Of a stretch of 32,707 nucleotides of DNA, positions 1 to 32,707 are shown one piece after another. A model generated the notes under the pieces. That model was not told the origin of the DNA, did not search any database, and was given only the letters and a program-made list of their open reading frames with translations. The stretch is from Polyangiaceae bacterium. GTDB lineage: Bacteria; Myxococcota_A; Polyangia; Polyangiales; Polyangiaceae. The DNA lies in the NCBI GenBank assembly GCA_020848455.1, contig JADLAB010000010.1, positions 1 through 32,707 of the forward strand, read 5' to 3'. Both the position numbers and the translations under genes were made by a program. The first letter of the stretch is position 1, and every line of letters starts with the position of its first letter.

Positions 1-11
1 ACGGCGCTCAT
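1..11 (-). CDS. Start of a further gene downstream of apbE (cut by window edge)
   Basis: On the minus strand the apbE stop codon (TGA, 10-8) overlaps an ATG at 11-9, giving an ATGA junction like those elsewhere in this window. Only three codons (M-S-A) are inside the window, so the product cannot be named. The overlap suggests a gene translationally coupled to apbE. The call rests only on the junction. Confidence 0.35.
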
Positions 12-931
12 GACGCCACCGCCAGGTCGGCGAGCGGCACGAGCTCGAGCGCGCCGACGACCTCGAGCCGCCGATCGGCGTGTACCAACAGCGCGGCGAC
101 GCCGTCGAGGCGCGCGAGCAGGCGCCGACCCTGGCCCGCCCCGAGCACGAAGACCGCCGTGGCGAGCACGTCGGCCTCCTCGGCGCTCGCGGCCACGATC
201 GTCACCTGCGCGAGGTCGCTCACGGCGGGCGCACCCGTCCGCGGGTCGATGAGGTGATGGCGCTCCTCGGCGCCAGCCCGCCAGCGGCGGCGGTTCGGGG
301 CGCTCGTCGCGACGCCGCGATCGCGCACGCGAAACGCCGCGACCACGCGCGCCGCGTCGCCCGGATCCTCGACCTCGACGACCCACCCGCGCCCGTCCGG
401 GCCGGCACCCTCGAGCCGCGCGTCGCCGCCCGCCTCGACCACCCCGCCCGCCGGCAGCCAGCGCGCCGCGGCGTCGACCGTGCTGCCCTTGATCATGCCG
501 CCGAGATCCACCGAGACGCCGTGCGGCACGAACGCGGTGCGGCGCGCGGCGTCGAGCACCACCGCCGCCATCCCGGGCGCCGGCGCGCGCCACCCGCTCG
601 GGCTCGCGCGATCGAGGATCCCGGGCGCGAACGAGCGGTCGTAGCCCGCGGCCACGAGCGCCGTACCGATCGTCGGATCGAAGGCCCCGAACGTCTGCTC
701 CGTGAAGCGTTGCGCGCGCCGAAGGGCCGCGAAGAGCGCCCGAGACACCGCCATGGGCTCGTGCCGCTCGTTCAGGCGCGAGAGCTCGCTCTCGGCCGAG
801 AAGCGGCTGAAGCGCCGCTCGGCGCGGCGAAAGACGGCGGCGATGCGGCGCACGGCGGCGCCGGTCTCGCGCGCCGTGCCGGACAGCACGAGCCGGACGC
901 GCGTCCCGAGGCCGTCGAGCTCCGCGCTCAC
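8..931 (-). CDS. apbE: FAD:protein FMN transferase (ApbE family)
   Basis: ApbE enzymes use FAD to attach FMN covalently to Thr or Ser of target proteins, usually outside the cytoplasmic membrane. The roughly 307-residue product shows the family landmarks in order: GAFDPTIG, VSVDLGGMIKGSTVD, VEAGGD, HHLIDPRTG, and ADVLATAVFVLG near the C-terminus, which matches the family's metal/FAD-binding segment. I chose GTG at 931 because it overlaps the stop of the preceding small gene as GTGA (931-928), a coupling pattern repeated in this window. This start leaves no signal peptide, which is odd for a normally exported enzyme. The frame is also open upstream to an ATG at 1624, which would give a membrane-anchored 538-residue protein, but its middle third reads as Arg-rich out-of-frame sequence. 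No target with an obvious flavinylation motif was recognised in the window. Confidence 0.87.
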   Translation of the reverse strand: MSAELDGLGTRVRLVLSGTARETGAAVRRIAAVFRRAERRFSRFSAESELSRLNERHEPMAVSRALFAALRRAQRFTEQTFGAFDPTIGTALVAAGYDRSFAPGILDRASPSGWRAPAPGMAAVVLDAARRTAFVPHGVSVDLGGMIKGSTVDAAARWLPAGGVVEAGGDARLEGAGPDGRGWVVEVEDPGDAARVVAAFRVRDRGVATSAPNRRRWRAGAEERHHLIDPRTGAPAVSDLAQVTIVAASAEEADVLATAVFVLGAGQGRRLLARLDGVAALLVHADRRLEVVGALELVPLADLAVAS

Positions 932-1290
932 GAGCTCCGGGTGCGGATGCGCACGGACTGCCGCACCGGGGCGACCGCCGGTGTCGGACGCTCGCGCAGC
1001 GCGGCCTCCGCCGCGCCGGCGGAGCCTGCGGGCGCGGAGCCGCGGATCGAGCCCGCAGCGTGCGTGCGCGCGGCCTCGATGGCGACGGCGGGGGCGTCCT
1101 CCGGGGGCAGAAGCGCCAGGAACAGCACCGCGTAGGTCGCTCCGACGAGCCCCGCCAAGACGAGCCTGGCGTCGCGGCAGGAGGCGGGGGTCGGTGGTGC
1201 CGGCCGCTTCGCCGCGTGCTTCGCGGTCGTCGTCGTCATCGTCGTCTGCGTCTTCGTCGTCGTGGTGGTGGCCGGGCCTGCTTCGCTCAT
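928..1290 (-). CDS. Small single-pass membrane protein, Thr-rich N-terminus (unknown function)
   Basis: The reading frame gives 120 residues. A Thr-rich, low-complexity N-terminus is followed by one hydrophobic segment (LVLAGLVGATYAVLFLALL, roughly residues 43-61) and an Ala-rich tail. The start is supported by a strong Shine-Dalgarno AAGGAGG seven nt before the ATG at 1290. The stop overlaps the apbE start as GTGA, which suggests coupled translation with the flavin transferase. I recognise no family. The Thr-rich stretch is encoded by an ACG/ACC run that reads as His/Asp-rich in the frame of the upstream gene, so the two coding frames conflict between about 1200 and 1290. It may be a membrane partner or anchor for ApbE; that is inference from position only. 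Confidence 0.55.
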   Translation of the reverse strand: MSEAGPATTTTTKTQTTMTTTTAKHAAKRPAPPTPASCRDARLVLAGLVGATYAVLFLALLPPEDAPAVAIEAARTHAAGSIRGSAPAGSAGAAEAALRERPTPAVAPVRQSVRIRTRSS

Positions 1291-1624
1291 GGTGTTCCTC
1301 CTTCATCTCGTGATCCGGGTCGTCGCCGCGATCGAGCCGGCGCGGCTCGAGCGGCTCCTGCGGCGGCGGTGCGGCGACGGGCGGCTCTGCGGTCTCGGTC
1401 GCGGCCGGCGCGACCGGCGCGACCGGCGCCGCCGGCGCATCGGCCTCCGCGGCCGGCGCAGCGCGCTCCGCGGCTTCTGCCGCGGATGCGTCCGGTCGGG
1501 CGCGGACGAAGCCGAGCGCCGCCCCCAGCGTCACGCCCGCCGCGAGCGTCAGTCCTGCCGCCGCGAGGGCGATCGCCAGCGCCCGGCGCGGCGACTCGGT
1601 CGTTGCTTTGGAGCTCGATGCCAT
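1291..1624 (-). CDS. Membrane-anchored Ala/Pro-rich protein, 3' end unresolved
   Basis: ATG at 1624 follows AAGGAG with a 6-nt spacer. The first 40 residues hold a good membrane anchor (ALAIALAAAGLTLAAGVTLG), followed by an Ala/Pro-rich periplasmic-type linker and an acidic, His-containing tail (DDPDHEMKEEHH). The frame has no stop before position 8, so formally it fuses to ApbE. However, a separate gene with its own strong ribosome binding site starts at 1290, and from about 1200 to 940 this frame becomes Arg-rich, as expected of non-coding frames in such DNA. Either the gene overlaps the next one and a frameshift hides its stop, or a 538-residue fusion is real. The boundary given is the start of the next gene, not a seen stop codon. 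The acidic/His tail resembles the repeat in the histidine kinase at 2633-2692. Confidence 0.45.
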
Positions 1625-1662
1625 GCAGCTCTCCTTTCGGGTTCAAGAAGAGCGTACGAGCG

Positions 1663-1677
1663 GGTCCTGTGAGGACC
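1663..1677. promoter_or_regulatory. Inverted repeat in the divergent regulator/apbE-operon promoter
   Basis: GGTCCT-GTG-AGGACC is a perfect 6-bp inverted repeat with a 3-nt centre. It lies 39 bp upstream of the minus-strand start at 1624 in the 112-bp divergent intergenic region. It is a candidate operator. No function is shown by sequence alone. Confidence 0.4.
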
Positions 1678-1688
1678 ATCGGCGCGAG

Positions 1689-1704
1689 ATGAGAACCTTC
1701 TCAT
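1689..1704. promoter_or_regulatory. Candidate operator palindrome upstream of the two-component system
   Basis: ATGAGAA-CC-TTCTCAT is a perfect 7-bp inverted repeat with a 2-nt centre, 33 bp before the response regulator start and between the divergent genes. It could be an autoregulatory site for the adjacent OmpR-type regulator, although that family more often binds direct repeats. It stands out as AT-richer than its surroundings. Confidence 0.5.
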
Positions 1705-1721
1705 GATCGAAGAATCGCCGG

Positions 1722-1730
1722 TGCTAACTT
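1722..1730 (+). promoter_or_regulatory. Extended -10-like element, probably leaderless, for the response regulator
   Basis: TG-C-TAACTT ends 6 nt before the ATG at 1737, and there is no Shine-Dalgarno sequence between them. This spacing would put transcription start at or next to the start codon. The same layout precedes seven other genes in this window. Confidence 0.5.
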
Positions 1731-1736
1731 CCGACC

Positions 1737-2408
1737 ATGCGCATCCTCGTGGTCGAGGACGAGACGAGACTCGGTGACCTCATCGCGCGGAGCCTCCGCC
1801 GCGAGGGCTACGACGCCGAGCTCGTCGGCGACGGCGCCGAGGGCTTCGAGCGGGCGCGCACCGGAGCCTTCGACCTCGTGGTGCTCGACGTCATGCTCCC
1901 GCGCATGAGCGGCCTCGAGATCAGCATGCGGCTGCGCCGGCTCGGCCTGCCGACCCGCCTCCTCATGCTGACCGCGCGCGACGCCGTCGACGACCGCGTC
2001 GCCGGGCTCGACGCCGGCGCCGATGACTACGTGGTCAAGCCCTTCGCGCTGTCCGAGCTCCACGCACGCGTCCGCGCCCTGTTGCGCCGTGAGGGCGAGG
2101 CGCCCGGCGGCGCCGTGCTGCGGGTCGACGATCTCGTCCTCGATCGCGGGCGGCGCGAGGCGCGGCGCGGCGAGCGCCGTGTGGAGCTCACGAGCCGCGA
2201 GTTCGCGCTGCTCGAGCACTTGATGAGGAATGCCGGCCGCATCCTCACGCGCGACCAGATCCTCGTGGCCGCGTGGCCGCGCGACTTCGAAGGGGGCAGC
2301 AACGTGGTCGACACCTACGTCCACTACCTGCGCGAGAAGATCGACCGGCCGCCCGCCAAGCCCCTCATCCGCACGATCCGTGGCGTCGGCTACGCGCTCG
2401 GGAGCTGA
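1737..2408 (+). CDS. OmpR/PhoB-family DNA-binding response regulator
   Basis: This is a 223-residue two-domain regulator of normal length. The receiver domain (about 1-118) has the acidic pocket (E7, D8), phospho-acceptor D51 in VVLDVMLP, switch Thr79 in LMLTARD and Lys101 in VVKPF. The winged-helix output domain (about 125-223) has the expected ELTSREFALLEHL start and ends in the typical TIRGVGYAL. Its stop overlaps the kinase start (TGATG at 2406-2410), so the two are co-translated. It lies divergent to the apbE membrane gene group, with inverted repeats in the shared promoter, so control of that operon is a reasonable inference. The signal and target are unknown. Confidence 0.93.
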   Translation: MRILVVEDETRLGDLIARSLRREGYDAELVGDGAEGFERARTGAFDLVVLDVMLPRMSGLEISMRLRRLGLPTRLLMLTARDAVDDRVAGLDAGADDYVVKPFALSELHARVRALLRREGEAPGGAVLRVDDLVLDRGRREARRGERRVELTSREFALLEHLMRNAGRILTRDQILVAAWPRDFEGGSNVVDTYVHYLREKIDRPPAKPLIRTIRGVGYALGS

Positions 2409-3763
2409 TGCAGTTCACCCGCATCCGCCGCAAGCTCGCCGCATGGACGCTGCTCGTCTTTGCGCTGGTGCTCGCCGCGACGCTCGGCGTCGCGGTGTTC
2501 GCCGTCGTGCGCGAGCACGATGCCGCGATCGAGCGCGAGCTGCGGGCGGGCGCCGACCGTGCGGCCGCGCGGCTCGGCGCCGGGAGCGAGCGCGGCGAGC
2601 CGGCGCGGCGCCGCGACGGGCGCGACCGAGACGACGACGAGCACGAGCGCGACGACGAGCACGAGCGCGACGACGAGCACGAGCGCGACGACGTGGATCT
2701 CGCGCATGGCGCCGACCTCATGGTCTTCGACGTGGAGCCGGGCCGAGCGCCGCGCAGCCTCGGCCGGGCGGCCCCGCGCGCGCTCCCCGACGTCGGGGCC
2801 CTCGACGCGGCGCTCCGCGGGCAGGAGATCTGGTCCGACGTGCGCGCCGGCGGCGCGCCGGTGCGGCTCCTCAGCGTTCCGGTGCGCCGCGAGGGACACA
2901 TCGTCGGCGCGGTGCAGGTCGGCATGGCGGTCGGCGCGGACCAGGCCGCGCTCTCCGAGACGCTCGTCGCGCTCGTGCTCACGGGCGTGCTCGGCCTCGC
3001 CCTCGCGGCGGGTGGGAGTCTGTTCCTCGCGCGCCGCGCCATGGCGCCGATCCGCGAGGCGTTCCAGCGGCAGCGCCAGTTCATCGCCGACGCGAGCCAC
3101 GAGCTGCGCACGCCCGTGGCGGTGCTGCGCGCGCGGGCGGAGCTGCTCGACCGCGAGAACGACGGGCTCCCCGCCCCGGCGGCGCTCGAGGTCGAGCGGC
3201 TGGCGCGCGACGCCGGGGAGCTCGCCGCGCTGCTCGACGAGCTGCTCGATCTCGCGCGGCTCGACGAGCGCGACGCCGCGATCGCCGTCGAGCCGGTGGC
3301 CGTTGGCGAGCTGGCGAGCGACCTCGTCGTGCAGCTCGGACCCATGGCCGACGAGCGCGGCGTGACGCTCCGCGCCGAGGCCGCTCCCGTGTGGGCCCAG
3401 GCGAACCTCGCCCGTGTGCGCCAGGCGCTGCGCGCCTTCGTCGACAACGCCCTGAAGCACACGCCGCGCGGCGGTCACGTCGCGGTCGTGGTGGACCGAG
3501 ACGGCGCGCGCGCCCGCATTCGGGTGGTCGACGACGGCGAGGGCATTGCGCCCGAGCACCTGCCGCGGGTGTTCGATCGCTTCTACCGCGCCGACGGCGC
3601 ACGCGCGCGCGACGGGCGTGGGGGGGCCGGGCTCGGCATGGCGATCGCGGCCCAGCTCGTCGAGCGCATGAAGGGCCACACCTCGATCGAGAGCGCGCCC
3701 GGCCGCGGCACGACGGTCACGGTGCATCTGCCGCTCGCGGCGGACGCGCCCGAGCTGCGGTAG
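2408..3763 (+). CDS. Membrane sensor histidine kinase with acidic/His repeat in the sensor domain
   Basis: The ATG at 2408 shares one base with the regulator stop and gives 451 residues. Two membrane helices (about 12-34 and 185-208) bracket a periplasmic sensor of about 150 residues. Next come the dimerisation/H box (phospho-acceptor H231 in DASHELRTP), N box (VDNALKH, N347), G1 (DDGEGI) and G2 (GRGGAGLGMAI). All catalytic motifs are intact. The sensor contains three perfect 18-bp tandem repeats encoding DDEHER (residues about 76-93), plus acidic flanks. Such a charged, His-containing loop could bind metal cations or respond to polycations; this is inference. Partner: the regulator just upstream. 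Confidence 0.92.
   Translation: MQFTRIRRKLAAWTLLVFALVLAATLGVAVFAVVREHDAAIERELRAGADRAAARLGAGSERGEPARRRDGRDRDDDEHERDDEHERDDEHERDDVDLAHGADLMVFDVEPGRAPRSLGRAAPRALPDVGALDAALRGQEIWSDVRAGGAPVRLLSVPVRREGHIVGAVQVGMAVGADQAALSETLVALVLTGVLGLALAAGGSLFLARRAMAPIREAFQRQRQFIADASHELRTPVAVLRARAELLDRENDGLPAPAALEVERLARDAGELAALLDELLDLARLDERDAAIAVEPVAVGELASDLVVQLGPMADERGVTLRAEAAPVWAQANLARVRQALRAFVDNALKHTPRGGHVAVVVDRDGARARIRVVDDGEGIAPEHLPRVFDRFYRADGARARDGRGGAGLGMAIAAQLVERMKGHTSIESAPGRGTTVTVHLPLAADAPELR
2633..2692 (+). repeat. 18-bp in-frame tandem repeat in the kinase sensor loop
   Basis: Three perfect copies of an 18-bp unit (2633-2650, 2651-2668, 2669-2686) plus a third of a fourth encode DDEHER three times, then DD. 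As the unit is a multiple of three, copy-number change would lengthen or shorten the periplasmic acidic loop without breaking the gene. Confidence 0.95.
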
Positions 3764-3794
3764 CGCGGGCGCATCGAGTCGCGAGCCCGACTCT

Positions 3795-3803
3795 TGCTAG
3801 CAT
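3795..3803 (+). promoter_or_regulatory. Extended -10-like element before the RCC1 lipoprotein
   Basis: TG-C-TAGCAT ends 7 nt before the GTG at 3811, with no ribosome binding site in between. It fits the leaderless layout seen repeatedly in the window. Confidence 0.45.
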
Positions 3804-3810
3804 CGCCGGC

Positions 3811-5151
3811 GTGGTGATCCGGACCTGGCTCTGCGCGTGCGTGCTGGCGCCGTCGATCGGGCTCGCGAGCCTGGGCTGCGGCACGGCCGGCGTACCGTTC
3901 GAGTGCACGGCCGACGCCGAGTGCACGCACGACGGCGCGGTCGGGCGCTGCGAGAAGACCGGCTACTGCAGCTTCCCGGACGCGAGCTGCGAAGCGGGCC
4001 TGCGCTACGGCGAGCTCGCCCCGGGCGAGCTCGCGTCGCAGTGCTTCGAGCCGTGCGTGCTCGGGCTCGCGCTCGGCGGCCAGCACTCCTGCGCGCTGCT
4101 GCGCGGCGGCTCGGTCGCCTGCTGGGGCAACGGCAAGGACGGGCGCCTCGGCGACGGACGGCTCGACGGCGAGGCCACCCCGGAGCCCGTCCGCGTGGAC
4201 GCGAGCTTGCCGGCGAGCACCGCCCTGGCCGCGGGCGGCGCCCACACCTGCGCCCTCGCCGAGGACGGGACGGTGTGGTGCTGGGGCAAGAACGATCACC
4301 GGCAGCTCGGCGTCGTCGGCGCCGTCGTCGGGCCCCTGCGCGTGACGGCGCTCGACGGGGCGGGCGCGCCCGCGATCGGGCTCGCGGCGGGCGGCGCCCA
4401 CAGCTGCGCGCGCGCCAGCGTCGGCACCGGCTGCTGGGGCAGCAACGAGCGCGGCCAGCTCGGTCGCGGCAGCGTGGGGGGCGACGAGCTGCCGGCGATG
4501 GTCGACTTCGCCAACGCCTTCCAGGAGATCGCCGCGGGCGACGCCCACGGCTGCGGCCGCACCCTGGCCGGCACGGTGCACTGCTGGGGCGACAACGCGG
4601 GCCTGCAGGTCGGCGGGCCGGACAAGGCCGTGCCCTACCCGACGCCGCTCATGCTGCAGACGCCGGCGCGCGCCGCGAGCCTCGAGCTCGGCACCCTGCA
4701 CAGCTGCATGGTGAGCTCGAACGAAGGGGTCGAGTGCTGGGGCAACAACCTGCTCGCGGGACAGCTCGGCCGCCCCCAGGCCGTCCACGACAGCGCGACG
4801 CCGCTCCACGTCGCGCTCCCGGCCGACGCGACGCAGATCGCGGCGGGCGCCACGCACAGCTGCGCGCTCGACGTCGACGGGCGCGCGTGGTGCTGGGGCG
4901 GCAACGAGTTCGGCCAGCACGGGCCGGGGCGCGCGCCGAGCACCTTCGAGCCGGAGGCCGTGGTCGTGGAGCTGCCGGGCGGCATCGTCGAGATCGCCGC
5001 GGGCGCGTTCCACACCTGCGCCCGCACGGCGAAGGACGAAGTCTACTGCTGGGGCGCGAACGAGGCGGGCCAGCTCGGCAACGGCCGCACCGACGCCGAG
5101 GGTGAGAGCGAGCCCGACGCGACCGTGAGCGCCAAGCTCGTCTGCGAGTGA
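3811..5151 (+). CDS. RCC1-repeat (beta-propeller) lipoprotein
   Basis: The product is about 446 residues: a hydrophobic leader with a lipobox-like ASLGC (Cys23), a short Cys-rich segment (CTADAECTHDGAVGRCEKTGYC) of the type common in Myxococcota surface lipoproteins, then seven RCC1-type repeats. Each repeat carries the hallmark H-[ST]-C-A-x(n)-C-W-G (for example HTCALAEDGTVWCWG), which implies a seven-bladed propeller. The paired Cys in each blade suggest disulfides and an extracytoplasmic location. RCC1 lipoproteins are abundant in this phylum and their role is largely unknown; protein binding at the cell surface is the usual guess. GTG at 3811 is preferred because of the upstream -10-like element; GTG at 3814 is also possible. 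Confidence 0.88.
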   Translation: MVIRTWLCACVLAPSIGLASLGCGTAGVPFECTADAECTHDGAVGRCEKTGYCSFPDASCEAGLRYGELAPGELASQCFEPCVLGLALGGQHSCALLRGGSVACWGNGKDGRLGDGRLDGEATPEPVRVDASLPASTALAAGGAHTCALAEDGTVWCWGKNDHRQLGVVGAVVGPLRVTALDGAGAPAIGLAAGGAHSCARASVGTGCWGSNERGQLGRGSVGGDELPAMVDFANAFQEIAAGDAHGCGRTLAGTVHCWGDNAGLQVGGPDKAVPYPTPLMLQTPARAASLELGTLHSCMVSSNEGVECWGNNLLAGQLGRPQAVHDSATPLHVALPADATQIAAGATHSCALDVDGRAWCWGGNEFGQHGPGRAPSTFEPEAVVVELPGGIVEIAAGAFHTCARTAKDEVYCWGANEAGQLGNGRTDAEGESEPDATVSAKLVCE

Positions 5152-5167
5152 GTCGAGTCGCGCGAGT

Positions 5168-5259
5168 GTAGGGGCCGAGGCTACGCCGCGGCCGACGGGG
5201 TGTTGCCTGCACCCCTACGGCGCCGGCTCGACGCCCGGGTTTTCGCGCGCTTCGGGCGT
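5168..5259. other. Intergenic region with two inverted repeats between RCC1 gene and next lipoprotein
   Basis: Two inverted repeats lie in the 161-bp gap. GTAGGGG (5168-5174) pairs with CCCCTAC (5212-5218) across 37 nt. ACGCCCG (5231-5237) pairs with CGGGCGT (5253-5259) across 15 nt. The second abuts the sigma-54 promoter -24 box. Either could end the RCC1 transcript or act as an activator site. No T-run follows either one. Confidence 0.35.
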
Positions 5260-5274
5260 GGCAAGGCGCTTGCA
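5259..5274 (+). promoter_or_regulatory. Sigma-54 (-24/-12) promoter
   Basis: TGGCAAGGCGCTTGCA matches the -24/-12 consensus TGGCACG-N4-TTGCA at every fixed position but one, with the required GG-N10-GC spacing. Transcription would start near 5285, about 28 nt before the ATG at 5313, leaving room for the AAGGAG ribosome binding site at 5298-5303. An activator of the sigma-54 class is encoded at 8835-10199. Confidence 0.75.
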
Positions 5275-5312
5275 CTTGGGGAGGGCAACGGACTGCGAAG
5301 GAGAAAAAGGAC

Positions 5313-6344
5313 ATGCTCACGAACCACGGTGCACGGGTTGCTTCGCTTGCGGCTCTTCTGGCGTTCGCGCCGCTCGCCTGCGTCGGCGAGCCCACCGAAG
5401 ACCCCGAGGTCGCCGCCATCGCGCAGGCGCTCGACCAGGAGAACGGCGGGCTCACGATGACGGACGAAGCGCCGGCCTTCGGCGCGCCCGAGGCCGCGAA
5501 CGCCGCCGAGGAGCCCGAGGAGGCGATCGCCGACCCGTACGTCGACGACGTCGAGGTGCAGGGCCTGCAGCAGCTGCCCGACGCCGTCGTGTTCCACGCG
5601 CTCGTGTCGTGGGGGCAGTTCCCGCTCGACCTCGACAACACCGAGCCGCGCGTGTGGAGCGGCGCCATCTCCGTCAACCGCGGCGCCATCCTGGTCGACA
5701 AGGCCGTCGCCTTCGAGCCCGACACCGATCGCCTGCTGCCGCGGCCCGATGCGCAGACGGTGCCGTTCGAGTCCGTGACCCTGCCGCATCACGACGGCCT
5801 CAGGCTCACGATCATCGACCCGACGCCCCTCGCCGGCGAGCCCCTCGTCGTCCGCTACGCCGGCGCCGACGGCCTCGTCGTGTCGCTCCCGATCGAGAGC
5901 CTGGTGCACGGCCCGGTGACCCGCGTGGTCGACGAGCTCGGCAACCGCGTGGTCGCGATGGCGATGGCGCAGCCCATCGACGGGTGCGCGCACGGCATGC
6001 TCGGCGGCCACTGGCGCGAGCTCGCGCCGGGGCGCGGCAAGTTCATCGGCCCGGTCGTGAACGCCACGGGCGACCGCATCGGCCACCTGCGCGGCATCTA
6101 CGGCGTGCGCGAGAACGACGAGCAGGTGTTCTTCGGGAAGTACATCGACGCCGAGGGCAAGTTCATGGGCCTCTTCAAGGGGCACTACGGCGACGAGAAA
6201 TTCTCCGGCCAGTGGCTGCACTTCGCGGGCGACGTGGGCCAGCTCGGCGGCCAGTACCGCGAGACCTTGCCGGGCCCGGAGCAGGGTGGGCACTTCCTCG
6301 GCGGCTGGGCCGAGACGAGCTGCGCGCCCGCGCCCCAGCCGTGA
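5313..6344 (+). CDS. Secreted lipoprotein of unknown function behind a sigma-54 promoter
   Basis: The product has 343 residues. The start is fixed by AAGGAG 9 nt upstream. A hydrophobic leader ends in a lipobox-like PLAC (Cys23), followed by an acidic linker containing LDQENGGLTMTDEAPAFG. I have seen similar segments at the N-terminus of other myxobacterial lipoproteins, but this is recollection only. The C-terminal third (about residues 245-325) has loose Gly/aromatic-rich strand repeats (GHLRGIYG, GKFMGLFKGHYG, GQLGGQYRE) resembling beta-hairpin repeat proteins. No enzyme motif was seen. It is the only gene between the promoter at 5259 and the terminator at 6370, so it is probably monocistronic. 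Confidence 0.85.
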   Translation: MLTNHGARVASLAALLAFAPLACVGEPTEDPEVAAIAQALDQENGGLTMTDEAPAFGAPEAANAAEEPEEAIADPYVDDVEVQGLQQLPDAVVFHALVSWGQFPLDLDNTEPRVWSGAISVNRGAILVDKAVAFEPDTDRLLPRPDAQTVPFESVTLPHHDGLRLTIIDPTPLAGEPLVVRYAGADGLVVSLPIESLVHGPVTRVVDELGNRVVAMAMAQPIDGCAHGMLGGHWRELAPGRGKFIGPVVNATGDRIGHLRGIYGVRENDEQVFFGKYIDAEGKFMGLFKGHYGDEKFSGQWLHFAGDVGQLGGQYRETLPGPEQGGHFLGGWAETSCAPAPQP

Positions 6345-6369
6345 CCCGCAGGTAGCCGCACGGTCTTGC

Positions 6370-6414
6370 GCGCGCGACGCCCCGTCCTCGGACGCCGGGC
6401 GTCGCGCGCCTTTT
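6370..6414 (+). terminator. Strong Rho-independent terminator between convergent genes
   Basis: A perfect 13-bp stem (6370-6382 with 6397-6409) is capped by a second 5-bp stem (CGTCC-TC-GGACG, 6383-6394) and followed by CTTTTG. It closes the plus-strand lipoprotein unit. On the minus strand no T-run follows the stem, so it serves mainly the plus-strand gene. Confidence 0.88.
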
Positions 6415-6424
6415 GTGCGCTCCT

Positions 6425-7246
6425 CTAGAACGCGCCCGCGAGCCCCACCCGAGCTCCCGCCGGGCCGACCCCGAGCGAGACCGCGACCGCGTCGCCCGCG
6501 GAGCCGTCGCCGACGAGCACGGCGCGGACGACGCCGCCCGTGACGAGGGCGAGCCCGAGGCCGAGCGTGACGCCGCCGGCGACCCGCAGATCGCGCGCGC
6601 CCTCGAGCGCGGCCAGATGCGCGTCGTAGCTGTCGAGCTCCTGCCGGCGCGCTTCGCCGACCTTCGACTGCGACCAGCCGAGCAGACCCGCTCCGACGCC
6701 GACGCCCGCGAGGCCCGAGCCGAGCAGGGCGAGCGCCGCGGGGTCGCTCCACCAGCGCGCGCCGTCGGCGGACGACGCGTCGCTCGATGCCGGCGCGGGG
6801 GCGGGAGCCGGCGCCGGCGAGGGCGGCGCGGGGGCGGGCGGCACCGGGGCGGGGGCGGACGCGCGCGCCGTCGGCGCGGGCGGCGGCGGCAGCGCGCTCG
6901 TCGTCGGGGCCGGCGGCTCGGGCGTCGGGGTCGGCGCGGGTGCCGGCGCCGCGGCGAGCTTCTGCTCGCAGGTCTGGATGCGGCTCTCCGTCGCGCGGCG
7001 GTTCTCGGCCGGCGGGTCGGTCGCGAGGTAGCGCCGGAACAGCTCGAGCGCCTCCGGGCAGCGCTCGCGCGCGACCTCGGACTGCGCCCAGGTGAAGAGG
7101 TAGAGCGGCTTCGGATCGAGCGCGTAGGCACGCGCGAAGGCGTCGACCGCCTCGTCGTGATGGCCCGCCTCGTAGCTCGCGACGCCGCGGCGGAACTCGC
7201 GCTCGGCCGCGTCGTCGGCGCCCACCGTGCGCGGCGCGAGCAGCAC
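6425..7246 (-). CDS. TPR protein with Pro-rich linker and C-terminal membrane segments (start region frameshifted)
   Basis: The frame holds a short TPR-type helical unit (EFRRGVASYEAGHHDEAVDAFARAYALDP, then further helices), a long Pro/Ala linker and two hydrophobic segments near the C-terminus. The first in-frame start is GTG at 7246, giving 273 residues but cutting the signal peptide. The codons just upstream read RARTLALGGLAFV and are stopped by TGA at 7285-7283. The natural start appears to be GTG at 7299, which overlaps the kinase stop as GTGA, but that frame is one dinucleotide out. Removing one CG unit from the tract at 7274-7282 would give a leader beginning VSPRPDARTLALGGLAF and running on in frame. 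The gene therefore carries a frameshift, a sequencing error or a slippage switch. It is probably co-transcribed with the kinase upstream; its role is unknown. Confidence 0.75.
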   Translation of the reverse strand: MLLAPRTVGADDAAEREFRRGVASYEAGHHDEAVDAFARAYALDPKPLYLFTWAQSEVARERCPEALELFRRYLATDPPAENRRATESRIQTCEQKLAAAPAPAPTPTPEPPAPTTSALPPPPAPTARASAPAPVPPAPAPPSPAPAPAPAPASSDASSADGARWWSDPAALALLGSGLAGVGVGAGLLGWSQSKVGEARRQELDSYDAHLAALEGARDLRVAGGVTLGLGLALVTGGVVRAVLVGDGSAGDAVAVSLGVGPAGARVGLAGAF

Positions 7247-7273
7247 GAAAGCGAGGCCGCCGAGGGCGAGCGT

Positions 7274-7282
7274 GCGCGCGCG
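7274..7282. repeat. CG dinucleotide tract at the TPR gene start
   Basis: GCGCGCGCG lies within the presumed N-terminal coding region of the TPR gene. Loss of a single dinucleotide would join the GTGA-coupled start at 7299 to the signal-peptide frame. It is a plausible slipped-strand site or an assembly indel. Confidence 0.6.
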
Positions 7283-7295
7283 TCAGGGCGAGGGC

Positions 7296-8786
7296 TCACT
7301 TCTTCGTGTCTTCGACCACCGGCGGCAGGACCGATCCGGGGTTCCAGCCTGGGCTCGACGCGCCATCCTTCTTCGCTTGTACCACGGAGCCGCTCGGCCT
7401 CGGCGCCGGGGGCAGCACCGCGGCGCTCGGCGGGCGCGCGGAGCCACCCGCGAGCGCGCTCGGGCCCGAGGCGGCCAGAGCGCTCGGGCTCGCGACGGAC
7501 GCCGGGCTCGACGGCGGCGGCGCCCCGAGGCTCGCCGCCGCAGTGGCGGCGGCGCTCGCCCGGGTCGCGCTCGCGGGGAGCGCGCGCGGGGCGCTCGGCA
7601 GAGCCGCGGTCGGGCTCGCGGGCGGGGTGGATTCACCAGCGAGGCCGAGCGCAAGGGTGACGCCCCCGACCGCCAGCACCGCGCCGGCGATGAGCCACAC
7701 GCTGCGGCCGACCCCGCGCTCGAGCGGGATGGCGCGCCGGCTCGTGGCGCCCGCGAGCGTCTCGGGCGCGGCCGAGCGCCGCGAGCCCGGGTCGGTGCCG
7801 GTCGCCGCGACCGCGAGCGTCGCGGTCGGGTCCGCGCGCTCGCCCACCACCTCGCGCATGAAGCGGCCGAGCGCCACCGCCGAGAGCGGGAGCTTCTGTT
7901 CGCGCGCGAAGGCCTCGATGGCGAGCTGCAGCTCCTCGGCCGTCGCCCAGCGCAGGTCGGGCGTGCGCCGGAGCGCCTTCTCGACGATGGCCTCGAGCTC
8001 GGGCGGGTAGTCCGCGCGCCGGCTCGACGGCAAGGGCGCGTCCTGCGTGAAGAGCGCGGACAGGACGGCGTAGTCGTGCGCCTGATCGTAGAGCCGCGTG
8101 CCGGTCGTGAGCTCGAACAGCAGGATGCCGAGCGCGTACACGTCGCTGCGGCGGTCGATCTCCTCGCCGCGGGCCTGCTCGGGCGACAGGTAGCCGAGCT
8201 TGCCCTTGATGTTGCCGCTCAGCGTCTTGGTGCGGCGCGCGAGCGCCTTGGCCACGCCGAAGTCGACGATCTTCACCGCGCCGTCGAACGAGATCATGAC
8301 GTTGCTCGGCGACACGTCGCGGTGCACGGTGCCGAGCGGCTGGCCGTCGGCGCCGCGCTTGTCGTGGGCGTGGTGCAGGCCGGCGGCGACCTGGCTCACG
8401 ATGTAGAGCGCCGAGGAGAGGCTGAGCCCGCGCCGCTGCCGGGCCGCGCGCTGCACCACGGTGTGCAGATCCTCGCCGTGCACGTACTCCATCGTGAAGA
8501 AGTAGCTGCCGCCCTCGCGGCCGACGTCGTAGATCTGCGCGAGGTTCGGGTGGTGGAGCGCGGCGGCGAGGCGCGCCTCGTCGAGGAACATCGAGACCAC
8601 CTCCGGATCGAGGGCGAGCTTCGGCAGGATGCGCTTCAGCGCGACCACCTTCTCGAAGCCCTCGATGCCGCGCACCCGCGCGAGGTAGAGCTCGGCCATC
8701 CCCCCGCTCGCGAGGTAGGCGACGATCTCGTACTTGCCGACCGCGTCGCCCTTTCGCAAGGGCCCGGGTGGGAGCGCGCTCTCCAC
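7296..8786 (-). CDS. Membrane Ser/Thr protein kinase (PknB-like)
   Basis: The product has 496 residues starting at GTG 8786. The N-terminal kinase domain (about 19-295) is complete: Gly-rich loop YLASGGMAELYLA, Lys51 in VALKR, Glu70, catalytic loop HRDVSPSN (Asp157, Asn162), DFG (175-177) and SPEQARGE. A single membrane helix (about 363-383) is followed by about 110 residues of Ala/Ser/Pro-rich tail, probably periplasmic and without a recognisable sensor domain. A TATGCT hexamer lies 6 nt before the start with no Shine-Dalgarno sequence, so the message may be leaderless. It lies just downstream of an FHA-containing sigma-54 activator on the same strand. FHA domains bind phosphothreonine, so the kinase may act on that activator; this is inference. 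Confidence 0.93.
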   Translation of the reverse strand: MESALPPGPLRKGDAVGKYEIVAYLASGGMAELYLARVRGIEGFEKVVALKRILPKLALDPEVVSMFLDEARLAAALHHPNLAQIYDVGREGGSYFFTMEYVHGEDLHTVVQRAARQRRGLSLSSALYIVSQVAAGLHHAHDKRGADGQPLGTVHRDVSPSNVMISFDGAVKIVDFGVAKALARRTKTLSGNIKGKLGYLSPEQARGEEIDRRSDVYALGILLFELTTGTRLYDQAHDYAVLSALFTQDAPLPSSRRADYPPELEAIVEKALRRTPDLRWATAEELQLAIEAFAREQKLPLSAVALGRFMREVVGERADPTATLAVAATGTDPGSRRSAAPETLAGATSRRAIPLERGVGRSVWLIAGAVLAVGGVTLALGLAGESTPPASPTAALPSAPRALPASATRASAAATAAASLGAPPPSSPASVASPSALAASGPSALAGGSARPPSAAVLPPAPRPSGSVVQAKKDGASSPGWNPGSVLPPVVEDTKK

Positions 8787-8792
8787 CAGGCC

Positions 8793-8798
8793 AGCATA
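8793..8798 (-). promoter_or_regulatory. -10-like element before the Ser/Thr kinase
   Basis: On the minus strand, TATGCT ends 6 nt before GTG 8786. It is identical in sequence and spacing to the element before the HAD gene at 26851. No ribosome binding site follows. Confidence 0.5.
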
Positions 8799-8834
8799 GC
8801 GCGCACGGGTGCGCGGCGGGGAGTGGCGCGCCGA

Positions 8835-10199
<1,365 letters not shown>

Positions 10200-10267
10200 C
10201 GTGCCTCGACGGTACCTCGGCGCGCGCGCGGCGCGAACCGCGATCCGACGCGCCCGGCACGCGCCGG

Positions 10268-10276
10268 TGCTACGCC
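10268..10276 (+). promoter_or_regulatory. Extended -10-like element before the WD40 lipoprotein
   Basis: TG-C-TACGCC ends 6 nt before ATG 10283, with no ribosome binding site. It is the weakest match to a -10 hexamer in the series but has the same spacing. Confidence 0.35.
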
Positions 10277-10282
10277 GGGCAG

Positions 10283-12619
10283 ATGGACGTCTCGCTCGCC
10301 CGCCGCGCCCGGACCCTGGCGCTCGTCGGCGTGCTCGCCGGCGCGACGACCGGCTGCCCGACCGGCGCGACGCCCGGCACGCCCGCCGTGACGGCCGGCC
10401 CGGCGCCGACGGCGACCGCGGCCGCGCCGGTCCTGCCCGACTTCGAGCTCGTGCCGCAGGAAGGCCACGGCTCGGAGGCCGTCGCCGTGGCCTACAGCCG
10501 CGACGGCGCGCTCGTCGCGACGGGCGGCTTCGATCAGAGCCTGCGCATCTGGGATCGCGAGGGCGCCCTGCGCGCGGCCCTGCACTGCGACGGCGACAAG
10601 GTGCACGCGATCGCCTTCGGCCCGCGCGGCGACGCCGTGGCGGGCGCGTGCTCGGGCGCCGTGCACGTCTGGAGCCTCGGCACGGGCGCGCTCCGCGCGC
10701 GCTTCGGCCAGAACGTCCTGGGCCTCGCGTGGAGCCCGGATGGCGCGCACGTCGCCACGGTCGGGCAGAGCGACGAGAGCACCCGCGCCGCCCTCGTGGA
10801 GCTCTGGAGCGCAGCGACGGGCGCGCGCGAGCGGAGCGCGGAGGCGCCGGGCGAGCGCCAGCTCCTGTCCGTGGCCTGGAGCCCCGACGGCCGCAGTCTC
10901 GCGACCGCCTCGCTCGATCGCCGCGTCGCGCGCTGGGACGTCGCGACGCTCCAGTCGATCCGGCTCGGCGCGGGGTCGGCCGGCACGCCGCCCGTCACGG
11001 GCACGCTGGTGGCCTTCGCTCCGCAGGGCGAGCGTGTGGCCGTCGGCGGCGACGGGGAGCTCGTCGTGCTCGAGCTCGCCACGGGCGCGGCGCAGCGCCT
11101 CGGCCCGGGCGGCGACTTCGCGTGGCGCGGCGACGGCGGCGCGCTCGCCGTCGCGCTCGACGGGGGTCGGCTCGAGCTGCGCGATGCACGCACGGGTGCC
11201 GTCACCGGCCAGGCACGACAGCGCGCCGGCATCGAGCGGCTGGCGCTCGCGCCCGACGGCGCCACGGTCGCGGTCGTGGGCGTGGACGATCCGGTGGTGC
11301 GCGTCTTCGCGACCGACACGGGGCGCGAGCTCCGCGCGCTCGGGGCGGGCACGCGCGCGCGCGCACACGTCGCCTTCTCGCCCGACGGACGGCTCCTCGC
11401 CGTCACCGGCGACCGCATCGAGCTCTGGGACGCGCTCGCGGGCACGCTCCTGCGCACGCTCGACGCCTCGGGCGCGCGCCTCGGCGGCACGTCCTTCAGC
11501 CCCGACGGCTCGCTCCTCGTCGCGGCGATCGCGACCGGGCACGCGCGCGTGTGGGACGTCGCGACGGGCGAGGTCGCCGCGGCGCTCGCCGTCGACGATC
11601 CCGAGGACATGGGCTGGAGCTTCGCCTGGGCGCCGGCCGCCGCGCCGTCGGCCGCCGCGGGCCCGGCGCTCGTCGCCGCCGCGGGCTCCGCGCTCGTGTA
11701 CTGGCAGCGCGGCCGGCCGCCGCAGCCGTTGCCGCTGTCCGCGCGCCCGTGGGCGAGCGCGCTCGCCTTCGGGCCCGACGGCGCGACGCTCGCCGTCGCC
11801 GTGCACCGCGAGCTCTTGCTGGTCGACACGGCGAGCTGGAGCGAGCGGGCCCGCCTCGCGCTCGATTCCTGGGGCTGGAGCTTCGAGCCCGCGTGGAGCC
11901 CCGACGGCCGGCTCGTCGCCACGGCCGCCGGACCGGTCGTCGAGCTCTGGAACGCCGCCGACGGCACGCTCTTCGGCCGCGCCGGGGACCGCAGCATGTT
12001 CGCCGGGCCCGTCTTCGACCGCGACGGGCGCCTCGTGTTCGCGAGTCGCGCGGGCACGGTGGAGCTCTGGCCGCCCGCGGGGCTCGCCGGCGCGCCCGCG
12101 CCCGCGCGCCGCGGCACGGGCCCGGCCATGCTGCCGAGCCCCCCCGGCGCCCGCAGCTTTCCCGTCGCGCGCCGCGCGCGCTCCCTCGCCCCGAGCCCCG
12201 ACGGGCGCTTCGTCGCCGCGGGCAGCGACGAGCGCGAGCTCGCCCTCTTCGACGTCGAAGCCGGGCGCCGGGCGTGGAGCGACACGCGCCACGGCTCCCG
12301 GATCTGGAGCCTCGACTGGCACCCGGCGAGCCGGGTGCTCGCGAGCGCGAGCGACGGCGTGCGCCTGTTGCGCGCGGCGGACGGCGCGGCCCTCACGCTC
12401 GGCACGGTCGAGCTCCCGGACCGGCGCCTCGCGGCGTACGTCCGTTCCGACACGGGCGCCGTGAGCGGCGACGCGGCCGCGCTCGCGCAGCTCCGCTATC
12501 GCAGCAAGCCGGGCGCGCTCGACGCGAGCCTCGTCCCCTTCGCGGCGGTGGCCGAGCACGTCGCGCGCCCGGAGCTCGTGGCAGCGTTCTGGGAGGGCGC
12601 GGCGCTCGAGCCGCGCTGA
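10283..12619 (+). CDS. WD40-repeat lipoprotein, about 15 blades
   Basis: The product has 778 residues. A signal sequence ends in a lipobox-like TTGC (Cys25), followed by a Thr/Pro/Ala linker. About fifteen WD40-like repeats follow, each with the pattern [FW]-SPDG-x-x-[LV]-A ... [LV]-[WR]-D (for example [25 protein letters not shown] and [26 protein letters not shown]). That number fits two seven-bladed propellers. The last 60 residues form a non-repeat C-terminal cap. Exported WD40 lipoproteins are typical of Myxococcota and act as protein-binding platforms; no catalytic motif is visible. It is divergent from the sigma-54 activator gene, with 83 bp between the starts. Confidence 0.88.
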
Positions 12620-12654
12620 GCGGGCGCGGGCGCGACGACGCGCGCTGGCATGAC

Positions 12655-12682
12655 TTGATTTCCTGAACCCGTACTTTAATAA
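12655..12682 (+). promoter_or_regulatory. Sigma-70-type promoter for the AAA_14 ATPase
   Basis: TTGATT (12655-12660), a 16-nt spacer and TAATAA (12677-12682) lie in a conspicuously AT-rich 40-bp patch. Transcription would start at or within a few nt of ATG 12691, and there is no ribosome binding site. Confidence 0.55.
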
Positions 12683-12690
12683 TCCGACCC

Positions 12691-13875
12691 ATGAAGGTCG
12701 TGCCGCGACGGGCGGGCGCCGTGCTGCGCCGCATGCTCGGCCGCTCGCCCGCCGTGCTCGTGTACGGCCCCCGGCAGTGCGGCAAGACGACGCTCGTCCG
12801 CAGCGTCCTGCCGGACTGGCACCACGTCGACCTCGAGCGCCCGCGCGACATCGCGCTCGTGCGCGCGGACCTCGAGGGGTGGCTCGCAGGACACGCGGCC
12901 CGTGTCGCCATCGACGAGGCGCAGCGCCTGCCCGAGCTCTTCCCGGCGCTGCGCCACGCGCTCGACGCGCGGCCGACGCGCGGCCGGGTGGTCCTGCTCG
13001 GCTCGGCGAGCCCGACCTTGATGCGCACGGCCGCCGAGTCGCTCGCCGGTCGTCTCGCCCTGCTCGAGCTGACGCCCCTGCTCGCCGCCGAGCTCGCCGG
13101 CACGCGCGCCGAGCGGGACCGGTGGTTCTGGGGCGGATTCCCGCGCGTCCACGCACTCGCCTCGGCGCGCGCGCGGGTCGAGTGGCTCGACGACTACCTC
13201 GGCGCGGTGCTCGAGCGCGATCTGCCAGCGCTCGGCATCGGCCTGCCGCCGACGCGGCTGCGCACGCTCGTCGAGATGCTCGTGCACGTGCACGGCAACC
13301 TCCTCAACGCGTCGGATCTCGCCCGCTCGCTCGGCGTGTCCGTGCCCACCGTGAGCCGCGATCTCGACGTGCTCGAGGGCCTGTTCGTCACGCGGCGCCT
13401 GCAGCCCTTCCACGCCAACATCCAGAAGCGCCTCACGAAGTCGCCCAAGATCTACCTGCGCGACACGGGCCTCCTGCACGTGCTCGGGGGCCTGCGGGCG
13501 CCGCGCGACCTCGAGACCTGGAGTCGCCGTGGGGCGTCCTTCGAGGGCATGGTCGTCGAGGAGGTGACGGCGCTCGCGCGCGAGCGGTGCGTGAGGCCCG
13601 GCGTGTTCTTCTGGCGCACCGAGGCGGGCGGCGAGGTGGATCTCGTCGTCACCGACGGGACTCGGGTCGTGCCCATCGAGATCAAGCTCGGCTCGGCCGT
13701 CGACCACCACGCCCTGCGCGGTCTGCGGCAGTGCATGGCCGACCTCGGCGTGGCGCGCGGCTACGTCGTCGTGGGCAGCGGCGAGCGCACGCGGATCGGC
13801 AGCGACATCGAGCTCGTGCCCTGGAGCGACGTCGTGCTGCGCCGCGCGACCTTCGGCCTCGGCGCGCGGCGCTGA
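12691..13875 (+). CDS. Stand-alone P-loop ATPase (AAA_14 + DUF4143)
   Basis: The product has 394 residues. The AAA_14 domain has Walker [10 protein letters not shown] (about 26-34), Walker [10 protein letters not shown] (about 72-80) and a sensor-like GSASPTLM. The DUF4143 half follows, with a winged-helix-like segment ([22 protein letters not shown]), [12 protein letters not shown], and the nuclease-like core [15 protein letters not shown] ... VPIEIKLG, which resembles the E-x-D ... E-x-K of the PD-(D/E)XK fold. These proteins are widespread, often horizontally moved, and their function is unsettled. Here the gene is alone, with its own promoter and no partner toxin or methylase. Confidence 0.9.
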
Positions 13876-13907
13876 GGGCGCGCGCGGCCGGGCGGCGGAC
13901 GGCACGC

Positions 13908-16523
13908 TCAGCGCTGCCGCAGCACGCGCACGGCGCTCACCGGCAGCCAGCCGTCGGTCGAGCCCCAGCGCGCGTGCACGAGCTTGTCCGCTTGCTCGCC
14001 GAGCTCGACGTGCGCCGCCTCGGGCACGGCCTCGCCCCCGAGCGCCGTGCCGTTCGCGTCGCTCATGTGCGCCTCGCGCATCACGACGACGCCCTGGCGC
14101 ACGTGCAGGCGCAGGTTGCGGGCCCCGAAGTACAGGGCGCCGAGCGACGCGGCCGCCACGAAGGCGGTCGGGATGAGCAGCACGCCCGCGACGTGCACGG
14201 GGCCCTTCGGCCGGCGCCGCAGCAGGATGCCGAGCCCGAGCAGCGCCCCGGCGACGCCCGCGGCGATGCCCCAGGTGCGCTCGGGCGCGAGGCCCGCGAG
14301 CACGCGGTCGAGCGTCGGGCGCACGGTCACCGAGTCCTTGCCGCGCCGGCCGCGGCGCCGCGCCACCTCGGCGTGCACGAGCTCGAGCGCGCGGTCGGCG
14401 GCCTCGTCGTCGGCGCGCATGAGCAGGGTCTCCTCGAAGGCGGCCGCCGCGCGGCCGAGGTCGCCGGGCTTGTCGGCGCCGGCGCGGATGCGCGCGACGT
14501 AGGCGAGCCCGCGGTTGTAGCTCGCGTCCGGGTGCACGAAGCCGCGGTCCGCGAGCCGCTCGTAGCGATCGACCGCGTCCTCGAAGCGCCCGGCCGCGAG
14601 CGCCTCGACGCCCTTCTGGAACTCCTCGGGGGCGTCGGCGCGCGCCGCGCCGGCCGAGGTCACGAGCGCGCAGACGAGCGCCACACCCGCGCCGACCGCG
14701 CCCGGCGCGCGGCCGCCCTCGCGCCCCGCCGCCGCCTTGAGCAGGCGCTTGACCAGGCGCTCGGCGCGCGCCGCGAGGTCGCGCGTGCCGGCCTCGCCGG
14801 TCGGCACGTAGCGGACCTCCTCGCAGGCCGCGAGCACGGCGCGCGTCTCTTCGGCGAGCTCGCCCGGCAGGCCGCGGCGCTCGAGCTCGCCGCGGAGCTC
14901 GGCCAGCAAGACCGCGCGCGACTTGAGACGCGTCGCCGCCTCGACGGCCTGGTGGACGGCGCGCTCGACCGCGCCCGCCATGGCCTTCGGGTCGCCGGCC
15001 CGGCGCATGTCGTGGAGGGCGCGCTCCGCGAGCGCGCCGGGATCGTGGCGGCGCGCGGCGCGCCGGCGCAGGAGCGCCAGGATGCCGCGCCGCAGCCCGA
15101 GGCCGAGCAGCACCCCGAGCGGCGGCGCGAGCACGAGCCCGAAGACGACGGGCGGCTCGAGCGCGACCTCGCTGCGCGGGACGTAGCTGCCGAGCGCCGT
15201 GCGCGGCTCGCCGATGCCCGCGAACGTGTCGCCCGCCGGCTCCTCCGCGCCGCCGTCTCGCTTGTCGCTCGGCTCGGGCGCCGCCGCGGAGGCCTTGACG
15301 CGCACCACCCCGAGCTCCGCGCGCGCGACCTCGTAGCGGCCGCCGCCCTTGCCGTCGGGCTTCCAGAACGGCAGCTCGATGGCGCCGAGATCGACGTCGC
15401 CGGCCTCGTTCACGTGCACGACGTAGCCGAAGGTGCGGAAGCCGCCGACGCGCCCGCCGACCACCGTGGTCTGGCTGCGCTTCTCGGGGTCGAGCCACTC
15501 GATGCCCGTGCGCTGGGGGATGCGCAGGCTGTTCGGCAGGGCGCCCGTGCCGTCGAGGCGCACGCGCACGCTCACCGCGCCTCCCTGCTGGATGTCGCGC
15601 GGCTCGACCTCGGCCTGCAACCGGTAGTCGCCGACGTCGCCGATGCGGTAGCCGAGCGGGCGGCCCGCGACGGGGGGCTCGCGCACCTCGAGCGTGAGGT
15701 CGTTCGAGGTGCGGAGCTCACCCGAGCCGATCCGGCCCCCGGTGAACTTGGCGCTGAGCACGCCGGTCGTGAGGGTGCCGGCGCGCAGCGGGAAGGCCGC
15801 CATCCGATCGAGCAGGCGCACCTCGAAGGGCAGGTTGCCGGCGCGCGTGCGCACGGGCGGGTCGGCGCCCGGGTTCTTCGCGAGGCCGACGCGCAGGAAG
15901 TCCGCGAGCGCGGGCTCGTGCCGGTCGGTCATCTTGAAGTCGACGCGGTAGTAGAGATAGTAGGACAGGGTCACCTGCTCGCCGACGAACAGCGTCGTCT
16001 TGTCGGGCACGGCGCGCACGAACAGCTTCGGGTCGGGCGCCTTCGGCATCTTCAGGCTCTCGCCGTCGAGCTTGTCGTCGCCCGCGCCGCCGAGCGGCGG
16101 CGGGATCTGCGCGCGGCTCCCGGGCGTGACGCGGACCGTGAAACCCGAGGCGGCCGGCACGCGCATGCCGCTCAGCATCACGCTCGGGGCGGGGATCGTG
16201 TAGGTGCCGGGCTCCTCGGCGACGAGCGTCCAGGTGGCCGAGAGCCCCTTCTGCACCAGCGTCACGCCGCCGCCCATGCGCATCTCGGTGCGCGTGCCGA
16301 GCCGCGGCGAGTAGGCGATGATGCCGGCCGGCACGTCGAGCACGGGGTCGCTCGGCATCGAGCCGTCCTCGGTGAGCGCGTCGAGCTGGATGGTGAACTC
16401 CTGGCCCGCCTCGACCTCGTCGGCGCTGATGCGCGCGGTGACGTCCGGCGCGGCGTGCGCCACGCCCGCGAGCGCGAGCACGCACGCGAGCGCGGCCGCG
16501 AGTGCGAGCCACGCGCGTCTCAC
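13908..16523 (-). CDS. batD: BatD-BatE fusion: oxygen-tolerance domain joined to TPR/SH3 region
   Basis: The product has 871 residues; GTG at 16523 overlaps the preceding stop as GTGA. A signal peptide (WLALAAALACVLALAGVAHA) is followed by a BatD-type beta-rich ectodomain (to about residue 470; ISADEVEAGQEFTIQLDA near its start) and a membrane helix (VVFGLVLAPPLGVLLGLGL). A cytoplasmic helical stretch comes next. Then a second signal-like hydrophobic segment (GVALVCALVTSAGAARA) leads into a TPR unit (EEFQKGVEALAAGRFEDAV), two more membrane helices and an SH3-like tail (LVHARWGSTDGWLPVSAVRVL). In Bat operons the TPR/SH3 part is normally the separate gene batE, so this looks like a fusion. It is the last gene of the operon. 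The internal signal-like segment marks the fusion joint. Confidence 0.85.
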   Translation of the reverse strand: MRRAWLALAAALACVLALAGVAHAAPDVTARISADEVEAGQEFTIQLDALTEDGSMPSDPVLDVPAGIIAYSPRLGTRTEMRMGGGVTLVQKGLSATWTLVAEEPGTYTIPAPSVMLSGMRVPAASGFTVRVTPGSRAQIPPPLGGAGDDKLDGESLKMPKAPDPKLFVRAVPDKTTLFVGEQVTLSYYLYYRVDFKMTDRHEPALADFLRVGLAKNPGADPPVRTRAGNLPFEVRLLDRMAAFPLRAGTLTTGVLSAKFTGGRIGSGELRTSNDLTLEVREPPVAGRPLGYRIGDVGDYRLQAEVEPRDIQQGGAVSVRVRLDGTGALPNSLRIPQRTGIEWLDPEKRSQTTVVGGRVGGFRTFGYVVHVNEAGDVDLGAIELPFWKPDGKGGGRYEVARAELGVVRVKASAAAPEPSDKRDGGAEEPAGDTFAGIGEPRTALGSYVPRSEVALEPPVVFGLVLAPPLGVLLGLGLRRGILALLRRRAARRHDPGALAERALHDMRRAGDPKAMAGAVERAVHQAVEAATRLKSRAVLLAELRGELERRGLPGELAEETRAVLAACEEVRYVPTGEAGTRDLAARAERLVKRLLKAAAGREGGRAPGAVGAGVALVCALVTSAGAARADAPEEFQKGVEALAAGRFEDAVDRYERLADRGFVHPDASYNRGLAYVARIRAGADKPGDLGRAAAAFEETLLMRADDEAADRALELVHAEVARRRGRRGKDSVTVRPTLDRVLAGLAPERTWGIAAGVAGALLGLGILLRRRPKGPVHVAGVLLIPTAFVAAASLGALYFGARNLRLHVRQGVVVMREAHMSDANGTALGGEAVPEAAHVELGEQADKLVHARWGSTDGWLPVSAVRVLRQR

Positions 16524-17668
16524 TTGTCCTCCATGACCCGGCGCCGCCCGGCGTTCTCGCGCTTGGCCTGCTCCTGCTGGTAGGACGGCGACTCCTCGAG
16601 CTCGTCGAGGATGCGGTCGAGCTGCTGCCCGCGGCTGCCCTGCGGCTCCTGGCCCGGCTGCGGCTCCTCTTCCTGGGGCGTCTCGGAGTCGTCCGGATCC
16701 CCGCCGGCGTCCGGCTTCTCGCTGCCGCCGTCCTTGCCGGCGTCGGGACCGGCGTTGTCTGCCCCGCCGTCGTCCCCGCCGTCCGCGCCGTCGCCCGCGT
16801 CGCCGCCCCCGTCGTCGCCGCCGTCCTGCCCGGCGTCCGGTCCGCCGTCGTCGCCGGCGTCGTCGCCGCCGTCGGGCTCGCCCGCGTCGCCCGCGTCGTC
16901 GCCCGCGTCGGGCGCCGCGTCCGGCGCGTCGGGCGGGCTGTCGGCGTCGGCGTCGGCCCCCGCGTCGCGCTCGTGGATGCGGCGGAGCGCGATGGCGCGA
17001 TTCCACGCCGCGTCGCGCCCGATGCCGTCGCTGCCCGCGTCCTCGGCCACGCCGGGCACGAGCTCGAGGGCGCGGTCGTACTGGCGCACGGCGTCCTCGT
17101 AGCGGCGCCGCAGGAACTCGAGGTTGCCCGACAGGTAGAAGGCGCGCGCGCGGAGCTCGAGCGGCACCTTGTCGTCGGCGGCGATCGCCTTGGTCACGAT
17201 CTGCGCGCACTCGACCTCGCTCGCGCGCTCGCCGTCCTTCTGGCGCTGCTCGGGGCCCTCGCTGCGCTCTTCCTCGTCGCCGAAGCGCTGGCCGTACTGC
17301 TCGGCCACGTAGAACAGCGTGAGCCCGAGGTCGAAGGAGCCCGCCCACTTCTTCCGCACCTCGGCCGGCAGGCCGAGCTTGGCGTTCGAGCACGGGCCCG
17401 TGCCGAGGTAGCTCTCGAGCAGCTCGGCGGCCGAGGCGTACTTGCCGGCGTCGAGCTCCGCGAGCGCGCGCTCGACCACCGGCGAGTCGCGCTCGAAGGG
17501 CCGGCTCGGCTCCCAGCCGCTGCAGCCCACCATGAGGCGCGCCGCCCCGAGCGGACTGACGAGCGCGACGAGGACCGCGACGAGCAACGCCCCGCGCCGA
17601 CCGGCGCGCGAGCGACGCACGGCGACTCGCGGCGCGCCTCCCGGCGCTCCTCGGTCAGGCCGCGACAC
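16520..17668 (-). CDS. BatC-like TPR protein with long Asp/Gly-rich region
   Basis: The product has 382 residues. GTG at 17668 has an excellent ribosome binding site (AAGGAGG, 6-nt spacer) and overlaps the upstream vWA gene by 14 bp. The order is a membrane leader (ALLVAVLVALVSPLG), a helical region with two TPR-like units (FYLSGNLEFLRRRYEDAVRQYDRALEL), a stretch of about 110 residues made almost wholly of Asp, Gly, Ala and Pro, and a charged C-terminal tail. Bat operons normally carry a TPR gene here (batC). The Asp/Gly region could bind calcium or be a flexible spacer; neither can be decided from sequence. Its repetitive GAC/GGC codons make it a likely site of length variation. Confidence 0.82.
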   Translation of the reverse strand: MSRPDRGAPGGAPRVAVRRSRAGRRGALLVAVLVALVSPLGAARLMVGCSGWEPSRPFERDSPVVERALAELDAGKYASAAELLESYLGTGPCSNAKLGLPAEVRKKWAGSFDLGLTLFYVAEQYGQRFGDEEERSEGPEQRQKDGERASEVECAQIVTKAIAADDKVPLELRARAFYLSGNLEFLRRRYEDAVRQYDRALELVPGVAEDAGSDGIGRDAAWNRAIALRRIHERDAGADADADSPPDAPDAAPDAGDDAGDAGEPDGGDDAGDDGGPDAGQDGGDDGGGDAGDGADGGDDGGADNAGPDAGKDGGSEKPDAGGDPDDSETPQEEEPQPGQEPQGSRGQQLDRILDELEESPSYQQEQAKRENAGRRRVMEDK

Positions 17669-18761
17669 GGCTCGCCTCCTTGCCGGGTGGCTTCGGCAGA
17701 CCCTTGTGCTTGCGCGGCGGCGGCGGCACCGCGCGCACGAAGCGCCGGCGCCGCGCCTCCGGCAGCAGCACCTCGCCCACGAGCAAGACGAGCGCGATGG
17801 CGAGCGGCAGGTAGTAGATGTCCGCGTAGACCTCCTCCACCTTCTCGCTGAGCTCGCTCTTCATCTGCGCGCGCAGGAGCTTGCCGATCTCGTCGATGCC
17901 GGTCGTGCCCTTCTCGGCCCGCACGATCTTGCCGCCCGGGGTCGCCGCCGCGACCTCACCGAGCTGCCGCTCGCCCTCGGGCGAGAGCCCGGTCGTGAGC
18001 GGGCGCCCGTCGCGACCGGTGCGCCAGCCGAGCACGCGCCCGTCGTCGGCGACGTCGGGGATGCGCTCCGGGGTGCGCCCGCCGATCTGCACGACGTGGA
18101 CCGTCGTGCCCTCGTTGCCGATGGCGCGCGCGACCGTCACGGGATCGCCCTCGAGGTCCTCGCCGTCGGTCACGAGCAGGATGACGCGCCGGTGGGTCTC
18201 GCTCGTCTTGTCGCGCTTCAACATGGCGCGTGCGTGCGAGAGAGCGCGCGCGATCGCCGTGCCGCCGACCGGCATGTCGTTCGGCGCCAGCCGGCGCAGG
18301 AACTGCGCGATGGCGCCGCCGTCCGCGGTGAGCGGGAAGCCCATCGGCTCGCCGGCGAAGGCCACGGCGGCGAAGCGGGCGCCCTTCAGCTGCTTGACCA
18401 GGCGCGAGACCTCGACCTTCGCGCGGAAGATGCGCGAGGGCTCGACGTCCTGCGCGTACATGCTCTTCGAGTAGTCGAGCACGATGACCACATCGAGGTT
18501 GGTGGCCGGCACCAGGCGCGTGCCCTTGCCGTACTGGGGCCGCGCCGCGGCCACGAAGGCGAGCGCCACCGCGAGCACGATGAGCACGCCCTTCCAGGCG
18601 CGGCGCTTGGCGGCGTCGGCCGTCATGAGGGCCGTCACGCGCTCGCGGTCGCCGAAGCGCGCGACGGCGCGCGCGCTGCGCCAGCTGCCCCACACGAGCA
18701 GGGCCGCCACGAGCAGGGCGCCCGCGGTGCCGAACAGCCAGAGGGGGGATCCGAAATGCAT
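17655..18761 (-). CDS. batB: von Willebrand A membrane protein (BatB-like)
   Basis: The product has 368 residues. Two N-terminal membrane helices are followed by a vWA domain with a complete metal-ion-dependent adhesion site: DYSKS (the DxSxS motif), the Thr of VGGTAIARAL, and the Asp in VTDGED. One C-terminal helix (LPLAIALVLLVGEVLL) follows. This is the two-helix/vWA/one-helix layout of BatA and BatB. The upstream 231 bp are filled with repeats, and no Shine-Dalgarno sequence precedes ATG 18761, unlike other genes in this operon. It overlaps the next gene. Role: part of the MoxR/Bat envelope-stress complex, with cation-dependent protein contacts. Confidence 0.88.
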   Translation of the reverse strand: MHFGSPLWLFGTAGALLVAALLVWGSWRSARAVARFGDRERVTALMTADAAKRRAWKGVLIVLAVALAFVAAARPQYGKGTRLVPATNLDVVIVLDYSKSMYAQDVEPSRIFRAKVEVSRLVKQLKGARFAAVAFAGEPMGFPLTADGGAIAQFLRRLAPNDMPVGGTAIARALSHARAMLKRDKTSETHRRVILLVTDGEDLEGDPVTVARAIGNEGTTVHVVQIGGRTPERIPDVADDGRVLGWRTGRDGRPLTTGLSPEGERQLGEVAAATPGGKIVRAEKGTTGIDEIGKLLRAQMKSELSEKVEEVYADIYYLPLAIALVLLVGEVLLPEARRRRFVRAVPPPPRKHKGLPKPPGKEASRVAA

Positions 18762-18765
18762 GGTG

Positions 18766-18802
18766 AGTCGTCAGTCGTCAGTCGTCAGTCGTCAGTCGTC
18801 AG
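18766..18802. repeat. Tandem 7-bp repeat (five copies) directly upstream of batB
   Basis: AGTCGTC is repeated five times without change (18766-18800) plus AG. On the coding strand it reads TGACGAC and ends four bases before the batB start, exactly where a ribosome binding site would be expected. Confidence 0.95.
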
Positions 18803-18803
18803 A

Positions 18804-18891
18804 GAGGCTCGCGGCATCCGGACCCAAGTTTCTCGCGAGGCTCACGGCATCCGGACCCAAGTTTCTCGCGAGGCTCACGGCATCCGGACCC
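18804..18891. repeat. 33-bp direct repeat, two full copies and a 22-bp partial
   Basis: The units lie at 18804-18836, 18837-18869 and 18870-18891, back to back, with one mismatch between the first and second copies (G at 18811 against A at 18844). The core contains GGCATCCGGACCC. With no spacers this is not CRISPR. It lies inside the Bat operon between the two vWA genes. Confidence 0.95.
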
Positions 18892-18900
18892 CATATTTCC

Positions 18901-18951
18901 CCTCCCCCCCGGCCCCCTCTCCCCTCGGGAGAGGGGGGCAGGGGGGTGAGG
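18901..18951. repeat. Long C/G-rich hairpin between the two vWA genes
   Basis: A perfect 11-bp stem (18913-18923 with 18927-18937) has a 3-nt loop. It extends, after a small internal loop and one bulge, by 6 and then 4 more pairs out to 18901 and 18951. One strand is nearly pure C and the other G. It resembles dispersed intergenic palindromes found in many GC-rich genomes. It could pause, terminate or protect the operon transcript between the two genes. Confidence 0.8.
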
Positions 18952-18992
18952 AGTCGTCGCTCCGCATGCCGGGTGCTTCGAGGCCGCCTCCG

Positions 18993-20363
18993 TCACGGGA
19001 ACCTCCGCAAGAGCCAGGCGCGCAGCAGGGCGTCGAGCGCGACCAGGAGGACGGCCGGCAGGACGAGGAAGGGGAAGAGATCTTCGTAGCTCGCGATCTG
19101 CGCCTCGAAGCGCGTCTTCTCGAGCTGGTCGAGCACGGCGTGGAAGCTCTGCGCCAGGCCCTTGGCGTCGGTGGCGACGAAGTGCTGCCCGCCGGTCTGC
19201 GCGGCGATGCGGTTCAGGAGCTCGGGGTTCACCGGGAAGCGCGTCTTGACGTAGTGGGGCTGGCCGAACACGTCGACCGAGTCCTGCACCTGGACCTCGT
19301 CGCCGTTGCCGATCTGCACGGTGTAGACCTTGCAGCCCTTCTCGACCGCCGCCTCGATGGCGAACTCGGGCGAGACCATGCCGGCGTTGGAGTCGCCGTC
19401 GGTGAGCAGGATGACCACCTTGCTCGCCGCGTCGCTGCGCCGCATGCGCGCCACGGCGGCGCCGAGCGCGTCGCCGATGGCCGTCGCGCTCCCGTCGATG
19501 ACGTCGAGCGACAGCTTCGACACGAGGCTGCCGAGCAGCTGGTAGTCGAGGGTCGGCGGCGACAGCACGTAGGCGTCCTTGCCGAACACGATGACGCCCA
19601 TGCGATCGGTGCGGCGCCGCGTGATGAAGTCCTCGACCACGATCTTGGCGGCGTCGACGCGCGTGATGCGCGCGTTGCGCGGCAAGTCGCTCGTGTTCGG
19701 CAGATCCTTCGGGTCGGCGTCGAGCACGGCGCGCATCGAGCCCGACAGATCGAGCACCACCATGATGTCGATGCCCTGCTCGTCGGAGGTCTGGTCCGAG
19801 AGCGTGCTCACCGGGCGGGCGAGGGCCAGCACGCCGAGCGCGACCGCCACGGTGCGCAGCACGCCCGGCAGGTCGCGCAGGTACGTGCGCACCCCGCGCG
19901 GCCCGCGCCGGATCGCGGCGACGGTGCCGATGCGCAGGCGCGGCCGGCGGCTGTCCTGACCGAGCGTGCCGAACCACCACAGCAGCGGCACGAGGGCGAG
20001 GAACGCGAACACCCAGGCGTAGCGCCAGTCGGCGTCGAGCCACACGCGGCTGCCGCGCTCGACGAGCGGGTAGACGACCGCGAGCGCCGCGACCGCGAGC
20101 GTGGCGCCGACCGCGAGACCGAGCCGCACCCACGGGCTGCGGCGCGGGGCGGCGCCGGGACCGAGCGACCGCAGCTCCGTGCCGCGCGCGGGGCGCGCCG
20201 GCTGGCCTTCGGGCCTCGGCGGGGCCGCGCGCGACGCCTCGGGCGCCCGCGGGCTCGCCTGCCACGGCGAGGCCGGTGCCACGCCACCGAGCTCGCCCGG
20301 CGCGCGCTCGGGCGCCGGCGTGAAGGCCGGCGGGGGCAGATCGGGCCCGCGGCGCTCGCTCAC
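18993..20363 (-). CDS. batA: von Willebrand A membrane protein (BatA-like) with Pro-rich N-terminal extension
   Basis: The product has 456 residues; GTG 20363 overlaps the upstream stop as GTGA. About 75 residues of Pro/Ala-rich, probably cytoplasmic, extension precede the usual layout. Two membrane helices (LGLAVGATLAVAALAVVYPL and WVFAFLALVPLLWWFG) are followed by a hydrophobic segment and a vWA domain with an intact metal site: DLSGS, the Thr in DGSATAIGDAL, and LLTDGDSN. One C-terminal helix (FLVLPAVLLVALDALL) ends the protein. The N-terminal extension is longer than in typical BatA. It is followed by the 231-bp repeat-filled gap, the only real gap in the operon. Confidence 0.9.
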   Translation of the reverse strand: MSERRGPDLPPPAFTPAPERAPGELGGVAPASPWQASPRAPEASRAAPPRPEGQPARPARGTELRSLGPGAAPRRSPWVRLGLAVGATLAVAALAVVYPLVERGSRVWLDADWRYAWVFAFLALVPLLWWFGTLGQDSRRPRLRIGTVAAIRRGPRGVRTYLRDLPGVLRTVAVALGVLALARPVSTLSDQTSDEQGIDIMVVLDLSGSMRAVLDADPKDLPNTSDLPRNARITRVDAAKIVVEDFITRRRTDRMGVIVFGKDAYVLSPPTLDYQLLGSLVSKLSLDVIDGSATAIGDALGAAVARMRRSDAASKVVILLTDGDSNAGMVSPEFAIEAAVEKGCKVYTVQIGNGDEVQVQDSVDVFGQPHYVKTRFPVNPELLNRIAAQTGGQHFVATDAKGLAQSFHAVLDQLEKTRFEAQIASYEDLFPFLVLPAVLLVALDALLRAWLLRRFP

Positions 20364-21580
20364 GCGGCCCTCCGCGGCGGCGCGGCACCCGCGCCCGACG
20401 TGCCGCTGCCGCCGGTCTGCGGCCCCACGGCCGAGGCGGGCGTGGTCGAGCGCACGATGTGCTCGGCGCGCGCCAGCGCGTCGTCGCAGTCCTCGTGGGT
20501 CGGCACCAGGCGCGCGAACTTCACGAGGTCGCTGTCCTCGAGGAAGCGCACGATGCGGTCCATCTCGAGCAGCGGCGGATACACGCGCTTCAGGAGCCGG
20601 CGCGTCTCGGCCGTCGTCGACTCGAGCCCGTCGAAGCCGTAGCGCTCGCCGAGGTACTTGCGCACGCAGTCGCTCACGCGGTCGAAGAGCTCGTCGGAGC
20701 GCCCCTGGGCCAGGAGCTCCGAGCCGCGGATCGCCGCGAGCTCCTTCAGCGCCGCGACCCAGGGCAGGTCCTTCGGCGGGGCGACGACCGTCTTCGGCCG
20801 CCGGAGCAGCCAGCGCGCCAGGAGGGCGAGCGCCGCGGCCACCACGACGCCGATGAGCACGCCGAAGAACACGTAGCGCGCGAGCGCCCAGTCCTCGCGC
20901 TGCGAGCGCCCGGGCGGGTTCGGCTTGACCTTGGGATCGTCCTCGTTGGCGATCGGGTCCTCGACCGTGATGTCCTGCGGCGGCGTGCACAGCGTCATCA
21001 CGTCCTTGTTGGCGCGCGCCACCTTGATCGGCAGCGACGGCAGGCGCAGCGTGTGCCGGCCGGGCAAGCGCGGCAGCGGCACGAAGGGCACCGAGAGCGT
21101 CGTCTTGGCCCCCTCGCCCTCGTCCACGCGCTCGAGCAGGGGCGGCGAGCCGCCGTCCTCGACGGGCAGCATGAAGCCGGCGTCCTCGAGGGCCCGCGCG
21201 GCGTCGCTCTGGCGCTCCCAGCGAAAGCCCTCGGGCAGAGCGGTCTCGCCGCCGCCGTGGGTGAGCGTCACGACGAGGCGCGCCTCGTAGCCGGTGAGGC
21301 CTTGCGCCGGGAAGGACACGGTCATCCCGGGCCGCGTCGCGCCCTTCGGCAGCACCTCGACGCAGCTCGCGGTCACCTTGCCGCCCCCGCCGGCGTCGGG
21401 CGGCGCCGGCGCGGGCACGACCGGGCCGGCGTCGGCGCCGTCGCGCACGGCCGTCGGTCCCGGCTCGTCGAAGGCGAGCACGGACGCCGTCCCGCCGAGG
21501 CCGGCGCCGAGCGCCCCGGCGACGCCGAGCCCGAGCCCCACGGCCGCGGCGAGCCGCCCCACGCCCCGTCGCCGGCTCAT
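20360..21580 (-). CDS. DUF4381-like membrane protein of the Bat operon
   Basis: The product has 406 residues; ATG 21580 overlaps the DUF58 stop as ATGA. A signal sequence is followed by a periplasmic beta-rich domain of about 230 residues (TVSFPAQGLTGYEARLVVTL, LPGRHTLRLPSLPIKV), one membrane helix (YVFFGVLIGVVVAAALALLARWLL) and a cytoplasmic helical domain (LPWVAALKELAAIR ... VSDCVRKYLGERYGFDGLESTTAETRRLL). The cytoplasmic domain matches the pattern of the DUF4381 proteins that sit between DUF58 and vWA genes in MoxR operons. No catalytic motif was seen; it is probably a structural member of the complex. Confidence 0.78.
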   Translation of the reverse strand: MSRRRGVGRLAAAVGLGLGVAGALGAGLGGTASVLAFDEPGPTAVRDGADAGPVVPAPAPPDAGGGGKVTASCVEVLPKGATRPGMTVSFPAQGLTGYEARLVVTLTHGGGETALPEGFRWERQSDAARALEDAGFMLPVEDGGSPPLLERVDEGEGAKTTLSVPFVPLPRLPGRHTLRLPSLPIKVARANKDVMTLCTPPQDITVEDPIANEDDPKVKPNPPGRSQREDWALARYVFFGVLIGVVVAAALALLARWLLRRPKTVVAPPKDLPWVAALKELAAIRGSELLAQGRSDELFDRVSDCVRKYLGERYGFDGLESTTAETRRLLKRVYPPLLEMDRIVRFLEDSDLVKFARLVPTHEDCDDALARAEHIVRSTTPASAVGPQTGGSGTSGAGAAPPRRAA

Positions 21581-22458
21581 CGCGCCAGCCTCCGGCGCCG
21601 CTTGGCGAACAGATCGCGCAGCGGCGTGACGAAGGAGCCGTCGGTGCGGATGATGACCCGATCGAGGGCGAGCTTCACGAACAGCTTCTCGCGCTCGCGC
21701 CGGATGCCGAGCATGGTGTCGCGGTAGTGCCGCCGCACGCGCGCGTCGCTCGTGTCTACGAGCACCTCCTCGCCGGTCTCGAGATCCTCGAAGCTCGCCA
21801 GGCCCACGTCGGGCAGCTCCTCGTCGCGCGGGTCGACGAGCATGACCGGGATGACGTCGTGCTTGGCGGCCGCGAGCGCGAGCGCCCGCTCGAAGCCCGA
21901 GGCGAAGAAATCGCTGATGACGAAGGCGACGCTCTTGCGCTTGGCGATCTTGACGAGCGTCTGCAGGGCGAGCCCGAGGTCGGTGCCGCCGTACTGCGGC
22001 TTGAAGCCGACGATCTCGCGGATCACGCGCATCACGTGCTTGTCGCCCTTCTTCGGGGCGACGAACTTCTCGACCACCTCGGTGCCGATGACGAGCCCGA
22101 CGTTGTCGTTGTTCTTGATGGCGGAGAAGGCGCAGAGCGCCGCCACCTCGGCCGCGACGCGCGCCTTGCTGGCGCGGCGCGTGCCCCACTGCTCGCTCGC
22201 CGACAGATCGACGACGAGCATGACGGTCATCTCGCGCTCTTCCTGGAACACCTTCACGTAGGCGTCGCTCATGCGCGCCGACACGTTCCAGTCGATGAAG
22301 CGCACGTCGTCGCCGGGCGAGTACTGGCGCACCTCGCGGAACGACAACCCCTGGCCCTTGAAGACCGAGTGATAGGTGCCCGCGAGCTGCTCGTCGGCGA
22401 GCCGCTGGGTGCGGATCTCGATGCGGCGGAGCTGGCGCAGGAGGTCTTGGGGGATCAC
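21577..22458 (-). CDS. DUF58 protein of the MoxR/Bat operon
   Basis: The product has 293 residues. GTG 22458 overlaps the moxR stop as GTGA. It shows the DUF58 signature (REVRQYSPGDDVRFIDWNVSAR, about 41-62) and then a vWA-like fold with DLSAS (Asp84, Ser86, Ser88), a probable metal site. No signal peptide or membrane helix is seen, so it is a cytoplasmic partner of the MoxR ATPase. DUF58 proteins are the standard neighbour of MoxR in this operon type. Confidence 0.93.
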   Translation of the reverse strand: MIPQDLLRQLRRIEIRTQRLADEQLAGTYHSVFKGQGLSFREVRQYSPGDDVRFIDWNVSARMSDAYVKVFQEEREMTVMLVVDLSASEQWGTRRASKARVAAEVAALCAFSAIKNNDNVGLVIGTEVVEKFVAPKKGDKHVMRVIREIVGFKPQYGGTDLGLALQTLVKIAKRKSVAFVISDFFASGFERALALAAAKHDVIPVMLVDPRDEELPDVGLASFEDLETGEEVLVDTSDARVRRHYRDTMLGIRREREKLFVKLALDRVIIRTDGSFVTPLRDLFAKRRRRLAR

Positions 22459-23441
22459 GGCACCTCGACCACCTCGAAGACACGCCGCACGATGTGCTCG
22501 GCCGTGACCTCCTCGGCCTCCGCCTCGTAGGAGAGCACGACGCGGTGGCGCAGGACGTCGGGGCCGATGGCCTTCACGTCCTCGGGCGTCACGTAACCGC
22601 GGTGCTTCAGGAAGGCGTGGGCACGGGCCGCCTTGGCGAGCGCGATCGAGGCGCGCGGGCTCGCGCCGAACTCGATGAAGGCCGCGATGTCCGACAGGCC
22701 GCGCGCCTTCGGCTCGCGCGTCGCGAACACGACGTCGACGATGTACTCCTTGACCCGGTCGTCGATGTACACGTCGCGCACGGCCAGGCTCGCGCTCCGC
22801 AGGCGCTCGAGATCGATCTGCTTGTCGGCCTTCTGCTCGAGCGGCGCCGTGGCGCGCTCGACGATCTCGCGCTCCTCCTGGCGGTTCGGGTAGCCGACGC
22901 GCACCATCATCATGAAGCGGTCCACCTGCGCCTCGGGCAGGCGGTAGGTGCCCTCCTGCTCGATGGGGTTCTGGGTCGCCATGACGATGAACGGATCGGG
23001 CAGCCGGTGGGTCGCCTCGCCGATCGTCACCTGCCGCTCCTGCATCGCCTCGAGCAGGGCGCTCTGCACCTTGGCAGGCGCGCGGTTGATCTCGTCGGCC
23101 AGGACGAGGTTCGCGAAGATCGGCCCGAGCTTGCTCGTGAACTCGCCCTTCTGGTGGTTGTAGATGACCGTGCCGACCAGATCCGCCGGCAAGAGGTCGG
23201 GCGTGAACTGCACGCGCGCGAACGAGGCGTCGATGACCTCGCACAGGGTCCGCACGGTGAGCGTCTTGGCCAGGCCGGGCACGCCCTCGAGCAGCACGTG
23301 GCCGCCGGTGAGCAGCCCGATGAGGATGCGCTCGATCATGTAGCCCTGGCCGACGATGACCTTGCCGACCTCGGCAGTCAGACTGTCGACGAAGGCGCTT
23401 TCGCGGGCCACGAACTCGTTCAGAGCACGAACGTCCTGCAT
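22455..23441 (-). CDS. moxR: MoxR-family AAA+ ATPase
   Basis: The product has 328 residues, of typical length. It has Walker A GVPGLAKT (53-60), Walker B LVLADEINRA (112-121), sensor 1 ATQNPIEQEGTYRLPEAQVDRF and the arginine-finger/sensor 2 region SPRASIALAKAARAHAF. MoxR ATPases act as chaperones that load or activate the vWA proteins encoded downstream. First gene of an operon of seven genes whose junctions are mostly 4-bp overlaps. The 170-bp upstream region holds a promoter and a structured leader (described separately). Confidence 0.95.
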   Translation of the reverse strand: MQDVRALNEFVARESAFVDSLTAEVGKVIVGQGYMIERILIGLLTGGHVLLEGVPGLAKTLTVRTLCEVIDASFARVQFTPDLLPADLVGTVIYNHQKGEFTSKLGPIFANLVLADEINRAPAKVQSALLEAMQERQVTIGEATHRLPDPFIVMATQNPIEQEGTYRLPEAQVDRFMMMVRVGYPNRQEEREIVERATAPLEQKADKQIDLERLRSASLAVRDVYIDDRVKEYIVDVVFATREPKARGLSDIAAFIEFGASPRASIALAKAARAHAFLKHRGYVTPEDVKAIGPDVLRHRVVLSYEAEAEEVTAEHIVRRVFEVVEVP

Positions 23442-23461
23442 GGGATGGAAGCTCTCTTCAG

Positions 23462-23507
23462 GCCTGCCGGCAGAGAGGGACGGAGCATGACACGGCTCCG
23501 GGCAGGC
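23462..23507 (-). promoter_or_regulatory. Structured 5' leader of moxR
   Basis: On the minus strand GCCTGCC (23507-23501) pairs with GGCAGGC (23468-23462). Inside it CGGAGC (23500-23495) pairs with GCTCCG (23486-23481) around an 8-nt loop, so the two stems stack with a 12-nt bulge. The bulge contains CUCUCU, which is complementary to AGAGAG in the purine-rich sequence just before the moxR start (23457-23452). An alternative fold could mask the translation start. This was read by eye; no folding energy was computed. Confidence 0.45.
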
Positions 23508-23513
23508 GGCCGG

Positions 23514-23543
23514 CTTTTAGCAAGGGTTGCGCAGTACTTACAA
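23514..23543 (-). promoter_or_regulatory. Promoter of the moxR/bat operon
   Basis: On the minus strand TTGTAA (23543-23538), an 18-nt spacer ending in TGC, and TAAAAG (23519-23514) form an extended sigma-70-type promoter about 70 nt upstream of moxR. It overlaps the inverted repeat GGGTTG-N11-CAACCC (23524-23546), which has AGTACT at its centre. That repeat would place an operator across the -35 and spacer. Confidence 0.55.
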
Positions 23544-23546
23544 CCC
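23524..23546. promoter_or_regulatory. Candidate operator over the moxR promoter
   Basis: GGGTTG (23524-23529) and CAACCC (23541-23546) are perfect inverted arms 11 nt apart. The 6-bp palindrome AGTACT (23533-23538) lies between them. It coincides with the -35 box and spacer of the moxR promoter and is among the AT-richest patches of the window. Confidence 0.45.
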
Positions 23547-23598
23547 GCCCGGCGCGGAACCGACGAACCCGGCCGCTTGTTCCCGGGCACGGGCCGTG

Positions 23599-23604
23599 TA
23601 GGCT
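23599..23604 (+). promoter_or_regulatory. -10-like element before the Cys-rich lipoprotein
   Basis: TAGGCT ends 7 nt before ATG 23612, with no ribosome binding site. It belongs to the leaderless-type series. Confidence 0.45.
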
Positions 23605-23611
23605 CGACGCG

Positions 23612-24445
23612 ATGCGCGCGCTCCGTCCCCGCTCCCACCGCACCACGGTCGTCGTCACGCTCTCGCTCGGCGCGCTCGCGCTCGCGGCCTCCTGCGCCTC
23701 GAGCGGCGACGACAAGCGCCGCGGCGACGTCGGCATGTCGTGCCGGGCGACCGACGACTGCCTCGAGCCGCTGCCCTGCATCGCCTACGTGTGCGGCGGG
23801 CCGACGGGAACCGGGGGCCACACCGGCTCCGGAGCCACGGGCGGCGGCGGCAGCGGAGCCACGGGCGGCGGCGCGAGCGGCGGCGGCGGCAGCGGCAGCG
23901 GGGCCACGGGCGGTGGCGGCGCGGGCGGAGGCCCGGCGTGCGACGGCGTCGGCCCCGGGCTCACGCTCGACAGCTGCGACGCCTGCCTCGAGACCGACTG
24001 CCACGCCGAGCTCTGCCAGTGCGGCGACGCGTGCGTGGGCATCGAGGCGTGCCTCGAGACCGTGTGCCGGGCGCTCACCGACGCGGCGCAGGAGGGCCAG
24101 TGCCAGGTGTACTGCCAGGGCCAGAACCCCGGCGGCAAGGACGCGCACGTCGCCGTCGTGAACTGCGCCTACACCGGGGCGTGCATCCCCCCGTGCCAGC
24201 CCTACCCGGCGGCGTGGAACGACTGCCGTGCGGCGCTCAATGCGGGTGATTGCGCCGACGAGCGCGCCGCCTGCCAGGGGAGCGCCGACTGCCTCGTCTA
24301 CCAGGCCTGCACCGACTCGTGCGCGACCTCGGTCGACTGCATCGCGTGCGCGGCGACCCTCTCGGGCGCGACGGGGCGCATCCTGCTCGAGACCTACGAG
24401 CGGTGCATCGCGCGCGAGTGCGTCGCGCAATCGTGGGCGTACTGA
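23612..24445 (+). CDS. Cys-rich lipoprotein with Gly-rich linker
   Basis: The product has 277 residues. A signal sequence ends in a lipobox-like AASC (Cys28). A short Cys motif region (CRATDDCLEPLPCIAYVC) is followed by about 45 residues of Gly/Ser/Thr linker and a Cys-rich C-terminal domain with many spaced Cys pairs (for example CDACLETDCHAELCQCGDAC). This is a common design of surface lipoproteins in Myxococcota; the paired Cys imply an oxidising, extracytoplasmic setting. No heme motif (CxxCH) is present. Function unknown. It converges on the selenoprotein gene with only 10 bp between the two stops. Confidence 0.85.
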   Translation: MRALRPRSHRTTVVVTLSLGALALAASCASSGDDKRRGDVGMSCRATDDCLEPLPCIAYVCGGPTGTGGHTGSGATGGGGSGATGGGASGGGGSGSGATGGGGAGGGPACDGVGPGLTLDSCDACLETDCHAELCQCGDACVGIEACLETVCRALTDAAQEGQCQVYCQGQNPGGKDAHVAVVNCAYTGACIPPCQPYPAAWNDCRAALNAGDCADERAACQGSADCLVYQACTDSCATSVDCIACAATLSGATGRILLETYERCIARECVAQSWAY

Positions 24446-24455
24446 CCCGCCGCGC

Positions 24456-24809
24456 TCAGCCCGCGACGAGCGCCGCGTAGGTCTCGTCCGAGAACCCGAC
24501 GTAGAGCTTGCCGCCCTGCCGCACCGCGGGCGCGCGCAGGTTGCCGCTCGGGCCGAGGATCGCCGCGGCGAGGTCGTCGTCCGAGGGCGGGCTCTTCCGC
24601 ATGTCGAAGCGCACGACCTTCTTGCCCTTCGCGACCACGACCTCGGTCGCCTCGCGCGCGAGCGCGAGCGCCTTGTCGCGCGGCATGCGCACCTTGCGCG
24701 CGTCGAGCTCCACCTTCGCCACCACGCCGGCTTGCGCGAACACCTTTCGCGCTCGAGTGCAGCTCATTCAAGCGGCGCGCTGGTAGTACCAGTCGATCTT
24801 CTTGCTCAT
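24456..24809 (-). CDS. ArsC/Spx-like selenoprotein (UGA-encoded Sec in a UxxC motif)
   Basis: ATG 24809, preceded by GGGAG with a 7-nt spacer, opens a frame reading MSKKIDWYYQRAA, then UGA (24770-24768), then MSCTRARKVFAQAG and on to a stop at 24458-24456: 117 residues with Sec at position 14. Read through, the UGA sits in a U-x-x-C redox motif at the place where thioredoxin-fold ArsC-like proteins carry their catalytic Cys. The downstream body (ARKVRMPRDKALALARE, LRAPAVRQGGKLYVGFSDETY) fits the ArsC-like family, for which seleno-forms are known. A perfect bacterial SECIS hairpin follows the UGA. Starting instead at the AUG right after the UGA would give 103 residues that lack the catalytic residue and the first strand of the fold. 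It is probably a cytoplasmic thiol/selenol oxidoreductase with an unknown substrate. The selA, selB and selC genes are not in the window. Confidence 0.93.
24734..24752 (-). promoter_or_regulatory. Bacterial SECIS element
   Basis: On the coding strand GCGCGAA (24752-24746) pairs perfectly with TTCGCGC (24740-24734) around the pentaloop AGGTG. The loop has the GG/U character needed for SelB binding. Its first base is 22 nt after the UGA, within the usual 16-37-nt range. The element lies inside the coding sequence, as bacterial SECIS elements do. Confidence 0.9.
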
Positions 24810-24812
24810 CTT

Positions 24813-24850
24813 GCGTCTCCCACGTCGGCCGGCGTCTCCCTCGTCGGCCG
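24813..24850 (-). repeat. 19-bp tandem duplication in the selenoprotein leader, copying the ribosome binding site
   Basis: Two adjacent 19-bp units (24813-24831 and 24832-24850) differ at one base (A 24822, T 24841). On the coding strand each contains GGGAGACGC, the Shine-Dalgarno sequence of the selenoprotein gene, so a second, upstream copy of the site exists. Confidence 0.9.
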
Positions 24851-24856
24851 GCCCGA

Positions 24857-24862
24857 AGCCTA
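24857..24862 (-). promoter_or_regulatory. -10-like element for the selenoprotein gene
   Basis: On the minus strand TAGGCT, the same hexamer as at 23599, lies 47 nt before ATG 24809. Unlike the leaderless-type genes, this one would have a leader of about 40 nt that includes the duplicated ribosome binding site. Confidence 0.35.
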
Positions 24863-24912
24863 GCGCGCGACCCGTGGCGGCGCACGCGCCCGCGCCCCCT
24901 CGGCAGCGACGC

Positions 24913-26751
24913 CTAGCTTGGCGGGCGCGCGCACCGGCGCCGCGCCCCGAGCGCGACCCCGAGCGCGGCGACCATCGCGGCGAGCGCGCGCGCGGCGGGC
25001 GACGAGCCGTGCGCGGGCGCCGTGCGGCAGGCGCAGCCGCCCGCGGTGTCGCCCGGGAGCTCGGCCGCGGCGCCGCCCGCACCCTGCGACACGGGCGGTC
25101 GCGCGAAGGGCGAGAGGTTCGCCTCCGGCGCGCCGAGCTCGCTCAGCCGGCCGAGCCAGTAGGCGGCGAGCCAGTCGCCGCGCGGGTCCATGCGCGTGCT
25201 CGCGCTGCCGTTCACCTGGTGCGGGTCGCTGCGCCACATGAAGTCCGAGTCGGGCCGGATGCTCATCGGCAGCGGCTCCGCGGCGACCGGCCCGCCACCC
25301 CAGCCGCTGCCCGCGATCGCGATCGTCGTCGCACCGTCGAGGGCGAGGCACGAGCCCTCCGCGAGCTCGGCGGCGTCGCAGTTCGTGCGGTCGCGCTCGA
25401 GACAGGGCGCCGGCGGGAAGCCGGCGAGCATCGCCGCCATGCGCGCCGGGATGAGCGCCGGGGCCGCCGCGAGGTACGCGCCCACGACGGCGTCGAACCA
25501 CGGCTGACCCACGTGGCTCGCGTCGCGATCGCCGTCCACCGACCAGAACTGCGTCGCGAGCGTCTCGGCGAGGTCCGCGCGCACGCCGGGATCGGTCTCG
25601 AAGCGACCGAGGGTCGCGAGGCCGATCGCGGCCATGTTGACGTTCGAGTAGTTCGTGACCGTGCCGGCGTACATGAGCCCGACGGTCGTGACCGGATCGC
25701 GCGCCATGTGGCGGCGCCCGACGAGCTCGTCGTAGTACCAGGCGCCGATCTCCGCGTCGCCCGTCACGTGGTAGGCGGCGCGCACGATGCCGAGCGCGAG
25801 CAGGGCGTTGAAGCCGTTGCGGAGCGTGCTGTCCTCCGGCAGCGGCACGCCGTCGGGCGTGAGCGAGCGCGGGTTGAGGTCGTGGAAGCTCGTGAGCCGC
25901 CCGTCCGCGTCGCGCAGGCAGAGATCGATGCCCTTCTCGGGCGCGACCTGCCGGAGGGCGCGCGCGAAGGCGCCGAGATCGGCGGCGAGATCGTCCGTGA
26001 CCGACGCCGGCACGAGCGGGTCGGTGTGGAGGGCGTCCCACAGCCACGCCACCGCGAGCGCGTAGCCCGACACCTGATCCTTGCTCGTGTCGTCGAGCCA
26101 CACCCAGCCGTCGAAGCCGGGTGCCACCGGCGCGCGCCACACGGCCGACTTGTCCGCGGGCAAGGGCTCGCCGTTGGCATCGACGAGCGGGACGAGCGTC
26201 GGCGCCGGCCCGGGAAACGGCGCGTCGCCCGCCTGCCACGGGGTCACGCGCCGCACGCCGCGCGCCACCACCCCCGGCCCGCCGATGGCGCCGTACACGT
26301 GCCAGGCGCGCGCCGCCCGGACGGCCGCGTCGCGCGCGCGGTCGAGCGTCGCACCCGCGGCGCCGGCGTTGCGGAGCGCGAGGAGCCGCGCCGCGACGCC
26401 GACCGACGCGATGCCGGCGAAGTTCCCCTCGTCGCCGTGCTCGTCGTACGAGGCGAGCACGGCGTAGGGATCGACCCCGGCGTAGCTCGCGAAGTCGTCG
26501 GTCGCCGTCTGCGCGAAGAACCCCTCGATGGTGGCGACCGCGGCCGGGTCCGCGATGGGATCGAGGAAGAGCCCGTTCTCGCGCGTCGCGAAGGTACGCT
26601 CGAGCCGCTCGTAGCCCGCGCGCAGGGCCTCGAGCGCGGGATCGTCGTCGGGCAAGAGTGGCTGGGCCGAGGCGACGCCGACGCCGGCGAGGGTCGCCGT
26701 GACCGCGGCGCCGAGAGCGAGCCGACGGGCGAGTCTCTTCGAGCGGGGCAT
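24913..26751 (-). CDS. Secreted protein with MYXO-CTERM sorting tail (unknown enzyme-like domain)
   Basis: The product has 612 residues. An N-terminal signal peptide (RLALGAAVTATLAGVGVASA) is followed by a largely helical ectodomain of about 530 residues rich in Trp/Tyr/Asp segments (WVWLDDTSKDQVSGYALAVA, NYSNVNMAAIGLATLGRF). This suggests an alpha/alpha-toroid-like fold such as in sugar-processing enzymes, but I recognise no family and assign no reaction. The C-terminus is a textbook MYXO-CTERM: GGCAC (Cys573), a spacer, a membrane helix (about 589-604) and an Arg cluster. This predicts processing by a myxosortase and lipid anchoring on the cell surface. TAAGCT lies 7 nt before the ATG with no ribosome binding site. 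It is upstream of, and on the same strand as, the selenoprotein gene, 103 bp apart. Confidence 0.88.
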   Translation of the reverse strand: MPRSKRLARRLALGAAVTATLAGVGVASAQPLLPDDDPALEALRAGYERLERTFATRENGLFLDPIADPAAVATIEGFFAQTATDDFASYAGVDPYAVLASYDEHGDEGNFAGIASVGVAARLLALRNAGAAGATLDRARDAAVRAARAWHVYGAIGGPGVVARGVRRVTPWQAGDAPFPGPAPTLVPLVDANGEPLPADKSAVWRAPVAPGFDGWVWLDDTSKDQVSGYALAVAWLWDALHTDPLVPASVTDDLAADLGAFARALRQVAPEKGIDLCLRDADGRLTSFHDLNPRSLTPDGVPLPEDSTLRNGFNALLALGIVRAAYHVTGDAEIGAWYYDELVGRRHMARDPVTTVGLMYAGTVTNYSNVNMAAIGLATLGRFETDPGVRADLAETLATQFWSVDGDRDASHVGQPWFDAVVGAYLAAAPALIPARMAAMLAGFPPAPCLERDRTNCDAAELAEGSCLALDGATTIAIAGSGWGGGPVAAEPLPMSIRPDSDFMWRSDPHQVNGSASTRMDPRGDWLAAYWLGRLSELGAPEANLSPFARPPVSQGAGGAAAELPGDTAGGCACRTAPAHGSSPAARALAAMVAALGVALGARRRCARPPS

Positions 26752-26850
26752 CGCGACGAGCTTACGTCACGAAGGCGGCGCCCATGCGGGGGAACGTCGC
26801 CCGGCGGGGCCGCACGCGCGTCCCGCCCCGCGCGAGGCTATGCTTGGCCG
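26752..26850. promoter_or_regulatory. Divergent promoter region (MYXO-CTERM gene / HAD gene)
   Basis: These 99 bp separate two divergent starts, and each start has a -10-like hexamer beside it. TAAGCT on the minus strand (26764-26759) is 7 nt before ATG 26751. TATGCT on the plus strand (26839-26844) is 6 nt before GTG 26851. A GGCGGG/CCCGCC inverted repeat with a 14-nt spacer lies between them. No ribosome binding sites are seen on either side. Confidence 0.45.
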
Positions 26851-27675
26851 GTGCGACTCCTGGCGCTCGATCTCGACGGCACGCTGCTCTGCCGCGACGG
26901 CTCCGTCGATCCGCGTGACGTCGCGGCCGTGGCCCGGGCGCGGGCGCGCGGCCTCGAGGTGACCCTCGCGACCGGCCGGCTCACGACGGGCGCCCTGCCC
27001 GCGGCGCGCCTGCTCGGGCTCGCGGCGCCGATGGTGTGCGCCGACGGGGCCACCATCGCGAGCTCGGCCTCGGGGGAGGTGCTCGAGCGCACGCCCATCG
27101 CGCTCGCCCTGCTCGACCGCGTGCTCGCCTGCTTCGCCGAGCACGCGCTCGAGGCCTTCGTGTTCTCGCACGCGACCATCCACTGCGGGCCCTCGGGCGT
27201 GCGTCACGAGGCGCAGGTGAGCGTCTGGACGACGGACCTCGCCGTCCACCCGGAGCTCGCCTCCGCGGCCGCCTACCGGAGCGGCGACGACGTGGCGATG
27301 GTGCTCGCCCTCGGCGACGAGGCGAGCTGCACCGAGACCCGGCGCGCGCTCGAGGAGCGCTACCCCTCCGACGCCACCCCCGTGCAGTTCGCCTTCCGAT
27401 CGACCGGCCAGCACGCCGTGCTCGTGCGCGGTCGCGGCACGAACAAGGGCGTCGCGCTCGCGCGCGTGGCCGAGCGCCTCGGCGTCGAGCGGCACGAGGT
27501 GTGCGCCGTCGGCGACTGGACGAACGACGTCCCCATGTTCGAGTGGGCCGGCCGCTCCTTCGCGATGCGCGGCGCGCCCGACGAGGTGACCCGCGCCGCC
27601 ACCGACCGGCTCGAGACGCCCATCGGGGCGGGCGGCGGCGTGGCCGAGGCGATCGCGCGCCTGCTCGGGGACTAG
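26851..27675 (+). CDS. HAD-superfamily phosphatase, Cof/IIB type
   Basis: The product has 274 residues from GTG 26851. The four HAD motifs are in place: motif I LDLDGTLL (nucleophile Asp7, acid/base Asp9), motif II TLATGR, motif III Lys in GTNKGVAL and motif IV GDWTNDVPMF. A cap domain of about 110 residues lies between motifs II and III, as in the Cof/IIB class that hydrolyses small phosphorylated metabolites. The substrate cannot be read from sequence. It stands alone between divergent and convergent neighbours. Confidence 0.9.
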   Translation: MRLLALDLDGTLLCRDGSVDPRDVAAVARARARGLEVTLATGRLTTGALPAARLLGLAAPMVCADGATIASSASGEVLERTPIALALLDRVLACFAEHALEAFVFSHATIHCGPSGVRHEAQVSVWTTDLAVHPELASAAAYRSGDDVAMVLALGDEASCTETRRALEERYPSDATPVQFAFRSTGQHAVLVRGRGTNKGVALARVAERLGVERHEVCAVGDWTNDVPMFEWAGRSFAMRGAPDEVTRAATDRLETPIGAGGGVAEAIARLLGD

Positions 27676-27726
27676 GACGTCCGCGAGAAGGCGAGCCACG
27701 GGGACGTCTGGCCGGGCGTGCTCGTC

Positions 27727-29007
27727 CTAGTAGAGCCCCGGCACGATGCGGTACTTCACGCGCCGGCAGTAGGCGTCCCAGTCGGCGCCGTACTTGGCCG
27801 CGCAGTGCCGGTGGTCGCGCCGCTCGCGGTCGATGAGCAGCGGCGCGAAGTAGATGAAGTAGAAGTACGGCGGCACGTGCGAAAAGCCGCACGGCAGGCA
27901 CCAGGCGAGCGCCATCGTGAGGTCGCCGAGGTAGTTCGCGTGCCGGGCGAGGCCCCACCAGCCGCTCGTGAGCAGCGCCGTGCCGCGCGCCGTCTGGATG
28001 CTCGTCGGCGCCTTGCCCCAGATGCGCGCGCCGGGCCGCGTGCGGAAGGCGTGCTTCTGCAGGTTCGAGCTCCGGAAGACGTAGTAGCCGCCCGCGTTCA
28101 TCAGGACGAGCGCGACCGTGGCCCACACGGGCAGGCTCGGGCTCTCGTAGACGAGGTACTGCGCCTGGAGCGAGAAGTTGAAGGGCATCCACACGAGGAA
28201 CGCGAAGGCCAGCATGAAGCCGTAGTTCTCGTGGTTGATGTCCCAGGTCGAGAGCATCGCCGACTCGAACAGGTAGAAGTCGACGACGTAGAGCGCCTGG
28301 AAGGCGCACACGAGCACCATCGGCGCCGAGAGCGCGCCGTCGCGCTCGTGCTCGGCCGCGGCCATCGCGAGCGCCAGCGCGAGCCAGGTCGTCATGCCGA
28401 TCTTCGACTCGAAGAAGAGCTTGAGATCGAAGTCGCCGATGCGCGGGTTGCGCGCCGTGCCCATGAAGAAATCGTGGACGAAGCGCCCGCTGCGCTGCTC
28501 GGGGCGCCGGGACCGCAGGCCGTAGAGGTAGAGGAAGAGCCCGAGCGCGAAGGAGGCGAGGATCGCCACGACGAGCAGGGCGCCGAGCTCGGCGAGCACG
28601 GTCGCCCCCGAGACGATGCCGCCCACCCACAGGCCCGCGAGGGCGGCGACGGACACGCCGAGGGACAGGAGCCCGTTCAGCCGGTAGCGCAGGCGCACCC
28701 CGTCGAGGCCGGGCAGGCCCTCGACCGTGCGGCCCGGCAGCACGAGCTGCAGGACGATCTGGAAGGCGAGCCAGGCGGCGAGGTAGCCCGCCGCGCGCAG
28801 GCTCGGGAGCGGCAGCTCGTCGAGGCTCGGCACGACGAGCGCCCCCCCGTGCCGGTGGATGCAGATCCACAGGTACAGGCTGACGACCGGCATCGTGACG
28901 AGCAGGGCGAGCGGACCCCAGAGGCTCGGCGGGTGCGCCGCGGGGGCAGGCTCGGCGGCGGGCTCGGCTGCAGAGGCGGGGCCCGGCGGGGCTGGAGCGT
29001 CGCTCAT
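27727..29007 (-). CDS. ERG4/ERG24-family sterol reductase-like membrane protein
   Basis: The product has 426 residues. A Pro/Ala-rich N-terminus is followed by many membrane helices. The C-terminal signature of the sterol C14/C24 reductase family is clear: WWGLARHANYLGDLTMALAW, then FYFIYFAPLLIDRERRD and AAKYGADWDAYCRRVKYRIVPGLY. The middle segment FFMGTARNPRIGDFDLKLFFESKIGM also fits. Eukaryotic members reduce sterol double bonds with NADPH in the ER membrane, and bacterial homologues are patchy. No squalene epoxidase or oxidosqualene cyclase gene is in the window, so a sterol substrate is inferred. The convergent HAD gene ends 51 bp away and this intergap shows no terminator. Confidence 0.88.
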   Translation of the reverse strand: MSDAPAPPGPASAAEPAAEPAPAAHPPSLWGPLALLVTMPVVSLYLWICIHRHGGALVVPSLDELPLPSLRAAGYLAAWLAFQIVLQLVLPGRTVEGLPGLDGVRLRYRLNGLLSLGVSVAALAGLWVGGIVSGATVLAELGALLVVAILASFALGLFLYLYGLRSRRPEQRSGRFVHDFFMGTARNPRIGDFDLKLFFESKIGMTTWLALALAMAAAEHERDGALSAPMVLVCAFQALYVVDFYLFESAMLSTWDINHENYGFMLAFAFLVWMPFNFSLQAQYLVYESPSLPVWATVALVLMNAGGYYVFRSSNLQKHAFRTRPGARIWGKAPTSIQTARGTALLTSGWWGLARHANYLGDLTMALAWCLPCGFSHVPPYFYFIYFAPLLIDRERRDHRHCAAKYGADWDAYCRRVKYRIVPGLY

Positions 29008-29044
29008 CGAGCGCCCCGCTTATCACGCCCCCGGGGCGGCGTGA

Positions 29045-29062
29045 CCCTCGTCCTATCGAGGG
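29045..29062. promoter_or_regulatory. Inverted repeat upstream of the sterol reductase gene
   Basis: CCCTCG-TCCTAT-CGAGGG has perfect 6-bp arms and lies 38 bp before the minus-strand start at 29007, in the 158-bp divergent region. It is a candidate operator with no further support. Confidence 0.35.
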
Positions 29063-29125
29063 GTTGCGGGTAGTCCACCGGGCCCGTCCCGACCGTCCCG
29101 GGCGAGGGAGGCGCGCGGTCGTGCC

Positions 29126-29141
29126 TGGTTCGGTTCTTGCA
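29126..29141 (+). promoter_or_regulatory. Probable sigma-54 promoter of the porin-cytochrome operon
   Basis: TGGTTCGGTTCTTGCA has GG-N10-GC spacing and matches TGGCACG-N4-TTGCA apart from two positions in the -24 box. Transcription would start near 29152, leaving a short leader with GGAG (29155-29158) seven nt before ATG 29166. Confidence 0.6.
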
Positions 29142-29165
29142 GCCCCGCGCCCCCGGAGTAGGCAC

Positions 29166-29756
29166 ATGCGCACTGGATGGATCCTGGCAGCCGTCGTGGT
29201 CTCGAGCGCGGTCGCGGCCGCGGCACTCGGCAGCGGCTCGTCGCCGCCCGCCCCGACCGCCCCCAGGGTCGCGGCCGGGCCGAGCGAGCCGGCCCCCGTC
29301 GCGGTCGCGGCGCAACCGGCCGCGCAAGACATGCACCCGGCCGAGGGTCCGGTCGCCGCGGTCAACGCCCAGGCCATGGCGAGCGCCCACGGCGGCTCGA
29401 AGCTCGCCGTCGAGCCCGGATCCGTGGCCCGCGCAACCGGCGACGCGGCCCGGACGGTCGCGGAGATCTACGCCCAGGCGCCCGCCCTCGAAGGCAAGGC
29501 CGTGCGGGTCGCCGGGCGCGTGGTCAAGGTCACGCCCAACGTCCTCGGCCGCACCTGGCTCCACGTCCAGGACGGCAGCGGCACCCCCGACAAGGGCGAC
29601 TTCGACCTCGTCGCGACCACGGACGAGCAGCCCGAGCCGGGCGACGTCGTGGTGCTCGAGGGCACCCTGGCCCGCGATAAGGACCTCGGGGCCGGCTACC
29701 GGTACCCCGTGCTCCTCGAGCTCGCAAAGGTGCAGCGGCCCGAGGCCGGGAAGTAG
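29166..29756 (+). CDS. Periplasmic OB-fold protein, first gene of the porin-cytochrome group
   Basis: The product has 196 residues from ATG 29166, which has GGAG 7 nt upstream. An N-terminal membrane anchor or signal (WILAAVVVSSAVAAAALG) is followed by a Pro/Ala-rich linker. A C-terminal OB-fold-type domain (about 105-190) follows, with KAVRVAGRVVKVTPNVLGRT, WLHVQDGSG, DFDLVATTDEQPEPGDVVVLEG. Exported OB-fold proteins of this kind occur beside multiheme cytochrome genes; a periplasmic binding or assembly role is possible but unproven. No heme motif is present. Confidence 0.8.
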   Translation: MRTGWILAAVVVSSAVAAAALGSGSSPPAPTAPRVAAGPSEPAPVAVAAQPAAQDMHPAEGPVAAVNAQAMASAHGGSKLAVEPGSVARATGDAARTVAEIYAQAPALEGKAVRVAGRVVKVTPNVLGRTWLHVQDGSGTPDKGDFDLVATTDEQPEPGDVVVLEGTLARDKDLGAGYRYPVLLELAKVQRPEAGK

Positions 29757-29809
29757 ACCGCAACCCTAGCGCCATGGGTGCAACTTCTGCGCGGAGACCT
29801 CAATGACTT

Positions 29810-29841
29810 GCGTCCGCACTCGCGTCCGCACTCGCGTCCGC
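29810..29841. repeat. 12-bp tandem repeat upstream of the beta-barrel gene
   Basis: GCGTCCGCACTC is repeated twice without change (29810-29833) and again for 8 bp. It lies in the 117-bp gap between the OB-fold and beta-barrel genes, about 30 bp before the chosen start. Confidence 0.9.
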
Positions 29842-29873
29842 CGGCTGCCCGGGGCCCGCGACGGCTGGAGACC

Positions 29874-31463
29874 ATGACTCGGCCGCCCCCTGCTTTGCTG
29901 CTCGTGGCGGCGCTCGCCGTGACCCGGCAGGCCGCCGCAGACGACCCGCCCGACACCGACGGCGCGCCGCCCCCGGCCGGCGACACCGGCGGCGCCTTGA
30001 CCCCCGCGGAGCCCGCGGCCGGCGACGCCACCCACGCCGTCCCGAACCCGCCGCCACGCCCGGCCGACGACCCGCCCGACGACGACGAGGGTGACGCCTT
30101 CAGCTGGCGGGTCGCCGGGCAGAGCTACGCCCGCCTGTTCCAGCGCGCGCTCACCCCCGGGGCGGCGGGCGGCTCGCTCGAGAAGGCGACCGCCGCGCCC
30201 TTCTACCAGTACGTGCTGCTCCGCATCGACGACCTCGACCTGCCCTGGCAAGACGACAGCCTCGACGTCGAGCTCGCCGCCTGGGGCGACGTCGAGATGG
30301 GCGAGATCCAGACCGAGCGGCGCGTCGACGGCGACCTCACGCTCGCGCTCGTGCGCCACCGCGTCGGCCCCGCGCGCTTCGTGCTCGGCCGGCAGGTGGT
30401 GGCCGGGGGTGCCGCGCGCTTCAGCCGCTTCGACGGGCTCGCGGCCGGCGTCACCGGCGACTTCGGGCTCGGCATCGACGCCTACGGCGGCTTCACCGTC
30501 TTGCCGCGCTGGAACGGGCGGCCCGGCTATCAGCTGCTCGGCTCGGTCGCCGAGACGCTGGTCAAGAGCCCCGAGGCCCTCGAGACGCCGGCACGCGCAC
30601 GGCACTGGCTCGCCGGCGCGCGCGCCCACTACGCCTACCAGCGCTACCTGCAGATCGGCGCCTCGTTCCACGAGGAGCACGCGGGCACGACGGTGGACGG
30701 CTTCTCGCCCGGCGCGGGCGGGGTCGCGCGGCGCGACTTCGGCATCGATCTCCGCAGCGACCCGATGGAGGAGCTCGGCGTCCACGGCCAGCTCCTGCTC
30801 GACGTCGACCGGGTCGCCGTGAGCGAGGCGCGCCTCGGCGTCGACGTGTGGCCCCACGAGACGCTGCTCCTCATGGCCGGCTACGGGCACGCCGTGCCGT
30901 CGCTCCTCATCTCGCAGCAGTCGGTGCTGAGCGTATTTTCGACCGACGCCTACGACGAGGGTGGCCTCGAGGCCTCGTTCCGCCCCGTGCCGTTCCTGGC
31001 GTTCACCGCCGACGGCTGGGTCGAGCGCTTCAGCGACGCGTCGCTCGGCGCGCGCACCGGCCTCGCGGCCCAGTACCGCGGCGACATCGCCACGGCGACG
31101 CTCGGCTACCGGCGCATCGTCGAGGGCAAGGGCGGCGACGGCTTCTCCGGGGGCAGCGGCTACCACGGCCTGCGGGCCGCGGTCGGCGTCACGCCGCTCG
31201 AGGATCTGCGCGTGACGGCCGAGGCGCACAGCTACTTCTACGACCACGCGGTCACCTCGAGCACCGCGACGGCCCTCGCGGCCGCCGACGCCCCGCAGGA
31301 CGGGCGCGCCCTGTCGTGGATCGGGGCGCTCACCGGCCGCTACGCCTTCCTGGCTCCGGTGGCGCTCACGGTGGGCGGCTCGATCGCCCAGACCCCCTAC
31401 GCGAAGCTCGACGCGCAGCTGCTCGTGCGGCTCGAGCTCGACTTCCGAGGAGGTGAGCGATGA
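29874..31463 (+). CDS. Outer-membrane beta-barrel (porin of a porin-cytochrome complex)
   Basis: The product has 529 residues from ATG 29874. This start places a good signal peptide first (PPALLLVAALAVTRQAAA); a longer frame reaches upstream through the repeat and lacks one. After an acidic Pro-rich linker, alternating aromatic/hydrophobic and polar residues form many predicted strands (SLDVELAAWGDVEMG, LTLALVRHRVGPARFVLGRQVV) with a final strand AQLLVRLELDF. It is followed directly, with an ATGA overlap, by a 12-heme cytochrome. This recalls the barrel of Pcc/Mtr-type conduits, in which electrons cross the outer membrane through hemes held inside the barrel. Identity to a named family was not established. 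Confidence 0.8.
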   Translation: MTRPPPALLLVAALAVTRQAAADDPPDTDGAPPPAGDTGGALTPAEPAAGDATHAVPNPPPRPADDPPDDDEGDAFSWRVAGQSYARLFQRALTPGAAGGSLEKATAAPFYQYVLLRIDDLDLPWQDDSLDVELAAWGDVEMGEIQTERRVDGDLTLALVRHRVGPARFVLGRQVVAGGAARFSRFDGLAAGVTGDFGLGIDAYGGFTVLPRWNGRPGYQLLGSVAETLVKSPEALETPARARHWLAGARAHYAYQRYLQIGASFHEEHAGTTVDGFSPGAGGVARRDFGIDLRSDPMEELGVHGQLLLDVDRVAVSEARLGVDVWPHETLLLMAGYGHAVPSLLISQQSVLSVFSTDAYDEGGLEASFRPVPFLAFTADGWVERFSDASLGARTGLAAQYRGDIATATLGYRRIVEGKGGDGFSGGSGYHGLRAAVGVTPLEDLRVTAEAHSYFYDHAVTSSTATALAAADAPQDGRALSWIGALTGRYAFLAPVALTVGGSIAQTPYAKLDAQLLVRLELDFRGGER

Positions 31464-32527
31464 GCCGCCCCGATCGAGCACCCGCGCGCGCGAGCGTCCG
31501 TCGGGTCGTCTGGCTCGCGCTCACCGTCGCGCTCGGCCTCGTCGGCGCGAGCTGCGGACAGGAGCGCCTGCGCCCCGGCTTCCCGCACAACCTGCACCTC
31601 ACGACGAAGAAATGCGGCGAGGAGGGCGGCATGCCCTGCCCGACCTGCTCGAGCTGCCACACGGACATGCAGCGCGCCGGCGGCGCCAAGCCCCCGGGCG
31701 AGGCCGAGTGCGCCGCCTGCCACAAGGCCACGGCCAAGGAAGAGCTCGCCAAGGTCGCGCACGGCCCCGGGCACGCGAACATCACCTTCCCGCACGACCG
31801 CCACCTGCCGATGCCCGAGATCGCGGGCCAGTGCGTACGCTGCCACAAGGGCGTGCCCGACGACGGCACCGTCGGCGCCATGTTCCCGCCGATGGCCGCG
31901 TGCCTCGGGTGCCACTCGGGCGCCTTCGAGACCGCCACCTGCAGCCCCTGCCACCAGCGCGCCGACCTCGTGAAGCTCGAGCCGCAGACCGTCCTGCGCC
32001 ACGACTCGGCCTTCCTGCGCAACCACGGCGAGGCGGCGACCCGCAACCAGAACGTCTGCTCGCAGTGCCACGCCGTCGAGTCGTGCACGAGCTGCCACGA
32101 CGACACGCAGACGCTCGACCTCGGCGTGCGCCGCATCGACAAGCTCGACCGGCCGCAGCACCACCGCGGCGACTTCGTGGCGCGCCACACCATCGAGGCC
32201 GCGGCCTCGCCGGCGACCTGCACGCGCTGCCACCAGCCGACCTTCTGCGAGGGCTGCCACACCGCGCGCGGCGTGAGCGCCGGCGCGCGCGACGCCGTCA
32301 ACCCCCACCCCTTCGGCTGGGTCACGGACGTGACCTCGGCGAATTTCCACGGCCGCGGCGCGCGGCGTGACATCCTTTCCTGTGCGGCCTGCCACGATCA
32401 GGGCCCCGCCACCAACTGCATACGTTGCCACCAGGTCGGCGGATCCGGCGGCAACCCGCACCCGAGCGGCTGGAAGACCGGTCGCTCGACGGGCGAAACG
32501 ATGTGTGGGTATTGCCATGGCCCGTGA
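31460..32527 (+). CDS. Dodecaheme c-type cytochrome, probable lipoprotein
   Basis: The product has 355 residues. ATG 31460 overlaps the barrel stop as ATGA, and AGGAGG lies a few nt upstream. A signal sequence ends in a lipobox-like GASC (Cys32). Twelve CxxCH heme-binding motifs follow in order: CSSCH, CAACH, CVRCH, CLGCH, CSPCH, CSQCH, CTSCH, CTRCH, CEGCH, CAACH, CIRCH and CGYCH. Many other His residues are available as distal ligands. About 30 residues per heme is dense packing, as in electron-wire cytochromes. With the barrel gene next to it, a role in moving electrons across the outer membrane is likely. The direction of electron flow and the acceptor are unknown. The next cytochrome gene overlaps its end by 11 bp. 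Confidence 0.94.
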   Translation: MSRPDRAPARASVRRVVWLALTVALGLVGASCGQERLRPGFPHNLHLTTKKCGEEGGMPCPTCSSCHTDMQRAGGAKPPGEAECAACHKATAKEELAKVAHGPGHANITFPHDRHLPMPEIAGQCVRCHKGVPDDGTVGAMFPPMAACLGCHSGAFETATCSPCHQRADLVKLEPQTVLRHDSAFLRNHGEAATRNQNVCSQCHAVESCTSCHDDTQTLDLGVRRIDKLDRPQHHRGDFVARHTIEAAASPATCTRCHQPTFCEGCHTARGVSAGARDAVNPHPFGWVTDVTSANFHGRGARRDILSCAACHDQGPATNCIRCHQVGGSGGNPHPSGWKTGRSTGETMCGYCHGP

Positions 32528-32707
32528 ATCTCGAGCCGCGCGCAGAGCGCGGATGTGGATCGTGGTCGCGGCCGCCGCGCTCGTCGGCGCGAGCGCCGTC
32601 GGCGCCTCGAGCTGCCTCGTCCTGCGCGACGAGACGGGCCCGCAGGCGCACCTCTGCACGAGCTGCCACGGCCAGGCCGATCGGCCGGGCGACGAGGTCC
32701 TGCGCTC
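32517..32707 (+). CDS. Second c-type cytochrome lipoprotein (partial, runs off the window)
   Basis: ATG 32517 overlaps the dodecaheme gene by 11 bp. The 63 visible residues give a basic N-terminus, a hydrophobic segment (MWIVVAAAALVGASAVG), a lipobox-like ASSC and one heme motif CTSCH. It therefore continues the cytochrome operon. Total heme number is unknown. Confidence 0.8.
   Translation, partial: MARESRAARRARMWIVVAAAALVGASAVGASSCLVLRDETGPQAHLCTSCHGQADRPGDEVLR

Follow-up and report, generated by a model that had tools for sequence, protein, structure and literature searches.

Evidence for a selenocysteine-containing, ArsC-related protein of the NF041106 family in a Polyangiaceae bacterium

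Introduction

The insertion of selenocysteine (Sec) at UGA codons followed by a downstream SECIS hairpin is textbook knowledge for bacteria. The locus described here lies in a window of 32,707 nucleotides, the whole stretch of DNA that was analysed, and contains a reading frame that is interrupted by UGA shortly after its start and then remains open. Two questions were addressed, namely, what kind of protein the complete frame would encode and whether the UGA is read as Sec. The window corresponds to contig C10 in a draft genome of 9.2 Mb and 742 contigs (96.5% complete, 4.75% estimated contamination).

Results and Discussion

Reading frame and product

The frame is located on the minus strand, where an ATG (24809-24807) is followed by 13 residues including the initiator, a UGA (24770-24768), 103 further residues and a TGA stop (24458-24456). 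This interrupted frame and a U-M-S-C motif had been claimed in a preliminary description of the locus, and both were recovered on translation with TGA as U, the motif being U14-M-S-C17. The coordinates given there were exact, but the strand had been left unstated; read on the plus strand, 24456-24809 gave no recognisable protein. The features of the gene are as follows.

24456..24809, minus strand: very probable selenoprotein gene of the NF041106 family, 117 residues plus stop (translation with TGA as U, NCBIfam, Pfam)
24768..24770, minus strand: in-frame UGA, putative Sec codon 14, opening U-M-S-C (UGA column in 39 of 39 aligned homologues)
24759..24761, minus strand: codon of Cys17, the second UxxC redox residue (invariant in 39 aligned homologues)
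24528..24536, minus strand: Arg92-Ala93-Pro94 (R92 and P94 invariant in 39 homologues; aligned to R-R-P of Spx 1z3e)
24813..24852, minus strand: 19-nt near-perfect direct repeat that doubles a GGGAGACGC stretch directly 5' of the ATG (tandem repeat, 2.1 copies, 95% matches)

The product, with TGA as U, is MSKKIDWYYQRAAUMSCTRARKVFAQAGVVAKVELDARKVRMPRDKALALAREATEVVVAKGKKVVRFDMRKSPPSDDDLAAAILGPSGNLRAPAVRQGGKLYVGFSDETYAALVAG. The duplicated Shine-Dalgarno-like GGGAGACGC upstream of the ATG could be the ribosome-binding site.

Family and predicted fold

The product matched NCBIfam NF041106.1, "ArsC family (seleno)protein," with 125.3 bits (cut-off, 85) over model positions 1-107 of 107, and shares with this family (ArsC_rel_Se_1) its length, its domain and a UxxC motif in which Sec comes first; nothing essential differs. 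The family is entered as "Arsenate reductase-like protein" with UxxC in a 2026 review (PMC13188914), and UxxC selenoproteins named "arsenate reductase 2" (cd03032) were described from the Global Ocean Sampling (GOS) survey in 2008 (PMC2398784). The latter have in common with the window gene the ArsC-type fold, Sec in UxxC and a bacterial SECIS, and the two groups are likely identical. The term "hidden selenoprotein" in the preliminary description was therefore appropriate with respect to ordinary gene callers only, as the family was already present in NCBIfam and in the literature.

The structure predicted by AlphaFold2 from 39 homologues (mean pLDDT, 95; pTM, 0.87) is an ArsC/Spx-type thioredoxin fold. 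The order of elements in the model is a strand at 4-10, a helix at 15-27, further strands and helices, and a strand at 95-98 that follows R92-A93-P94. With this order, Sec14 would lie at the N-terminal end of helix 1, as is the case in redox proteins with a thioredoxin fold, and Pro94 probably occupies the usual cis-proline place of such proteins. The best solved structural matches were ArsC-related or Spx structures (3gkx, Z 9.1; 3ihq, Z 8.9; 3f0i, Z 8.1), although Z scores between 8 and 9 lie only slightly above the level reached by unrelated models. The kinship is nevertheless sound because a sequence profile search of the PDB independently found Spx with an E value of 5e-12. The earlier designation "ArsC/Spx-like" thus holds for both family and fold, given the NF041106, Pfam ArsC and Spx profile matches and the structural neighbours.

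Whether the protein is a Sec form of arsenate reductase proper was considered, and this was judged improbable. The Pfam ArsC family (PF03960) is matched narrowly (24.7 bits; cut-off, 24), the ArsC folds 3f0i and 3rdw are among the structural neighbours, and the name given to related UxxC proteins in older surveys (PMC2398784) is that of an arsenate reductase. However, the equivalog model for arsC, TIGR00014, gave no match to the window protein at E values up to 1, and no ars operon was recognised next door. The position after the conserved V-G is Phe, Tyr or Trp in 39 of 39 homologues. In classical ArsC this place is taken by an anion-binding Arg (Arg107 in the E. coli plasmid ArsC). Furthermore, Cys17 gives the window protein a second redox residue, and its UxxC pair resembles those of Spx and glutaredoxins, unlike the one-Cys ArsC, with which it has the Pfam family and the fold in common.

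A second reading, rated a shade below the first, is that of an Spx-like regulator that would bind RNA polymerase and sense oxidants via Sec14 and Cys17. Spx (1z3e, 3gfk, 6ghb) provides the closest solved relatives by sequence and has the same fold; its CxxC aligns with UxxC and its LRRP with LRAP, so that the columns of U14/C17 and R92 fall on the CxxC and R-R-P of Spx. In contrast, Spx has its first Cys where the window protein has Sec, and the Spx/MgsR model TIGR01617 scored only 13.3 bits against a cut-off of 75. ArsC-like folds of the Spx type also occur in proteins that are not regulators. By analogy with Spx, a selenium-based redox sensor in Myxococcota and relatives, in which Sec14-Cys17 would sense oxidants and the protein would regulate transcription or proteolysis, can be envisaged but is unlikely; if this were true, selenium status would feed into stress control. 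Since TIGR00014 and TIGR01617 both reject the protein, the UxxC motif and the fold point most likely to a small thiol/selenol oxidoreductase acting through U14 and C17.

SECIS hairpin

24734..24752, minus strand: bacterial SECIS hairpin with GCGCGAA stem, AGGUG loop and UUCGCGC stem (covariation in two sets of 20 and 32 distinct homologous sequences; within published limits)

The limits given for bacterial SECIS elements are a loop of 3-9 nt, a stem of 4-16 bp, a G among the first two loop positions, a distance of 16-37 nt from the UGA and a minimum free energy of at most -7.5 kcal/mol (PMC13188914). The hairpin of the window gene satisfies each of these, with a 5-nt loop that starts 22 nt after the UGA, a G in second place, a perfect 7-bp stem and -11.0 kcal/mol over the 27 nt of the hairpin region. 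The stem and spacing are as had been proposed beforehand. No Rfam family, bacterial SECIS included, was matched anywhere in the window at gathering thresholds.

By itself, the hairpin says little beyond chance. In the GC-rich window, a perfect 7-bp stem with a loop of 3-8 nt occurs 71 times, a 53-nt piece beginning shortly before the UGA folded no better than its own shuffles (z, +0.7), and the hairpin of the window gene was only marginally more stable than those of 1000 synonymous recodings (p = 0.05). As shuffling is a blunt test in GC-rich coding DNA, synonymous recoding and covariation across homologues were used in its place. For the SECIS region of 59 UGA-bearing homologues, whose tests are not independent because the genes are related, the mean recoding z was -1.63, with all values negative and 22 of the 59 below p 0.05. 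Elsewhere in these genes, seven stretches gave means of -0.43 to +0.21.

Two kinds of stem register were found among the homologues. For the 20 distinct sequences that have the register of the window gene, two-sided changes were seen at 5 of the 7 pairs; 13 two-sided cells were counted versus 4.4 in shuffles, and 0 of 500 shuffles reached 13. Sliding the partner lowered the paired cells in this group from 90% to 73% or less. The larger ASKFLDA group comprises 32 distinct sequences; here, 99.6% of cells were paired, and the third stem pair varied between G-C, G-U, A-U and C-G. Two members of that group (L067 and L088) carry GCA/GAT in place of GCG/GAC, a change that is silent on both sides of the stem and hence not explicable by protein constraint. 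The loop starts with AGU, GGU or AGG in nearly all members.

Conservation of the UGA codon

Among 194 relatives, a homologue was detected in 24 genomes, in 20 of which the matching frame is interrupted by UGA; the matches in the other four were weak and distant. A tRNA-Sec was found in 60 of the 194, about a third, and its distribution followed that of the UGA homologue, being present in 19 of the 20 genomes with one and in 41 of the other 174 (Fisher p = 3e-10, without correction for kinship). The one UGA-bearing relative without a detected tRNA-Sec (G178) has a genome that is about 90% complete and 6% contaminated. A UGA homologue was also present in one more distant genome, labelled as Planctomycetota (L009). 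A search of 379 genomes of the phylum gave 79 matches above the NF041106 cut-off, distributed over 78 genomes, and 78 of the 79 had one TGA inside the match. The unusual prevalence of the Sec form in a family so widespread in the phylum suggests that Sec is important for its function.

The lone exception, G488 (L077), reads ...YHRRSCETCKRSQ... and has TGC (Cys) at the Sec codon; it forms with the other members the expected Sec/Cys pair. The RNA at its SECIS place folds with only -3.1 kcal/mol, and a tRNA-Sec is still found in that genome. The weak fold suggests either that the element was lost once Sec had been changed to Cys or that the Cys form is ancestral.

In the alignment of 39 homologues, position 14 (U or C), C17, R92, P94 and G105 are invariant. 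The preliminary description had called for a comparison of residue 14 among homologues, and these were found to have Sec (UGA) or Cys there. The window protein shares at most 53% identity with any homologue in the alignment, and has U-M-S-C versus U-T-S-C, preceded by R-A-A versus R-K-G, in most of them. It is this comparative evidence, i.e., UGA conservation, covariation and the recoding z values, that is decisive in showing that the hairpin and the UGA are more than chance.

Related UGA-bearing groups were also observed. A second subfamily, FYGRxUTGCRPVREFLAR..., occurs in L025, L026, L027, L028, L029 and L030, of the same order, and its UGA is followed by a hairpin of the same kind; at 54-63 bits it lies under the NF041106 cut-off and may deserve its own family model. 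A third group, YLKxTUTSCRDARSSLR...LLRRP, from L093 and L094 of the same class, has a UGA with a hairpin in another register and an R-R-P that is closer to Spx/ArsC; one of its two genomes (G469) has no tRNA-Sec above threshold. In L080 (G199, contig C167), a UGA-bearing homologue is broken into two frames, either by a frameshift error or as a decaying copy.

Sec machinery and assignment of the UGA

The inference that the organism decodes Sec had been made before its genome was searched. The four genes named for that search, selA, selB, selD and the tRNA-Sec gene, were all found above their cut-offs, selB and selC both being present. The tRNA-Sec (C410:2460-2553; 75.4 bits; gathering score, 47) adjoins selB (C410:486-2402; 293 bits; cut-off, 242) and was identified by ARAGORN as tRNA-SeC with anticodon tca (UCA). 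The selA gene is on C326 (470 bits; cut-off, 268), and selD is on C11 (312 bits; cut-off, 125). As these contigs are others than that of the window, in a draft with 4.75% contamination, the Sec genes could in principle be from another organism. The selD gene itself (L045:1490-2424) has an in-frame UGA near its start, in ...VAGGGUARKL... (motif GGGUARK), and the genome thus has at least two selenoprotein genes.

Two further explanations of the UGA were weighed, and each was considered extremely improbable. The first, that the gene is a pseudogene or that a TGA arose in a Cys gene through faulty sequencing or assembly, might be entertained for a lone TGA in a draft of many contigs, but was refuted by the conservation of UGA at the same codon across many genera (78 of the 79 homologues, which come from independent genomes), as well as by the covarying hairpin that follows, the Sec machinery of the genome and the retention of all invariant residues in the rest of the frame. 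The second, the reading of UGA as another amino acid, either Trp by a reassigned code or through simple read-through, agrees with a frame that is also open with TGA as Trp; however, the window gene and many homologues terminate in TGA, which argues against reassignment, the non-UGA homologue has Cys at the aligned residue, and the genome has selB and a tRNA-Sec with anticodon UCA.

The locus is therefore interpreted, with high confidence, as a genuine selenoprotein gene that belongs to the ArsC-related, UxxC-type NF041106 family and comes from a member of the Myxococcota that decodes Sec, the product being likely a small thiol oxidoreductase. Judging from the sequence data, Sec is presumably inserted in the cell. 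SelB carrying Sec-tRNA-Sec would bind the hairpin that directly follows the UGA, and Sec would be placed at position 14 in place of termination. The selenolate of Sec14 would then attack a substrate of the disulfide or peroxide type, and Cys17 would resolve the Sec14 adduct as a selenenylsulfide.

Both the family and SECIS-directed Sec insertion were already known, and this particular gene leaves the general picture as it was. It documents the use of Sec in this lineage of myxobacteria and is a clean case of a gene that ordinary callers would truncate at the UGA or begin only downstream of it.

Neighbourhood of the gene and other features of the window

In a comparison of 20 homologous loci with the window, only the selenoprotein gene itself recurred broadly. 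An adjacent ORF was common to four closer relatives, with an amino acid permease match in one, which is too few for functional inference. None of the seven ORFs examined around the window gene matched a Pfam family, and the gene was not found in phage records.

On the minus strand, 24913-26751 encodes a predicted secreted protein of 612 residues without a Pfam match; it has an N-terminal signal-like stretch and a C-terminal tail (GGCACRT...hydrophobic...RRR) resembling a MYXO-CTERM sorting signal. The convergent ORF at 23612-24445, on the plus strand, encodes a Cys-rich predicted lipoprotein of 277 residues, likewise without a Pfam match, with a Gly-rich linker (tandem repeats, 23824-23953). 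Elsewhere in the window, at 18766-18891, a perfect 7-nt tandem repeat, AGTCGTC, in 5.3 copies is directly followed by a 33-nt repeat of 2.7 copies with 98% matches.

Follow-up and report, generated by a model that had tools for sequence, protein, structure and literature searches.

An operon at the end of a myxobacterial contig encodes, with a probability of roughly 80%, a porin-cytochrome conduit that belongs to the OmbB/ExtB-E stock. A beta-barrel would form the pore, a 12-heme lipoprotein-like cytochrome (C12) the plug, a second cytochrome (C11) the relay at the outer face, and a 33-heme cytochrome encoded elsewhere in the genome the feeder. Polyangia-type myxobacteria are usually regarded as aerobic predators and degraders, and with a conserved conduit this widespread, uncultured group would join the organisms capable of electron exchange with minerals or with other cells. 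Multiheme proteins have been reported in Myxococcota genomes from sludge, with Anaeromyxobacter named there (PMC11495043); our search of the literature on myxobacteria and electron transfer found no report of such a conduit in Polyangia.

Gene Organization

The window analysed here is the entire contig (positions 1–32,707), and the fourth gene of the set is cut by its end. The host is an uncultured groundwater myxobacterium of the Polyangia type. The relevant features are as follows.

29126–29141, + strand: sigma-54-like promoter site, weak and seen in the genus only, 24 bases before the OB start codon
29166–29756, + strand: exported OB-like protein of 196 aa with a hydrophobic N-terminus; open reading frame with weak OB-fold matches, putative accessory part
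29874–31463, + strand: predicted outer-membrane beta-barrel of 529 aa that includes a signal peptide and a proline-rich linker; assigned from structure model and profile kinship
31460–32527, + strand: C12, a 12-heme lipoprotein-like cytochrome of 355 aa, with an N-terminal tetraheme and an OmaB-like octaheme core
32517–32707, + strand: start of C11, a second lipoprotein-like cytochrome, from ATG 32517, truncated by the contig end

The initial annotation placed all four genes in tight overlap. This is correct for the barrel and C12 genes, which share 4 bases, and for the C12 and C11 genes, which share 11, but the OB gene stands apart, 117 bases from a barrel start at ATG 29874 or 21 bases from one at GTG 29778. 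The same annotation pointed to sequence beyond the window as a check, and a contig of the same genus (L032/L051) provides it: C11 is complete there, with 557 aa, 11 CXXCH and 4 CXXXXCH motifs, and the 63-aa stub in the window is 97% identical to this sister protein. The further cytochrome of the initial annotation is confirmed as a gene. A search of the host's own genome for the remainder of C11 gave only paralogues with 38–51% identity (C673, C198, C182 and C492).

The source assembly consists of 742 contigs with an estimated contamination of 4.75%, figures that would be compatible with a misbinned or chimeric contig carrying an operon of another organism. This is extremely improbable, and the sister contig goes most of the way to refuting it: gene content and gene order are shared with the sister genome, down to a sterol reductase, the two C12 proteins are 98% identical, and homologues with 40–51% identity are found in 20 further loci of similar metagenome-assembled genomes.

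Barrel and Cytochromes

The beta-barrel proposed from the sequence is recovered in an AlphaFold model with a mean pLDDT of 79.6 and about 22 strands, as counted from the DSSP string. Its fold matches include MtrB (374 residues aligned, Z 15.3), at a level no better than that of pilus ushers and porins, and Foldseek returned general barrels (usher, OprD-type and AlgE, TM about 0.2–0.5) with no specific relative among them. Such similar scores would also suit an ordinary porin or exporter, whose cytochrome neighbors serve a periplasmic redox enzyme and are adjacent merely for convenience of the operon. Sequence profiles and gene order, however, make this improbable. In hhalign comparisons the barrel is matched to Geobacter and Geothrix barrels of the ExtB/E-like kind (99.9%, E 1.8e-37), which are named by the layout of their loci; the match to barrels called OmbB-like, again by layout, is weaker (E 3e-8). 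No NCBIfam family, the MtrB/PioB family TIGR03509 included, matches the barrel up to E 1, and it contains no CXXCH motif, so it is not a Cyc2-type fusion of heme motif and barrel.

C12 is likewise homologous to Geobacter conduit parts. Its 12 CXXCH motifs and its anchor cysteine, residue 32, agree with the initial annotation as a 12-heme lipoprotein. These motifs, together with 11 further histidines, are kept in 23/23 aligned rows, and the anchor cysteine is present in 27/27 rows, while its context in the window protein (GAS directly before the cysteine) is untypical. By alignment, C12 is closest to the Geobacter octahemes that are OmaB-like by layout (positions 166–364 against 36–233 of 239; 99.9%, E 2.3e-31), and it has an additional tetraheme at the N-terminus. 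Furthermore, a Geobacter pentaheme lipoprotein matches its residues 161–267, corresponding to hemes 5–9. Among proteins of Geobacter-type loci, C12 matches all seven OmaB-like octahemes and all five pentahemes and none of 19 other multiheme proteins. The 12-heme plug unites the pentahemes of the Ext kind and the octahemes of the Oma kind in one family, by which the order of heme addition becomes testable. C12 also carries a MtrC/MtrF II/IV domain signature above the cut-off and, in PDB profiles, weakly matches several cytochromes, 6r2q chain A being one of them (E 6.4e-4); the MtrA/DmsE decaheme family TIGR03508 gave no match up to E 1. An AlphaFold model of C12 built from 27 rows (pLDDT 55, pTM 0.25) was discarded.

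For C11, an anchor-like cysteine is found in all 20 relatives with a visible N-terminus. Its alignment to the third Geobacter protein of the ExtB/E-like triads extends over 265 columns only, and that to OmcB-like proteins over 92 columns only.

Conservation of the Gene Order

The barrel gene directly precedes that of C12 in 22/22 Polyangia-type loci, and among 59 relatives C12 follows directly at 28/28 places with a strong barrel match (E<=1e-10); the same order, barrel and then a C12-type cytochrome, is seen in 4/4 Geobacter and Geothrix loci. This adjacency is more than chance. C11 stands beside the two in all 22 loci. An ordinary porin next to a periplasmic enzyme system would hardly account for so fixed an order, nor for two lipoprotein-like cytochromes in loci whose flanks have no enzyme gene constant among them. 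Together with the profile matches of barrel and C12, the conserved order supports the initial reading of the set as a Pcc-like conduit.

OB-Like Protein and Upstream Site

The assignment of the first product to the OB fold is only partly sustained, as several profiles point to it and all of them are weak by sequence. The window protein matches Pfam tRNA_anti-codon at E 0.18, and 4/10 members of its family match the same profile (best 0.021); Pfam BOF is matched by 2/10 members. Against PDB profiles, the sole match is to residues 2–82 of AsnRS (E 0.014), which we take to be the OB domain of that enzyme, and the family may resemble NrfJ-like proteins. The OB-like protein seems to be part of the conduit gene set, because homologues occur within the fetched flanks of 12/22 conduit loci. 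Two paralogues are present in the host's own genome, on contigs C192 and C224. A literature search for OB-fold proteins together with cytochromes gave nothing usable.

The possible sigma-54 promoter is a similarly mixed case. The site at 29126–29141 scores 25.5 of 29.5 against a sigma-54 consensus; this score is equalled in 3/500 shuffles of the 300-base upstream region, and the site is identical in the sister genome. On the other hand, the window contains five sites of equal score against one to four in five shuffled windows. Scoring of 14 further loci gave no convincing site either, the best two being matched by 35 and 40 of 500 shuffles. These 14 are drawn from 21 further loci, with L053, L054, L061, L064, L066, L067 and L071 left out.

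Dense Cytochromes and the Proposed Working

Dense cytochromes with 27 to 34 hemes are encoded nearby in 17/22 loci. In the host's own genome, a dense cytochrome of 33 hemes, anchored to the membrane by its N-terminus, is encoded on another contig (C192), outside the window, where its gene adjoins those for cytochrome b, NrfD proteins and an OB paralogue. Quinol-linked neighbors, namely NapC/NirT, cytochrome b and NrfD, are also found in related loci. Family F5 (NapC) stands beside the 27-heme form in 8/8 cases and beside the 33/34-heme form in 0/9. A rule that NapC accompanies the 27-heme form only was rejected, since among the nine loci with the 33/34-heme form, three (L052, L057 and L070) carry family F12, of which the one member scanned has a partial NapC match.

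In the conduit that we propose, the barrel would be an insulating pore through the outer membrane and would form a complex with C12, which would be tethered by its N-terminal lipid. The OmaB-like octaheme core of C12 would thread the pore and the extra N-terminal tetraheme would extend toward the periplasm. The membrane-anchored 33-heme cytochrome, with cytochrome b and NrfD beside it, would feed C12, and C11, with its CXXCH and CXXXXCH motifs, would hand the electrons on at the outer face, presumably to an acceptor such as a mineral or another cell. The OB-like protein may act as an accessory factor.

A more specific version is possible but doubtful: a hard-wired path across the envelope may have evolved in Polyangia, in which the inner-membrane-anchored 33/34-heme cytochrome, or the 27-heme lipoprotein-like form plus a separate NapC/NirT, would span the periplasm and make direct contact with the tetraheme at the N-terminus of the lipidated 12-heme plug, no small shuttle cytochromes intervening, with the OB-like protein aiding assembly or docking.

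The same conduit might also run inward, with Fe(II), minerals or partner cells as electron donors and C11 and C12 as the route into the periplasm. The sequence is compatible with either direction, and similar conduits, PCC3 and PCC4, have been proposed for Fe(II) oxidation as well (PMC5566968). Inward flow is nevertheless rather unlikely, as the nearest profile relatives are Geobacter conduits, which serve metal reduction (PMC6148476), and the neighbors in related loci are quinol-linked, though able to run either way.

Comparison with Known Conduits

The outward conduit proposed here resembles ExtEFG and ExtABCD of Geobacter, with which it shares the order of barrel, lipoprotein cytochrome and larger cytochrome, and whose layout is that of the triads giving the best barrel match (E 1.8e-37). 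ExtF is a lipoprotein of the outer membrane with five hemes and ExtG carries twelve (PMC6148476), whereas the C12 that follows the barrel here has 12 hemes. Adjacency to an OmbB-OmaB-OmcB set was considered as proof of ExtEFG and rejected: of the contigs read, L121 and L122 have a barrel-pentaheme triad at a distance of about 5 kb from such a set, and the others do not. To OmbB-OmaB-OmcB (Pcc) itself, the likeness is in the octaheme core of C12 and in the barrel (E 3e-8), but C12 has four more N-terminal hemes than OmaB plus an anchor cysteine, and C11, with its anchor-like cysteine, matches OmcB-like proteins over just 92 columns.

MtrCAB, MtoAB and PioAB would be alike in working, with a barrel, a cytochrome inside it and a surface cytochrome, but up to E 1 in NCBIfam the barrel has no match to TIGR03509 and C12 none to TIGR03508. 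PCC3 and PCC4 of iron oxidizers combine a porin and cytochromes densely packed with many hemes, and have a b-type partner in the inner membrane (PMC5566968; PMC7399161). By these descriptions they differ in that dense cytochromes here lie in the flanks of 17/22 related loci and not in the window, and that the plug has 12 hemes and the surface cytochrome about 15. PCC3 is marked by a very large barrel with many-heme cytochromes in the periplasm and outside the cell and an inner-membrane protein; the barrel here has about 22 strands. OetABI of syntrophic sulfate reducers is also similar in having a porin with periplasmic and lipoprotein cytochromes (PMC10553843).

The initial suggestion that this phylum may have a conduit type of its own can be kept in a narrower form: the system is not independent and falls within the OmbB/ExtB-E stock, but it is a distinct variant of it, distinguished by a 12-heme lipidated plug, frequent OB companions (12/22) and, in the neighborhood of most related loci, dense cytochromes of 27 to 34 hemes.

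Gene Set and Layout

The window is contig C10 in its full length of 32,707 bases. Its source assembly comprises 9.2 Mb in 742 contigs, and the conduit genes lie at the right end of the window.

Proposed conduit genes of the window
29166-29756, + strand: OB-like exported protein
29874-31463, + strand: beta-barrel
31460-32527, + strand: C12, a 12-heme lipoprotein-like cytochrome
from 32517, + strand: start of C11, a further cytochrome cut at the right end

In the sequence, barrel and C12 overlap by 4 bases and C12 and C11 by 11 bases, and a gap of 117 bases separates the upstream OB gene from the barrel. The tight overlap of four genes described in the initial annotation thus applies to the barrel, C12 and C11, with the OB gene standing apart. 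The same genes are present in a sister contig of the same genus (L032, genome G001), where C12 is 98% identical and the complete C11 has 557 aa with 11 CXXCH and 4 CXXXXCH motifs; the remainder of C11 was looked for in the window's own assembly and was not found. Divergent from the operon, an ERG4/ERG24-family sterol reductase (386.7 bits) is encoded at 27727-29007 on the - strand, a position also occupied in the sister contig, which fits the sterol synthesis reported in Myxococcota (PMC12004948, partial text).

Conservation of Gene Order

A scan of a genome collection yielded 26 loci, four from Geobacter, Geobacteraceae and Geothrix and 22 of myxobacterial type; the latter come from 20 MAGs labelled Myxococcales, Polyangia, Polyangiaceae, Sorangium or delta proteobacterium, two of them with two loci each. 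The barrel is immediately upstream of C12 in all of the 22, and C11 is downstream in 20 and ahead of the barrel in two. Among 59 relatives, own genome counted in, 28 have a barrel match at E 1e-3 and 52 some C12 match, the latter tally reflecting that a weaker C12 class was counted. At E ≤ 1e-10, the barrel was found at 28 places in 25 genomes, all with a C12 match next on the same strand; at E ≤ 1e-3, this holds for 38 of 40 places. Since the barrel immediately precedes C12 at the 22 loci and the 28 places, the two are taken as a putative functional pair. The weaker class is seen in the window's own genome on contig C76 (L046; 469-about 1840, - strand), as a second C12-like cytochrome with 13 CXXCH and a plain signal peptide. 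A barrel-like frame lies just upstream, and the two probably form a second conduit.

OB-fold matches of the OB-like protein are weak only. Its homologues occur within the flanks of 12 of the 22 loci, immediately upstream of the barrel in five, and nine of 17 strong places in the 59 genomes (E < 1e-50) lie ≤10 kb from a C12 match.

Barrel and Cytochromes

Pfam and NCBIfam scans of the barrel gave no family up to E 1, and a profile search of PDB sequences gave no relative. An AlphaFold model (21 sequences) has a barrel fold with 22 strands counted (pLDDT 79.6, pTM 0.71). Among the 50 PDB entries listed, the alignment that covers the most residues is the one with MtrB from the Mtr complex (374, Z 15.3), and pilus ushers and porins match with scores as high.

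Cytochrome_C7 and MtrC/MtrF II/IV domains are the Pfam families above cut-off in C12. Its anchor cysteine is kept in 27/27 aligned relatives, and all 12 CXXCH are present in the 23 Polyangia-type rows, window counted in. Bis-histidine hemes call for further histidines; indeed, 11 are conserved in C12 (23/23 of these rows), in line with this expectation. C11 belongs to the CxxxxCH/CxxCH domain family (99 bits), and a cysteine follows a hydrophobic segment in all 20 relatives with a visible N-terminus (that of L071 and L072 is not visible). Other C11-like cytochromes of this family, with 38-51% identity, are found on C673, C198, C182 and C492 of the same genome.

Surroundings and Proposed Working

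A dense cytochrome with 27, 33 or 34 hemes is present in the fetched flanks of 17 of the 22 loci. The 33/34-heme form has a membrane segment at the N-terminus, with an NrfH-like stretch in the only member scanned; the 27-heme form resembles a lipoprotein, and a gene of NapC/NirT type is found close to it in 8/8 loci. Dense wires of this kind next to porins have been described before, in PCC3 (PMC5566968, partial text) and in Burkholderiales (PMC7399161, partial text). In locus L068, a single stretch (3934-20962) encodes cytochrome b, the barrel, C12, C11, two NrfD and two Fe-S proteins, together with a tetraheme, a 9-heme, a 34-heme and an MtrC-domain cytochrome, and its gene content points to a nearly complete envelope electron chain. 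Contig C192 of the window's own genome (L030, 2-14438) groups a membrane-anchored 33-heme cytochrome and two tetrahemes with a cytochrome b, two NrfD genes and an OB paralogue; this stretch probably encodes the part of an electron chain at the inner membrane. PF03264 had no match in this genome, with a positive E. coli control.

Gene content, motifs, homology and gene order of the conduit are observed; for its location, docking, electron direction and substrate, we infer the following. Quinol would be oxidised at the inner membrane, and periplasmic cytochromes would relay the electrons to C12, which would receive them at its N-terminal hemes and carry them through the barrel to C11 outside. 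Alternatively, electrons may run inward through the same conduit.

Relation to Known Conduits

The four non-myxobacterial loci contain a barrel, a pentaheme lipoprotein of 157-159 aa and a further cytochrome. Holophaga is a relative of Geothrix. According to partial texts, the layout of these Geobacter, Geobacteraceae and Geothrix loci is that published for ExtEFG (PMC6148476), and an ExtB/E-family conduit is reported in Holophaga (PMC7399161). Of the 78 genomes in the order to which L074 belongs, 69 match either the pentaheme alignment or a distant class of it. The members of this class have 230-260 aa and 8 or 9 hemes and are flanked by an OmbB-like barrel on one side and an OmcB-like cytochrome on the other, which by layout makes them OmaB. 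Geobacterales barrel-pentaheme sets (L091-L097, L099, L119, L121, L122, L125, L126) are of two sorts: in one, the third protein is large, with about 350-1080 aa and 5-19 CXXCH, and in the other it is small, with about 190-300 aa and 3-4 CXXCH.

By profile, the barrel aligns with ExtB/E-like barrels at E 1.8e-37 and with OmbB-like ones at E 3e-8, and C12 166-364 with OmaB-like 36-233 of 239 (E 2.3e-31); the pentaheme lipoprotein matches C12 residues 161-267. Across eight loci, C12 matches 7/7 OmaB-by-layout proteins and 5/5 pentahemes, and 0/19 other proteins with at least three CXXCH. C11 aligns with the third Geobacter protein over 265 columns with a probability of 98.7%. Similarly high probabilities are obtained for pairs of other multiheme families (C12/dense, 98.5%, 95 columns; C11/dense, 98.4%, 335 columns), and therefore score and coverage were relied on, least for C11. 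We conclude that C12 is an OmaB-like octaheme that is extended by a tetraheme at its N-terminus and carries a predicted lipid anchor.

No description of such a conduit in this myxobacterial group was found in the literature searched. The porin-cytochrome operon proposed initially is borne out as real and conserved by the invariant barrel-C12 order (22/22 loci) and by profile homology to ExtB/E-like, OmbB-like and OmaB-like proteins. Judged by its sequence, the locus very probably encodes a conserved porin-cytochrome conduit, a variant within the known conduit stock.
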